This document shows, piece after piece, positions 1 through 64,000 of a stretch of DNA of 64,000 nt. Both the position numbers and the translations under genes were made by a program. Numbering within the stretch: position 1 is the stretch's first letter; each line of letters starts with the position of its first letter. The notes under the pieces were generated by a model. It saw only the letters and a list, made by a program, of their open reading frames with translations, searched no databases and was not told the origin of the DNA. Source of the DNA: Cordylochernes scorpioides (lineage: Eukaryota > Arthropoda > Arachnida > Pseudoscorpiones > Chernetidae); the NCBI GenBank assembly GCA_030710605.1, contig CP092886.1, positions 47,159,794-47,223,793 on the forward strand, read 5' to 3'.

Positions 1-138
1 CCAAGGCCTCAGACGTCAAGTCCCCTGACTCCTGCTACAATAGTAGCAGAATCTACACCTGGACCACCGACTGAATCTACACCTTCCCGGAGATATCCAC
101 TACGAGAGAGGAGACCACCGGATAGATATGTACCTTAA
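1..138 (+). CDS. Ty3/gypsy retrotransposon Pol, C-terminal end (partial)
   Basis: An open frame runs from the window edge to TAA at 136-138. Its last residues include RRYPLRERRPPDRY, a basic tail after a Ser/Thr/Pro-rich linker. This is the usual C-terminus of integrase-containing Pol in one group of arthropod Ty3/gypsy elements. The same tail occurs in the second gypsy element of this window (ends at 62406). It is followed directly by a polypurine tract (155-167) and the 3' LTR, as expected for the end of pol. Start, protease, RT and most of integrase lie outside the window. Family assignment rests on the tail plus the LTR context. Confidence 0.75.
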   Translation, partial: PRPQTSSPLTPATIVAESTPGPPTESTPSRRYPLRERRPPDRYVP

Positions 139-168
139 TGAGTATTGCTATCTTAAAAAAGGGGGAGT

Positions 169-1122
169 TGATGTGGATGAACTTAAAAAAATAATTAAAT
201 ATGAGTGATTGAATATTAGATAATAATTGAATATTAATTAATTTATTTTTCTATTGTTTTTTGACCAAGAAAAGGTAAATTCATTTTATCAAGAGATATG
301 TAAATTTTGTTAGTTCAATTTTAATTTTAATTTTAGTTCTGCTTGGCTTGCATGTAAATATTCTTAAGGAAGAGAAATAAACTTTTTTTTCTTTTATAAG
401 TGCAGACATCTTTTGTTTGATATAAATTTCTAGAAAATTATTTAAATAGCAAAATAGTAAGTTTATTCCCTTTTAAATAAAAATATTATTTTCAATCTCT
501 TCTTTTGTTTTTATTAGGCATATATATTTATTTCTAAATATTCTTTATCTGCAAAAGGATATGTTGATAAGTAGGCTTCTATGCGTATACAGTTAAACCC
601 GTCTATAGCGCCCCCTCTAAATAGCGCCTCCCTCTCTATAGCGCCCGATTTTTAATACGTAGTACGATGCGATTTACATTAAAAGTGACTTGTCTATACC
701 ACCCCCTCTCTATAGCACCCTATTTTTGTGAGTCCCAAGAGGGGGCGCTATAGACAGGTTTAGCTGCATATTTTATATATTTATAAAATATTATTTTATT
801 TTAAAATTATAACTTTTAGAACAAACTACTCTGTAAAGACGACCACCAGATGTCGCGACTTTCCCTATATAAACTCATTTGTTGTTGTTTCCCGTTGGCC
901 AGCTCAAATCTTTTGTACATATGTAAATAAATATTTTGTTTTCTTTATTCTACTCGCCTTAAATCAGATAATACTTTCTCAAATTATATATTTTATATTT
1001 CATAAGATAAATTAAAGCTAATTCTGATATAAATTATTTTTATTATTCTTACCAAGACTGCAACAATACCATAATACTAATGTACATAAAATACTCGAGT
1101 ATCCTCGAAATAATCCGCATCA
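169..1122 (+). repeat. 3' LTR of the Ty3/gypsy element
   Basis: The segment starts TGATGTGGAT just after a polypurine tract (AAAAAAGGGGGAG, 155-167) and ends ATCCGCATCA, so the two ends form a short inverted repeat with TG...CA borders. A TATA box (CTATATAAAC near 866) and an AATAAA signal near 928 mark the U3/R region. The 5' LTR is off the window, so the target duplication cannot be checked. A MITE sits inside the LTR. Confidence 0.7.
590..765. mobile_element. pogo/Tigger-type MITE inside the LTR
   Basis: The ends are inverted repeats of about 29 bp: CAGTTAAACCCGTCTATAGC at the left and its near-complement at the right (CTATAGACAGGTTTAGCTG), 3 mismatches or fewer. CAGT(C/T)AAACC termini are typical of pogo/Tigger elements, which target TA. 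Left flank is TA; the right flank is CA, so one side has decayed. About 176 bp with no coding capacity. Confidence 0.7.
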
Positions 1123-1237
1123 GCAAGTAATAATTCTATATCCCAATATATGTTTTTTTTTTTATTATCTAATGAATTAAGTATGGATTGCTCTATTTTC
1201 AAAACAATATATATATAAAGATAGACTTTCTTAATAT

Positions 1238-1430
1238 TGATAAATCAAGAAATTGGGTTGGCCAAATATCACGGAGCAAGCTAAATAAACGTTTAGTTTA
1301 TTTTTGCTCCACTAGATGGCGCTCTGCCATCTAAAAAGCACATGTGCTCGTGGTCAGGAGATGCCTTTTTTATTTTTAATATCAACACCTGACCCACTTA
1401 TCTTTTTTTTTCTATTGTTTTTTCATATAT
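1238..1430 (+). repeat. Structured hairpin repeat, copy A
   Basis: First of at least ten loci of one family. It contains, in order, AAATAAAC-loop-GTTTATTT, AGATGGC-GCTCT-GCCATCT, the palindrome AGCACATGTGCT, and GGTCAGG...CCTGACC. The ribozyme part of the family (see 55648-55704) is missing here. The copy directly abuts the PLE palindrome that starts near 1440. Confidence 0.75.
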
Positions 1431-1846
1431 ATATATATATATAAATAAATATAAAGCATATATTGGATCTAAATTTATTAAACGGCCAATATTTCTAGGG
1501 GCAACACGCCTCTCTTTATCAAGGCTTTTGAATTTAAACTAAATCACGTGGGCATGTGATCCACTCATGCTATACAAGATCAAAGTAAGAGAAACTATTT
1601 GATGAAAATTTTCACTATATATAAAATATATGTACAATGGTTATATTTAATAATAATTAAAAGAGTATACAATTAAATAACCATTTGATTAAATAAATGA
1701 AAAGATTGATAAATATTAGAAAATAAAAATGAGTAGGGATTATGATTCAATATGTTGTGTTGATAAATATAAATAAAAATATATTACAAGTATAAATATA
1801 TGCAAAAATAAAAAAATAAATAAAATAAAAATAATAATTAAATAAT

Positions 1847-2818
1847 TTAGGAAGATATAAATTCTCTATAAATTTCTGGTAGGTCGATTTTTCTATTTAT
1901 GCTTTCTGTATCTTTTATAGAGGCCCAGCTTTCTAAAAATAACCTGCAATGTTTTTCTTTAATATTCTGGTATAAAATTGATGCTTTGTCAAAATCGGGT
2001 ATATGACTATTGTTTAGCGCATGGTCTACTAGAATAGATAATGGTTTATGGATACGTAGAGCTGCTTTGTGCTGGTTAATGCGTTCTTTCAATGCTTTGC
2101 TGGTTTCTCCAATGTAAGTGGCTGGACAGGTTTTGCATGGAATTTTGTAAATAATATTGCTTTTGTTTTCCTTTTTACTATTATTCTTGGTGTTTGAGTG
2201 GCGTAGAATTTGTTTCAAATTTGGTGCAGATTGATATGTGGTAATTATATTGTATTTCTTCAATACTCTGGCGATTCTTTCTGATCCGTAACTGTATGGG
2301 AGAGAGCAATATCTTTTATCGGATTGAACATTGCTATTGTTTGAAGATGGGATTCTGGGAGTGTAAAAATGCTTCTTGATGAATTTCTTCGGATAATTAT
2401 TGCCTATCAACTCTTTAAAAATTATATCATTCTCTTCTTTTCTTTCAATATTTCTATTTGAGCAATGTGTAGTTAATCTTTTGGAAAGTGTTTTTACAAC
2501 CGCGATTTTATTATGAATCGGACCAAAAGAGCTAAAATTTAAATAGTTTCCTGTGTGCGTAGGTTTTCTGTATATGGTGGTTTCTATATGAAGTTCTTTT
2601 CTTACTAGTTGAATGTCTAAAAATGCTAAAGAATTATTGATTTCTATTTCGTGTGTGAACTTTAAATAAGGTTTGAGATTATTCAGAAAATATAGGAAAG
2701 TTTCAATTTCTGTTTCAGTTATGCAAAATACATCGTCAATATATCTCATCCATAATAAGACTTTTAAATTATTTGTTTCAGCAATAATTTTGTCTATTTC
2801 ATTCATGAAAAAGTTCCA
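1847..2818 (-). CDS. Penelope-like reverse transcriptase/GIY-YIG endonuclease, 5'-truncated
   Basis: PLE proteins combine a telomerase-like reverse transcriptase with a C-terminal GIY-YIG endonuclease that nicks the target. The frame shows the RT catalytic box MRYIDDVFC, then SLAFLDIQL and YRKPTHTGNY, and after a linker the GIY-YIG start IIYKIPCKTCPATYIGET with the CxxC pair seen in Penelope-type nucleases. The N-terminal RT motifs are missing. The open frame continues upstream to 2872, but those first ~18 residues are antisense of the plus-strand arm and not real protein. Its C-terminal 80 residues are repeated by the plus-strand copy. Not expected to be functional because of the truncation. 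Confidence 0.85.
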   Translation of the reverse strand, partial: WNFFMNEIDKIIAETNNLKVLLWMRYIDDVFCITETEIETFLYFLNNLKPYLKFTHEIEINNSLAFLDIQLVRKELHIETTIYRKPTHTGNYLNFSSFGPIHNKIAVVKTLSKRLTTHCSNRNIERKEENDIIFKELIGNNYPKKFIKKHFYTPRIPSSNNSNVQSDKRYCSLPYSYGSERIARVLKKYNIITTYQSAPNLKQILRHSNTKNNSKKENKSNIIYKIPCKTCPATYIGETSKALKERINQHKAALRIHKPLSILVDHALNNSHIPDFDKASILYQNIKEKHCRLFLESWASIKDTESINRKIDLPEIYREFISS

Positions 2819-3094
2819 GCCACTTACATTGGAGAAACCAGCAAAGCATTGAAAGAACGCATTAACCAGCACAAAGCAGCTCTACGTATCCATAAACCAT
2901 TATCTATTCTAGTAGACCATGCGCTAAACAATAGTCATATACCCGATTTTGACAAAGCATCAATTTTATACCAGAATATTAAAGAAAAACATTGCAGGTT
3001 ATTTTTAGAAAGCTGGGCCTCTATAAAAGATACAGAAAGCATAAATAGAAAAATCGACCTACCAGAAATTTATAGAGAATTTATATCTTCCTAA
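2816..3094 (+). CDS. PLE GIY-YIG C-terminus, inverted second copy (fragment)
   Basis: Begins inside the GIY-YIG motif (PATYIGETSK) at the palindrome centre, with no start of its own, and runs to TAA at 3092-3094. It is identical in protein sequence to the C-terminus of the minus-strand copy. It carries only part of the nuclease domain and no RT. A near-perfect match between arms suggests a recent event or one that made both arms at once. Confidence 0.8.
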   Translation, partial: PATYIGETSKALKERINQHKAALRIHKPLSILVDHALNNSHIPDFDKASILYQNIKEKHCRLFLESWASIKDTESINRKIDLPEIYREFISS

Positions 3095-3532
3095 ATTATT
3101 TAATTATTATTTTTATTTTATTTATTTTTTATTTTTGCATATATTTATACTTGTAATATATTTTTATTTATATTTATCAACACAACATATTGAATCATAA
3201 TCCCTACTCATTTTTATTTTCTAATATTTATCAATCTTTTCATTTATTTAATCAAATGGTTATTTAATTGTATACTCTTTTAATTATTATTAAATATAAC
3301 CATTGTACATATATTTTATATATAGTGAAAATTTTCATCAAATAGTTTCTCTTACTTTGATCTTGTATAGCATGAGTGGATCACATGCCCACGTGATTTA
3401 GTTTAAATTCAAAAGCCTTGATAAAGAGAGGCGTGTTGCCCCTAGAAATATTGGCCGTTTAATAAATTTAGATCCAATATATGCTTTATATTTATTTATA
3501 GATATTAATATGGATTGCTCAATCTTTAAAAT

Positions 3533-3534
<2 letters not shown>

Positions 3535-3621
<87 letters not shown>
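3535..3621. repeat. (TA)n microsatellite
   Basis: About 43 TA units in a row, at the junction between the PLE flank and the fold-back element. Reading frames across it (poly Ile-Tyr) are artefacts. Confidence 0.98.
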
Positions 3622-3627
<6 letters not shown>

Positions 3628-4333
3628 GTGCATACAATGAATGATTGATCAGGTTGGTGAAGATAAAATCAAAGTATTGTTAGGATGAGAAAGCTTTGGC
3701 ATAGCCGTGGTGGTAAGCAGGGTCAGTTCGACCACATGTGTTCACCCCCAAGAATAGCTGAGGGGGGCGGACGGACCATTCAAGAAGGAAGAAGCCCATT
3801 TGGTGGGCAGGAGTGAAGTTGACTTCCCGGTGTTGACGGCTGCTGTTGGAAGATGCTCCCTTATATATATATAGTATCAAACAGTATTTCTTTATAAAAA
3901 TGTTTCAAACGGTTATAGAATGTTTGAAGGTATATAAAGATAGACTTTCTAGGAAGTTTAATGGCCAAATACTGTTACGTCACCCCTTCCCTGTCGGGGA
4001 TGGCCAAATGAGAATGCGGGGGGATCGGTAAGGATCTCTGTTTGACTTCTTTTTATTTACCTTCGTACATTCATAGGGAACAAAGCAAGAAACATGAAGG
4101 GAGCATCATTCAACAGAAGTCGTCAACACCGGGAAGGACGACTTCATTCCTGACCACCAAATGCTTTCTTCTTAAATGGTCCGTCCGCCCCCCTCAGCTA
4201 TTCTTGGGGGTGAACACGCGTGGTCGAACTGACCCTGCTTACCACCTCGGCGATGCCGAAGCTTTCTCGTCCTAACAATACTTTGATCTTATCACCAACC
4301 AACCTGATCAATCAATGTATGCACAAAATTATT
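3622..4333. mobile_element. Fold-back (long inverted repeat) element
   Basis: Two diverged arms of about 245 bp, 3622-3867 and 4088-4333, are reverse complements (for example CATACAATGAATGATTGATC against GATCAATCAATGTATGC). The centre (3868-4087) is unique. Each arm carries an open frame of 60-77 codons with the same peptide ending in GRTDPAYH.G.A.AFSS, but this simply follows from arm identity and I do not call it a gene. The element type is not recognised. Mismatches between the arms show it is older than the adjacent PLE palindrome. Confidence 0.65.
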
Positions 4334-4339
4334 CATAGA

Positions 4340-5195
4340 GACAGAAGTGACAGAATTTTGATATTTTAACACTTTCTGCATATATAATGTGATATTTTAA
4401 TAAATATTAAAAAACACTTTGCAAATCTTTTCATTAGTTAATTAGTTTTATGTGAAATTATTCCGTTGAATCTGGAGGTAACTAGCAGGTTATTTGGAGT
4501 CACAAAAGCAATTATATGTACAGGAAATGGGCATGTGGATAGATGACATTCAGTTTTCAGACAAAAAGCGAAGTTTGGATCATTTTTTCATGTTAGTTCC
4601 GCCATTTTAGAATATTTTTTAATATCCAAAATTACGTCTTTTCGCTATTATCAACGATAATTGTATCATATACCGAACTTATTATTCGCTATTTCACTTA
4701 ATATTGTGTCAAATATAATGAGTCCTTCCTAATGATGTTGTCATTTTTAATAGTGATATCTGTATGATAATAATTATGAGATAGGAAATATTTTACCCTT
4801 TTTTTAGTCTTCAAATAATGCTCACCTTCAGACGTTTAAATGACCCCTTCTCATTTTTCCAGTAACATCCAAATGTAACGCTGTAGTTCGATTTTCGAGG
4901 TAGGAAAGGAATCTTCTAAAATCTTGGTAAACTTGTTATCCTTTCAATTTGCTCCACTTCGAAAACGATGGCAGTGAATGAATGAAAAACGTCTTTGGAT
5001 AAAATCCATACAACGGATGATGTGAATCTTTAACATGCAATTAATAGTTAGGTGCCGTAATGTTGGCAGTGGAGAAAATCAATCGTAAAAAAAGACACCT
5101 CATCGTCAAAATATTGTAATTTTTGAAATTGTGTTTCGTTATTCTTTCATTAATATGTAGGTTCCCATTATAGAGGCAATCTGTTTCTCAGGTGG
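4340..5195. other. No feature recognised
   Basis: AT-rich intergenic or intronic sequence; no long reading frame and no repeat that I can match elsewhere in the window. Confidence 0.6.
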
Positions 5196-5199
5196 CATC

Positions 5200-5640
5200 A
5201 GATGGAAGGTAGGATGGTATCATAAAGAATAGCGCAGACGATTAAGCCGCCGCTGCACGGCGATGTGGGAGGGATGTTTATGGCCACCGCCGCCAGAAAG
5301 GAAGACTCAATTAGTCCTAAAGCTACGTGGCGCCGGAGTAATCAGACTGTTAATTGGCGGGAAACATTTGAAGTCGTTGACTTCTGACCTCTCGATGGAA
5401 CAACTCATCCGTCCCCGCCTGATTCCCAGAACAGGTAGTGATTAGCCAGCCAGATTGAGCCCTTCTGCCGTGGGATTTATGGCGGAGGAACAATAGCAGA
5501 TATATCCAGACAGGCAATCCCCATCCAAGTCTATAATAGCGCCCCAATGAAGTCGGACTCAAATTGGAGCTGTCCTACTTGGGGCATAAATTTATAGCTC
5601 GCCGCGACCACCGAGTTAATCGACACGGCGACAGATCCAA
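5200..5640. promoter_or_regulatory. GC-richer island, candidate cis-regulatory element
   Basis: Base composition is clearly more GC-rich than the flanks, without a convincing reading frame. It holds homeodomain-like cores (GTTAATTGG, GAGTTAATCG) and a RUNX-like site (GACCACC). Such islands recur in this window and resemble arthropod enhancers standing out from an AT-rich background. A diverged exon or ancient repeat cannot be excluded. Confidence 0.3.
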
Positions 5641-5644
5641 CGGA

Positions 5645-6685
5645 ATCTATTTTAGAAAAAAACGTCAAAGAGAAACTTAATTTGGGACGAAAGTTTAAAT
5701 TTCAGCCCAATTTTAGATCCTTTATTGTCTCACACTGTTAGAATCGATTACACCTTTTTGATTAAAGAGGTCAAAAGAAATATTAAAAATAAGTTCAAAG
5801 AGGTCAACTATTTTTATAAAAGTAATGAGTGATACGCACATGAATAAAATGCGCGCGCGCTCTCTTGGTATCACGCATTAAACTATAGCATATGAATAGA
5901 ATATGTGTAAACCATATATTATGCAAATATATGCACAAAAATACTTATGTATAAAGTGTTAACTTTGGCTAAATTCTTTATTTCTCTCTTTTCATGCATT
6001 TCTCTCTTTACATAAAATATATATTCTATATTAATATATCTTATGCAACTTTGAAACCTTACAAAATGTCTAGTTTGATACACACACGCTAAACTACAAT
6101 CAAATTCTAAAATTACTAGGAGATTCTAAGAAAACATAAATGATTCGCATTAAGTCCCTTTATTAGATTACAGAACGGGCGAACTTTCGAGCAAATAGCA
6201 ACAGACACTAAGATGGCAGATTACTTGAGTGGCAGACGAACTCTTTCTTACTTAAATAATTTGTCACTTTAGTGCCTCTTATTTTTAATAATTGATTATT
6301 AACATGTTCATATTTAAGCAAAATACTGCAATCGTTCAAGGAAACCTGTAGTGTTCCCAGAGCCTACTCCGGCCCGGCACCTCCCGCTGTGTCCGAGGTT
6401 CCATCAAACAGCTCGCGGCAGACTAGACAGCCTCCACCAACCAAGGACATATCAGTAAATATGTGGACATTCAACTTGTTGTCATAATTTTGTGTACATA
6501 ATAGCATTCTACACTCAGTACTTATATCATATTATCATATTACAAGGTATGTCTGCGATCTCATGGTTAATTATAAACATTTATAAACGTTTACTAACTA
6601 TGCATGGTGTAGGATATTTATTTTTAATTTTGGAAAATAATATTGATTTGATCCCACACAAATTTTCATTCAAAATCATCATATC
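5645..6685. other. No gene; short GC-rich patch
   Basis: Mostly AT-rich. A GC-rich patch at 6340-6460 has no open frame of note; (GC)n-like GCGCGCGCGC lies near 5851. Confidence 0.5.
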
Positions 6686-6689
6686 GGTT

Positions 6690-7346
6690 TGCGGTGTTCC
6701 GGTGTGAGGAAGATTGGAGCTGGTGTTACCGGAACAATGTTTGAAACTTAGGTGTAGGAGTCGATGTAAGTGAAACAAGCGTTGGCCTCAGTGGAGCAAG
6801 GAGATAGTATCAGTAGAGCAGGAGATGGGGCCACTAGGAGCTGGAAAAATCGGAACAGGAACTGGTGTAGGTGGAGCAGGAGCTGGTGTTGGTGGAGCAG
6901 GAACTGGTGTCGGTGGAGCAGGAGCTGGTATCGGTGGAGCAGGAGCTGGTATCGGTGGAGCAGGAGCTGGTGTTGGTGGAGCAGGAGCTGGTGTCGGTGG
7001 AGCAGGAGCTGGTGTTAGTGGATCAGGAGCTGGTGTCGGTGGAGCAGGAGCTGGTGTCGGTGGAGCAGGAGTTGGTGTCGGTGGAGCAGGAGCTGGTGTC
7101 GGTGGAGCAGGAGCTGGTGTCGGTGGAGCAGGAGCTGGTGTTGGTGGAGCAGGAGTTGGTGTCGGTGGAGCAGGAGCTGGTGTCGGTGGAGCAGGAGCTG
7201 GTGTCGGTGGAGCAGGAGCTGGTGTTGGTGGAGCAGGAGCTGGTGTCAGCGGAGCAGGAGCTGGTGTCAGCGGAGCAGGATCTAATGTCAGCGGAGCAGG
7301 TTCTAGTGTAAGTGGAGCAGGAGTTGGTGTAGGTGGAGAAGAATAA
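6690..7346. repeat. 21-bp minisatellite, degenerate at both ends
   Basis: The unit GGAGCAGGAGCTGGTGTCGGT repeats roughly 22-25 times in the core (6870-7300) and decays outwards from about 6690. Because 21 is divisible by 3 and the unit lacks stops, five of six frames are open: GGAGAGV heptads, EQELVSV heptads, and on the minus strand PAPAPPT heptads (204 codons, 6788-7402). Mutations look neutral (GTC/GTT, GCT/GTT swaps are not biased to one frame by eye). I treat it as a repeat; a glycine-rich or proline-rich secreted protein exon is a weaker alternative. Confidence 0.85.
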
Positions 7347-7349
7347 AGA

Positions 7350-8280
7350 GGAATATAACTCTGGCTCCAGGTGAAGAGGGTGTAGCAATCACTATGTGTC
7401 AACGCCTGTTGCGCTCTCTGTTTGTTCTTGAAGTTTTTTGTTCACTTCCTTAGTCTTCTCGGGGCACTCGGCCGCGCGATATCTTTGACGATTGGGGAAG
7501 GAACATTTCATTCCTTAGGAATTAAAGGTGATGACGTTCCATTTGAACATTATGTCCATACACGCTGAGACAGGTTTACATCGTCGTGGAGCAGGTTGAA
7601 GGACTCCCACTTTCTGTCCATCATTTGTAGTCATCACTTAGATTTCAACGCGTACGGCAGCGAGCTTTGGCTTGGAATCATTCCAATGACCATTAAACGT
7701 CTTATATCCTTGATTGACCTACATTTAATGATTCTCAAGGGCTTCTTGCATTAGGGTTGAGTCTTGTTTTTGAACAAATATACTACTTACGGATTTTATT
7801 ATCCTGGCCTAGATGTTATTTGCCTTCTGTGTCAAAATCGCATTTTATATCGTTGAAGCCCCGGGGTATTCAGATGTTGGAATTAGTTAAAATCACTCTA
7901 AGCCTGCGCTAATATTCGTTGGCTTTCAACAGAACTTTTCTTCAAATGGAAACAAAAAGCACAAAGCTTCATGAAAAAAATTTTGGCACAATTTTCGATA
8001 TTTTCAATTCTGAATAAAAGTTACTAACACGTTGGCAAAATAACACATGCTCAAAATAAAATAACATGATGGTGCTTGTATATTGATGTAGACACAAATT
8101 GCGATATAATATTAAGTAACTCCCTCTATTGCTAATTCTTTCAAGTTAACGCACACGGTCGATATACAAGTGCGGAATATAGTTGTATAGTTTATTCTAA
8201 GTATTCGCAATTATTAGCAAACTCTAGGTTTTGATGTTCTATATTAGATGATATCTCTTTTATATATACTATAGGAGATG
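7350..8280. other. No gene recognised
   Basis: Moderate GC (7370-7720) and then AT-rich. Short stop-free runs exist on both strands but none match a family I know. It might hold a decayed coding sequence. Confidence 0.4.
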
Positions 8281-8297
8281 ACGATAAAGATGATAAA

Positions 8298-8462
8298 CAC
8301 ACACAAAGTTTTATTAAGACCAGCGGTCTTATACAGATTCACCACAGGAAGAAATAATAGCTGGAGCTCCTATACTCCAGGCAGCGCAGCACCCAACAAC
8401 AGCCTCCTATTCCGACGCATGTCCAATGGCCACACGTTTCTTTGTGCATACGTCATTGTTAG
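8298..8462 (-). mobile_element. 5'-truncated non-LTR retrotransposon 3' UTR with 16-bp target duplication
   Basis: A 165-bp insert is flanked by direct repeats of GATAAAGATGATAAAC (8282-8297 and 8463-8478). On the minus strand it ends with GGTCTTAATAAAACTTTGTG then GT repeats, an AATAAA-containing tail like the one at 11795-11822. This is what a severely 5'-truncated target-primed insertion looks like. No coding part remains. Confidence 0.7.
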
Positions 8463-8479
8463 ATAAAGATGATAAACGA

Positions 8480-10005
8480 AAACATTCTATATAATCTTCT
8501 ATACACGCATATATAGAGACCATTTGAAACACATTCCTGGAAAAATACATAAGAGAATGTTATATTAACGGTAAATTGAATTATCATATAACACAAGGTA
8601 TATTTTAAGTTTTCAAAACACAACAATAAGTTTAAACACAACAATAAATAAACGATTCATAATTCAACAATTACAGCTAAGCTTTAAAAATTTGAGCTGC
8701 TTTTTTCTAAAATATCTTGAAATTTATAGAAAGACACAATACTTATTTATGAATTTCATTACTAAATATGTAAGCAACTTTAAACACAAATTGTTCAAGA
8801 TACATTATTGATATTTAAAAAGCAAATAAAATAATTTGAATACAATACACATCATGTTCATATTTAATTATAGAAAGATGTATTCCCAAAATGTGTATCT
8901 CCTAAGTTATTTTTAAAATATTAATCAAATTTCACTCTAAGAATATAACGTGATTAGTAATTATAGTAAAGTTTTAAATTAAAAAATGTTATTCTTGAAT
9001 CTCTTAATACCAGGTGACTTGTTCCATATTTAATGGAATTAGCTCTCCCGCCATCAGATCCTCAGTGCGGTCACATCTCTAATCCAATGTAAACACCAAT
9101 TACTGGAGAACCAAGAAGTTAAAAACGGATCCCATCTATAATTTGACAAATTAACCCAAAGCAACTTGGAGAAAATTATCTCCAAACTACTCATTAATTT
9201 GATAATTATATATATTGTCGTTAATTTTAATCATTTTATGAACTTTTTCTAACTTGGAATTTGATTAGGTCGTTTTTTCAGCGTGTTTATTACGGCTGTT
9301 AATGTGATTATTTTTAAATTTAATTAAATCACCGAATATGTTAATTGATGGATCCATCCCTACACAAGGAACACTGACCCCGCAGCGCACCGATATAACT
9401 TGGGCTGGCTCGATGGATTGAATAATCCATGTTGATTATACGATTAGAGTTTTGTGAGGGGGCTATTAGAAGTTAGCTTGCTATAAGTTACGTTCATTTT
9501 ACATTAAATAGGCTAACTTTCATACCCCCCCCCCTCCCCCCAAAAATAGCCTTTAGATCATTAGCTAGCTTTATAAAATGTAAAATAAACTATCGATTAA
9601 GCATATGGAACTGGAATAGATATATAGAAAGCATTTATTTTCAATTATGAAGAATGTGAATGATTTTTTTTCTCACATAATGAGTTTATTACTGTTTTTG
9701 TTTAAAAATTGTAAATTGTCGCAATTATTCCTAGCGGGGATATCACGTTTGTGTGTTGAAAATAAATAAATGTGAATGGCTTTCACCAAAACGTCGTGTA
9801 AATAAGGAATTTCATCTCTGGCCGAGATGGTCTGTTTCTGTTTTGTCGAATGTAAGTGCTGTCCATGCAATTTCCATATATATTTTATAAAATATATTTC
9901 AATTTTACTGGTTTTCAGCTAATTGGGAGCAATTCTCAAAAATGTCGATAACTGTAAAATACCCACATATCTGAAATTTGAATGATATAAACCAAACACA
10001 AATCA
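8480..10005. other. No gene; small regulatory-looking patches
   Basis: AT-rich. Patch 9020-9130 has TAATCC, TGTAAACA (forkhead-like) and CAATTACT cores; patch 9340-9430 is GC-richer. A C-homopolymer tract lies near 9527-9540. Confidence 0.4.
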
Positions 10006-10011
10006 GTGCTG

Positions 10012-10155
10012 CGTATATAAGCAGAATCGCCCAATACAGTATTAGAGCTCTGAGAAGCGGTCTGGTGGATTAAATTGGCGAAACCGCTGGGAGGGTTCAC
10101 TACTGATGAGCCAAGCCCTCCCGATATATTTTTCATCGCAATAAGGACAGTAGAA
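10012..10155. repeat. Degenerate copy of the TTACTGCGATGA MITE family
   Basis: Contains TTTTTCATCGCAATAAGGAC, one terminus of the MITE that is complete at 21382-21484. The other end is not clear. A 27-bp direct duplication (GTGCTTTTAAATCCTTTCAT) follows at 10184-10210 and 10250-10275. Confidence 0.45.
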
Positions 10156-10452
10156 GTTTGTATTATGTATGAAAGATACATTCGTGCTTTTAAATCCTTT
10201 CATTTTATATGTATAGATGGCGCGTTATTGCTTTGTGTTAAGAAATATTCGTGCTTTTAAATCCTTTCATTTTATACACATGTTAAGGTTTACATTATAT
10301 TACATTCAAGCCTTTTATTTTATAAAATAGAGCATGCGTGAAACCATCACTTAATATTTAGATTTTGTATAGAAAGAGTACCTCGATGTATTTGTACTAG
10401 ATGTATGTTTTCAAGATTTTTATCGCTTTTTTATTACACGTGTGTATATTCT

Positions 10453-10528
10453 GTAACAATTAATTTTTGGCAATGTGTTTCCTTTTACCTCTACAAAAAG
10501 AAATACATTGCCAAAATTAATTGTTGCG
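10453..10528. repeat. Small hairpin element
   Basis: Arms of about 27 nt: AACAATTAATTTTTGGCAAT against ATTGCCAAAATTAATTGTT, separated by about 20 nt. Possibly a solitary end of a DNA transposon; a related half-arm occurs near 57127. Confidence 0.6.
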
Positions 10529-10529
10529 G

Positions 10530-11000
10530 ATTTTATCAATAGATAGTGATTAAATTTATACATGTGTATATTCCTTGATTTTTTCAAGCCGGTGACTTAA
10601 TGTATTTATTTGTCTACCATCAATGACGGCCTAGATAATCTGGCTAGAAGTTCACTAAGACGTTACCAGACAGATATAGATTTTGTACAACCGCTCAAAT
10701 TATAGAATCCCACCGATAATTTTCAATTTTATGAGAAACGAAATACAATACGGAAATAAAATTTTATATAGCCTGAGAAGTAGTTTTAAAGTATTTGGCT
10801 ATAAAATTCTGGAATTTCTTAATCCAGTTATGCCTTTATACATTTATATTGGCTATTTGCACATATCTACATATATATAAGAAATTGAAGTATTTATTTT
10901 ATTTATTTATGCTTATGAGGTGATACAGCAGCGTATTTACAATTAGAGAGGAGACAAAATGAATTAAATCTAGAAAAAAGAAGTGAGGACATATCGGTCA
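10530..11000. other. No gene; 3' UTR-like sequence of the non-LTR remnant
   Basis: The part next to 11001 is AT-rich and would be the 3' UTR of the minus-strand fragment that ends there. Nothing else is recognised. Confidence 0.4.
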
Positions 11001-11213
11001 TTAAAGTCTGAGAGGCAAGGCCTTCAGCCAGTTCAGGGCTTCCGGGGTGACAGAATGGAGATTGGAGATTCCTCCATTGAATTTGTACAGCGGGCAGTCA
11101 TCTAGTATATGGGACATTGATTGTGGGACGTTGCAGGCACAATTTGGATCTTTATTGAAGTATTGAAAGGAAATTGCTCCGGTGGAATTATTGCAGGAAT
11201 TAGTGAAAAATTA
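11001..11213 (-). pseudogene. Non-LTR retrotransposon Pol C-terminus (fragment)
   Basis: A 70-codon open frame ends at TAA (complement of 11001-11003). It shows NCACNVPQSMSHILDDCPLY, then FNGG and a Leu-His, followed by EALNWLKALPL. A Cys-rich knuckle followed by HIL.DCP and a terminal WL..L helix is the standard C-terminal end of RT proteins of Jockey/RTE-like non-LTR elements. There is no start codon and the RT domain itself is missing, so this is a 5'-truncated, dead copy. The exact clade cannot be set from this piece. Confidence 0.65.
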
Positions 11214-11399
11214 CAAATACACTGGAAACGGTCGACATCGAAAAACACTGGATTACAATAACTTTTACACAAAACTGTAATTCACAAACGTGCATAATTT
11301 TTACCTACCTCCCTCTAAAAAAATTAACTTCAATTTTCAAACCTAAATAATTTACTTAATCACATTGAAGACAAATTAGCCCAAGGAAACGTTTTGCGA

Positions 11400-11825
11400 T
11401 AGAGCTGCTCATTCACACTTTTCGCTGTATTCCTTTCTTTCAGACTTAATGGATAATGGGTCAGCTATTTTAAAGTCCTTTAATTTATTCAAGACTGCAA
11501 GGAGGAAAAAGACCTAGAAAAGTAACTAAACTGTGTGGAAATATTTTCTTCTTCGCAAGATACAACCATTCACTCAATAGTCTAATTCCTCACTGTGTTC
11601 TATGCACGAAAAACGATGTAGATAGTCTCAACTTCTGTACATAGATATTCTTTCCTTGTTTTTATTTTCTATTTAAAATCTCCCTCAGCCTTTTTTTAAA
11701 ATTATTTTTCTCTTTTCTGAACGAGGATTCCACTTCTTCCCCGGCTTCTCATTTCTTTTTGGATCCATTTCTCACAGGAGAACCGTCTGTATAAGACGGA
11801 ATGTCTTAATAAAGGCTTGTGTGTG
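11400..11825 (+). pseudogene. Possible non-LTR retrotransposon 3' region
   Basis: The segment ends with GTATAAGACGGAATGTCTTA ATAAAGG and a GTGTGTG tail, the same type of terminus as the truncated copy at 8298-8462 (GGTCTTAATAAA...GTGTGTG). Upstream frames are broken, with short stretches that could be the end of an RT protein. Called only from its tail. Confidence 0.4.
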
Positions 11826-12077
11826 TGAAATTAAAGTATTAAGCACTCATTATTCACAAATAAAACAAATTTTCTTACTAGGATAAGAAGATATAACATG
11901 GGCCTGGCTTCTTAATGATGAACTTCCCCATGGTAAACCACATCTGCCCTGGACTGACCTTAGTCTAAAACCATAATCTCCAGATAAGTTTTATTAATTT
12001 TTGAAAACCGGTGTCGTGGCTTTGTCTAAGTATGCTATATTAGAGACGGGTTAAAAGATGGTGCATATTTTTGCGTC

Positions 12078-12226
12078 TACAGGGTCACCCATAGGTCACG
12101 AACCCTTTTATTTTTTATTAAAAATTAAATGGCAAAATAGAATAAATACTATATCTATTTTATTCTAGTTTGACTTTTAATTTTTAATTAAAAATAAAAT
12201 TTTTGGGACTTATGAGCCACCCTGTA
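12078..12226. mobile_element. Palindromic MITE (mariner-type ends)
   Basis: Ends TACAGGGT(C/G)... and ...CCACCCTGTA are inverted repeats, extending into AT-rich arms (AAAATTAAAT with its complement). TACAGGGTGGC-CATAAGT type termini with TA borders are common among mariner-like MITEs. About 149 bp, no coding capacity. Confidence 0.65.
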
Positions 12227-12229
12227 TTT

Positions 12230-12830
12230 TTAAGGTAGTTTTTTTTTAGAGAAATATAAAACGATTGGGGAATAAATGTCATAGAGTTGAGGTATATGCT
12301 TCGTCTCCCGGGAGATTTACACCCTCCCTCTCTATACCAACTCTATCACAATTTAGATAACCCCAGTTTCTGCAATAATAGAACAATGCACAGTTACAGT
12401 TTAAGCCAATCTACTATATATAGTTTAACGTGTACATCCTCCATTCTTGTAGCAGGAAGATACAGTGGCTTGTTTGATGCCCACAAGGAACCGGAGTCGA
12501 AACCTCAAGGGAGTAATTTCAAAAACAATTTTTCATAAAATTTAAATCTCACTGTTCGTGTCCAGCCCATTTTTAAAAGGTTCAACTTTACTAAAGAACC
12601 TTTGATGCCATGTAAATGCAAATTTATTTTCTATCTCTCTATTTTTTATGTAAGAAGGGATTAAAAATTAATTTATTTACCAATAATTAAAATGGGAAAA
12701 GGGTGCATAACGTATTTTTTTATCATTTGAAAGGCGACCTCAGCCAGAAAAAAAAAGTTAATATTACTATGAAAAATAAAGATTTTGATCTGGTTTCCTT
12801 TCAAAATATACTTTTTTCACAATTTTTACC
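12230..12830. other. No feature recognised
   Basis: A short open frame near 12287-12538 has no recognisable domain. Otherwise AT-rich. Confidence 0.45.
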
Positions 12831-12834
12831 TTGA

Positions 12835-13085
12835 TAAAGATTGGCGTGCTACTAATTTAAATATTTTTTTTTGCGAAATGAATCATTATATATACCAATA
12901 TATGCTTTCTCAATTTAAAATCTTATTTATGGAGAGAATTCTAAAATTTAAAAAATAAAGCAATTTAAATCTTTAGATAAAAAGGTATATATTGGATTGA
13001 ATAAAAGATTTATTTACCAAAGGTTGGCGTTCATCCAACCGAAATATTGGAAAATAAATCTCTTATTCAATCCAATATTTTTATA
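12835..13085. repeat. Remnants of PLE 3' ends in palindromic arrangement
   Basis: Contains TTGATAAAGATTGGCGTGC and, further on, CCAAAGGTTGG...CCAACCGAAATATTGG, matching the terminal motif of the PLE at 3405-3460 (TTGATAAAG ... GAAATATTGG). A hairpin joins ATATTGGATTGAATAA to TTATTCAATCCAATAT. Interpreted as ends of old PLE copies joined tail-out, as in the two clearer palindromes. Confidence 0.45.
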
Positions 13086-13089
13086 ACCA

Positions 13090-14460
13090 GTTGCAAATAA
13101 GACACGCTATATTCGATCTGGATAATTGCGCGTGAAACTATTTACAATGATTCATATTGTAGTAGAGTAGGTAACAGAATTGTCAAAAAGAAAATAAACA
13201 ACCAAGAAAAAGAGAATTGTATAAACAATGAGAGAAAGTTGATCAAGTTGAGCTATTTACAATGAGTTATATTCTAAAGTAACTTATTAATTATTTACAT
13301 TGATGTAAATCAAGTCACATAGTAGTATAGTTCCTCAAGCTGCATGAAACTGTCTATTTATAATAAAAAGTCTGTCGAACCTATTAAATTTCGTATATCT
13401 TTCCCTATTATAAACTATTTGACCCAGATAGGTACTTTCCATCTTGCTCTGCTGTCTTAGGTTTGACACCAGTAGGCATGAGTTCAGAATGTCTGATATC
13501 CATAAAGGCATATCTTTACTTAAATATGCATTAGAACAGTGCATATATAAAGGGAGTGTTGCCCCATATAATAAATTGAACTATTTTGATGACGTGCAAA
13601 TGCATCATATAATATCGTGTCATATGTTGTATATATACCAATTAATTCCTCTTATTCTCTGATCCCTAAGGCAGGTCGAGTAGATGGTTTTTCCGTGATA
13701 GGTAGTTGCGGTTACAATATCAATACAATATTGTAATGGGGTAAATTACAAATATGATATACCATTCCCAAAAATATTGAGTTTAATTAATAGCGACCAT
13801 TTAAAATCCAAAGTAAATTCTGTCTCAATACATTTCTCGATTATTGAACTCTGATTTGAATACTTTTCGCAAGGTATAAAAACATAATCTTGTAAATTAG
13901 TTACGTTCAAATCACAAGTTTAACTGTGAGTTTTGATAATACTTTGTGGTGGTGCATATCTTGTGATGGTGTTTATAATTTGTAATATCAGTTATCAAAG
14001 ATGACTTTACATTCGAACAATAAAGGGGGCGGGGAATAAATCTACCAAACTAACGTCCTATATAATGTAGAAATCTCTCAGTTAGTAGAATAAAATATTG
14101 ATTCCATTTATATTTACATAAATGAGATGCTAACTCAATATTTGAAAACACCCTCCTCCACCAATACTTTAATACCGAATCGATCATATAGCTAAAATAA
14201 ATCCTGTGAGATGTTTTCAAATAGTTCTGCTATTTTACCGCTATAGGTAACATTGATTGGGCTAATAAATAATTTTGAATGTTTACTAATTTTCCCAGTG
14301 TTTTTTAAAATAAAGTTTATTTTAGTCGTTGGGCGTCCTACTAAAACATGTCTGAGATGAACTTGGACAATAACTTAGGTGAATCCAAATCCTTTTTCAA
14401 AGCTTTATGCGTATCTTCAAATAGAACATATTGGTCAATGCGAAAATGTCTCTGATATTC
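13090..14460. other. No feature recognised
   Basis: AT-rich. Short frames at 13335-13662 overlap on both strands and show no domain. Confidence 0.5.
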
Positions 14461-14469
14461 AAAGTGTAT

Positions 14470-14700
14470 TTTTATCAAATATGTTGTTTAGACACGTCTC
14501 TACATGATTCAGCGCTAAAGTGAGGGTTGGGCTATTCTGAGGTAGAAGCTCGCCCTGGCCAGCACTTAAAAGGATTGTTGCCTCATCGCGGTGACAGATT
14601 GGCCGTGGAACAGGTGGCGGTGATCTGCAGATGGCGCCAATTAGGTGCTGTCGGTACGCTGCTGTTGCTTCTGCTTTAGCCTTTATTTCCAAATCTTAAG
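14470..14700. promoter_or_regulatory. GC-richer island, candidate cis-regulatory element
   Basis: Locally GC-rich against AT-rich flanks, with TCATCGCGGTGACAG and GGCGCCAATTAGG. A 77-codon minus frame covers it but shows no domain. Confidence 0.25.
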
Positions 14701-14849
14701 GCTTTTTAATATACCCCCGGTGTCGGGTGTTGGTATACCTGCTGGGCTGGGTAGCCGTTATTTACCAACCATCAGCCCTTCCAGCCTGTTGGTATAGACC
14801 TTGGTCCCATGGCTTTTATGGATTGAACTCTTGGCCTTATATTCTATAG

Positions 14850-15245
14850 CAATTATTAATGTAGTAGATGGTATTTCAAAGCTTTTATCCAAAATAGCAG
14901 AAGACTTTATAGTCTCTTATGATATAAGTCCTTGGCTTCAAAACCTTTATGAACAAAACAGTTATCCTCGTAGCTCTTTTAATGTAGATTATGGCTCCAG
15001 AGCCTTTATGGACATAACAGATATTATTATGGTTCTATTAATGTTGATTATGGCCTCAGAGCCTTAATGGACATAGCAGTTATCCTTATAGTTAAATTAA
15101 TGTTGATTATGGCTCCAGAGCCTTTATGGACATAACAGATATTATTATGGTTCTATTAATGTTGATTATGGCCTCAGAGCCTTAATGGACATAGCAGTTA
15201 TCCTTATAGTTAAATTAATGTTGATTATGGCTTCAGAGCCTTTAT
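14850..15245 (+). repeat. 59-bp tandem repeat with dimer structure
   Basis: Units of about 59 bp (TAATGTTGATTATGGC... GAGCCTTTATGGACATA...) repeat about six times. Two variants alternate, CAGATATTATTATGGTTC and CAGTTATCCTTATAGTTA, so the later part is a 118-bp dimer. More degenerate units reach back to about 14790. The 88-codon frame across it is a by-product. Confidence 0.85.
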
Positions 15246-15259
15246 AGAAATAATAGCGC

Positions 15260-16850
15260 TATGTGTGTAAAATTATATATCGACTTTCACAATAAATTTT
15301 CAGCTTTATTATAAATGTTTTCTGGTTTACAAACTTTATTCAGGCGCTCGTCAGTAGCTCTTTAAAAATATTTATAAATATTATATATGTAACACCTTCG
15401 TTTACATTCTACTTAATTTTATCGTTAAAATATATATTTTATAGTTATTCGTTTGCGTGCACATTTTGAGAATTTAATACAATAAAGTTGTTGTTTTTTT
15501 CATATAAAGATTTGTAAATCTGCTAACGTTTTTTATACCTTAACCATATAAAAACAATAGAGCTTAGATATACTCAATCTTAATACACGGTGCATATGTT
15601 TCATATTAAACCCCCAAAAAGAAATGTTAAAAGGCCCATACTAAAAGAAAACCAGGATATTTCAACTAAACTAGTTAACTTGGAATTAAATATCTTGTAG
15701 AAACAATAGGCTCTTTTTATTATCTTCGGTTTCCTCAACGAAATAGTCGACTAATGAGTCTTTGAGATGGGATCCTTGATTGAAAGCTTTTTTTGAGGGT
15801 TTAAAAAGGTTTTCAATACGTGAGGTTGGCCGGAGAGTTGCGGCAAGCGCAGATGACGCAAGCCCGTAAACAACGCAACCAGGTGGGGGGACAGGGGCGA
15901 ACAAAGAAAGTTGGCGATTAAGAATTATTTAGAGCTACGTTTTTGTGTCCAAGAACTCTGCCCAACTTTAACAATAGAAGTCCTTCGCTGCAATTGACCC
16001 TATCATCCCATTTCTAGAGAGAGATAAAGTATTTGAGTAAATTTCCTCTTATTATTGTAACAACCAATTAGACTTACCTCGACTGACGATTTCTCCACCG
16101 CACACAAATGATGGGACCATTGTGCTGCACAGCTGATACTGCACGGGCGCCATTCCACGTCTCTTTGGAATAAGAAGTTTGTTCAACCAAATACGTATAT
16201 ATGGGAAAATTCGTTATGTGCCTTGGTAATTTTGGATATTTTTTGTCAAAAATCGGAACATCTGAAGATTCAGTTACTGCGTTAGGAAAATACAAGATTC
16301 TAGATATATTTTATTAGAGTGGCCAATATTCATAAATTGTAAAAAGCGAGAATTTATTCACATAGGAAAAAAAAACGATATACATGGCCAAAATAAAATT
16401 GCATCACCTATAAACACTTAGCAAATTTTCTGAGAATTTGCATTATTAATAAGAACATTAAGGTATGTAAATGATCCCATATCTGAAACCGTAACTAGAA
16501 TATAAGTGCATAAAAAAGCCTTGTCTTAATTCGTGAAATTGGATTGTACATTGGCAGTCATTTATTCTGTCTGTTATACTGGTTTTTGTAACTGAAATAA
16601 CTTGAACACACATGGATCAAGTAAGTCTTTGAAAGATTTTTTGGAAATTGTTAAATCAATTTTGAATTTTCAAAATTTTTAGATACCAATCCACAACTTT
16701 TTTTTTTATTTAATAATTTTCAATGGAGCATTTAAAAACCTGTTGGATTTATGTTTATTTTCTCAGGTATATATTTCAGTTACAAGAACCAGTATTGCAG
16801 ACCGATTAAAGATATACCAATATGCAATATAATTTGTTCTTCACTATCTA
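15260..16850. other. No gene; one GC-richer patch
   Basis: Mostly AT-rich. 16075-16175 is GC-richer with an E-box (CAGCTG). Weak minus-strand frames at 15686-15904 and 16074-16295 have no recognisable domain. Confidence 0.45.
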
Positions 16851-16857
16851 TTATTTA

Positions 16858-17330
16858 CATTGGCCCGCAAAATTAAAGGAACAACTTTTTTTTTCATTTA
16901 TCTCAAATTTTATTTAACATTTATCAATGAAATTTTATACAAAAATTTATTATTCCATTATTGATTTAAAACCCCTAAATCAAAGAAATCTAACACGTAT
17001 TTTATGCAAATTAGCCAGTCAAGCAATGATCTTCTTGCAGTCAATGCATAAATATCTTGGATATTGTTGTTAATATAGGGTGTGATCGCCTTTAACTGAT
17101 AGACAGGCTCTACATTGGCGACCCATACTAAGAATCAGAGAGTTTATCAGCTCCTGTGGAATCAACGCCCACTCTTGTGTTTAGGCTGTTACTAGCTCAT
17201 GAGTGTTTCTAGGAGGGGGTTGGAGGGATGAGATCCGCCGTCCTAGATTGTCCCATACATGTTCAATGGGATTTAGGTCTGGAGATCGAGCTGGCCAATT
17301 CATCCGAGCAATTGACATTTTGGAATAAAA
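16858..17330 (-). mobile_element. 3' part of a Tc1-like transposon
   Basis: Starts with TTGGCCCGCAAAATTAAAGG, a terminus typical of Tc1-like elements, and contains the transposase C-terminus on the minus strand. The 5' half is missing beyond about 17330. Confidence 0.7.
17070..17318 (-). pseudogene. Tc1-like transposase C-terminus (broken)
   Basis: The frame contains WPARSPDLNPIEHVWDNLGR, in which the E of PIEH is the third acidic residue of the DD34E triad. It then runs through a stop codon (TAA after THELVTA) into QEW..IPQELI.SL..SM.RQC and ends at G.HT.Y followed by TAA. Those C-terminal blocks are diagnostic of Tc1 transposases, which cut and paste at TA. One in-frame stop and the missing N-terminal two-thirds make it inactive. 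It is too short and broken to appear as a long ORF. Confidence 0.8.
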
Positions 17331-17770
17331 AATAAATATAAATGCTTGATAATAGAAGCTATTTTTCCCGAAAAGCCCGGATTTTGAACTTCTATTTCAT
17401 TTCGTAACTATCGGTCATAATAGAAAATCACAATAGAGCTTCTCAAAATATTGTTCAGAGCGCCCAGCCAAGGTCTTCTAATCGATTTTGACAAATGAAA
17501 TGTCTTTGAAAAGAGGACGACCCATAGATGGCATCACGAATACCGAATTTTTAAATTATAATCAGGTACGGAGAATAAATAAGGCATCTCAAAATGAGGC
17601 TATTTACAAAAGATAATAAATAAAATATTGGCGTTTGTACGCTCTTTACTAAAAACCAATTTTCCTTATTTAAAGAATTACTAGGTAAATATATTGCTTG
17701 CATTTATATATCTGTATGTAATTATATAACCTAGACAGCTTAAGCATCTTTATTTTCTCTCAAATAATCC
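17330..17770. other. No feature recognised
   Basis: AT-rich, with no clear frame or repeat. Confidence 0.5.
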
Positions 17771-17774
17771 CTCT

Positions 17775-18060
17775 GGTGCATGCAGATAACATCCCTCCAA
17801 ACCTCAACGGTGGAATAACCAGAGAATTAAGAGCCAGCAGAAACAACTCGAAATTACTGCAGACAGTAATGAAAGAGGCCACGGGAAATTTTCTGCAATA
17901 TTTCCGCTCTTCCTTTTCCCCAGGATAAAATCGATGCTAAATATTCTTTTAATATCCGAGCCGAGACCGTGTTTGGAGTCCCTGAAGAAGGCAAAGTTTT
18001 CCAAAATAATCAAAAGTTTTCCTTAAACGTGATTAAATTCTCAAACTGTACGATGCCCCT
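17775..18060. promoter_or_regulatory. GC-richer island, candidate cis-regulatory element
   Basis: Contains GCAGATAAC (GATA-type), GGAATAACC, CTAAATATTC and a CT-rich, C-rich end (18055-18090). Frames on both strands are short and overlap. Called from composition and site density only. Confidence 0.25.
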
Positions 18061-18064
18061 CCCC

Positions 18065-19370
18065 CCCTCCTCCTCCATTCCCCCAAACTTTTCTTTGTTG
18101 CCAACTAAATTGGTTTATTTAAACGTTTGGTCTTCTTGCTTCTTCCTGGAGAGGGAATAGAAATTGTACGGGAAGATTGGAAAACTTCTTAATGTCAAAC
18201 CTAGATGGGCTGAGAGAGGTGTCTCAACTAATTCCTTTTACGGTATTTAGGTGTATTGTTGAATATATGTACTTGTATAATTTCATGCATAAATATGTAT
18301 TGTTTTATATATATATTTATATGATTATCTATTTAACATGTGATTTCTCTCTATCTCTCTCTCAGAGAACCATGATAGGTGCTCATTTTTAATAAAATAA
18401 TTTTTGAAATATTTATTTTTTAAACATATCTAACTCTCTTTATAGTTCAACTTTGTCTTAAAAATAACGAAAACACTATATTATCTACTACATAGCGAGG
18501 GTATGTTATAGTCAGCAATTCCATTCCCTCTTTCCTAATTCCTTTTATTTCATAGAGTGACACCATAAAAAAATATTGTGAATTTAAAAATTGATTACAC
18601 ATTTGATATGCATTAAAGACACATTTCGACGGAACGAAGGAACGATTTGCAAAAAAAAATTGTCTTTTTATTTTGTTTTGCTGAGAAATTTAATTTAGGA
18701 ATGGCAAACCAGCGCAATTCTGTCCTTCAAAATTTCCTTTCGAAGGTTGGTGATGGATTATTGAATTAGAAATTTAATACGATGGGGAAAGGTATTACAA
18801 TTCATTTCCCGACATTTGATTCTCAAGTTTCCCTGCAATATCGCCAATTGGAAGGATTGGCATTATAAGGATTGTCGTTTTATACAAGTGGTGTTAAGGA
18901 TGAATATTTTGAGGAATTCTGAAAATTTGAAAGTTGCAGCTTTAATAAAAATAAGTGATTGCAGAAACTTTTGAAGTGGCCCTTGTATGTCGTAAAATAC
19001 GATTCCATATCAATCCGTAGTTAATGGTTATTTGCAAATAAATCTACACAAAAAAAAAACAACAAACGGTTTTCAAAAAGTGTCTTTTTACAGACATTTT
19101 TCACATCGTTCCTTTGTTTTTCACCTATATTTAATTGCAAGAAACATTTAGCTATAATCTATTGTGTCTTAAAATGTAGCAAATCTATAAATATTATTTC
19201 GGAAATATCTCTACCGTTTCTCTCTTTCTAGGATTCTCTCTAAAGATAAAAATAAATTAACTTTAATAAAACGCTATTTTAAAAATGTAGTTATATATTA
19301 TTATATATATTAGTGTTATATATATATTCAATTATTTCATAACAAAGTTTAGGTGTGCCGCAAAGCCAGC
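18065..19370. other. No feature recognised
   Basis: AT-rich with short A/T runs; no convincing coding sequence. Confidence 0.5.
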
Positions 19371-19374
19371 ACAT

Positions 19375-19640
19375 ATGTGCAATCCAATAAATATAAAATA
19401 GCTACCGGAGAAACGCCCAATTAGGAAGAAAGAAATGTTTGCGCTCAAATGTCGTGGAGACAAATCGGCGACCTGTCGAACCCAATTGGGTTGGAATCTT
19501 TCCTGCCTTATCGGCTTACACTCCTGGGATGTATATTTACATAGTGTGTACCCGCTATCTTTATTCCAATAAACTCCACTCCTGCCGCGGGGCAATTTTC
19601 TGGAGTTGGCAGGAGCTCATATGTGCGATAATTTTCCGAA
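19375..19640. promoter_or_regulatory. GC-richer island with GATA, E-box and a perfect palindrome
   Basis: Holds CACATATGTG (E-box), CTTATCGG and GCTATCTTT (GATA-type), and the 14-bp palindrome AACCCAATTGGGTT near 19479-19492, with CAGCACATATGTGC near the left edge and GAGCTCATATGTGC near the right edge. Two short frames overlap it on opposite strands. The clustered sites suggest an enhancer. Confidence 0.3.
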
Positions 19641-19647
19641 GCATATA

Positions 19648-19975
19648 TCAGGTTATTCCATAACTAATGGCCGTTTGGAAGCGACCAATTAAAGAAACCA
19701 TATCTAGGCCAAAAATGAGTTTTTTTTTTACAAAATAGGCACCATTAGAATCACAGTATTTATGCCAACGTGATGGTAACATTTTTATGCCATTTTTATA
19801 AAAGTCTGGTTGTCTTGAGGCCAAAAAATCCAAAAAGGCGTTTTCCACATCTCTCCGGTTGATCAGCCGTTTTTCATGAAATAAATTATTCAAATTCTTA
19901 AAAAAAAAAAAAAGAAATCGGTAGGGGACATATCAGATGAATAAGGAGGGTAAACTAGAACTTCATAATATAAAT
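19648..19975 (-). pseudogene. mariner-like transposase C-terminus (frameshifted)
   Basis: On the minus strand, YPPYSSDMSPTDFF carries the third catalytic Asp of the mariner DD34D triad. After a 14-T homopolymer, which breaks the frame, follows KNLNNLFHEKRL, ENAFLDFLASRQPDFYKNGI and LPSRWHKYCDSNGAYF, the normal mariner C-terminus. The terminus CAGGTTATTCCATAACTAAT at 19649-19670 is the expected mariner end. The N-terminal half is missing. The frame continues past the usual stop into the inverted repeat. Inactive. Confidence 0.75.
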
Positions 19976-19979
19976 ACAT

Positions 19980-20450
19980 GTTAAAATGATATATCGTTTA
20001 CAGGAATACATACGTAGGTATGTATATATAGAAAGTTTGTATGAAAGAGCACACAATTCGACAAAACCCAACCAGTGTACCTATATTTCTTCAATGCATT
20101 TTAAAGGAAGACGTGCCCACTTTTAGTACGTATGAACACACTGAATGCTGTTCGGGAAAAAAAATTGTTCGATTTTTTATGTTTATGATCAATGAAAAAT
20201 CTAAACTAAGACATATATTCACAGTACAAAAACAAAAATATATTTGTAGTCTCCAGGACTTGAAAAGATTTTAAAATCTCTACGAGAGGACCGTACGTTG
20301 CATATTCCTGGTTTACATTAAACAAATATTCTATATACAGTTACGAGCGTCATCATCTCTGTCACCGTTTGCTTTTTTTTTGGAATGGCGCTCTCCTATT
20401 GGTTGGCTACGATCACGTGGCTACGATGGCGTCGCCACTACGCGAGACAC
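19980..20450. other. No gene recognised; C homopolymer
   Basis: AT-rich to 20340, then a moderately GC-rich stretch (20340-20460) ending in a C homopolymer of about 17 at 20467-20484. No recognisable domain in the 77-codon frame at 20041-20274. Confidence 0.45.
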
Positions 20451-20530
20451 TTTGTTTTTGAACCTGCCCCCCCCCCCCCCCCCCACTCGCTTTTTGGTTT
20501 TTGTAACTATTGTGTTGGAGCAGGTCGCTC

Positions 20531-20678
20531 CTTAAATAAATGCATATATTAGTTAATAACTAAATGGAATCCTCTCTTTCTTTTTCCCAGTAAGAGACGC
20601 CTACGGAAGCCAACAGTACATAGACAGATAAAGCACATAGGCTATAGTTATTAACTAATATATGCATTTATTTAAGGC
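20531..20678. mobile_element. MITE with 33-bp perfect inverted repeats
   Basis: CCTTAAATAAATGCATATAT... at 20531-20563 is the exact reverse complement of 20645-20677. The 80-bp centre is unique and non-coding. Family unknown. Confidence 0.75.
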
Positions 20679-20699
20679 GCCAATTTATAATTGTAACAA

Positions 20700-20790
20700 A
20701 TAATATTTGAATCAAAACATTCAATCGGGTAAAACACGGGCGTTGCCCGGGTCATTCGACTATTATTTATATATATACCGGGTGGTTTAA
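20700..20790. repeat. Helentron/Helitron-like 3' terminus (partial)
   Basis: ACACGGGCGTTGCCCGGGTC forms a terminal hairpin followed by CATTCGACTATTATT. The same layout (hairpin, then GTCTAGTATT) ends the repeat at 26090-26462. A hairpin followed by a CTAG-type end is typical of Helentron-like non-autonomous elements. Confidence 0.45.
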
Positions 20791-20869
20791 TACATCTTTC
20801 ATTATAAGTAAATAACGCGTCATCTATATATAAAAACACAAATATTAAACACGAATTTTTTTTAAATAA

Positions 20870-21375
20870 AATAAACTTTCTATTGTCCTTACTGTGATGA
20901 AAAATTATAAAAATATAAATGCACGTATATACTCTTCTCTCTCTTATTCGATACAATACAGCTATAGCCATTGCGATATACTACACATGAGCACTTTGCG
21001 GAATTAAATGGTCAGCATAATACGCATATAGGCCAATATAATACGATTCCAATCTATGAACACATATCATAATTTTGCTGGTTTGCCCTCTGACTAACCA
21101 AATTGTTCTAGCTTACTTTGACATAATGCCAAATCATCTTTCTGTATATACTCAATCTTATGAAAACTTTGGCAAGTTTAGAGCTATTTGTACACAGATT
21201 TATAAATCACTACTAATTCATCGTGTAAATAATTAAAGATATATATGTAAATAATTCTAATATAACACAATAGTCTGATAGACTTGGTGCTTCTGTAATA
21301 ATAAAATGAAATAAAAATAAAATATCATAATATCCTATGTAGGATGAAACTATGAATTAACATCAAAGCAAATTT
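20870..21375. other. No gene; one solitary MITE terminus
   Basis: ATTGTCCTTACTGTGATGAA at about 20880-20899 is a single end of the MITE family at 21382. The rest is AT-rich. Confidence 0.45.
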
Positions 21376-21381
21376 CTACTG

Positions 21382-21484
21382 TCCTTACTGCGATGACAAA
21401 TATTGAATGGGACTGGCACATCAGTAGTGAAAGCTAACAGCGATTTTTCCAGTTTACCATTTTCATCGCAGTAAGGACAGTAAT
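21382..21484. mobile_element. Short MITE, TTACTGCGATGA family
   Basis: Ends CTACTGTCCTTACTGCGATG and CATCGCAGTAAGGACAGTAA are inverted repeats of about 19 bp around a 65-bp centre. Related ends are seen at 10130-10152, 20880-20899, 44213-44352 and 55312-55335, so this is a multi-copy family. Confidence 0.75.
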
Positions 21485-21489
21485 AAATT

Positions 21490-22350
21490 GTTTTAATTGG
21501 AAAAAATTCGAGCTGAATAGTTCTAATTCTGATATGTAGATGGCGCGATATTCCGACATCTCATATGGTCAAATTCAACCACTCGTATGCTATTGAGTGG
21601 CCTGCAGCCGTCGGGAGTTGCACCACCCTTAAGTTCTTGTTCTTGGAAGAGCGGTCGTGATGAAGTTTAACGGCCTGTGTCCATACACGACTCTCTCTTC
21701 GAATTACTAACCAACACAAGGAACTCAACTATTTCGGCCTTGGCCCGGGTCGCAGTGCTACCGTTTATTTCGGCTCAACAACCACAAAACGGATTGGATC
21801 TGAATAATCCCATTGAAGATCTAATTGATCATACTATGTTCGTCCACTTCGCATACGTATACTATCTTTGCAAAAGTTCCATTATATTACACTATAATGG
21901 CTATAAAATAATTATTAATAAAAATATGCTATAATAATATCATAAAAATTACTAAACAAGAAAGATCTTCCGATCATATTGTATAGCGTTATAAACTTAT
22001 GTAGATATAATTCTTTCTATATGACGATATGATCAGGATTCTGACATCAGTTCTAGGAGATATAAATCCCTATTCACATATCCATTGTCCAAGATCAAAG
22101 TCTTTCATTTGTCTTTATTCGAGAATACTATTTTTTCATTCATTTTATTGGCGGAAAATAGCATAAAAGTACTTTTTTAATTCCCGGAAGGATTCAATTT
22201 TTTAAAAATCTGACTGTGTGTTGTGGAACAAAAAGGGGGACACATGTATAGAATTTGTGAACATTTGACCTTAAAATCCTCAAGCGTTATTTTCTATAAA
22301 TATAAAGACTAGGTAAATTTATGTTTGCTATACCAGCGTGTTATCGGCGA
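21490..22350. other. No clear gene
   Basis: 21560-21840 is GC-richer and carries an 85-codon plus frame (21677-21934) with a stretch LDLNNPIEDLID that faintly recalls the PDLNPIE block of Tc1 transposases. Not enough to call. Confidence 0.4.
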
Positions 22351-22354
22351 TTTC

Positions 22355-22840
22355 GGATGCCTCAAATTTCTTAACAACGAATATGCATTTATTTCTGCAT
22401 TAAAAAATTATATTACTACAGTTATAGAAACGTTTTTTAATGCTTCGAAAAGTGTTCGACGAGACATGCCTAGAGAAAACCGCAGTTTAGAAATAATATA
22501 GTCGCTTTTTAAAAGTGGACACGAGAGAAAGAGAAAGAACACTTCACGATTTTGCGTGTCATCCTTGCACAGGGAAGAGAGAGAGAGAAGCTCAATTCAA
22601 GATGATCCAAGAATAGAAAGATCTATAGAGAAGAAAAAACATCAACAAAATTTATTTCAAAAATCATGAATATCTAAAAATTGTTATACAGGAAATTTCG
22701 GAGATAACTGGTCTTTTTATGGGATTAATCCATTTCGTTATTCACGACAATCTGCAATTGGAAAAGAAATTCTGCAAGTTTTGGGTTCCCAACCAATGCC
22801 ACGGCTTGTTGCAGGTTTAAATTTATTAAAAAGAGAGAAA
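22355..22840 (+). pseudogene. mariner-like transposase N-terminal remnant
   Basis: Pieces in shifting frames match the N-terminal half of mariner transposase in order: TFFNASKSV (helix-turn-helix region), SLFKSGHE, SIQDDPR, then EISEITGLFMGLIH and DNLQLEKKFCKFWVPNQC, which line up with the (I)S..TG.S.GS...IL...L...K...RWVP block. There are at least three frame changes and one stop (near 22500). No catalytic domain remains. Inactive and old. Confidence 0.65.
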
Positions 22841-23184
22841 CTGTAATAAATATTATAAAATAAGCTTAAATCTTTTCGCAATAAGTTTATCAACTTGAAC
22901 CGCGAACTTTAGAGCTCTTCAACGGGCAAAAAGGCGATTAGAGTGAACGCGGTGTATCGTGGTGGGACCCACTATGGCTTTATACGATTATCTATATGTT
23001 CAAATTGTCCCGGAATTTCTATCGTCCTGTTTGTATCGTCCTTTAGATATTAGAGATTCTAGGGCAAACCTTTCTTAGATTTGCTATATTTGGTATTGCT
23101 ATATAATGGCATAAAGTAGAGCACCAGATTGAAATTATGGCCAGTATTTGCTAATTAGGGATTTGAAATATTTGTTTTTGATAT

Positions 23185-23460
23185 TATATTTATGATCCTT
23201 GATACAGGTTTCTATTGTTTGCTGATTTCACTTACATAGATGGAATGGCATTCTGAGCAAGATACTAAATAAATGGCATTCACTTTCTGTTTTTATTGGA
23301 AGTCTTGATTTTTTAATCTGTATTGTGATAGGGTTTCTCAGAATGTATCCAGTAGTTCTTGGGCTGCAAAAGAAAAATATCACATTTTCATGCTCTAGCA
23401 TGATTAAAATGTATCTTCTTTGATTACCCGTAGAAAAGGCTTTAAAATTATTTAACTTTA
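23185..23460 (-). pseudogene. PLE remnant (linker and GIY-YIG start)
   Basis: On the minus strand, LEHENVIFFFCSPRTTGYIL RNPIT aligns with the SPSLSDILRNPIT block of the PLE at 52378-52987. After a frame change follows AIYLVSCSECHSIYVSEISK, the GIY-YIG motif with its CxxC pair, then a stop. The catalytic Gly of YVGET is replaced by Ser (YVSEI). Inactive. Confidence 0.7.
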
Positions 23461-23464
23461 ATAC

Positions 23465-23935
23465 ATTAATTCTGATGCTCGAAAAAATCTGATATTCATT
23501 TCAGATTTGATGTTTCATCTCGTCTTCATTACAGGAATGAAGCTATCAAGCTTGATTTAGCGCACCATATATTTCTGTAACAAATAAATAATTCAATGTA
23601 ATTATTGCCGTACTGTTATCAAAAATGGCATGTTGAGTGATTAAAGAAAAAAAATCAAGTGTGCTTAAGTTGATTATGAAGCGCACATATATCTTGGATA
23701 AAAAAAAAAGATTCTATATTAAAATCTACCAATATTTCAGCGCTTCCCGTCTTCTTCCAAAAGAACTCCGCTCGGAATACTCTATCTACTGGAAGTCAAG
23801 GGTGCTCCTGGAAGAAAACGAGTGGCCAGCAGCTTCTAACTATTGAGAGATTCTAATAAGGATTATTTTATTTTGACCCAAGAAAGGCATCTTATAATTA
23901 ATGTATTTCATATTGCTTCACATGCTTCACACTGA
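23465..23935. other. No feature recognised
   Basis: AT-rich; the 69-codon frame at 23637-23846 has no recognisable domain. Confidence 0.4.
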
Positions 23936-23936
23936 T

Positions 23937-23975
23937 TTTCACATGTGTAGACATGTGGTGCACTTACAGTAAAAG
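23937..23975 (+). repeat. SINE fragment at the edge of the assembly gap
   Basis: ACATGTGTAGACATGTGGTG then CACTTACAGTAAAAG is the body of the SINE seen complete at 25423-25733. It is cut by the gap. Confidence 0.7.
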
Positions 23976-24075
23976 NNNNNNNNNNNNNNNNNNNNNNNNN
24001 NNNNNNNNNNNNNNNNNNNNNNNNNNNNNNNNNNNNNNNNNNNNNNNNNNNNNNNNNNNNNNNNNNNNNNNNNNN
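23976..24075. other. Assembly gap (100 N)
   Basis: Exactly 100 N, the usual placeholder for a gap of unknown size. It begins inside a SINE copy, so repeat collapse is the likely cause; gene order across it is not proven by the sequence. Confidence 0.99.
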
Positions 24076-24188
24076 GGTTTTTGGTAATATCTACAATTAC
24101 ATATTATAAATTATCATTTTCCTAAAAGATATTTTTTGCTATATAATTCAAAAATATATCTGCAAAAGGTATTAAATTTAATAAACAT

Positions 24189-24786
24189 TTATTTACTGCA
24201 AATGAAAATGCTTGGTTCTGTTACTGTTAAATTATTGTTGATTCTATAGTCCCGAAAACCAGGACAATCCAGTAAAAGTTGTAATGAGGTTTGTTCCTCA
24301 TGTCCACAAAAAAACTCGAGTCTTCCACTGCTTTAATTCTTTTCTAAAAGCTTCTGAAATTTTCATGATTAGAAATGAATTGAGCATTAGGAATGTTTGG
24401 CCAGAAATATTTTGGTATGTTGTTAGGGAAGAAGCTTTAAAAAGTTTTATTTGTGTTGTTTTTCAAAGTAGCCATTTTGATTTCAATAAAATCCGTACTA
24501 TGCTTGGGACATCTAAATTATATTTTTGTTTTTCTTCTAAAGTTAATTTATTCAATTCATATTTCTCGTGTATGTTAGTGAAATCAATTAAATCGTTAAG
24601 TAAATGCATATTGGTTGTGCTATGTGCCCAATTATAGCTCTTCGTTTTATAAGATTGCGTGTTCCATAATACTATTGTATAGAGAATAAAATGCGATGGA
24701 ACCTGCCTGAAGAACATTTTGTCACAATCATACCTTTTGATTTCCCCGATTTCCAATGCAAAAGCCGTTGATAACACGTTCCGCAC
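24189..24786 (-). pseudogene. Non-LTR retrotransposon Pol C-terminal region (frameshifted)
   Basis: The minus strand has a 107-codon frame (24463-24786) of charged, Cys-poor sequence. After a frame change it continues as FRKELKQWKTRVFLCGHEEQ followed by TSLQLLLDCPGFRDYR and ends with TAA at 24189-24191. A CGHEEQTS..LLLDCP knuckle is the C-terminal signature of RT proteins in non-LTR elements. At least two frame breaks and no RT domain in view; the 5' part is lost. The 107-codon piece was joined to it only by position and strand. Confidence 0.6.
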
Positions 24787-24789
24787 ACA

Positions 24790-25415
24790 CTATGGGGGCA
24801 CTATTACTTGTCTTGATCACATAAGGTCACACACCAAACTATTCTTTATAGCATTCTTTTATCTTTGGGGTGATACGTTTTCTTTTTTCCGGAATCGTAA
24901 ATTTTTCAAAAATGCAACAGAACGCTTCTGGATTAGCTTCACATTTACGCAGATTTATTTATAAATTAAAGATATTCATGAACTTAAATAAATTATCATT
25001 TTCTTCTCATAGAAAATATTTTGCATTGTTCTTCGTATTTTATTTAAATAATGATTAATTTTATGCTCATTGAAAGAGTCAATATATTTAAAATATTTTG
25101 ATGACAACAAAGACATATTTTTTATTTTAATATTTTCAAATATTTTAATAGAGCTAATTTTTAAAAATGGAGGTTATATTAATGATCTACGTGTTAGAAT
25201 TTACCAGAAACAAGTTTAAAATATTAAGAGGGAAGTGTGTGTACTAGTATTATTGTTCTGTAAGAGCTTGCTTTGCTGACGCTCCATTTTCAATTTGAAA
25301 TCAAATATCTCAATTTATTATAAGATCTTAATTAATCACACACTATGAAATCGATTATTTATATATATATAGATTATAATATAGTTTGGGATAGAGAAAT
25401 TATTTGCTGATTTAA
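24790..25415. other. No feature recognised
   Basis: AT-rich; overlapping short frames only. Confidence 0.5.
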
Positions 25416-25422
25416 TACATGG

Positions 25423-25733
25423 GAGGTCGGTGGAAGGATGGTCTAAACCATTGGTTTTCGACCGCTACGACCCGGGTTCGATTCCCGCATTGGGCACTTT
25501 TTTATGTTAAAAAAAAATGCTTCAATGGCTCCCGATTCTTGCAAAGGTCCAACCCCACCAGCGAGTGCAAGTAACCAAACGGGGCTCTGGCACATTTGTA
25601 AGTGCAAAGTCGAACTGCTTTTCACATGTGTAGACATGTGGTGCACTTAAAGTAAAAGCAGTCGCCTACTTCTACCCACCATGATTATCATGCCCTGTAC
25701 CACGTATACTAGGGATAAGCAAAAAAACAACAA
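25423..25733 (+). mobile_element. tRNA-headed SINE, full copy
   Basis: The head has an A-box-like TGGTCTAAACCATTGG and a B box GGGTTCGATTCCCGC, about 35 nt apart, as in RNA polymerase III promoters of tRNA-derived SINEs. The body includes GTGCAAGTAACCAAACGGGG and CACATGTGTAGACATGTGGT, and the tail is ACTAGGGATAAGC followed by A-rich sequence. Other copies: 28251-28556, 38905-39216, 39433-39511, 49351-49660, 54134-54443. Confidence 0.85.
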
Positions 25734-26091
25734 CCATGGTTTACATGGTAGGGTATAAATATCAAAATATCAATACATGAACATTCTTGCCAGTGTTGTG
25801 TAGTCGTGCTCCTTTTACAATGAAATCATTTTGGATCACTATTTTCTCTTTAATTAAGCTGATTGTAATTTATATAAACAAATAAATAATAATAATAATG
25901 ATTTGAAGGATCTTGACAATAGATAACTTCGTTTTTTTTTTTGGGACATAAAATAATTTGAGAAAGAAATACCTGACTTTAAGCGTGAAGAAGAATGAAA
26001 ATAAAAGATTTGATTACATATTTACATATTGGCAAAATGAATATTTTATTAAATCCAATATATTCATTTTTTACAAAATTACACAATTACA

Positions 26092-26462
26092 AAATCTATA
26101 TATATTAAAATCAATGTTTGTATGTTTGTTTGTTTGTTTGTATGTCCGGTATACAAATTTGGAGTAGTTCACTAATTCAAACCAAAATTTCCATACATAG
26201 GTAAAAAAAAATACGGGGAAGACGATAGGCTATTTTAAGAAATATATAAATCAATTATTAAAACTATATATTAAAATTATTCTACTTAGCTCACGAACAG
26301 CGCCATCTATCAAAGATTAGATTAAATTATGCTGATGCAAACAAATAGATAATGCTAATAACAAACAATTATTTAAAAAAATCTTATCTAAATATATATC
26401 ACTCGGGTAGATATGCACACGGGTCAATCCCGGGGCGAAGCCCGGGTCACCCGTCTAGTATT
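26092..26462 (+). mobile_element. Helentron-like non-autonomous element
   Basis: Starts with a TGTTTGTATGTTTGTTTG tract and TGTCCGGTATACAAATTTGG, and ends with a hairpin CCCGGGGCGAAGCCCGGG followed by TCACCCGTCTAGTA. These two ends are common in arthropod Helentron-related elements. Non-coding. Confidence 0.55.
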
Positions 26463-26650
26463 CCATATTTACAAAAGGTTTTATGCCGGCCAAAAGAAAA
26501 CAACAACAATGAATTTATATAGTGTAAAGCCGCGATATCCAGCGGTCGACTTTCACTGAGAGAATTTGTTCTAGAAAAATATATATAATTAGAAATACAA
26601 AAAACTTAAAAAACTTGTATATATAATATAAAATACTTTGTTTTTGATAT

Positions 26651-26800
26651 ATCAACACCTGACCTTTTTATTTTTTATTATTTTCTATTATTTTTTCACA
26701 TGTTAAGCGTATTTACGCAAGTTTGTGGCCTTAAATCCCCATTTCTTGATTTCTCAAGAAGCATCTGGGACAAAATATATTTTTTTTTAGCGACTCCTCA
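26651..26800 (+). repeat. Structured hairpin repeat, copy B (second half only)
   Basis: Begins at CAACACCTGACC and continues through GCGTATTTACGC, TTCTTGATTTCTCAAGAA and GGGACAAAATAT. It shows the part of the unit that joins the GGTCAGG/CCTGACC hairpin to the region upstream of the ribozyme. Confidence 0.65.
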
Positions 26801-26804
26801 CACC

Positions 26805-27084
26805 GTAAGAAATTATCTTTTATATTTGTAATATACCTTATAATAATATTTTATAATCTACTCTGTTTAATTAATTTATTTTTGATTGTTTGGATTTGGC
26901 AGTGCTGTAATTGTTGTTGTTGTTAAGAATCTATTAAAAAAGTGTATGTTTGAAATTAGAAAGATATATAATTAAAATTTGTTTATTAATTTAATAAAGC
27001 ATATTTATTTATTTAATCGAAAAAGAACATCACAATATTAATAACTTATAAGTGTTATATAAAATAGAATTTAGTGGATACATT
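26805..27084. other. No feature recognised
   Basis: AT-rich with a (GTT)n patch near 26911. Confidence 0.5.
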
Positions 27085-27560
27085 GTAGAAACAGTGCTCC
27101 ACATTTATTTCTAACCTAAAATATAACAAAATTATATGAACATACTAATATAGCGCTATTTTCACTTTATAATATTCTCTGTAGAAATATTTGAATACCT
27201 AAAATATAACAAAATTATATGAACATACTAATATAGCGCTATTTTCACTTTATAATATTCTCTGTAGAAATATTTGAAAACCTAAAATATAACAAAATTA
27301 TATGAACATACTAATATAGCGCTATTTTCACTTTATAATATTCTCTGTAGAAATATTTGAAAACCTAAAATATAACAAAATTATATGAACATACTAATAT
27401 AGCGCTATTTGCACTTTATAATATTCTCAGTAGAAATATTTGAATACATAAAATATAACAAAATGAAGTGAATATAATATAGAGCTTTATTTATACTTCA
27501 TCAGAAGTTCGATGATTGTAGAATGTGCCCTGTAGAAATATTTGAAAACATTTTTTACAA
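27085..27560. repeat. 83-bp tandem repeat, about five copies
   Basis: Units start CCTAAAATATAACAAAATTA at 27115, 27198 and onward at 83-bp steps; the first and last copies are degenerate. Each contains the palindrome AGCGCT. Units are nearly identical, so the array expanded recently. Confidence 0.9.
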
Positions 27561-27564
27561 TTTC

Positions 27565-27995
27565 GCAAAAACATTTCCATTTTTTATAAGGAAAATTTAC
27601 ATCGATGGGTTGTTGCAAAGCATGTAAGACGTTTGTGACGCGAGTCACCGTGCTAGTGAAGCAATACAATAATATTTGTGAATAATTCATGAACTACAAT
27701 ATTTTATATAAATGCTTCATGTAAAATTAAAGGGCGATATTATTTTTTGGCTAATCGTCAAGAATAAGATATTTGAAAATTAAACATATTTAGGTCATTA
27801 ATATATGACAAACAGAACGCCATTTTATATAAATAGGTTATATAAATGCAATTGAAATAGATACGAATGATCATTTTGAAAGTTATATTGATAAATTGGT
27901 TTTATGCGCAATCTCTATATCATAATATAAGAAAGTTATAAAAGCAATTTGAAGAATAAAAGAGTTTGAGAAAGTGTGTGACCTCAGCATAGCCG
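27565..27995. other. No feature recognised
   Basis: AT-rich; nothing recognised. Confidence 0.5.
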
Positions 27996-27999
27996 GGTA

Positions 28000-28240
28000 A
28001 ACAATGTTAGAGCACGAAATCTTAAGCTGGGTAAATATTGTCGCAGGCGAGCGAGTGAAATCAGAATGTTGGCAGGTTATAAATATCTCATCACGATAAG
28101 TCTAAGCCACTTCCTGGAGATAGCCAAATCTGGGAGGTTTAATAGGGATTCCCCAGAGTGTCCCATCAATGGACTGCTGCTTCAATGTACCATTCCATGG
28201 TCCGCAAACCTGCAGATAAAACCAAAGAGAAGGTTAGTTA
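28000..28240. promoter_or_regulatory. GC-richer island, candidate cis-regulatory element
   Basis: Has GTAAACAATG (forkhead-like), CACTTCCTGG (Ets-like) and GATAAG/GATAGCC cores. A 73-codon plus frame covers it without a domain. Confidence 0.25.
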
Positions 28241-28250
28241 TTACCAGGTA

Positions 28251-28556
28251 TAGTATACGTGGTACAAGCCATGATATTTATTATTAGTAGTTAGAGGCTG
28301 CTTTCACTACAAGTGCACCACATGTCTGCACATATAGAAAGCAGTACGACTTTTGCACTATCAAATGTGCCATAGCCCCGTTTAGTTATTTGCACTCACT
28401 GGTGTGATTGGACTTTTGCAAGAATCAGTGTGTGGTCAGTTAAATGTTTGTGTTGTTGGTCAAAGCAATTATTTCTACAGAAAAAAACTGCTTAATGCAG
28501 GATTCAATCCCGGGTCATGGCTGTCGAAAATAGACGGTTTATGCCACTCGTCTGCA
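28251..28556 (-). mobile_element. tRNA-headed SINE
   Basis: Minus-strand copy; B box complement at GGATTCAATCCCGGG (one change from the family). Its tail points to lower coordinates. Confidence 0.7.
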
Positions 28557-28986
28557 AACATAGAGGATTAGTGAACAGGTTTAACTATCCATCGTTTTCA
28601 CGAGGATTGCAAAACGTGAACCTACTGTATTAACATTATTTAAAACACGCATAAAGCAGAATTATCCTTCAAATTCATCTTCACCAAATGAATAATTCAA
28701 TTTCAATGAAGGTGAAGTTCGCGTGGTCTACCGAGCTCAAACCCTATGCGCTACGGTACAGCGATGAGTAAACTTGACTTTGTTCTGCAGACTTGAATAA
28801 AGGGAAACTCCACGCAAATCGATCAGGAACCTATGAATTTAATTCTCTTTGAATAAGCTACATTAATGAACTTTATGGCTGATTTAAACTAGACTGACTG
28901 ACAACTAAGCAAAACAAAAATATATATACAACACAGTGTTGCCGAATCAATATATATATATATAGTAGACTGTATATATATATATA

Positions 28987-31033
28987 CAGTCTACTCTCGT
29001 TATAACGCCACTCTCGCCTTACGCCGCTTTTTCGTTTTGTCCCAATCGACATCAATGTATTTTTCTCTATATAACGCCACTCCCTCGCTGTTCGCCTTCC
29101 TCCGCTGATTTTTCGTATCCCAAGTAGCAAAAACCACTCGTTATAACGCCGCTCACAACGTCCCTCACCCCCCGCTCCCCTTTTCCTGTCTGCATATTTT
29201 CCGCCAGCGGCACCGGACTTTGTTTGCTATTGGCACAACAGATAACAGATTGTGTGAACAGCCAACAGACCATTTTCCTGCTTGTGCCTGGGACATACAC
29301 AGTCGCTTCATCCTTTGCTAACGTCAACACAACAACTTTATTGTCGTATCATGAGTTCCCAAAAGCGTAAACGTGAGTCGATCACCATTGAAAAGAAGAA
29401 GGATATATGTCAGTTGGCAAGAAATAACCCTACGATGTCGAAGAATGAGATTGGAGAGCGTTTCTCACTTCCACGAACAATTGCCCGTGATATTCTCACT
29501 CAGGCTGAGAAGTGGAAAAATTATACTGTTGGTTCTTCAAAGAAACAAAGAGTCGGAATATTTAGTGACTTGGAAGACGTTCTCTTCAACTGGTTTACCC
29601 AAAAGCGTGCCAATAATATTATTATTACTGATGACCTCCTAAGAGAAAAGGCAAAAAACTTGGGGGGCAGTTGGCCGTACCAGAAAATTTCACGTACAGC
29701 AGTGGGTGGCTGCAGCGATTTAAAGGGAGATTCCATATTTCGCAACGACGGCTCTGTGGGGAAGGCGCATCGATTTCTCCAGCTATCATTGATGAACACC
29801 TTACAAATTTGAACAGTATTCTGGCGATATGACCCAGCCAACATATACAATGCAGACGAAACAGGTGTTCAGCTCATTCCTGACCAAACACAAAGATGAA
29901 AACTGCCGTGGTGTCAAAGGGATGAAGCAACGAATCACTGTTCTACTGTGCTGCAACTCTACTGGAACAGACAAGCGGAGATTGCTGATTATTGGAAAAT
30001 CGGCAAAGCCTCGATGCTTCAGAAACTTTAGTCCACACCTCTACTGCACTTACACATCTAACAGCAAAGCATGGATGACCTCTAGCATCTTTCAAGAATG
30101 GCTACTGCAGTTCAACAAGCAGCTTGTCTCTGAAGGTATCCTACTGTTGTTAGATAACGTCTCACTGCGTCCCTAATGATGGTCTCAGCAACATAAAGAT
30201 ACACTTCCTTCCACCAAATATGACTGCCAGTCACTGGATAGTGGCATCATCAAAAGTTTCAAGGCTCAATATCGCAAGCTTCAACTCCAGAAAATGGTGG
30301 AATTGGCGGATGCCCATCTACCCACAGAATTACGTCTGGATGACGCTGTACGCTATTGTAAAAAGGCTTGGGATTCTGTTGGGCAACTGCTGGAATCACA
30401 CAGGCATTCGCTTCACTTCTACTGCTGCAGTTGAGCCTCTTAATTATGGAAATCTGCTCGATCGCGACATCTTCGCTATTACACCAGAGAATTTGATGAC
30501 TGAAAGGGAGTTTCAACTGGTTGATAATTCCCAGGAGGCGGAAATGAAGCTAACAGGTGACAATTTGCTAGTGTCCACTATTACAGCGAAAGAAGAACTT
30601 GGCGAGGATGATGATACAACAGTGACCCAGCGCCTACCATCGTTAAGGGAAGCCAGAACTGAGACAGTTTTGCTGTTTCTTGAGCACTCCAAGAGAGCAA
30701 CATCTGTCACTCTATCTGCGGATTTGTTACGCCGTGTCTATGCCATAAGTGAGGGAGAGAAAAGACAAGTTGTGATCACAGACTCCTTCAAGAAAATGTG
30801 ATTACTTTTTTATGAATAAATTATAAATTAATTCTTTCTATTTGTCATATTAATTAATTAAAGCCGGCATTCTATATATTGACTTAAAGCATAAATTGTT
30901 ATTAGTAATTGTTATATATAATTTAATGTATCTTTAAATTTCACATTTTAAACGTGTTCGATACAACGCCACCCTCGCCTTACGCCGCTTTTTTGCAAAA
31001 TCCGGATGGTGGCGTTATAACGAGAGTAGACTG
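28987..31033 (+). mobile_element. Tigger/pogo-like DNA transposon
   Basis: 2047 bp. Ends CAGTCTACTCTCGTTATAAC and its exact complement GTTATAACGAGAGTAGACTG are perfect inverted repeats over at least 25 bp. TA flanks both ends. A partial inverted duplicate of the terminus (GTAGACTGTA, 28965-28974) lies just outside the left end. Confidence 0.9.
29351..30801 (+). pseudogene. Tigger-family transposase, frameshifted
   Basis: Tigger transposases bind the element ends through CENP-B-type helix-turn-helix domains and cut with an RNase H-like DDD/E core. The start MSSQKRKRESITIEKKKDIC and following residues form the first helix-turn-helix. Downstream, in changing frames, come YNADETG (first Asp), LLLDNVS (second Asp; the usual His two to three residues on is replaced) and LDSGIIKSFKAQYR (usual MDQGII.SFK block, with the third acidic residue in LDSG). 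At least three frame changes (near 29690, 29830 and 30170) split the gene, so it is inactive. The C-terminal part continues to a stop at 30801. Confidence 0.85.
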
Positions 31034-31153
31034 TATATATATATATATAGATTAAAATAAAAATAAATAATTATGTAAAATAATGACCAACAATTTCTAC
31101 AATAAATGACAAATAAAAAACATACATTTTTTAGCCAAACATACATTCCCCGC

Positions 31154-31714
31154 TTGAGTACATTCTTTGGAGTTTTAAGGTCTACGACTCGCACGTGTCC
31201 GTCTGGTCCTTTATAGGTCTTGATGATTCGCGCCAGAGGCCAATGATGAGGAGGTGTGGAGTCTTGTTTCATTAGTACAAGCTGTCCAGATTGTAGATCT
31301 TGATGAGTCTTATGCCACCTTGGACGTGCTTGTAAACAGATAAAGATAGTCTTGGGACCATTTTTTCCAAAAACTATTCTCCATTGATTGGATGCATTTC
31401 CAACGGGAAATGTGACTTAAATTATCCACAACTTCATCTGGAATAGCTAGAATAGGGGAACCAATAAAAAAATGTGAAGGAGTTAGTGCTTCGTAAGAAT
31501 CAAAGTTGGAATCAAGGGGGAGAAGTGGTCTCGAATTCAAAATTGCTTCTATCTGAGTAAGCAACGTATAAAATTCTTCAAAGTTAAGAATGGCCGACTT
31601 CGTTACTTTGATTAAATGACTTAACAGATTTAATACCTGCCTCCCAAAGTCCACCAAAATGGAGAGCGGAGAGAGGAATAAAATGCCACCTAATCCCTCT
31701 TTGAGCACAGACAT
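31154..31714 (-). CDS. BEL/Pao integrase C-terminus (two frames)
   Basis: 31310-31714 continues the integrase with LLTQIEAILNSRPLLPL and EALTPSHFFIGSP; 31154-31272 carries MKQDSTPPHHWPLARIIKTY and HVRVVDLKT, the DUF5641-type end of BEL/Pao Pol. A frame break near 31300 separates them. The stop and the polypurine tract lie just before the 3' LTR. Confidence 0.75.
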
Positions 31715-32321
31715 TTTGAATATCTAACTCCCTGTAAAAATCCAACAAAACTCTATTGGCCAATTTGAAATTTGTAGCATTATCACTGAAAATATCTGAA
31801 GGCAAGCCGCGTCTCGAGGTAAATCTCCTAAGAGTAGCTATAAATGCTTCTGCAGTGAGATCAGAAACCACCTCAAGATGTATTGCCTTGGTGGTGAAAC
31901 AAATGAATAAAACAATATAAGTCTTAAACAGTATTTTTGATCTTTTTAACATTGGCTTAGTAATGATAGGGCCCGCCAAATCTACTCCGACTCGTTGGAA
32001 AGGCCGGGATGGCACCACCCTTTCAAGTGGCAATTCACCCATAATTTGAGTCACGACCTTGGATCGATGCTTAAAACAGGTAATACACTGATTCAGAACT
32101 CTCTTCACTGCAGCTTTACAAGAAATAATCCAATACTTTTGAGAAACCATAGATAATGTTGTTTGTAGACCCGAATGTAGAGATTGCCTATGATAATGTT
32201 CGATAATCAAATCTGTACAATGATGTCTTTTTGGTAGGATTATTGGATGTTTTTGATTATAGTCAAGAGAGATTTGAATGTTGAAGTCTTCCTCCAACTC
32301 TAAGAATTCCATCAGCATCAA
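31584..32321 (-). CDS. BEL/Pao integrase, zinc-binding and catalytic domains
   Basis: An HHCC-type zinc finger (H..EHYHRQ..HSG then CITCFKHR) is followed by the catalytic core: VGVDLAGP (Asp), FSDNATNF (Asp) and GLWEAGIKSVK (Glu), the DD(35)E triad. A frameshift near the last motif moves the C-terminus to the next frame. Confidence 0.85.
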   Translation of the reverse strand: MMLMEFLELEEDFNIQISLDYNQKHPIILPKRHHCTDLIIEHYHRQSLHSGLQTTLSMVSQKYWIISCKAAVKRVLNQCITCFKHRSKVVTQIMGELPLERVVPSRPFQRVGVDLAGPIITKPMLKRSKILFKTYIVLFICFTTKAIHLEVVSDLTAEAFIATLRRFTSRRGLPSDIFSDNATNFKLANRVLLDFYRELDIQNVCAQRGIRWHFIPLSALHFGGLWEAGIKSVKSFNQSNEVGHS

Positions 32322-32414
32322 GGAAAGGATTTAGAAACCTGAGATTGGTTTTCCCCGACACAAAGCCCTTATCTCGAAGCCACCCAATATCCTGAGTAAA
32401 TTATTGATTTTGAA

Positions 32415-33446
32415 TTAATATGATGATTTAACCGTTGCATTATGAATTTCTGAGGCCGATAGGAATCGATTTAACGATTTATTAGTTGATTTACAATTTG
32501 AAATGAATCTCAAACAAAATGCCATTACATCAACTGTTCTTATCCAAGATGAATATTTCAGAAGTAATTCAGGCATAGGTCCCATTATAGATTGATAGAC
32601 CAAGATTGTCGACCTCTCCTCAATCAATGTTTCCGGAGAGAGTTCATCTGAGGGAGGCAAATCGATGTAAGAATGAACCGATTGGTCCTGCAACCAATGT
32701 GGTCCCTGCCACCATAACTGGTTATCAACCAATTGTGCAGGAGTTAGTCCTCTTGTAGCCACGTCTGCAGGGTATTCCGAACCTGGTACATGGAACCATG
32801 AATGGGATGGTGTCTTTCTCTGAACAGCTGAAACCCTATTAGCAACAAAAGTCTTCCATCTTTTAGATTCTGATTTTATCCAATTAAGAGCAATGGTGGA
32901 GTCGCTCCACAAGAAAATTTGATCAAAATGTAAACTCAATGACTCTTTCACCGCAACAAATAAATTTGCTAACAGCAAAGCTGAACACAGTTCTAGGCGG
33001 GGCAAAGATAAGACCTTGATTGGAGCAACCTTTGTTTTAGATACAATTAAAGATATATTAACTGATCCATCATGCTTACAAGATTTTACATAAATAACTG
33101 CTGCATAGGCCTTTTCCGAAGAATCACAAAATCCATGTAATTCTAGAGTGAGAATAGAACTTCGGCAAGGAATGTACCTCGGGATTGAAATTTTGTTCAA
33201 TTGATTAATATCTCCCTCAATGCCTGTCCATTGCCTTTGAATACACTCGGGTAATCTCTCATCCCAGTTGCATCCCTTGGCCCAGAGTTTTTGCAGCATG
33301 ATTTTAAAAATGATAACCAAAGGAGCCATCCAGCCCAAAGGATCGTAGATTCTCGCAATCAATGATAGAAGCGACCGCTTAGAAGATACCTGAATATCAG
33401 GGGGCCTCACTCTGATGGTAAATGAGTCTAAGGTCGGATCCCACAA
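32415..33446 (-). CDS. BEL/Pao RNase H region
   Basis: After SLIARIYDPLGWMAPLVI (the standard Pao post-RT block) come HGFCDSSEKAYAAVIY (first acidic residue of RNase H), LPRLELCSALLLANL (second), LWSDSTIALNWI (third) and FHVPGSEYPADVATRG (HVP..NPAD.ATRG block). 343 codons without a break. The four blocks have the expected order and spacing. Confidence 0.85.
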   Translation of the reverse strand: MWDPTLDSFTIRVRPPDIQVSSKRSLLSLIARIYDPLGWMAPLVIIFKIMLQKLWAKGCNWDERLPECIQRQWTGIEGDINQLNKISIPRYIPCRSSILTLELHGFCDSSEKAYAAVIYVKSCKHDGSVNISLIVSKTKVAPIKVLSLPRLELCSALLLANLFVAVKESLSLHFDQIFLWSDSTIALNWIKSESKRWKTFVANRVSAVQRKTPSHSWFHVPGSEYPADVATRGLTPAQLVDNQLWWQGPHWLQDQSVHSYIDLPPSDELSPETLIEERSTILVYQSIMGPMPELLLKYSSWIRTVDVMAFCLRFISNCKSTNKSLNRFLSASEIHNATVKSSY

Positions 33447-33491
33447 AATGCCCAGTAATTTAACTGACGGGAGATTCTTGAAATCAAAAGA

Positions 33492-33875
33492 TTAATTAAT
33501 GCCCTTTTGATCTTTAGGTAGGAAGTCAAGTATTTTTGGACTGTTAGAAACCCATTTCCTAATGGGAAAACCTCCTTCAGATAACAAAGCAATGATCTGT
33601 CGAATCAAAACTTGTGCCTCTTCCACAGTATCTGCTCCTGTAAGAAGGTCATTGACATAAAAATCTCTCTTCACAATTTCCGAAGCAACAGGATAATTCA
33701 TCGCTTCGTCATCCGCCAACTGATGCAACGTTCGAATGGCCAAATATGGAGCGCATACTGTTCCATAAGTGATTGTTGTTAACTTATATTCTTGAATAGC
33801 ATCTGATGGTGAATCACGCCACAAGACTCTCTGATAGTCACTATCATCAGAATGAATTAATATCTGCCTGTACAT
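33492..33875 (-). CDS. BEL/Pao RT catalytic part, active-site mutated
   Basis: Shows MYRQILIHSDDSDYQRVLWR, TYGTVCAPYLAIRTL, and the catalytic box as FYVNDLLTGA. BEL/Pao RTs normally have YVDD here; the first Asp is Asn, so this RT should not polymerise even if the frames were joined. Confidence 0.82.
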   Translation of the reverse strand: MYRQILIHSDDSDYQRVLWRDSPSDAIQEYKLTTITYGTVCAPYLAIRTLHQLADDEAMNYPVASEIVKRDFYVNDLLTGADTVEEAQVLIRQIIALLSEGGFPIRKWVSNSPKILDFLPKDQKGIN

Positions 33876-33879
33876 CTTC

Positions 33880-34653
33880 TCAATAACTGCAGATAGTGCA
33901 ACAAAAAAAAGTCCGAAACCTCAATAGAAGGTTAAATATGTCTGTTTGTAATTTAGGACCTATATGTAAGGCTTTATTCAAAGAGGGACTATCATCAGAG
34001 CAAGCTGAGGCATTAAAGACTACTCTGAGATTAGTGGTAGTACTCTCCTCTTTTAGCACACAATGATGTGGCATATAATAGACTTGGGAAGGGGATTTAG
34101 GAATATCTACAGCTGAGATAATTTGCATATGATTTAACGATGAATATTCCTTCATAAAAAGTTTATATCGACTATAAAGTTGCTCACTCTTTAATAACTT
34201 ATTTTCAAGAGAAAGAAATCTCCTAAAAGCAACTCTTTTCGAATTTCCGAAATTCGGAGTAACCCCAAAGGGTAATCTTACTTGATACCTCCCAGTTGTA
34301 GTCCTTAAAACATTAGTTTTAAAGTGTTGTTCACAATCCATTTCTTCTTTGGTTAAGATAGGTTGGGTACATGGCGGAATAGAGTCCAACTCCCAGAACT
34401 TTCTGAGTTGATTATCTATAGAGGTAGCACAGAATGTCAGAACACTATGATGCAATGAACCATCTGATTGTTGAGCCATGATTTTGCCCGAGAGAAGCAA
34501 ACCCAACTTCGAATTACATGCTGTTGGACCCCTCTCGTTTGGAAACCTAACTTTTCCTGTATACAAACTTGGGGCAATATCATCTCCAATGATTATATCA
34601 ATGGGAGCGGGCTTGTCAAAGGTTGGATCCGCCAGCCAACCAGGTGAGGCCAC
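33880..34653 (-). CDS. BEL/Pao Pol: protease end and RT N-terminal part
   Basis: Begins in the protease-associated region (IDIIIGDDIAP, LGLLLSGKI) and then the RT palm start: YYMPHHCVLKEESTTTNLRV VFNAS, SLNKALHIGPKLQ. These are the usual Pao RT motifs upstream of the catalytic box. A frameshift near 33880-33895 separates it from the next frame. Confidence 0.8.
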   Translation of the reverse strand: MASPGWLADPTFDKPAPIDIIIGDDIAPSLYTGKVRFPNERGPTACNSKLGLLLSGKIMAQQSDGSLHHSVLTFCATSIDNQLRKFWELDSIPPCTQPILTKEEMDCEQHFKTNVLRTTTGRYQVRLPFGVTPNFGNSKRVAFRRFLSLENKLLKSEQLYSRYKLFMKEYSSLNHMQIISAVDIPKSPSQVYYMPHHCVLKEESTTTNLRVVFNASACSDDSPSLNKALHIGPKLQTDIFNLLLRFRTFFCCTICSY

Positions 34654-34779
34654 CGACTCCTCTCCATTACAAAGTTTGGCAGATTACATGTGATTTTATT
34701 TAAGATTAAGGCCTTAGCGGTGAATAACATGTTTGAATAGTGAGGAGAGAAGGTGATATCCACCTATCTTAACGGCTTT

Positions 34780-35085
34780 TCAAGATGCCATAGAGGCATC
34801 CGAATAATTCACAGGAAGATTCAACGTTTTTCTTAGTGAATCAGTTATCAAAGTCCTTTGAGATCCAGTATCGACTAAAGCTCTGGCCATACAAGAATTA
34901 CCGTATAAATCATTCACCCTTATTAAATCTGTTGACAGCAAGATCTGACTAGAAGAACTAGAATGATTAATTGAATGTGTCTGAATCACCGAATTATGAC
35001 GAGCCGAAGAATTTACACCAGATCTCACTGATGAATCAACTCTGTTGGCATTACTAGACTCTACTGCATGTATGGCCCCAGGCAA
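34780..35085 (-). CDS. BEL/Pao aspartic protease region (fragment)
   Basis: Contains ARALVDTGSQRTLITDSL: the DTGS catalytic motif of a retroviral-type aspartic protease (DUF1758 family), preceded by the hydrophobic strand. The second half of the domain is lost at a frame break near 34780. It lies between Gag and RT as expected for BEL/Pao. Confidence 0.8.
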   Translation of the reverse strand: MPGAIHAVESSNANRVDSSVRSGVNSSARHNSVIQTHSINHSSSSSQILLSTDLIRVNDLYGNSCMARALVDTGSQRTLITDSLRKTLNLPVNYSDASMAS

Positions 35086-35410
35086 TTAATTAGAGTCATG
35101 TGATTCAGAAGTAAATGCGTAAAGCAATGTATGATGCCTCAGTTTACATACTCTGCAAACTGCAGTCAACTTACACGCATATACCAAGTGATTTGATCTA
35201 AGACAATATTATAACATAACCCGTTATCCTTTACAAACCTCCATCTCTCTTGTAGTGACTTATCCCGGAACAACTGACATTTTGATAACAAATGTGAATT
35301 TTTGCATAACATGCAGGGAGTGCAAGCTGCATTTGAATTTGGACGGGATAAAGATGTAGAATTAGATAAAACTTCTTATTCGGTTTAGGTGAGGTCCATG
35401 AGGTTTCCCT

Positions 35411-36274
35411 TTATCTTAAATTTGCAAGACTCCGTGCATACTTTTCTAAGAATGTTATCAACTCATCATAAGAGGGATAACCCTGCACATCAATGTGCAT
35501 CTCCCAGTCCTTTTTTAGTGAATTATCAAGTTTTGACTGAATAATATATATCAGTATTAAATTCACAAGAGTGTTTCTCTCCAAACCCAATGTACTTAGA
35601 TTTTGAACACCCTCATTGCAGACTTCCAAAAACTCATAAAGAGCCTTATCTGAGTCACCTTTAATGAATTTAAGATTTAAAAATTTCTGAATTTGCCTAA
35701 AATCCAATTCCCTTTTATCATACCTATGTATTAAGGTTTGCCAAGCTATGGAATAATTTTCATCTGAGATGCTGAATGCCCTAACCAATCTCGCAGCGTC
35801 TCCCCTAAGGGCAGAAACAAGATATTGCAGTTTCTGAGAATTTGCAAGTGCTCTATTTTGGTCTATTACTTTTATGAATATTTCTTTAAATCCTAACCAT
35901 TCCGAAAAATTACCACTAAAAATTGGCAACTGAAATTTAGGGAGTTTTATAGAAAATTCTTCAGAAGTCGATTTATCCTGTTTAATACCATCTAATAATC
36001 TATTAATGCTGACCAGCATACCATCAATTTCTTTTACTGCATTATAAGTTATTTTAAATTTTTCCGCAATATCCAAGCCTTTATATTTTGCTAATTTTAA
36101 AACCTGACTATCGAGATTCAATTTTAAAGTATTTAAATTTTCTTTTGTCTGATTCAATACATGCAAATCACCGGTTAACAATTGGGACTCTACATATTTT
36201 TTAAAAAAATCTATCTTAATCAAATACTGTTCAAAAATAGCTATTTCGGCCTCCATATTAAAATATATTAGCAC
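35411..36274 (-). CDS. BEL/Pao Gag-like protein
   Basis: 287 codons starting with MNAE-type sequence MLIYFNMEAEIAIFEQYL; the likely start is the Met at residue 7. It carries LPKFQLPIFSGNFSEWLGFK, the block that marks the DUF1759 Gag region of BEL/Pao elements, followed by helices ending SYDELITFLEKYARSL. Gag packages element RNA in virus-like particles. The frame ends before the zinc-knuckle region; sequence 35090-35400 holds Cys-rich remnants with stops. Confidence 0.8.
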   Translation of the reverse strand: MLIYFNMEAEIAIFEQYLIKIDFFKKYVESQLLTGDLHVLNQTKENLNTLKLNLDSQVLKLAKYKGLDIAEKFKITYNAVKEIDGMLVSINRLLDGIKQDKSTSEEFSIKLPKFQLPIFSGNFSEWLGFKEIFIKVIDQNRALANSQKLQYLVSALRGDAARLVRAFSISDENYSIAWQTLIHRYDKRELDFRQIQKFLNLKFIKGDSDKALYEFLEVCNEGVQNLSTLGLERNTLVNLILIYIIQSKLDNSLKKDWEMHIDVQGYPSYDELITFLEKYARSLANLR

Positions 36275-36572
36275 AAAAATAAACAGACTGAAATTGGATG
36301 GATCCTACCTTAGGACTTTCAAAGTGAAGAAACTTGAAGAAACTATGTAGATGGCGGTTGGGTTGACTCAGAAGGGATGGGCTAACTTGGCCTTTGGAGG
36401 AATAATCGGGAACCGAATTCGAAATGGGCGCTGGCTTACTTCAGGTGAACTTTTTGATTCTTAGTAGATTTCAAGATTTCTTTTTTGAATGTAGCCTCCT
36501 TGCAGAGCCGTAGATTGTTTGACTTGAATAATTCCTGTCGAGCCGTAGAGTTCCTCACACGGGGCACCAAAA

Positions 36573-36929
36573 TGAAGTTCGCGTGGTCTACCGAGCTCAA
36601 ACCCTATGCGCTACGGTAGAGCGATGAGTAATCTTGAATTGGTTCTGCAGACTTGAATAAAAGGAAACTCCACGCAAATCGATCAGGAACCTATGAATTT
36701 AATTCTCTTTGAATAGGCTACATTAATGGACTTTATGGCTGATTTAAACTAGGCTGACTGACAACTAAGCAAAACAAAAATATATATACAACACAGTGTT
36801 GCCGAATCAATATATATATATATATATACAGATTAAAATTAAAATAAAGAATTATGTAAAATAAAAAAAAATGACCAACAATTTCTACAATAAATGACAA
36901 ATAAGAAACATACATTTTTTAACCAAACA
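36573..36929 (-). repeat. 5' LTR of the BEL/Pao element
   Basis: 357 bp. Matches 28713-31141 once the Tigger is removed. Just inside lies TTTTGGTGCCCCGTGTGAGG, whose TGG start two to three bases from the LTR fits a tRNA primer-binding site; the tRNA is not assigned. Confidence 0.9.
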
Positions 36930-36934
36930 GAAGG

Positions 36935-37245
36935 TTTATACATTAAACACCGTTTAACACCCTAAGGTTTAAAAATGTAGAACTGTTTATTTTATTATTT
37001 GTGTGTAGAAAGATAATTAAAATTATTCTTTATCTAAGTGTTGCACGCGCATTAAAATATTATACAAATAGATTGATGTCTCAATTACATTTAAAATCTT
37101 CAGTGAACCTAAGTAGACAGATTATAATGTATGAATATATATATGTATATATTTTTTTTAGATAGAAAAGACACACAAACGAATGGCAAAAACAAGCTAA
37201 GAGTGAGGAGAGAAATAAACACAAATATACTTTGTATAATTATAT
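36935..37245. other. No feature recognised
   Basis: AT-rich sequence between the BEL element and the promoter-like segment. Confidence 0.5.
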
Positions 37246-37249
37246 ATGA

Positions 37250-37720
37250 CGAAGGGTCCTCTTCCAGACAATGTTCAAGAAACCCGTTTAAATGGATGCA
37301 ATGATCAACGTGAGAATGAAGTGGGTTTTGTTATGCAGTCTCTGTCAGAATACCTGCAGGCCGCATGAACGATGCCCTCCGGAAGATAGGCCTAACGCAG
37401 TGGCATGACTGTTTTTGACGTGACAACGTCTTAAATTAGGTTGCGGCTGGGAGTCACTTATGAAAAAGTGTAACGCCCGGTAACGTTACGATGAGTCACC
37501 GAACGAGAGTGCTGCGCGCGCAGCGCTAGAGAATTAGGCGCATTGAATCGGCGCATGCTTGTCTCTGTCTTTGTCTTTCTCGAACGTTCTTGGCGTTGGA
37601 AAAACAAGAAAGCGTCATAATACAAGTTCACACGTGTGGTTAAAGTATCGTCAGCTGTGTCTGTAGTGAAAATGTGGAGTGCTTAGATTCGTCATTTACA
37701 ACAACTAAAACAATAAAGGT
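37250..37720 (+). promoter_or_regulatory. CpG-rich promoter-like segment with possible splice donor
   Basis: Much more GC- and CpG-rich than its flanks (GCGCGCGCAGCGCTAGAG, GGTAACGTTACGATG). It ends in AATAAAGGTAAATAATTG, which fits a 5' splice site (AAG|GTAAAT). It lies upstream of the endonuclease-like ORF. It could be the promoter and first exon of a mobile element or of a host transcript. No TATA box and no downstream acceptor could be assigned. Confidence 0.3.
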
Positions 37721-37910
37721 AAATAATTGTACACTGATATTTCATTATCGTAAACTATGATTGATTGATTAATTGTTAGATTGACACAAAAGTTGAGAAA
37801 CTGAGTTTATAGGTTATGCCATACTATTGATAAATGTTGATAGTGTTAAGTAAATTATTAGTTTAAAATTAATTAATTAATTAATTATTATTTTACAAAT
37901 TTTAAATAGT

Positions 37911-38165
37911 TTCAAATTTATTTAGCAAAAATTTGAACCTTCGATCTGAATAAATGTTTTGATTTTCTAATTGATTCTTTAAAATTACAAATATTAAGAA
38001 AAAGTGGCAGATATAAGAAAACTTTATTTAAACTGTGTTGAGCAAGAATTTTAACATCTAATTTAAGTAAATGTTTTAATTTTCAACTTCATCATTTACA
38101 ATTACAAATTTTATTTAATTTCAAATTTATTTAGCAAAAATTTGAACCTTCGATCTGAATAAGTG
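37911..38165. repeat. ~104-bp degenerate tandem repeat, 2.5 copies
   Basis: TTCAAATTTATTTAGCAAAA at 37911 returns at about 38119; a diverged middle copy starts near 38013. Confidence 0.6.
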
Positions 38166-38187
38166 TTTTGATTTTCAAATACCAACG

Positions 38188-38717
38188 CGGCTGGTGGAGT
38201 GGCGATCTATCGTAAATTATCATCGACATCTACGGCGGAAGTGTTCCAAGTTGCGATTACAGACGTAACTCGTGTCATTAAAACCAAGGGTGACATGTGC
38301 ATGACTGAAGTTACTTGCTTCGCCGCTAATACTAGCTTCAAGTTTATACTCGGTGCTGTATATATTCATCCAGGAGCTAGTATGCAGGATATTGGAATGT
38401 TACTATGGCAAGGACTCGGTCCGTACATTCACAACAGCCAGTACGTGCCACCGTTCGTGCAAGTTGATTCTAGTATACCGATTCTTCTGTGTGGTGATTT
38501 TAACAAAAACGTAAAGCCTGACTCGTTTCTTAATATCATGAAAAATACGTATAATCTTGATTGCGTATCAAACGTTTCTAAGTCAACTACGTTAAAAGGA
38601 ACAACTATCGACTTGACTTTCGCAAGACACATTACAGCAGAAACACTTCCTTTCATTTCATATTTCTCCTATCATCGTCCTATCCTCAACAAAATCACTC
38701 AAATAGGAATTAGTTAA
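38188..38717 (+). CDS. Endonuclease/exonuclease/phosphatase-type domain, partial (Helentron-like?)
   Basis: Open from NAAGGVAIYRK (before the first Met at 38199) to TAA at 38715-38717. Shows FILGAVYIHPG, PILLCGDFNKN, TTLKGTTIDLTFAR and YFSYHRPIL: the GDFN and ID..F blocks and the terminal SYHRPI (usual SDH..I) of the APE-like nuclease fold. The catalytic His of the last motif is present. The first half, with the N-terminal catalytic Asn and Glu, is missing and a stop precedes it at about 38164. APE-like domains occur in non-LTR elements and in Helentrons; the wording of these blocks and the Helentron-like ends elsewhere make me favour a Helentron, without proof. Confidence 0.6.
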
Positions 38718-38904
38718 GTTTAAGTTTACATGTACAATGTTTTAGTAAACAAAATATATTTCTATAGTTAAAATTTGTGCAATTCTTATTTTCATTCAAT
38801 TCCTTGTTCCTATTGTGCAATTTAATTATATTCATATCAATAAATATTCTACCGTTGTCACGTAAAATCTTCGCCCGTAAAACCGACTTTACAGGCAACC
38901 ATTG

Positions 38905-38905
38905 T

Positions 38906-38936
<31 letters not shown>

Positions 38937-39216
38937 AGTATACGTGGTAAAGGCCATGGTAATCATGGTGGGTAGTAGTAGGTGACTGCTTTTACTGTAA
39001 GTGCACCACATGTCTACACATGTGAAAAGCAGTTCGATTTTGCACTTATAAATGTGCCCCGTTTGGTTACTTGCACTCGCTGGTGGGATTGGACTTTTGC
39101 AAGAATCGAGGGTCATTGGAGCATTTTTTTATATCAGAAAAATGTGCCCAATGCGGGAATCGAACCCGGGTCGTAGCGGTCGAAAACCAACGGTTTAGAC
39201 CATCCTTCCACCGACC
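38905..39216 (-). mobile_element. tRNA-headed SINE, full copy
   Basis: Minus-strand copy with a 23-T tract (the A tail) at 38905-38927 and B box complement GGGAATCGAACCCGGG near 39155-39170. Confidence 0.85.
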
Positions 39217-39432
39217 CCCCTTGACTGTTGTGATAGTAACAAGCTATGTAGGATTCTGGGACAGAGGCCGAATGTGCAAGGTGGGGTAGGGCAATATGTT
39301 TAAGACGGACCGCCACATATGCGTCGTGCTCCAATAATTCCTGTTCCAAAATAACGTCATTAGGTACCGCTCAGAAAGAGCAACCTAGCTTATGTTATCT
39401 ACAATAAAGATTATGAACAGGTTCTTCACAAA

Positions 39433-39511
39433 ACAAAGTGTCAAATGCGGGATCAGATCCCGGTTCATGGCTGTCGGGAATCGAGGGTTTAACCACTCGT
39501 CCACCGACTTC
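39433..39511 (-). repeat. SINE tRNA head only
   Basis: TGCGGGATCAGATCCCGG... to ...CCACTCGTCCACCGACTT matches only the tRNA-like head of the SINE family. Confidence 0.6.
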
Positions 39512-39849
39512 TCATAATCGAAAATCAGCTATGTTTAAGTGGGTCTCGTTTTTAGATAAATAATCTGTTGAGATTTCACACAAAAAAAAAATAACACCTC
39601 TCATGTGTTATTTAATTAGATGCCAGTGTAGAAAAATGCAATGAATCTGTGGAAATATCCAAATATTTGTTTGAGAATGATTCCGAGATAATCGTGAATT
39701 AATCTGTAGACAATTGTTACACGGCACATTGAAGAGGATGCTATTGAACAAAATAATTTTCTTGAATAGGTATTTACTTTGGTGGAAATTTTTTATATAC
39801 CACGAGGAAATCATTCATATATATTTTTAAAAACTCCTCTACGGTGAAA

Positions 39850-40200
39850 AAGGCGGTAACGCGTTCGTGGTTGAATTTTCTTGATTTATCAAGAAATCGG
39901 GGCCGGCCCAATATCACGGAGCAAGTTAAATAAACGTTTAGTTCATTTTTGCTCCACCAGATGGCGCTCTGCCATCTAGAAAAGCTCATGTGAGCCTGGT
40001 CAGGATATGCCTCTTTTATATTTAATATACTCTTTTTTTTCATATATATATATAAATATAAATGAAAAAATAATTTTAAAAAATTAAAAAGGTCAGGTGT
40101 TGGTATTAAAATCAAAGGCATATCATGACCACGAGAACATTAACTTTTAGATGGTAGAGCGCCATCTAGTGGAACAAAAATCAACTAAACCAACTTCCAA
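39850..40200. repeat. Structured hairpin repeat, copy C (two inverted units)
   Basis: Plus unit 39865-40025: includes ACGCGTTCGTGGTTG (3' side of the ribozyme), TTCTTGATTTATCAAGAA, AAATAAACGTTTAGTT and GATGGCGCTCTGCCATC. Minus unit 40077-40190 repeats GGTCAGG and the GATGGTAGAGCGCCATC hairpin in the other orientation. The ribozyme 5' core (CTGANGA) is not present. Confidence 0.75.
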
Positions 40201-40589
40201 CCAACAAATGATCTTTAAAAAAAGTATTAACTGAAAAACAGGGATCCCTCGAGGCTACATACAATTACATACAATCCTGGTCCCTGTAAAACATCAACAG
40301 TCCACTTTGGCAGCACGATTGTTGGGAAAATACGTTCATCCAATATTGCTTTAATTTGTTCTAAAATAAACATTTTCGATCAAATACGCCTCGTTATTTT
40401 TCATACAAAAAAAAAATATTATTTTAATTTTTATATTTAAGAAATAAAAAATAAAAGAATTATATATAAAAATAATAATACATTCTTATATAAACAATTA
40501 AATAGAATTTCTGTATTTTTGAAGACTACTCTAAATATTGTTGTGTATAATAAAATCTCTCATTTCATGTAAAAACTTGCACATGTGAG

Positions 40590-41047
40590 CAGTTGGCTTC
40601 TACCCGGGTGATGAATGGAGGCCGGGGCAATGAGATGTAAAGGGATTATGTGAGAGCCGCCATGTGGCGCCAAATCCCGCGGTGGCGGGTAATTATGGCG
40701 CGATCACCACAACCGATGTCTGGGAAAAAACCCACCTTCGCCCGGGATAAATGTTTTCCTCGCTGTCGCCCATTTTATTGTGTGCTAAGTGGGCCGAACG
40801 CTTCCTTCCGCCCGCTGGAGATATGGATGTCGGTCTTCCTTGAAGATTTATTATGCCGCCCTTGTGATTCGGTGGAAGTTGATCAGGTGCCACCCATTAC
40901 AGATGATTCATTCCCTCCCTCCCCGTGCTTAATATTTTATTGGCGGGTTTACCGCGCACACGCTTTATTAATTGAGATTAGCTCTCTCGCCCAACATTTC
41001 TCTCCACTGATCTCCTCCTCCTCCATTTATTGGCCAGGAGAATTGTA
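40590..41047. promoter_or_regulatory. GC-rich island with clustered TTTATTG sites, candidate enhancer
   Basis: The strongest island in the window. It holds three TTTATTG-type sites (CATTTTATTGTG near 40770, ATTTTATTGGCGG near 40935, CATTTATTGGCC near 41025), which match posterior Hox/Cdx-type homeodomain sites, plus AATTATGGCG, CGCGATCACC and TTAATTGAG. A 132-codon plus frame spans it but shows no domain and has a composition like its flanks. Promoter, enhancer or an unrecognised exon are all possible. Confidence 0.35.
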
Positions 41048-41417
41048 GTTCTTTACTCAAATAACATTGGGGTTTTCCTTTCTTATTTCTTGGAATTATT
41101 TTGGACATGCTTTTTTTTTTATCTCTCTTAAGAAAATGGGTTCTGAATATATTCTATCCAATTTATTTTATTCATTATGTTTACAATTGATGGTACCATT
41201 TTTAAATATTTTGTATTTTGTTTTAAATATATTGAAATTTGATTAATTTAACAAAGGAAATATTGATTAATTTAACCTCACCAATTATGTACGTATATTG
41301 CGTTTTAAAAACAATTTGCATATTTAATCGCCGATACTTTGCAATTAAAAAGAAAGGCAATAAATATAGAACATTTGATCATAAATTCCAATGTGGCATT
41401 TTGAAAGATATGTTACG

Positions 41418-41565
41418 TAAGATATCACGGGGCAAGTTAAATAAACGTTAGTTTATTTTTGCTCCACTAGATGGCGCTATATATATATATATATAATAGC
41501 ATTTCCTGACCGCTCACATGAGCATTTTAGATGGCAGAGCGCCATCTAGTGGAACAATATATAAA
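41418..41565. repeat. Structured hairpin repeat, copy D (two inverted partial units)
   Basis: Plus part GATATCACGG...CACTAGATGGCGC, a (TA)n bridge, then the minus part CCTGACCGCTCACATGAGC to AGAGCGCCATCTAGTGGAAC. Confidence 0.75.
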
Positions 41566-41634
41566 TATTTATATAATTCGAGGCATGCATGAAATGTAAA
41601 GGTATCGTATTTGATTTTAAGTGCTGGAGTCCCA

Positions 41635-42570
41635 TGCCTGTTGCACTTGAGTCAAATCAGCTGTGTATGACGCTGTGGTGTCTAATTATGTCTCACGTGT
41701 TCTCAATTGGAGAAAGATCCGGTGATCTTGCTGGCCAAGACAACATGTCAGCATTATGTAAAGCACGCTGGGTGTCAGCCACGGTGTGTGGACAACCGTT
41801 ATCAGGTTGTAAGATTTCCTTGAGATAGTGATGGTAGAGAATGGAAGCACAGCCCCGCCCTGACGCACATATTTGCTGCCAATGTGTTTAGTATAGCGAC
41901 AAGAGTACCTCTTTTGTTATAATTTCTCCCCAGATCATAATCACTGGAATAGGTTCATTGTTTCGACGCCTCTAAAAGCTTGGTTCCAAGCGCTCACCTT
42001 GCCTTCTTCTAATCAACATGTATTCATCACTGACATAAAAATATAAAATTTTATTGTTATATTCGGTGTTTATTAATTATTGTACTTGACCGGCTTGGTC
42101 ACGAATTTCTCTCTATATTTAGTTTTTCCTGTTAAGAAATTTAGGATGTTTTCAAGTTCCGTTCGAGTTGTTGTACATTGCTCCATATAGTATATCGCTA
42201 CTGATCGTTCACATTTATTTTCTAAAAAAGGAATAAATATCAATTTTCAAGTACACACACACACGCGCAACACTATTTCTCCATTCCGCTCTCCAATGAC
42301 TCTAGCTTGACACAACTGAAGTCGCAGATGCCGATAATTTGGAGTTAGTGGAATGGACGCTTAGCTCGAAGCCATCCTTCAAGTCATGGATTTTTATAGG
42401 TCGTTGAGTCACTCTGGAGCCAACAGAATCTCTGCTGCAGATAGAGTAGGGTGCCTCACTGCAACATGGTTAATACGGCAGTCTTTCCCTTCCAGTAGTG
42501 GTTTTTGTGCGGCCAGACCCCGGTATTCTTGAGACAGTGCCGTCCCGTGGCCACTGATGCTAACAAACTT
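41635..42570 (-). pseudogene. Tc1-like transposase, nearly full length but broken
   Basis: On the minus strand, in order but in changing frames: the linker GTVSRIPGSGRTKTTTGRER (N-terminal DNA-binding region), SVGSRVTQR, SDEYMLIRRRQGERLEP (first catalytic Asp), VIMIWGEI, ILYHHYLKEI, QPDNGCPHTVADTQRALHNA (second Asp), and WPARSPDLSPIEN (third, Glu) then a stop. These are the ordered blocks of a Tc1-type DD34E transposase. Several stops and frame changes make it inactive. Terminal inverted repeats were not found. Confidence 0.75.
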
Positions 42571-42574
42571 GCAC

Positions 42575-43125
42575 AGCGGATAAATCACAGCCAGGTCTTT
42601 TGAAATATCGTGAAACGCAATTCCATCGTATTCCTATTACGTGGTTTCGTTACAACCCAGACACCTATGGTGATACTGTCTTAATCGTTTCTTTAAAAAC
42701 ATCTGTGACATTTTACATAATACGTATAATTCTAGAACAACATATTGGAAGATCAATTGTTTGTATGATAGAGCTCGACTTATTGGCGATAACTCCAGCG
42801 CCCTCCACAACCAGCGCCAACCTTTGCTGATTTGACTAGTCAAACACAACAGGGGTAGAACTCCGTCCCACAAAATGTCATACGGAACCTATGCAGCACA
42901 ATGCATGCGCAACTGCACACTTGCATAGCTAATTGTGGCGACTACAACGGTTATTAATGTACCACCGTTTCTCACTTTAAATGACTTTTCTTATGAGAAT
43001 TTGATCGGGAATCAAATAAATATGCCTACTAAGACAAACGCTTTGCTTGAATATCACGCCTTTGAATTATTTTTTTCTCGGTTTTGTGTTTGCTGGCCAT
43101 AATATATACGGCTTAAATTTTATAT
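42575..43125. other. No clear feature
   Basis: Flanks the Tc1 corpse; may include its 5' end. Overlapping short frames only (42600-42873). Confidence 0.4.
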
Positions 43126-43127
43126 GT

Positions 43128-43315
43128 AGATTTGGGTTGGCCAAATATATCAGGGAACGGGCTAAATCAATGTTTAGTTAATTTATGTTCCGCTAGATGG
43201 CGCTCTCCGTCTAAAAAGCTCATGTGCTCGTGGTCAGGATATATTTTATTTTAATACTAACAACTGACCTTTATTATTATTATTTTTTTTAATTTATTTT
43301 TTCATATGTAGGTAT
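43128..43315 (+). repeat. Structured hairpin repeat, copy E
   Basis: TTGGGTTGGCCAAATAT... GTTCCGCTAGATGGCGCTCT... CATGTGCTCGTGGTCAGG ... CTGACC ... TTTTTTCATATG. The right arm of the GATGGC hairpin has lost two bases (CCGTC for GCCATC). Confidence 0.75.
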
Positions 43316-43319
43316 TTTA

Positions 43320-44180
43320 TCCCTTTTATACACGAGTTCATTGGCTCTTTTTTTTTTTCTGTTTCCTAGTGCCCCCTTTCTATAAGGTATACGCTTTTCA
43401 TTTGTCGTTAGCTTCCGTTTAAGGTGTTACTCACGCTTACCTTACACGGAAATAATCTGCTGATTATAACGGCGTAAGAATGGATTTATTTCATTACATC
43501 GATATTATAATGTTTTAAAATATTTTGAAATTTCTTCTGATTCTGTGCAAAGGGATAATATTTCATTTTATTAATATTAAACAATGTTGTGCGTGTGATT
43601 TCTCAAATAATAAAAATAAAGATATAAATAAATAAAACATATTGGTTGTATAAATCATTTGAAGTGTTTGAATATTTAAAAAAAGGAATATAGATTAACA
43701 TCTCAATCTTTCTTGATTTTTCTGTATTCCGACGTCAGCGACTCGCTGTAACCGCTCCTCTAAGGAAGGTCACCGTGAGTCACCCAAAGGTCGGGAAATA
43801 AACAACTCAAAATGTTTGATGTATCTATTTTAAAACATGTTAGCTGGCTTGAATGGTTTCTATGATATTAAATTGATTGAAACATTGATTACTTGATATA
43901 AGCGCGCCATCTGTATTCAAAAATGTAAACTATTTAAGCGTGCATACTTCTTTTAGAAAATAAAGTACTGTGCGCTCTCTTTCTTTCCCGTGGTGAGCGC
44001 CACCAATGACGACTTGTAATATTATATATATATATGTATATTTATCAATTATTTTATATATTTATATTTATTTATTAATATATTTATCATTATATAATAT
44101 TGTTTATTTATATTTACGGTATATTTATTCTGTATTTAACCTTATATAATTTTATATGAACGATAAATATATACAGTTTC
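43320..44180. other. No gene; LTR-like patch
   Basis: 43730-44020 is GC-richer with CGCGCCATCTGTATTC, a possible AATAAA at about 43965 and GTGAGCGCCACC; it resembles the R/U5 part of an LTR but no partner was found. The rest is AT-rich. Confidence 0.35.
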
Positions 44181-44182
44181 AA

Positions 44183-44206
44183 TCTCTCTCTCTCTCTCTC
44201 TCTCTT
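44183..44206. repeat. (CT)n microsatellite
   Basis: About 12 CT units next to the MITE at 44211. Confidence 0.95.
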
Positions 44207-44210
44207 GGGT

Positions 44211-44352
44211 ACCCTTACTGCAATGAAAAAATATTGGAAAGCCTGGTAAATTAAAAATAAACAATTTTATATTTCTTGCTGAAATGAGAAAAATGTTAGA
44301 AAGGAGCCAAGATCCCTCATATATATCTCATTGCAGTGAGAGCAAGTAAGAC
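44211..44352. mobile_element. MITE, TTACTGCGATGA family, diverged
   Basis: Ends ACCCTTACTGCAATGAAAAA and ATCTCATTGCAGTGAGAGC are imperfect inverted repeats matching the family at 21382-21484. Confidence 0.55.
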
Positions 44353-44540
44353 ATTGTTATTTTTTTTAAAAAGGATATAGAAAATTTTATATATTTATAT
44401 TATATTTCAGCTAAATATTTAATTTTTAATTTATTATTATTTATATTTCATGTGTGTTTTTATATACTGTATTTAAGTATTATTTCATGAATATAAATTT
44501 TCGATAAAAGTTAACATATCAAATAAATATCTCGATTTAG

Positions 44541-46615
44541 TAGCACCACTAAACACACTAACTAGAACCAATGGTTACAAAACCTCGAGTTGGTAGCACC
44601 ACTAAGCAGCACCAACTAGAACCAATGGGTACAAAACCTCGAGTAGCACCACTAAGCAGCACCAACTTGAACCAATGGGTACAAAATCTCGAGTTAGTAG
44701 CACCACTAAGCAGCACCAGCTAGAACCAATGGGTATAAAACCTCGAGTTAGTAGCACCACTAAACACACCAACTAGAACCAATGGTTACAAAACCTCGAG
44801 TTAGTAGCACCACTAAACACACCAACTAGAACTAATGGGTACAAAACCTCGAGTTAGTAGCACCACTAAACACACCAACTAGAACCAATGGGTACAAAAC
44901 CTCGAGTTAGTAGCACCACTAAACACACCAACTAGAACCAATGGGTACAAAACCTCGAGTTAGTAGCACCACTAAACACACCAACTAGAACCAATGGTTA
45001 CAAAACCTCGAGTTAGTAGCACCACTAAACACACCAACTAGAACTAATGGGTACAAAACCTCGAGTTAGTAGCACCACTAAACACACCAACTAGAACCAA
45101 TGGGTACAAAATCTCGAGTTAGTAGCACCACTAAACACACCAACTAGAACCAATGGTTACCAAACCTCGAGTTGGTAGCACCACTAAACACACCAACTAG
45201 AACCAATAGGTGCAAAACCTCGAGTTAGTAGCACCACTAAACACACCAACTAGAACCAATGGGTACAAAATCTCGAGTTAGTAGCACCACTAAACACACC
45301 AACTAGAACCAATGGTTACCAAACCTCGAGTTGGTAGCACCACTAAACACACCAACTAGAACCAATGGTTACCAAACCTCGAGTTGGTAGCACCACTAAA
45401 CACACCAACTAGAACCAATGGGTACAAAATCTCGAGTTAGTAGCACCACTAAACACACCAACTAGAACCAATGGTTACCAAACCTCGAGTTGGTAGCACC
45501 ACTAAACACACCAACTAGAACCAATAGGTGCAAAACCTCGAGTTAGTAGCACCACTAAACACACCAACTAGAACCAATGGGTACAAAATCTCGAGTTAGT
45601 AGCACCACTAAACACACCAACTAGAACCAATGGTTACCAAACCTCGAGTTGGTAGCACCACTAAACACACCAACTAGAACCAATAGGTGCAAAACCTCGA
45701 GTTAGTTGCACCACTAAACACAACAAGTAGAACTAATGGGTACAAAACCTCGAGTTAGTAGCACCACTAAACACACCAACTAGAACCAATGGTTACCAAA
45801 GCTCGAGTTGGTAGCACCACTAAACACACCAACTAGAACCAATAGGTGAAAAACCTCGAGTTAGTAGCACCACTAAACACACCAACTAGAACCAATGGTT
45901 ACAAAACCTCGAGTTGGTAGCACCACTAAGCAGCACCAACTAGAACCAATGGTTACAAAACCTCGAGTTGGTAGCACCACTAAACACACCAACTAGAACT
46001 AATGGATACAAAACCTCGAGTTGGTAGCACCAACTAGAACCAATGGTTACAAAACCTCGAGTTGGTAGCACCACTAAGCAGCACCAACTAGAACCAATGG
46101 TTACAAAACCTCGAGTTAGTAGCACCACTAAACACACCAACTAGAACCAATGGTTACAAAACCTCGAGTTGGTAGCACCACTAAACACACCAACTAGAAC
46201 CAATGGTTACAAAACCTCGAGTTGGTAGCACCACTAAACACACCAACTAGAACTAATGGATACAAAACCTCGAGTTGGTAGCACCACAAAACACACCAAC
46301 TAGAACCAATGGTTACAAAACCTCGAGTTGGTAGCACCACTAAGCAGCACCAACTAGAACCAATGGTTACAAAACCTCGAGTTAGTAGCACCACTAAACA
46401 CACCAACTAGAACCAATGGTTACAAAACCTCGAGTTGGTAGCACCACTAAGCAGCTCCAACTAGAACCAATGGTTACAAAACCTCGAGTTGGTAGCACCA
46501 CTAAACACACCAACTAGAACTAATGGATACAAAACCTCGAGTTAGTAGCACCACTAAGCAGCACCAACTAGAACCAATGGGTACAAAACCTCGAGTTTGT
46601 AGCCCTATTAAGCAA
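44541..46615. repeat. 53-bp satellite array, about 39 copies, with higher-order structure
   Basis: Unit CTCGAGTTAGTAGCACCACT and so on to AACCAATGGTTACAAAAC, 53 bp (54 bp when the CAGCACC variant is present). Each unit has an XhoI-type CTCGAG palindrome. Variants alternate in order: TTACCAAAC, then AGGTGCAAAAC, then GGGTACAAAATC, forming a 159-bp trimer repeated at about 45160-45320 and 45470-45700. A GGATACAAAAC block recurs near 46010, 46260 and 46525. Minus frames of 65-70 codons (repeating SGAT..RF-like or WCCLVVL-like peptides) are by-products. Confidence 0.95.
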
Positions 46616-46619
46616 CGCA

Positions 46620-47185
46620 AAATATAAAACAATAATAATAGTAAGGCGGCCATTTGCTTCTGTAAAACAATAGATACAAAAGCTCTTGCTATAAGCAATG
46701 CTAAAATAACAAAACGATTTTATAAATTTTGAAATTACACCATACTATAAATTTTAAAAATAATAATAAATTGTTTTGTTGTTTGGGTGTTTTTTTAATT
46801 TTGAGTATTTCCGTGGAACTATTGCTCACATAATATGGCCTTTAATATATAGTTCTTTATTTATTGAAATCTTATGATATATATATCTACTAGTACTAAT
46901 ATGGGGTTGAATCCATTTGATAATTTCTTTATTTCCAAGAACTGTTCGGGATTTTTGAAAATATTTAATCAACTCTAGTTTGCTGCATTCTCTGCCACAT
47001 ATATATGGATTTCTTAATGATTGGTTAGTTTAAGAGTTTTTTTTTTTAGGGAAAACATTTTAAACAAATGACTCCTCTTTTATAAATAAATATTCAAATT
47101 AGTTTAATGCAATACATATTTAAAATGCAAAATCATATCACAATTGAAAATATTCATATATTTTCATTATTCTAAGATGAGATAG
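46620..47185. other. No feature recognised
   Basis: AT-rich. Confidence 0.5.
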
Positions 47186-47189
47186 ATGA

Positions 47190-47480
47190 CCGTAATGACA
47201 ACCACAAAAATGTCATGTAAGTGAATAGAAAACAACCAATTAACATTTAAGGATTCATTAGGCAAATAACACAAGAGAGAAGATCCCAAACTTGCCTTCA
47301 ACGCGATGATTGGCAAACAAAAAGAGTTAATAATAACTGTCCGCCCAATGGTCGAATCTAGGCTGGGAGACCTTGTGGTGAACGGCATCTGGAGGCGTGC
47401 GGTTTGGTGCGTCGTAAATGCTACACGCCTACTTTCATGGTCCCGTGTTCCATAACGTCCAATTTACGGTCTCGCCAGTT
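47190..47480. promoter_or_regulatory. GC-richer island, candidate cis-regulatory element
   Basis: Has CAACCACAAAAA (RUNX-like), ACCAATTAAC, GGCAAATAAC and TCGTAAATG cores. The 73-codon minus frame (47167-47388) shows no domain. Some signs of a conserved non-coding element. Confidence 0.3.
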
Positions 47481-47484
47481 CTGG

Positions 47485-49345
47485 CATTTTGAGAGGACTC
47501 AGGGTTGCTTCACAGTTCAGATGAATTCTAGTTTATCCGTCCTGAAATCTCAGAAAGAGAATGCTAGATTTCAAATCTACTGAAATTACCATTACACATT
47601 CAGATTTCTGTCTAAATAATGACAATAGCCATCACACATCTCCAATCAGTCTATTCACCACTCTAGGGATATCTATAGAAACGCAAATACAGAATACAAT
47701 ATTTAAATATAATTCCTACAAGGTGCATGCCTAAGTTTCAATTAATTTTACACAAAAAAAATGATTACCAAGCTTACAAAGACAGGTATGCGAACAGGGT
47801 TAGATAAATTACACCGACAAATTTCATGGATAGGTTCTACATATGAAGGCAATATAAAAATATATAAGAACATTGTATTGATTTTGAATAATTAATGAGC
47901 TAAATGTGTGTTTTTAAGAGAGAGAAAACTATTTTAGTAACAATTCACATTCTAAAATCCCAAATTTGAATAGAGATTAAAATAATTTTAAGTATGGTAT
48001 TTAATAAAAACTCAACAGACCTTTTTAAATATAAATGTGGATATTTATATTTTAAGCTAAATACAAAATAAACGGACAAACCGCTAACGGCGATTCATAT
48101 AAAAAAGAAGCAAAAAAAAAAAAAAGGTTCAACTAACCATTGACCAATATTCCATAAATAGAAAATATGCCTAGTTATTTTGCGTACTGCGTCACAGATG
48201 CTCAAAGTGACCTCTCAACCAAGCCTGTAAACACTGCATCGCGGATTGACACGTCCTTTTCAAAGTTCCGGCCCTCATCTGAAAATAAAGAATACGATAT
48301 TCTAGCGCGCGGACAGTAAAATCCTAATCAGCAAATACGAGTACAACTCAGTTACGTACAAAGATGAAAATTTTGAGAATTTATCTGGTGAGAACGAAAG
48401 GGACCAGACTTCTGACAGGAAAGATGACATCCAAGTACTGACGAACTATACGATAAAAGTATGCTGAAAGCTTGTCGTGCATAAGCCGCATGGTTTGCTA
48501 TATAGTCAAGGGGGAGGGGGAGGGAACAGAGGATATTGTTAATTTATTAGAAGATATAGTAGAAGAAAAGGTCCGATCGGGCGATCTCCAAGTATCCTAA
48601 TCCAAACATTGATGCCAAACTGGTGCTTATGGCGGCTTTCGAGTTTTTAATGAAGATTTTTTACCGTCCAAACGTGGGTATTGCGTAAGTTTATGTAGCT
48701 CTCACTAACAAAGGTCTTCCCATAGACAAAGAAGACCACCTTCAAGAATGTCGCACAGGCTGTAATCTAATGCATAGTCCAGCTGCAAAAATGTGCCCAT
48801 GAATGGAAATCAGTAGGCTGTAGATTCCTGAACAGGTTGAAGGTGGTATGGATAAAATTCTATTATCATGTAATGTCTTTTCTCGTACCTTTTTGACTCG
48901 TGAGACAATTGTATGGAGGTTATATGGGGATTCAGTGCAACGACTTAGAGGAAAACCGCATTGTGTGTGCGTTCTCTCATGACCTGACTCTTTGACTTCG
49001 TGATGGATGTATACCTTTCTCCCAAATTAAACGATACAAAGGTGTAAATGTTGTATAAATGGCTGGTTTCCCTCAGGATGTAGTTTCCAGTGAAGTCAGG
49101 CGGCTTCCATTTGCTTGACATTAAGTGAATATCCTTGTCTCCGACATAAATAGCGATGAATTCATACAGTATGTAAATTAACATGATGATTCCGTTCAGG
49201 AATCAGCAGGAGTGTGAAAGCTTGGAAAAATATAGACCTAATGAGTGCATGGATGGATATCTTTTTAAATTTATATAATTTCGGATATGTAAAAAACGTT
49301 GGCTGTCCAAATACCAGAGGTTTTATATGCTACTATTGAACCCAT
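47485..49345. other. No gene; possible decayed coding sequence at 48370-49200
   Basis: Within 48370-49200 stop-free runs in the plus strand alternate between frames (for example VALTNKGLPIDKEDHLQEC and VFSRTFLTRETIVWRLYGDS). This looks like an old pseudogene but I cannot name the family. G-rich run GGGGGAGGGGGAGGG near 48513. Confidence 0.3.
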
Positions 49346-49350
49346 AGATT

Positions 49351-49660
49351 CCCACATTTTAAACCATTAAACCGTTTGGTTTACGACCACTACGACCCGG
49401 GTTCGAACCCGCATTGGACACTTTTTTCTGTTTAAAAAAAAAAAAAATGCTCCAATGGCCCCCCGATTCTTGCAAAAGTCCAACCCCACCAGCGAGTGCA
49501 AGTAACCAAACGGGGCTCTGGCACATTTGTAAGTGCAAAGTCGAACTGCTTTCACATGTATAGACATGTGGTGCGCTTACAGTAAAAAGCAGTCGCTAAC
49601 TACCCACCATGATTATCATGGCCTGTACCACGTGTACTAGGGATAAGCAAAAAAAAAAAA
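49351..49660 (+). mobile_element. tRNA-headed SINE
   Basis: B box GGGTTCGAACCCGC near 49398-49412, body as at 25423, A-rich tail to about 49660. Confidence 0.8.
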
Positions 49661-49664
49661 TGTG

Positions 49665-50360
49665 GCCGTCAGCGCATTTTTAAAAGGCCCAACTGCGATA
49701 GAGAATAAACTTCTGTATATGAAGGGCATCGAAAGCGCACGTTTTCAAGAAACTTTCAAAACGCAGGCAACTACTTATGGCCAAAGGTGAATTGACATCC
49801 CCACTTCACAACATATGGTATTAGTAGTCATTCAGCGCTTGGGATTGTTGAGGAAAGAGTTTTGCTTGTGAAGTATATTTATAAAATATTTGAAGCGTCC
49901 TTGCGCAACACTAATTCGTTCTATAAATATATGTCAATAACAGCGGGTCAAATAAATATAATATATAGGATGTACAAGTAGCGTTTACAATAAATCCTCA
50001 TAAGCGCGAATCTGGAAATATCTGAATACTCTTTATCAACCAAGCAAACACAACACTGCATAAGGACTAAACTTCCCATTGTGTAGAATGGGGACATCTT
50101 AATTCGCCTTACGTAATAGCTTATACCTTACTCTGAGAAATTGAGAATGGTAGATAGTAAATGGGGGAGTATTTAAGGAGGAGTTGATTTACGTGAATAA
50201 GATCATCGTCATCTCAAAAGAAAGGCTTGTAAATCCTCATATTGAATTCCTGGTATCTAACTTATATCTATTATCTATATAGCCAATAATTTTATTATAG
50301 TAATTCCCATATCTAACGCCTAGGTCCTTTATATTAATCAGATACATAATATATGTCTTG
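49665..50360. other. No feature recognised
   Basis: Mixed composition; no long frame. Confidence 0.5.
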
Positions 50361-50365
50361 TATAT

Positions 50366-50551
50366 TGTAACAAAGTATTCATTAATTTTATTATTTTATT
50401 AACAGAGTAGTCATTTTTATGTTTATATTTGGCTACTCTGTAAATTTGCCTCGTGGCTTATCTTTGGTTTACTACTGATAGTTTGTCCTTGCCTGAAATA
50501 AATTGTTGTCTCCTCCTGAAGTTTTTGTCTTCTCTAATTTTCCACGTGGCA
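50366..50551 (+). repeat. TRIM 5' LTR
   Basis: 186 bp. Differs from the 3' LTR by a small indel (CCTTG) and a few substitutions. Carries AATAAA (50500) and ends CCACGTGGCA. Confidence 0.88.
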
Positions 50552-51781
50552 TTTTGGTGGAGATGCTGGGTAAGTTAGGGAAGACCGCCGAGAAGACCTT
50601 GAAGCCATGGGTGCTGTGATCTACATTTGCGAAGACTGACTCCAGGATTCCACCGCCGTGCTAAAGCCAAGACTTCCCTCGAAAATGACGATGTCCCTCT
50701 AGAAGATATGACGACAAAGCCGCTCTTCACGCCGCAAAAAAAAAAAAGGACGCAAAAGTACTAGGGACAAAGTTCCAAGACTTCGATGGAATCCTTGGCA
50801 AAAGTACGTCAGATCCATGTCAGTATCTACAAGGTGTGTCCAATAAATAATGAGACCGGTCAAAAACAAAGAAAAAAAAATGAAATGATATTTTTTTTAA
50901 AAGAGTCTATTAAAAAAATAGAAAGCTTCAGCTACACTGCGGTATATCACATCACGTTATTGCGCGTGCAGTCGATAAATTGTAAGCTTGTAAAAAGAAC
51001 GCCTTGCATAACAACTTCTAATTTGTAATGGATAGAAAATTCGAACAACGAATTTGTATTAAAAATTGCTAAAAAAATGGGAAATCGGCTTCAAAAACTT
51101 TAGATTTGTTGAAATTGGCATTTGGAAATGAAAATGTAAATAAGCCCACCACATATAGATGGTTTTCATGATTTAAAAATGGAATGGAATCGGTGAAAGA
51201 TGAGAAGCGTGTTGGACGTCCAATTCTACACAGGAACCCTGAAAAGATGAGCCAAATTTCAAATTTGATAAAATAAAATCCACGAATAGGGTTACGGGAC
51301 ATTGAGGAAGAAACAGGGATATCAAAATCATTAGTTGGATCGATAATTAAAGAAGACTTGCAGTTAAAGAAGACACCTTCAAAATTTGTCCCTAAAATGC
51401 TCACAATCCAACAAAAGGAGAATCGCGTTGAAGTTGCCAAAAAATGCTTGAAATGGTGGAAGAAACCCCTAATTGGAAGGAAAAAGTAATATCTGGAGAC
51501 GAGACATGGGTTTACGGGTATGACCCGGAAACAAAACGCCAATCCATGGAGTGGAAAGGAAAAGATTAACCAAGAACGAAGAAACCCAAGTCATTTGCAA
51601 GTCAAAAAACAAAGTCTTATTGGTCACGTTCTTTGACATAAAGGGAATTCTGCATTATGAATATCTAAAGGAAGGTCAAACAATCAATAAGGAGTCTTAT
51701 TTAAACATTATGAGACGTCGATAGAAAAACCCCGTACAATTTATAAATGAATAAAATAAAGCATCAAGGGCTGCGTATCTT

Positions 51782-51845
51782 TATTAGAACGACTATATTA
51801 TGAGCTTTCGGGCACATACGCCCTTCTACAGGAATTAATAAACTA
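51782..51845 (-). ncRNA. Hammerhead-like motif near the PLE end (degenerate)
   Basis: On the minus strand: CCTGTAGAAGGGC, a hairpin GGGC-GTATGT-GCCC, then GAAA and GTC. Flanks TTTATTA and TAATAAA can close stem I. The core reads CTGTAGA where a hammerhead needs CTGANGA, so catalysis is doubtful. The same motif is at 53255-53319 on the plus strand. Confidence 0.45.
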
Positions 51846-52110
51846 ATAATCCAACTAGTTTGAAAATAGAATTTATATACACGTAGCTATTGTTTTGCAT
51901 ATCTGCTTAATTAGATAAATATTAAAATGTTTAAATTTACATGCAGGTGTAATGATTTGGAAAAACTAATTCTAATTTATATGAGGTAATATGATACATT
52001 TTGATTAAAGCAAACTTATTTTGTATTTTATATACAAATTTTTTCAAATTTTACAACTTGCAAGGAATCCCATTAGACATGTGATATCTTATACAATGAA
52101 TGAATTTGTT

Positions 52111-52374
52111 TTATCTTATTTTATTTAAGTCTATTGAATTATATGCTTCTGGTAAATCAATTCTGCGATTTATACTGTTGTATTGTTTGGACACTATTGC
52201 TTCAATTATTAATCTTTGATATTTGTTACTGATATTGTTGTAATGTGCTTTAGGTTCATTTAAGTTGAATGTGTGTCCTGTTGAATTGGAGTGCTGTATT
52301 ATTAATGATAAAGGGTCATTTCTGTTTATGTTTCTTCTGTGTTCAATGATTCTATTATGTAATTTTCTTCCCGT
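52111..52374 (-). CDS. PLE GIY-YIG endonuclease C-terminus (short arm)
   Basis: Starts inside the domain (TGRKLHNRIIEHRRN) and ends with RRIDLPEAYNSIDLNKIR and a stop. Differs from the long arm by a few residues (IIEH for ITEH, IIQH for IVQH, KAHYNNIS for KVHYNNIN), so the arms have diverged slightly or came from different copies. No start codon of its own at the element level. Confidence 0.75.
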   Translation of the reverse strand, partial: TGRKLHNRIIEHRRNINRNDPLSLIIQHSNSTGHTFNLNEPKAHYNNISNKYQRLIIEAIVSKQYNSINRRIDLPEAYNSIDLNKIR

Positions 52375-52377
52375 CAA

Positions 52378-52987
52378 AACTCATGAAACACAAACAGTTA
52401 TCCAAAATTTAACATCAGCTGGTTACCCCAAAACATTTATTTTAAAACATTTCTATCAGGCACAGGTCACATCTAACATGTTAGCACAAAAAACTAAAAT
52501 ATACAGGCAAAATTGTTACATTCCATATTCCCCGAAATCCATCCACATTTCCAGAACATTAGATAAATATGGAATAAAAACCTTTTATAGTAACTCTCCC
52601 AGCTTATCAGATATCTTAAGAAACCCGATAACAAAAAACAGGCAAACCAAATACATATCATGTAGAAAAGAGGTAATTTATTCTATAGAATGCAATAACT
52701 GTAATGCCAGATATGTGGGGGAGACGGGAAGAAAATTACATAATAGAATCACTGAACATAGAAGAAACATAAATAGAAATGACCCTTTATCATTAATAGT
52801 ACAGCACTCCAATTCAACAGGACACACATTTAACTTAAATGAACCTAAAGTACATTACAACAATATCAATAACAAATATCAAAGATTAATAATTGAAGCA
52901 ATAGTGTCCAAACAATACAACAGTATAAATCGCAGAATTGATTTACCAGAAGCATATAATTCAATAGACTTAAATAAAATAAGATAA
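52378..52987 (+). CDS. PLE linker and GIY-YIG endonuclease (long arm)
   Basis: Real homology starts near ETQTVIQNLTSAGYPKTFIL; the open frame extends upstream to 52265 but that part is antisense of the other arm. Blocks: SPSLSDILRNPITKNR, then VIYSIECNNCNARYVGETGR (GIY-YIG start with CxxC) and EHRRNINRN. The RT domain is absent. The same protein family as 1847-2818 but from a different subfamily (limited identity). Inactive for retrotransposition as it stands. Confidence 0.8.
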
Positions 52988-53254
52988 AACAAATTCATTC
53001 ATAGTATAAGATATCACATGTCTAATGGGATTCCTTGCAAGTTGTAAAATTTGAAAAAAATTGTATATAAAATACAAAATAAGTTTGCTTTAATCAAAAT
53101 GTATCATATTACCTCATATAAATAAGAATTAGTTTTTCCAAATCATTACACCTGCATGTAAATTTAAACATTTTAATATTTTTCTAATTAAGCAGATATG
53201 CAAAACAATAGCTACGTGTATATAAATTCTATTTTCAAACTAGTTGGATTATTA

Positions 53255-53319
53255 GTTTATTAATTCCTGTAGAAGGGCGTATGTGCCTGAAAGCTTGTAA
53301 TATAGTCGTTCTAATAAAG
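53255..53319 (+). ncRNA. Hammerhead-like motif near the PLE end (degenerate)
   Basis: Mirror copy of 51782-51845, with GCCTGAAA in place of GCCCGAAA (one stem II pair weakened). PLEs in many animals are known to carry hammerhead ribozymes near their ends. Confidence 0.45.
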
Positions 53320-53844
53320 ATACGCAGCCCTTGATGCTTTATTTTATTCATTATGAGACGTGTACGTGAATCAATTCGTCTGAAAAGAAGTGAAATGTGG
53401 AGTTCCAAAAATTGGATTATCCATCATGATAATGCACCACCACACACCGCTACATCTGTACTGACTTATTTGGCTAAACACGGCATCCAAATACTTCAAC
53501 AACCTACCTATTCCCCAGACCTAGCTCCAAATTATTTTTTTTCTCTTTCCAAAACTCAAAATGGCTCTAAAAGGAAGGAGATTTGACACTAGATAGTCGA
53601 TCATAGCGGATTCGAAAAAGGTCTTGAAGGAAATCCCGAAAGATGCCTTTTCTAAATGTTTTAAATCATGGGAGAAGAGATGGAAATTATGTATAGCTGC
53701 GGGAGGGGACTATTTTGAAAAATACTAATATTTTTTTTTATCATTCAATTTTTTCTTTATTTTTGACCAGTCTAATTATTTATTGGACACACCTTGTACA
53801 ATAATTGCTAGCTGTGGGTCACAGCTCCCATAGGGAAAAAGCTA

Positions 53845-54035
53845 TGTAACAAAGTATTCATTAATTTTATTATTTTATTAACAGAGTGGTCATTTTTATG
53901 TTTATATTTGGCTACTCTGTAAATTTGCCTTGCCTCGTGGCTTATATTTTGTTTACTACTGATAGTTTGTCCTTGCCTGAAATAAATTGTTGTCTCCTTC
54001 TGAAGTTTTTGTCTTCCCTAATTTTCCACGTGGCA
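53845..54035 (+). repeat. TRIM 3' LTR
   Basis: 191 bp, same ends as the 5' LTR. Confidence 0.88.
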
Positions 54036-54133
54036 ATATCAATCCTCCATCTAACGCGTTTATCTATATAATATTTATCCTATATCGACGAGTCTAGGTT
54101 TAAAGCATTACTTCAGTTTCTTCCTTCAAAGAG

Positions 54134-54443
54134 TTTTTTTATTATTATTACCTCTAGTATATCGGGTACAGGCCATGAAAATCATGGTGAGTAGCAGTTG
54201 GTGACTTCTTTTAACTGTTAGTTCACCACATGTCTATCTATATATGTGGAAGGCAGTTCGACTTTCGTACTTACAAATGTGCCAGAGCCCCATTTTGTTA
54301 CTTGCATACACTTGTGGGATTGAACTTTTGTATGAATAGGGAAAATTGGAGCAATTTATTTTTCTGAAAAAAATTGTCTGATGAGGAATTCGATCCCGGG
54401 TTATGGGTGTCATAAATTGACGGTTTATGCCACCCGTACACCT
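54134..54443 (-). mobile_element. tRNA-headed SINE
   Basis: Minus-strand copy; B box complement GGAATTCGATCCCGGG near 54385-54400, more diverged than the others. Confidence 0.75.
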
Positions 54444-54654
54444 TCAAGGTGGAAAGTTCTAATTCCGCTCTAAACGGTAACATGTCAATACTCAAATGCG
54501 ATATGCTCTACCTAAGACAAATGAGGTATGTTTAGAAGCCAACTCCACACACAGCTCACTCCACACATAAATCCATTATTTATCGATTTCTCATGATGTA
54601 TAGTGACTTTATAATCCTAGGTTGATTTAAACTCCCCTCTCATATATATATTAC

Positions 54655-54925
54655 ATGATGAATTTGTATAGAAAGTACTTAAGGGAAAGATACATGTTGG
54701 GAATGGAGAGGGTCAAACAAACACGTCGTGCGGGTGACAAAGATAATGGAGCCATTATGTGTCCGCGGCGGCCCAACAACAAACGATTAGTTCCATTCAT
54801 GGCCGCTGCGGTGGGAAACGCACCAGCAGTTAACCAATCCATTTTGTGCCGATTGCCTTTTCACTGCAGCTATTGACAGACATAGCTGCACTTTGGAGCG
54901 CGATTTGTCTCAGGTCACACAACGC
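54655..54925. promoter_or_regulatory. GC-rich island, candidate cis-regulatory element
   Basis: Contains AAAGATAATGG (GATA-like), GCCATTATGTG, GTTAACCAATCC, GCAGCTATTGACAG and GTCTCAGGTCAC. Two short frames overlap it on opposite strands without a domain. Confidence 0.3.
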
Positions 54926-54929
54926 CAGG

Positions 54930-55625
54930 TATCTACAACAAAAAACCGGGTTTCATTAAAACAACATGTTTGGTGCTAATGGGAGACCAGAATTTCGAAA
55001 GTTTTCCTGATATATGCAAATACTGAGACAAAGGTCGTAGCGTACTAAACCATATAAACTACTATATATTAAATAAAATGTTTAAAAATCTCATTATTGA
55101 AAAATATAGCTGAAATCTCGAATATATAAACACAACTAGATTATATATTCGCATATACGACGGATATTTCTGAATAGACAGAAAATATATATTAGCATCA
55201 CTGTTTATTTCAATAATTCGAAATCACCCAGGATGAGCCACGTGGAGACTATGTTGCTTGCACTTAATGCTTATTTATTGAAGCATATTTTTACAATTAG
55301 CGCAACTTACTTCTGTCCTTATTACGATGAGAAAGCATTTGAAGAGCCAGGCTGGTGAATCATCCTTGCAGTTGCCAGTTTAAACCACCATCGATACCTC
55401 CAATTATATATTTCTACTTTTCTCATTAAATTTGGGGCACTTTAGAGGAATTTCTGGTTGAGGTATTTTAGAACACTCTATAGACATATCGGGGTTTTAA
55501 GAATAGTAGAAATATATAAAAGAGCCTTGCATCGAACAATTCTCTACTGAAATCAATTAACACGCGATACTTTTATTTTTACAATAGAACAACTTCAAAA
55601 ATCGCGTTTTATAATTCGCTCACAC
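54930..55625. other. No gene; solitary MITE end
   Basis: CTTCTGTCCTTATTACGATG at 55312-55331 is one end of the TTACTGCGATGA MITE family. The rest is AT-rich. Confidence 0.45.
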
Positions 55626-55632
55626 AAATATA

Positions 55633-55830
55633 GATAAATCAAGAAAAGCCAACCACGAACGCGTTTCGGGCTTTTGTACCTCGTCAGCGTGGTACAGGCT
55701 GTACCTCTACGACCAAAAATTTGGTCTCAAGGCTTTCTGAGAAATTAAGAAATGGGAAGTTAAAACCAAATTTGCGTAAATACGCTAAAATGTGAGAAAG
55801 GTAAAAAAAAAATAATAAAATGGTTAGTTA
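55633..55830 (-). repeat. Structured hairpin repeat, copy J, with ribozyme
   Basis: Read on the minus strand: GCGTATTTACGC hairpin, CCATTTCTTAATTTCTCAGAA, ACCAAATTTTTGGT hairpin, GTACAGCCTGTAC hairpin, the hammerhead (55648-55704), then TTCTTGATTTATC where the copy ends. It gives the link between the parts seen in copies B and C. Confidence 0.8.
55648..55704 (-). ncRNA. Type I hammerhead ribozyme, best copy
   Basis: Minus strand. Core CTGACGA (C3 to A9, N7 = C) and GAAA are complete. Stem I: ACCACG before the core pairs with CGTGGT after the cleavage site, and GCC/GGC extends it past an internal loop. Stem III is minimal: ACGCGT folds on itself, leaving T as the H17 cleavage base before CGTGG. 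Stem II has two clear G-C pairs (GG..CC). Very short stem III is the known form in animal retrozymes and PLEs, thought to work as a dimer. Confidence 0.75.
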
Positions 55831-56029
55831 TTACAATGTTGTCCCAAAGGTTCGTAAACACTTGCAAAAATTGAAATACCAATATTATTCGTTATATTAT
55901 TCGCCGTTATGTATAATGTCTTTGTATTATGTATAAAGTAATTGTATTATGTATTCGCCGTAATAATATTATTCGCCAAGTAATAAGAAAAACACGAACT
56001 TTTGGGACAACCTTATAATATTAAAAAAA

Positions 56030-56420
56030 TAGAAAGGGCGTTTCCTGACCGCTCACACGGGCATTTTAGATGGCGGAGCACCATCTAGTGGAACAAATAC
56101 CATCTAAACGTTTTTCTTTATAATGATGGTTGGCTTTTCTTGATTTATATTTTAAAAAATGGATTGGTCAAATATTATGGAACAATCAAAATCAGTGCTT
56201 AGTTGATTTTTGTTCCACTAGATGGCGCTCTGCCTTCTAAAAGTGCGGTAAAGGAAATGCCCTTTTTACTTTTAATATCAAAACCTGACCTTTTTCTTTT
56301 TTATATTACTTTTTTCATGTTTATCGCATTCACGAAAATTTGACTACAATTTTCCATTTCTTGATTTCTCAAGAAACCTCTAGGACCAAATATTTTGGTT
56401 TTCGAGGTATAGGCTAGCAT
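56030..56420. repeat. Structured hairpin repeat, copy F (inverted half plus a whole unit)
   Basis: 56030-56115 is a minus half (CCTGACCGCTCACACGGGC...CACCATCTAGTGG). 56125-56420 is a plus unit that starts at GGTTGGCTTTTCTTG (just after the ribozyme cleavage side) and ends at GACCAAATATTTTGGTTTTCG-AGGTATAGGC, just where the ribozyme would begin. So its borders lie at the ribozyme. Confidence 0.8.
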
Positions 56421-56526
56421 AAAGCAAATGGTGAACACGGGAGAAATTTGGGTTGTAGAAGTATAGACCCATTAACGGGTTTGGTTAGAGCGTCTTGCTG
56501 GTCTCGCTTCCAAGAAGCAAAAATAT

Positions 56527-56690
56527 TGTAACAAAGTATTTATTAATTTTATTTTTTTTATCAACAGAGTTGTCATATTATGTTTATATTTTGCTATTCT
56601 GTAAATTTCCCTCATTGCTTATCTTTTGTTTACCATTCTTAGTTTTCTGTGTCAGCCCGAAGTTTGTCTTCCCTAAGTTTCCATGTGGCA
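56527..56690 (+). mobile_element. Solo LTR of the TRIM family
   Basis: TGTAACAAAGTATTTATTAA ... CATGTGGCA matches the TRIM LTRs (50366, 53845). Flanked by ATAT at 56523-56526 and 56691-56694. 164 bp, so slightly shortened. Confidence 0.85.
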
Positions 56691-56703
56691 ATATTGAGTC
56701 GAT

Positions 56704-56877
56704 AAAATAAGGTTCATCAATGACAGCATCAGGAAGGACAGTGTTCGATATCTAGGAGTAATCCTTGATCATCATCGGTACTTAACAAACACATTGAAAA
56801 CTGGGTGAACCTCACAAATACAGCAAACAAAGACTAACCCTCTTGTTAAGCAATAAAAGTAAACTCACACTATATAC
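56704..56877 (+). pseudogene. Non-LTR retrotransposon RT fragment
   Basis: The plus strand reads IRFINDSIRKDSVRYLGVIL D, then after a frameshift NKHIENWVNLTNTANKD, then a stop and LLSNKSKLTLYT. The V.YLGV.LD...W..HI block followed by L..KSKL....L is the thumb-side part of Jockey/CR1-like RT. The fragment is cut at 56877 by the Tigger-like element. Confidence 0.65.
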
Positions 56878-58020
56878 AGTCAAACCTCTTTAATTCAACA
56901 CCCCAAGGGATCAGAGCTTTCGGTTGAATTAAAGGAAGTGTTGAATTAAGGTGAGATGATTAGGTAATCATCTAACTCGCTAAAATAATATTTTTTTAAA
57001 AATAGCCTTGTAATATAAATTAATGATATTAATTGAAACCATTGTGTGTTTTTATTTTATTTTCATGATTAACTTTTAGTATCAGGGACAAAATGGCATT
57101 AATACATATTTTAGAAACAAAAATAATTGTAACAAATAAATTTACTGGCAATGTGTTTCTTTTCAGTAATATAATCAAATATTAACTCTACAGACATTAA
57201 AATATTAAATATAATATATTAAATAATATTTTATTCTAATTGAAAAATATAGCAGTTGAAAGGAAATAAATATGGTAAATAAAAATAAAATTTTAAAATA
57301 TTATTTAAAAATTATCATGAAGATCTTTTAAAAAATTCCTTTATAGATGTCTGTTTTTGCACTGAAATCCTATTCAGGATGTATTCCAGACGGTCATTTT
57401 GAAAAAACATGCATGTCTTTCTTCTTCTAAAATGTTTTTTTAATAAATAAATTTTAATGTATTAAAGTCATCCACTGCTGCTGCAGGTATTATTGATTTT
57501 GTGTTTAAATCTTTTATAATAACACAGAAATGGAATATTGAAATAAAATGTTATCATAATCATTGTGGCTACATTTTATAAAGATTTATTTATTTAAAAA
57601 GAAATTATTTATAAATTTAAAAATAGCTAAAATATTTCAATGTTAAAAATAAAAAAATAAAAATTATTATTAGTTAGCGCATGATGCCGAAATTCCCGCG
57701 TAAAAAAACAACAATAACATCCGCGAAATTGCGCAACGGCACTGCAAAGTGAAACTTAAACTAACCAGAAACCAAAAGTGCGCAGGCGCGATCCGATCGG
57801 CGCCCGCCGTAATACCGTTTAGCGGTAAAGTTGCATGTAAAATAACATTCAACTGTCGAAATTCGAATTTTAAAATGGTCGAACTATCGGAACTGTCGTA
57901 TTATCGATACTGTCGAATTACGGTTTGTTATTTGATAGGCCGGAGGTCGGGACATCGGAACATGGTCGAATTATCGCCGAGTGTCGAATTGGGGTGTGTC
58001 GAATTAACGAGGTTATATTA
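56878..58020. mobile_element. Tigger/pogo-like non-autonomous element
   Basis: Left end CAGTCAAACCTCTTTAATTC with TA before it; right end CGAATTAACGAGGTTATATT is a degenerate complement. The near-end parts keep runs of TCGAATTA / TTGAATTAA, which suggest sub-terminal repeats. About 1.14 kb and no transposase. Right border is uncertain by tens of bases. Confidence 0.5.
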
Positions 58021-58089
58021 CCTTATTATATTCATCATCCACTTTCCCTTTAACTTTCTTTTTTTATTCTTGATCTATTTTAATCAATT

Positions 58090-58254
58090 GAAGCATAGGG
58101 CGCCTCTCCCGTCAAAATATACGTCAAAAATTGACGTCATCTATTAACCGTCGCCGCAACTAGCGGCTTCGGGTCGGTAGTTGCGGCGACGGTCAATAGA
58201 TGGCGTCAGTTTTTGACGTATATATATAGAAGCATAGGGCGCCTCTCCCGTCAA
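58090..58254. repeat. 46-bp-arm palindrome flanked by 26-bp direct repeats
   Basis: Arms 58117-58162 and 58178-58223 are reverse complements with about 3 mismatches (ATATACGTCAAAAATTGACG against its complement) around a 15-nt GC-rich loop. The direct repeat GAAGCATAGGGCGCCTCTCC (26 bp in full) lies on both sides, 58090-58115 and 58229-58254. Confidence 0.85.
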
Positions 58255-58269
58255 TAGATCTTCCATCTA

Positions 58270-58540
58270 TATACATATATTAAAAATAAAAAAGGCATAT
58301 CCTGACCAGGAGCCCATGCGCTTTTCAGATGGCAGAGCGCCATCTAGTGGAACAGAAATCAATTAAACATTAATTTAACCTGTTCCCTAATATTTGACCA
58401 ACTCAATTTCTTGATTTATCAGGGAACAGGCTTAATCAATGTTTAGTTGATTTCTGCTCCACTAGATGGCGCTCTGCCATCTGAAACGCGCATGTATTCC
58501 TGGTAAGGATATGGCTTTTTTATTTTTAATTATATATGTA
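58270..58540. repeat. Structured hairpin repeat, copy G (two inverted units)
   Basis: Minus part 58284-58422 (CATATCCTGACC ... GCAGAGCGCCATCTAGTGG) and plus part 58425-58540 (TCAGGGAACAGGC ... GATGGCGCTCTGCCATCTG) meet tail to tail. The joint arrangement forms a long imperfect hairpin. Confidence 0.75.
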
Positions 58541-59002
58541 AAATAATAGATATAATATTACTGTTAATTTCTAATCGGCAATATCTTGCTATACTGACAA
58601 CATATTATCAATTTAAGCCTGTGACTATAATGAAAAACAACAACAAAAGAACCACAGACCAGACAAGTTCTATATGAATTCAAGCAAAATAATGAAAAAT
58701 GAAAAAAAAAATGATGTCGAAACATTAATCTTACCAAGTAATCCCCTAACACTACTTATAGAAACATGCAGCAGATGGTACAGAGCGTATTTACAAGATA
58801 CAGATCATAAATATTAGTTAATATACAAGTATAATTACACTAATTAAATTTATACTGATATATAATATACTTGTGTATCGTTTTGAATTATTATATATTT
58901 TTAAATGTACTTGTACTTGTATATATATTACTTAAACAGCATATTTTGGATCAAAAATAAGACATTTTATTGGTTGCAAAAATTCAATATTACATATATA
59001 CA

Positions 59003-59043
59003 TATAGATGGCGCTCTGCCATCTAAAAAGCACATGTGCTCGT
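59003..59043 (+). repeat. Structured hairpin repeat, copy H, left part
   Basis: ATAGATGGCGCTCTGCCATC ... CATGTGCTCGT. The unit is cut here by the Ty3/gypsy element and resumes at 62676 (CTCGTGGTCAGGATATGCC). Confidence 0.85.
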
Positions 59044-59299
59044 TGTCGTATATTTATATTTTAATTATATAATTTAATATTGTATATAATATATTAATAT
59101 AATAATATTATTAAATCCACAGATTATTATTCTGCGAAATATTGTATATATCATAACATATAATTTATCATCATTTAATTCGATTGTTAACTTGTAATTC
59201 TTAAGCTTGCATCTAATACGGTGTAATATAATAAATGCCATTTAAATAAATAAAGCCTAAAATATATTTCTACTTTTAAATCAACCTAAATACACCACA
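59044..59299 (+). repeat. Ty3/gypsy 5' LTR
   Basis: 256 bp, TG...CA borders, with AATAAA near 59250. Confidence 0.92.
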
Positions 59300-59375
59300 G
59301 ATGGCGACGAGGATATAAAAAAACTTTAAATTAAGTTTAACTAACTTTTAAAAAGGCTATATAATTTTATTCAAA

Positions 59376-60050
59376 ATGGCGAACGCAAATTTAGTTCCAT
59401 TTCCAAAATTTTCCGAATTTAGTTTCGATATTTTCATAAAATGTCTTAAATCTGCATTTATAGTGAATGAAACGCTTGAAAATAAATACGTCCCAATACT
59501 TCTTTCGTTATTAGATACAAAAATGTATAAATTAACTGAAGATTTATTTGCGCCAGAAGATCTATCTTCGAAATGTTTTGATGAAATTATCGCTAAATTG
59601 CAGCAATATCTTGCACCTACACCAAAAATAATTTCTGCTAGATTTAAATTTTTTAAGAGAATGCAAGAAAATGAATCTATTGCCGAATATATGGCAGAAT
59701 TGAGAAATTTAGCAGATGCATGTAAATTTGGAAATACACTAAACGAAATGCCTAGAGATAAAATTGTAATTGGCGTTAAATCTGATAAATTACAACAAAG
59801 ATTATTGCAGGAAGGAGATGATGCAAGCCTAAATAGATTATATGAAATAGCTCTATCTTATGAAGCCGTAAAGAATGATTTAAAGATGAAATGGCAAAAT
59901 GAAAACGGAATTGTTGATGAAATTCAACATGAGTATAAATTCAAAATAAAATGTTCTCATTGTAGCAAAGATAATCATTCGTCAGATAAGTGTTATTTAA
60001 AAAAATCTAAATGTCATAATTGCGGCAAAATTGGGCACATTAAACCCATA
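59376..60050 (+). CDS. Ty3/gypsy Gag, cut in its second zinc knuckle
   Basis: Starts at ATG 76 bp after the LTR (MANANLVPFPKFSEFSFD). The capsid-like part includes FKRMQENESIAEYMAELRNL ADAC, the major block of this Gag class. At the C-terminus, CSHCSKDNHSSDKC is a full CCHC knuckle and CHNCGKIGHIKP begins a second, whose last Cys falls just after the mariner insertion at 60051. Past that point the open frame runs into mariner sequence and is not Gag. The insertion splits Gag from protease. Confidence 0.88.
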
Positions 60051-61371
60051 CGAGGTGTGTTCAAAAAGTATCGCGACTTTTGTGTTTTTTCAAAAATTAT
60101 TTATTTTTCATGAATACCTATTTTGTCCCCTTCAAAGTAATCCCCATGAGATATTATACAGTTGTGCCAACGGTTTTTCCAATCTTCGAAGCACTTCAAA
60201 AAATCATTTTTTAAAATCTTTTTCAGCTCCTCCTTCGATGCCGTCTTTATCTCGTCAAGCGTAGCGTAACGTCGTCCTTTCATGGGCCTCTTCAGTTTAG
60301 GGAACAAGAAAAAGTCACAGGGGGCCAGTTCTGGGGAATACGGTGGCTGCGGCATCATTAGTGTGTTGTTTTTGGCCAAAAAGTCGCGCACAAGCAACGA
60401 TGTGTGAGCAGGGGCGTTATCGTGGTGCAAAAGCCTATTTTTGTTCTTCCACAAATCCGGGCGTTTCTGGCGGATTGCTTCGCGCAAATTGCGCATAACT
60501 TGCAGGTAATATTCCTTATTGACTGTTCTACCCTGTGGCAAGAACTCATGATGCACCACGCCCCTGCAATCGAAGAAAACTGTCAGCAAAAGTTTCACAT
60601 TCGACCGAACTTGGCGCGCTTTTTTCGGTCTTGGTTCGTGCGGCAGTTTCCATTGAGATGATTGAGCTTTGGTTTTCACGTCATAACCATAAACCCACGC
60701 TTCGTCACTAGTTATGACCCTCTGGAGCAAATTTGGGTCGTCGCGGACAGAGTCCAACATCTCATTAGCAATGTTCATGCGATGCTGTTTTTGGTCGCAA
60801 TTGAGCAATTTTGGTACGAATTTCGCGGCGACCCGTCTCAAGCCCAAATCATTGATAAAATTCGAATGGCACGAGCCAATCGATATGTTTAGGTCCTCAG
60901 CAACTTCTCTAACGGTGATTCGACGATTGGCCAATATTATTTTTTCCACTTCATTAATTTTTTCGACTGTTGTTGAAGTGCTCGGGCGTCCGGCACGCTC
61001 TTCGTCGTTCACATCTTCTCGGCCTTCTGAGAACATTTTGTACCACCGATAAATGTTGCTTCGGTCCAAGGTAGCTTCTCCGTATGCCACAGTCAACATT
61101 CGGAATGCATCCGCGCACTTAATTTCGTTTTTCACAAAAAATTTGATACAGGTTCTTTGATCCATCTTTTTTAATAGGTAAAAATCGAAGACGATCCAAA
61201 ACACCTGCAAGCAAAGCAGCTGTCAACAATTAAGTGAACATTCAAAATGGCCGAGCTTGTCGGCATAAGTGAGAGACATGAGTACCAACATAAAGCCACA
61301 AAAAGATCGAAATTCGAATATACCTAACCCACGAAAATTCAAAAGTCGCGATTCTTTTTTAACACACCTCG
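60051..61371 (-). mobile_element. mariner transposon, apparently complete
   Basis: 1321 bp. Ends CGAGGTGTGTTCAAAAAGTA and its complement (right end: CAAAAGTCGCGATTC..., CACACCTCG) are inverted repeats over about 31 bp with two mismatches. TA on both sides (60049-60050, 61372-61373) is the target duplication. It disrupts the Gag zinc knuckle. Confidence 0.93.
60101..61165 (-). CDS. mariner transposase (intact, DD34D)
   Basis: 354 codons from MDQRTCIKFFVKNEIKC to GIHEK, the usual mariner length; an upstream in-frame Met at 61210 would add 15 unlikely residues. N-terminal helix-turn-helix blocks, then WYKMFSEGREDVNDEERAGR PS. Catalytic blocks VITSDEAWVYGYD, LLHHDNAPAHTS and YSPELAPCDFFLFPKLK give the three Asp, with 34 residues between the second and third. 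No stops or frameshifts. Closest in style to the mellifera-type mariners of arthropods. It could be active, and it is the only intact transposase gene here. Confidence 0.93.
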   Translation of the reverse strand: MDQRTCIKFFVKNEIKCADAFRMLTVAYGEATLDRSNIYRWYKMFSEGREDVNDEERAGRPSTSTTVEKINEVEKIILANRRITVREVAEDLNISIGSCHSNFINDLGLRRVAAKFVPKLLNCDQKQHRMNIANEMLDSVRDDPNLLQRVITSDEAWVYGYDVKTKAQSSQWKLPHEPRPKKARQVRSNVKLLLTVFFDCRGVVHHEFLPQGRTVNKEYYLQVMRNLREAIRQKRPDLWKNKNRLLHHDNAPAHTSLLVRDFLAKNNTLMMPQPPYSPELAPCDFFLFPKLKRPMKGRRYATLDEIKTASKEELKKILKNDFLKCFEDWKNRWHNCIISHGDYFEGDKIGIHEK

Positions 61372-61398
61372 TATGTAGGAAGGAAAAGAATTTCAAAA

Positions 61399-61912
61399 AT
61401 TTGAAAATTCTCGTAAATAAAATAAATCTAATAATATTAACATAATTCAAAATTCCAGCGAGGAAGATAATACAAATATAATACAGTCAAATGATAATGG
61501 GAAATATCGTATTGAATTAAATGTAGATAACAAGTATATAATGTTCGAGTTCGATACAGGGAGTTATTATACTCTAATGCCAATAAATATTCACAAGAAG
61601 TTTTGGAAAAGAAAATTGACTCCTGTTAGTTTGAATCTCCGATCATTCTCGAATACAAAAATAAATGTGATAGGCAAAATAGAAGTATTTGTTGAGGAGG
61701 CAAATATGGAACTTCCCCTTATAATAACCGAAGCCAACAGACCATTGTTACTGGGCACTAGTTGGATCAAAAATCTACCCGCACAACTGCTGAAATTTTC
61801 TGATGTGAATTCGGTTCAAGAAATTACCTGCGTATCACTTCTGAATAAATTCTCGAATGTTTTTGATACTTCAAATATTGGAGTTGTAAAAAGCCACCCC
61901 AGGCCCATTTGA
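61399..61912 (+). CDS. Ty3/gypsy protease and start of RT (truncated)
   Basis: From SSEEDNTN the frame reads to FEFDTGSYYTLMP (catalytic DTG of the aspartic protease), LPLIITEANRPLLLGTSWI (flap and the LLG strand), then the RT approach KFSNVFDTSNIGVVKSHPRP. The frame hits a stop at 61910-61912 and homology continues one frame over at 61913. The catalytic RT motifs never appear. Confidence 0.82.
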
Positions 61913-62406
61913 TTCTTGAGAAGGAGGCTCATCCGAAATTCTTTAAATCAAGAAACGTTCCATTCGTTATGAGACCAAATTTTGAAAGCAAAGCCAAATT
62001 AGGAAAAAAAACATTTCCGGAATTCAAGGTAAATGTTGTTTTAGTTAGAGATCATTTTGGTCCAAATAGATGGATCGAGGGAGAAATCACGGAAAAGCTG
62101 AGAAAATGCTTTTACAGGATTCTGCTAAGGGAAAAGAGAGTATGGAGACGACATGCTGGGCAAATAAGAAAAAACTGGACATTGCCTTGTCCTGATCCAG
62201 AGGTGTTCCTCCCGACGCCCCAAAATGTCCAAAGAAATCATGAAGACATTCCCTTAGACAAGACTGCTACATCCTCCAGTAGAGAAGACGCCCCACTGTT
62301 CCAGCCCACTCCGGGGACCTCAGCAGCAGCAGAACAGGGGACTCTGAGACCGAGTCGGCGATATCCTCTAAGGGAGAGGAGGCCGCCTGACAGATTCCAT
62401 TTCTAA
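61913..62406 (+). CDS. Ty3/gypsy RT stub joined to integrase C-terminus
   Basis: HLILEKEAHPKFFKSRNVPF and MRP look like the first RT block. It then jumps to VNVVLVRDHFGPNRWIEGEI, FYRILLREKRVWRRHAGQIR and the RRYPLRERRPPDRF tail, which are the integrase C-terminal chromodomain-like region and terminal tail. RT, RNase H and the integrase core are deleted at the joint (near residue 25 of this frame). The tail matches the protein at 88-138 in another gypsy copy. Confidence 0.8.
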
Positions 62407-62419
62407 GGAGGGAAGGAAC

Positions 62420-62675
62420 TGTCGTATATTTATATTTTAATTATATAATTTAATATTGTATATAATATATTAATATAATAATATTATCAAATCCACAGAT
62501 TATTATTCTGCGAAATATTCTATATATCATAACATATAATTTATCATCATATAATTCTATTGTTAACTTGTAATTCTTAAGCTTGCATCTAATACGGTGA
62601 AATATAATAAAAGCCATTTAAATAAATAAAACCTAAAATATATTTCTACTTTTAAATCAACCTAAATACACCACA
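62420..62675 (+). repeat. Ty3/gypsy 3' LTR
   Basis: 256 bp; about eight substitutions or small indels against the 5' LTR. Confidence 0.92.
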
Positions 62676-62715
62676 CTCGTGGTCAGGATATGCCTTCTTT
62701 ATTTTTAATATATAT
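62676..62715 (+). repeat. Structured hairpin repeat, copy H, right part
   Basis: CTCGTGGTCAGGATATGCCT resumes the unit interrupted at 59043; the CTCGT is the gypsy target duplication. Confidence 0.85.
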
Positions 62716-62830
62716 GTTTGTGTGTAATGAACACCTATACATAACTATTGGTTTTATATTTATAAACTAAGTTGCTCTTTATGATCAGCGTACCTGATAA
62801 TGTTATTTTGAAATGGAACTGGGCATAGCG

Positions 62831-62886
62831 GTACAGCCTGCACCACGCTGACAAGGGTCAGCTGCCCGAAACGCATATGTAGTTGG
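62831..62886 (+). ncRNA. Type I hammerhead ribozyme, second copy (core changed)
   Basis: GCCTGCACCACG, then CTGACAA (G8 changed to A), stem II GGG-TCAGCTG-CCC with three G-C pairs, GAAA, then ACGCAT and TGTAG-TTGGC. Stem I is weakened by C-to-T and G-to-A changes of the kind produced at CpG sites. Stem II is better here than in the 55648 copy; the loss of G8 should inactivate it. Confidence 0.65.
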
Positions 62887-63000
62887 CTTTTCTTGATTTA
62901 TCAAGAAAATGCGTTGGCAAAATATTATGGAACAACCAATTAGTTTATTTTTGTTTCACTAGATGGCGCTCTGCCATCTAAAAATGCTCATGCGGTATTA
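62831..63000 (+). repeat. Structured hairpin repeat, copy I, with ribozyme
   Basis: Follows copy H by about 115 bp in the same orientation. Contains the ribozyme (62831-62886), TTCTTGATTTATCAAGAA, TAGTTTATTTTTG and GATGGCGCTCTGCCATC. Together H and I look like two tandem units with the junction at the ribozyme. Confidence 0.8.
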
Positions 63001-63112
63001 TTCTCGTTATTTAATAGCCATACCTTGTGTATGTGATGCAGAAAGTAAATGTGTGGAATAAGATTGATGTCTTGAGTATTTAGAGCATGAGAGGGGGACA
63101 CATTTAACAATA

Positions 63113-63470
63113 CGAGGGTCGTTCAATAAGTTGCTTCTTTTAGAGACAGATAGTGCTGATAAAGCAGCTTGTTATTATAATCATTCTTTAAACGCACATG
63201 CGCTAAATTTCGAACAGATTTAAGGGATAGTTTTGATTTGGAATCATTTCATTGAGTCCTGTTGTTCAGGATATTATGGAGAATATTCAATATCGTTCAG
63301 TATTTTTTTTGTTTGATTTTTAGATGGAAAAAATAAACCTGTGAAGAGCTAAAAATAAAGTTAGATACCGTTTATGGGGATCCTTTTTTATCCACCATTA
63401 CATTTAAATATTTGCTCAATGAACTTAAAAAGGAGTAAACATCGGTATTTAATTAGGATCATTCAGCAGG
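63113..63470 (+). pseudogene. mariner-like remnant, 5' end and transposase start
   Basis: Begins TACGAGGGTCGTTCAATAAG, a mariner-type terminus. MENIQYRSV at about 63275 matches the start of a mariner transposase, followed in broken frames by fragments matching LDTVYGDS.PS and F.NE.KRG. Truncated at about 63470 where a non-LTR frame begins. Confidence 0.6.
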
Positions 63471-63474
63471 ACTT

Positions 63475-63878
63475 AGCAAAAATGGATCATACAAGATTAT
63501 ATTATAATTATAAATTATTTTTATAAGTATCTAATACCTGAACAATTTTTATCCTGGAACCTATCATTAGACATAAAAGGTTACATTACCCAAAAAAGAA
63601 TCACTTCGACTTTACTAGGAAAAGGTCACATTCAAATAATTAAAAAGGAAGATGTAATTTGTAAATTCTGCAAAACTGAAAGCATAGAAGAAATGACCCA
63701 CTACATCTCTGAATATACTATTGTTAACGAGGAACAGAATGAGATATTAAAGAACATTATCCAAGTCTACGTGAACCCAGTTCAGCTAATCAGAATAATG
63801 TCCGAGAAAAAATATATAGCGATAGAATTGTTTAACTTTCATAAAGCCTTAGAGAACAAGGTAATCTCTAAGAACTAA
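63475..63878 (+). pseudogene. Non-LTR retrotransposon Pol C-terminus
   Basis: An open frame of about 134 codons (no start) runs to TAA at 63876-63878. It reads YLIPEQFLSWNLSLDIKGYI, RITSTLLGKGHI, then VICKFCKTESIEEMTHYISE Y with a CxxC and a conserved His; the last Cys of the usual C..C..H..C knuckle is Tyr. LT..L.GHG......C..C....E...H.I is the C-terminal region of R1/Jockey-like RT proteins. The main RT domain is missing. Confidence 0.6.
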
Positions 63879-63972
63879 AATTACAGAACAATTTCCTTCC
63901 ATAGTTAATTTGTATAGTTATGTTGAATACTTTGTTTTCCTTTTCATTTTCCCTTCTCTCCTTTGTTTATGT

Positions 63973-63988
63973 CCCCCCCCCCCCCCTT
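63973..63988. repeat. C homopolymer
   Basis: A run of about 14 C near the window end. Similar runs occur at 9527 and 20467. Confidence 0.9.
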
Positions 63989-64000
63989 TTCTCCATGAAA

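What the first reader, a model, noticed from the sequence alone, without database searches (positions are those of the whole stretch)
55633..63000. A family of ribozyme-bearing repeats built almost entirely of hairpins: candidate retrozyme
Seen directly: ten or more loci share a unit (1238, 26651, 39850, 41418, 43128, 55633, 56030, 58270, 59003/62676, 62831). Reading the copies together gives, in order, GCGTATTTACGC, TTCTTGATTTCTCAAGAA, ACCAAATATTTTGGT, GTACAGCCTGTAC, a hammerhead core, TTCTTGATTTATCAAGAA, AAATAAAC-GTTTA-GTTTATTT, AGATGGC-GCTCT-GCCATCT, AGCACATGTGCT and GGTCAGG...CCTGACC. Each is a perfect or near-perfect hairpin. There is no reading frame. Known: retrozymes are non-coding retroelements cut and circularised through hammerheads; type I hammerheads with tiny stem III are the animal form. 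Inference: this is an animal retrozyme-like element, or the terminal repeat of a PLE, about 330-400 bp per monomer.
Basis: partly seen in the sequence, partly recalled or inferred. Interest (0 to 1): 0.92.

Follow-up and report, generated by a model that had tools for sequence, protein, structure and literature searches.

The report
Ribozyme repeat that integrates Penelope-style
A short non-coding repeat that carries a self-cutting RNA (a hammerhead ribozyme) is scattered through what appears to be a pseudoscorpion genome, and its copies bear the same insertion marks as a Penelope retrotransposon in that genome, which hints at the machinery that moves such ribozyme repeats in animals.

Summary
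The repeat is real. The window holds 8 loci (not 10+) of one unit of about 318-328 nt without a long reading frame; two retain a hammerhead core region, one of them intact. A whole-genome search scored 40 hits out of 2247 candidates. Of the 30 fetched, 27 keep CTGANGA...GAAA, and stems I and II covary. A downstream hairpin covaries too; the AGATGGC hairpin hardly does (left arm conserved, right arm decaying). So "built almost entirely of hairpins" is only half right.

The main finding is how copies end. In 27 loci (55 copies) 5' ends scatter, while 38 of the 3' ends fall in two narrow zones. In a second tally (TA)4+ tracts follow 24 of 38 tails. Neighbouring copies are mostly head-to-head, read through the hammerhead, and can exceed one monomer. 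An autonomous Penelope family of the same genome (PLE1) shows the same signature. Penelope-like coding sequence lies near only 1 of 30 unit loci.

Best reading: a non-autonomous, retrozyme-like element integrated by Penelope-type machinery. This supports a published proposal with new genomic anatomy. Transcription, cleavage and circles are untested. The kind is known in animals; the Penelope signature on a hammerhead repeat is the new part.

The parts
1237..1430 (+). Copy A: 5'-truncated, long 3' end (...CACCTGACC...TTTTTTCATATATA), joined tail-to-tail through TA repeats to the Penelope element PLE1
26637..26787 (+). Copy B: tail-to-5' half of the unit (GCGTATTTACGC, TTCTTGATTTCTCAAGAA)
39848..40190 (.). 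Copy C: two partial units tail-to-tail; the forward one begins in a decayed hammerhead 3' part
41419..41565 (.). Copy D: two short partial units tail-to-tail across TA repeats
43132..43310 (+). Copy E: 5'-truncated, long 3' end; possible 8-bp target duplication ATATGTAG (43122 / 43304)
55633..56113 (-). Copy F plus G-inverted: one near-complete minus-strand unit, split by a MITE-like insert (55829-56020)
55640..55709 (-). Hammerhead ribozyme, intact core CTGACGA (55687-55681) ... GAAA; predicted cut GTT|CGTGG
56127..56405 (+). Copy G forward: begins just 3' of the hammerhead cut and runs through the tail into the next monomer up to ACCAAATATTTTGGT; head-to-head with the F copy
58272..58540 (.). 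Copy H: head-to-head palindrome, both arms with the short 3' end facing outward
59003..59043 (+). Copy I: first monomer (partial) of a direct tandem, interrupted by an LTR retrotransposon (59044-62675, TSD CTCGT)
62676..63000 (+). Rest of copy I plus copy J: second monomer of the tandem (period 318)
62848..62871 (+). Hammerhead remnant, core broken (CTGACAA)
1429..3560 (.). PLE1: two 5'-truncated Penelope copies head-to-head (junction about 2814/2815), GIY-YIG ORF 1847-2872 (-), ends at TA repeats; the candidate helper family

Best explanation
The unit is a non-autonomous, non-coding retroelement of about 318-328 nt per monomer with a type I hammerhead ribozyme: a retrozyme-like element. INFERRED: it is transcribed as a multimer or circle, and the hammerhead, whose stem III is too short to form alone but whose ACGCGU is self-complementary, cuts as a dimer. 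SHOWN for the loci examined: copies have two preferred 3' end zones, scattered 5' ends, TA-rich sites beyond the 3' ends, frequent head-to-head pairing, and run uncut through the hammerhead for up to about 1.6 monomers. INFERRED: a Penelope-type reverse transcriptase/GIY-YIG endonuclease nicks TA tracts and starts copying at one of the two sites in uncut multimeric or circular RNA; priming from both sides of the break gives head-to-head pairs. PLE1, a recent Penelope family in the same genome, is the best candidate helper because its copies bear the same signature.
For: Hammerhead: 27 of the 30 main matches keep the core and 25 keep ACGCGT; with the broken window copy and 7 further sites, themselves picked by a core pattern, it is 34 and 28 of 38. 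Stems on those 38 rows: 92.5% paired against 25-47% when slid; 16 cells changed on both sides against 5.8 shuffled (0 of 500 reach it); 4 pairs changed on both sides against 1.7 (16 of 500); pair 24-75 is CG 14 / UA 10 / UG 5. 3' part, 32 rows: 28 two-sided cells (26 in the GGAACAA hairpin) against 12.1, 0 of 500. Ends: of 55 copies in 27 loci, 26 3' ends lie at unit positions 140-160 and 12 at 180-200; 5' ends scatter; neighbours are 12 head-to-head, 3 tail-to-tail, 1 direct. Second tally, 41 tails with GGTCAGG (8 more lacked it): 28 without the long tail, 10 long, 3 read-through; (TA)4+ follows 17 of 28 and 7 of 10, against 195 of 4992 random 55-nt stretches of the window (55 nt looked at after short ends, 75 after long ones). 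Over one monomer: L013, 532 nt. PLE1: two 3' ends, (TA)4+ after 28 of 33 ends in 30 loci, 3 further reading into a next ORF; neighbours within 5 kb 19 head-to-head, 5 direct, 0 tail-to-tail among 119 listed matches. PLE1-like and unit tails abut across TA repeats at window A, L013, L031, L057. Non-autonomy: PLE-like protein similarity in 1 of 30 unit loci (L012, 3 kb each), by 64 homologues plus two window ORFs; five other loci match only the unit-derived or transposase part of the chimeric protein P0006.
Against: No RNA data. Thermodynamics do not favour the hammerhead fold in the window's own copy: monomer MFE -18.9 is another fold, and the forced double hammerhead is -31.5 against a dimer MFE of -49.5. 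Stem II of that copy is weak, and the second window copy is broken. Rfam does not recognise it. Not all covariation measures stand out: on the 3' part the number of pairs with two-sided change (6 against 4.7, 120 of 500) and of pair types (257 of 500) do not, nor did the window copies alone convince (9 cells against 5.3, but pairs 4 against 3.9); shuffles ignore relatedness. RNAalifold keeps only 4 pairs on the 3' part. 5' ends within 20 nt of the cut are 6 of 55 where about 3.3 are expected (two of them one duplicated event), so no clear trace of cleavage. The loci were picked by similarity to the hammerhead segment and are the best hits, not a random sample. 'Short end' is partly a default class. 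Shared target and pairing do not prove a shared enzyme. No strict hammerhead was found in the two PLE1 stretches read.
Confidence: 0.72

Rival explanations
1. The unit is the pseudo-LTR (pLTR) of an autonomous Penelope family not seen here, surviving mostly as solo pLTRs.
For: pLTRs of Penelope elements carry minimal hammerheads (PMC7761336, PMC11167929, passages) and occur inverted, head-to-head and solo with an optional 3' tail (PMC3846280, passages). The unit has just these habits.
Against: PLE-like coding similarity in only 1 of 30 unit loci and none in three extended flanks. The unit continues straight into the next unit without a frame: 318-bp tandem in the window, 532-nt copy in L013, 3 read-through tails. 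PLE1's own pLTR is a different sequence.
Confidence: 0.17
2. The unit is a foldback or MITE-like DNA transposon whose palindromes are its terminal inverted repeats; the hammerhead is incidental.
For: Copies C, D, F/G and H are inverted repeats; H folds extremely well (z -23.5).
Against: Palindromes are of two kinds with different junctions; 5' ends are scattered and 3' ends fixed, as in target-primed reverse transcription; hammerhead core and stems are conserved with covariation.
Confidence: 0.05
3. The copies are old debris of a canonical retrozyme or satellite, integrated by some other non-LTR machinery; the likeness to PLE1 is convergence on AT-rich target sites.
For: AT-rich targets suit many endonucleases (recalled); several window copies are decayed (z-scores; broken hammerhead at 62848).
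Against: Two alternative 3' ends plus head-to-head pairs plus AT-rich sites are together a Penelope habit (PMC3846280, PMC11167929, passages) and are matched in PLE1 of the same genome.
Confidence: 0.12

Closest known systems
Animal non-LTR retrozymes with type I hammerheads (Cervera & de la Pena 2020, PMC7229834; seen: parts 1-3 of 6 and passages)
   Same: Non-coding, low GC (0.27-0.46 in the window copies), monomer within about 170-400 nt, direct tandem arrangement in one window locus, type I hammerhead, genome also holds PLEs.
   Different: Published invertebrate ones mostly have a stable stem III and occur as direct tandem repeats, up to dozens of copies; here stem III is almost absent and head-to-head pairs of truncated copies dominate. 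A two-ended 3' terminus was not mentioned in what I read, and the word 'inverted' does not occur in the main text.
Minimal hammerheads in pLTRs of Penelope-like elements (described in PMC7761336, PMC6155905, PMC11167929, passages; the original reports of 2014 and 2017 were not held)
   Same: Type I hammerhead nearly without stem III, thought to self-cleave as dimers; the host elements have head-to-head copies, an optional 3' tail, AT-rich targets.
   Different: No reading frame attached; stem I has an outer part beyond an internal loop and stem II is a 4-bp GGGC/GCCC stem, both covarying.
Amphibian (newt, axolotl) retrozymes, 330-350 bp (PMC7229834, part 3)
   Same: Size, weak stem III with self-complementary sequence, dimeric cleavage expected.
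   Different: Different animals and sequence; there in tandem satellite-like repeats.
Penelope/Poseidon insertion products (PMC3846280; PMC11167929, passages)
   Same: 3' 'tail' signature, head-to-head junctions, AT-rich sites, partial tandems.
   Different: Those elements encode their own enzyme.

Membership tests
Animal non-LTR retrozyme | Type I hammerhead with conserved core | tested here: met
   27 of 30 main matches; covarying stems
Animal non-LTR retrozyme | Canonical helix III and loop I-loop II contacts | tested here: inconclusive
   Helix III is at most one pair with a 2-nt loop; ACGCGT self-complementary in 25 of 30 main matches. Tertiary contacts not testable; amphibian members also have a weak helix III (PMC7229834)
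Animal non-LTR retrozyme | Non-coding monomer of about 170-400 nt, low GC, in direct tandem | tested here: met
   318 / 328 nt, GC 0.27-0.46, one tandem dimer in the window and copies over one monomer elsewhere; long arrays not seen
Animal non-LTR retrozyme | Linear and circular RNA in tissues, self-cleavage | not testable with these tools
   no RNA data
Penelope-like element (autonomous) | RT and GIY-YIG frame between pLTRs | tested here: not met
   PLE-like similarity in 1 of 30 unit loci, none in L039-L041 beyond short P0006 hits
Penelope-like element (integration mode) | Two fixed 3' ends with scattered 5' truncation | tested here: met
   26 and 12 of 55 3' ends in two 20-nt bins; tails printed
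Penelope-like element (integration mode) | Head-to-head inverted pairs | tested here: met
   12 of 16 adjacent pairs; PLE1 19 of 24
Penelope-like element (integration mode) | AT-rich target | tested here: met
   (TA)4+ after 24 of 38 ends against 195 of 4992 random stretches
MITE / foldback DNA transposon | Constant terminal inverted repeats at both ends | tested here: not met
   5' ends scatter

The most novel reading that the evidence does not exclude
Animal hammerhead repeats of this kind are parasites of Penelope elements: a Penelope enzyme reverse-transcribes uncut multimeric or circular ribozyme RNA from two alternative internal start sites, as on its own RNA, at TA tracts and from both sides of the break. 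The hammerhead serves to make the RNA form, not the ends of the inserted DNA. In addition, the element keeps a protein-binding DNA motif (CTAGATGGCGCTCT, like CTCF or YY1 sites as I recall them) that it scatters through the genome.
Probability: 0.5. Interest if true: 0.72.

Novelty: new variant of a known kind. Interest (0 to 1): 0.56.

Why it matters
Which enzyme moves animal retrozymes is open; PLEs have been named as likely candidates because both occur in the same genomes (PMC7761336, its section 6). Here the inserted copies themselves carry the Penelope signature, and a recent Penelope family with the same signature sits in the same genome, so the question becomes directly testable with one protein and one RNA. 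It also suggests that hammerhead cleavage shapes the RNA rather than the DNA ends, in line with the report that PLE insertion in vitro does not need the hammerhead (PMC11167929, passages).

Tried and rejected
Rejected or weakened: (1) "Ten or more loci": 8 after removing splits by a MITE-like insert and an LTR element. (2) AGATGGC hairpin as a selected RNA structure: left arm 8 of 224 mismatches, right arm 27 of 223; 18 rows against 2 favour the left (sign test p 0.0004). (3) Fold energy as proof: control stretches reach z <= -2 in 8 of 40 and <= -3 in 3 of 40. (4) Copies ending at the ribozyme cut: no cluster of 3' ends there; 5' ends inconclusive. (5) Two hammerheads 642 nt apart in L032 looked like two monomers, but the stretch between is not all unit. 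(7) Exact-pattern scans of genome contigs and viral contigs for a 23-nt piece around AGATGGC: 0 hits, as expected for an animal repeat. (8) Covariation on window copies alone was weak, hence the genome loci. (9) A generic hammerhead pattern gave 53 matches in the genome against 31 for the backward control; of its 8 loci only L002 held a weak piece of the unit, away from the pattern. Rows dropped: L014, L026, L037 as duplicates; L009, L014, L037. L010 is a segmental duplicate of the window F/G locus and stayed in the counts. No genome-wide count of intact hammerheads was obtained.


Full report
WHAT IS THERE. The window (GC 0.34) is animal DNA crowded with transposons. Its PLE frame at 1847-2872 has eight Cordylochernes scorpioides proteins as best relatives at 60-71% identity. 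Contig C24 of the window's assembly is 180,100,396 bases, exactly the contig length listed for the C. scorpioides protein P0006, so I infer that the window lies on the chromosome called X in that pseudoscorpion assembly. Self-BLAST gives one family of copies, which reduces to 8 loci: A, B and E single; C and D tail-to-tail; F/G and H head-to-head; I-J direct tandem. F and G-inverted are one copy opened by a MITE-like insert; I-J is opened by an LTR retrotransposon with TSD CTCGT, and without it the period is 318. G plus F gives a monomer of 328. Every junction of the unit, including tail to 5' half (B, F, G), is seen in some copy, so the master was tandem or circular. No ORF of 150 aa or more lies in a unit.

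THE RIBOZYME. A strict descriptor (stem I at least 5 bp, CTGANGA, stem II at least 2 bp, GAAA, UH) finds one site, 55687 (-); 200 shuffles average 0.015. The homologous site at 62848 (+) has CTGACAA. A search of the whole genome with 88 nt around the first site gave 2247 first-look candidates, of which 40 were scored, at 92-100% identity over nearly the full query; 30 loci were fetched. Of these 30 main matches (one is the window copy itself; 28 distinct sequences) 27 keep the core and 25 keep the self-complementary ACGCGT where stem III should be. The alignment used for covariation adds the broken window copy and 7 further sites that were noticed by a core pattern: 38 rows, 36 distinct, 34 with the core, 28 with ACGCGT. 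The stem model (outer stem I AGYC/GRCT, internal loop, inner stem I ACCACG/CGTGGT, stem II GGGC/GCCC) is paired in 92.5% of cells; 16 cells changed on both sides against 5.8 in shuffles, none of 500 reaching it; 4 pairs against 1.7 (16 of 500) and 11 further pair types against 8.8 (25 of 500). Such shuffles ignore relatedness; the slid controls, which keep it, give 1-2 cells. Energy calculation does not favour this fold in the window copy; minimal hammerheads are short of pairs, so I give covariation more weight.

THE REST OF THE UNIT. On 32 copies of the 3' part the modelled structure has 28 two-sided cells against 12.1 (0 of 500; slid controls 3-8): 26 of them in the GGAACAA...TTGTTCC hairpin and 2 in the AGATGGC hairpin. 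The number of pairs with two-sided change (6 against 4.7) and of pair types (21 against 20.6) does not stand out, and RNAalifold on the same alignment keeps only 4 pairs. In the AGATGGC hairpin the left arm is far better kept than the right, which points to a constraint on the sequence ACTAGATGGCGCTCT rather than on a hairpin. A CTCF-like consensus that I recalled matches 8 times in the window, all inside units, and never in 100 shuffles; that the factor binds is conjecture, and YY1-type sites look similar.

HOW COPIES END. Mapping 55 copies in 27 loci to unit coordinates (three duplicate loci left out), 5' ends scatter over the monomer, 26 3' ends lie at 140-160 and 12 at 180-200 (the mapping is by BLAST ends, so good to about 10 nt). 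Read directly, the short end is ...TTTTTAATA and the long one adds TCAACACCTGACC...TTTTTTCACATA. By a second classification, of 49 tails 8 lack GGTCAGG; of the other 41, 28 lack the long tail (called short), 10 are long, 3 read on into the next monomer; (TA)4+ follows 17 of 28 and 7 of 10 ends against 195 of 4992 random stretches of the window. Adjacent copies are 12 head-to-head, 3 tail-to-tail and 1 direct. Copies run through the hammerhead, up to 532 nt (L013), so the template was not a cut monomer; multimer or circle both fit. 5' ends near the cut are not clearly in excess (6 of 55 within 20 nt, about 3.3 expected).

COMPARISON WITH A HELPER. PLE1 is a recent family: 119 matches listed (of 55137 first-look candidates, 118 scored), the best apart from the window's own at 94-98%, several with open frames of about 800 aa. 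Its copies end either at ...TTTATTTAT or about 35 nt later inside the first codons of the frame (...ATGGATTGCTCAATCTTTAAAAT); (TA)4+ follows 28 of 33 ends in 30 loci, 3 more read into a next frame. Neighbours within 5 kb: 19 head-to-head, 5 direct, 0 tail-to-tail. This is the structure described for Penelope in Adineta vaga (pLTR with an optional tail that adds codons, head-to-head most frequent; PMC3846280, passages) and fits the in vitro work on the Anolis element (internal start at two adjacent sites, AT-rich cuts on both strands, hammerhead not needed; PMC11167929, passages). Unit and PLE1-like tails abut across TA repeats at four loci (window A, L013, L031, L057); L057 shows a head-to-head pair of units set into the TA tract next to a PLE1 tail.

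NOT A PLE ITSELF. tblastn with 64 PLE homologues and two window ORFs finds PLE-like sequence in 1 of 30 unit loci (L012); five others match only the unit-derived or transposase parts of P0006, a predicted gene that fuses a transposase, an antisense piece of the unit and a PLE. Three extended flanks add none apart from such hits. No strict hammerhead was found in the two PLE1 stretches read.

JUDGEMENT. Shown, for the loci examined: a widespread, non-coding, hammerhead-bearing repeat with conserved, covarying ribozyme stems and Penelope-type insertion anatomy. Inferred: transcription, dimeric cleavage, circles, and PLE1 or a relative as helper. Literature: the papers listed (capped lists: 20 of 41, 10 of 10, 14 of 14, 12 of 4079, 15 of 507; titles and abstract starts) show none on such an element in a pseudoscorpion or other arachnid; the original PLE-hammerhead reports and the Terminon paper were not held. 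The kind is known, and PLEs had been proposed as mobilisers (PMC7761336, its section 6); the insertion signature on a hammerhead repeat is what I would report as new, within those searches.

Noticed in passing
window 58094-58223; L024:570, L030:2035, L054:641 (+), L061:3657 (-): A second hammerhead family (CTGACGAGGGCCATT..CCGAAAC, followed by CACGGTC, CTTGGTC, TATGGTC or CATGGTC) with the same stem I/II design. Sequence near three of the four matches a palindromic fragment in the window right beside copy H, which also contains ATAGATGGCG.
   Followed up: partly
L055:3543 (-), L070:3232 (-): Two motifs that look like the minimal Penelope-type hammerhead (CTGACGAG...GTCGAAACGTC) near PLE1 loci; not assigned to a PLE family.
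   Followed up: no
window 1309-1323, 39954-39968, 40158-40172, 41464-41478, 41538-41552, 56215-56229, 58336-58350, 58459-58473: Eight exact matches to a CTCF-like consensus (recalled), all inside units, 0 in shuffles; the conserved arm of an otherwise decaying hairpin.
   Followed up: partly
window 59044-62675: LTR retrotransposon (LTRs 97.3% alike, TSD CTCGT) with a mariner-type transposase ORF (60101-61210 -, Transposase_1) nested inside it.
   Followed up: partly
window 51746-53352: A second, different Penelope family (ORF 52265-52987; GIY-YIG match 20.1 bits, just under Pfam's cut-off of 22.6) also arranged head-to-head (arms 97.8% alike).
   Followed up: partly
G000:C2:163773408-163779920: Three PLE1 copies in direct tandem, 2772 bp apart; the frame read from the stretch between the first two is 803 codons stop to stop.
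   Followed up: no
P0006 residues 339-360 (LAZ67_X003755): A database protein is a gene-model chimera: transposase, antisense unit, Penelope RT/EN.
   Followed up: yes
window 44523-46627: Tandem repeat array with spacings near 53 bp in the self-BLAST.
   Followed up: no
window 22578-22528 (-): U6-like fragment, 34.3 bits, below the Rfam gathering score of 44.
   Followed up: no
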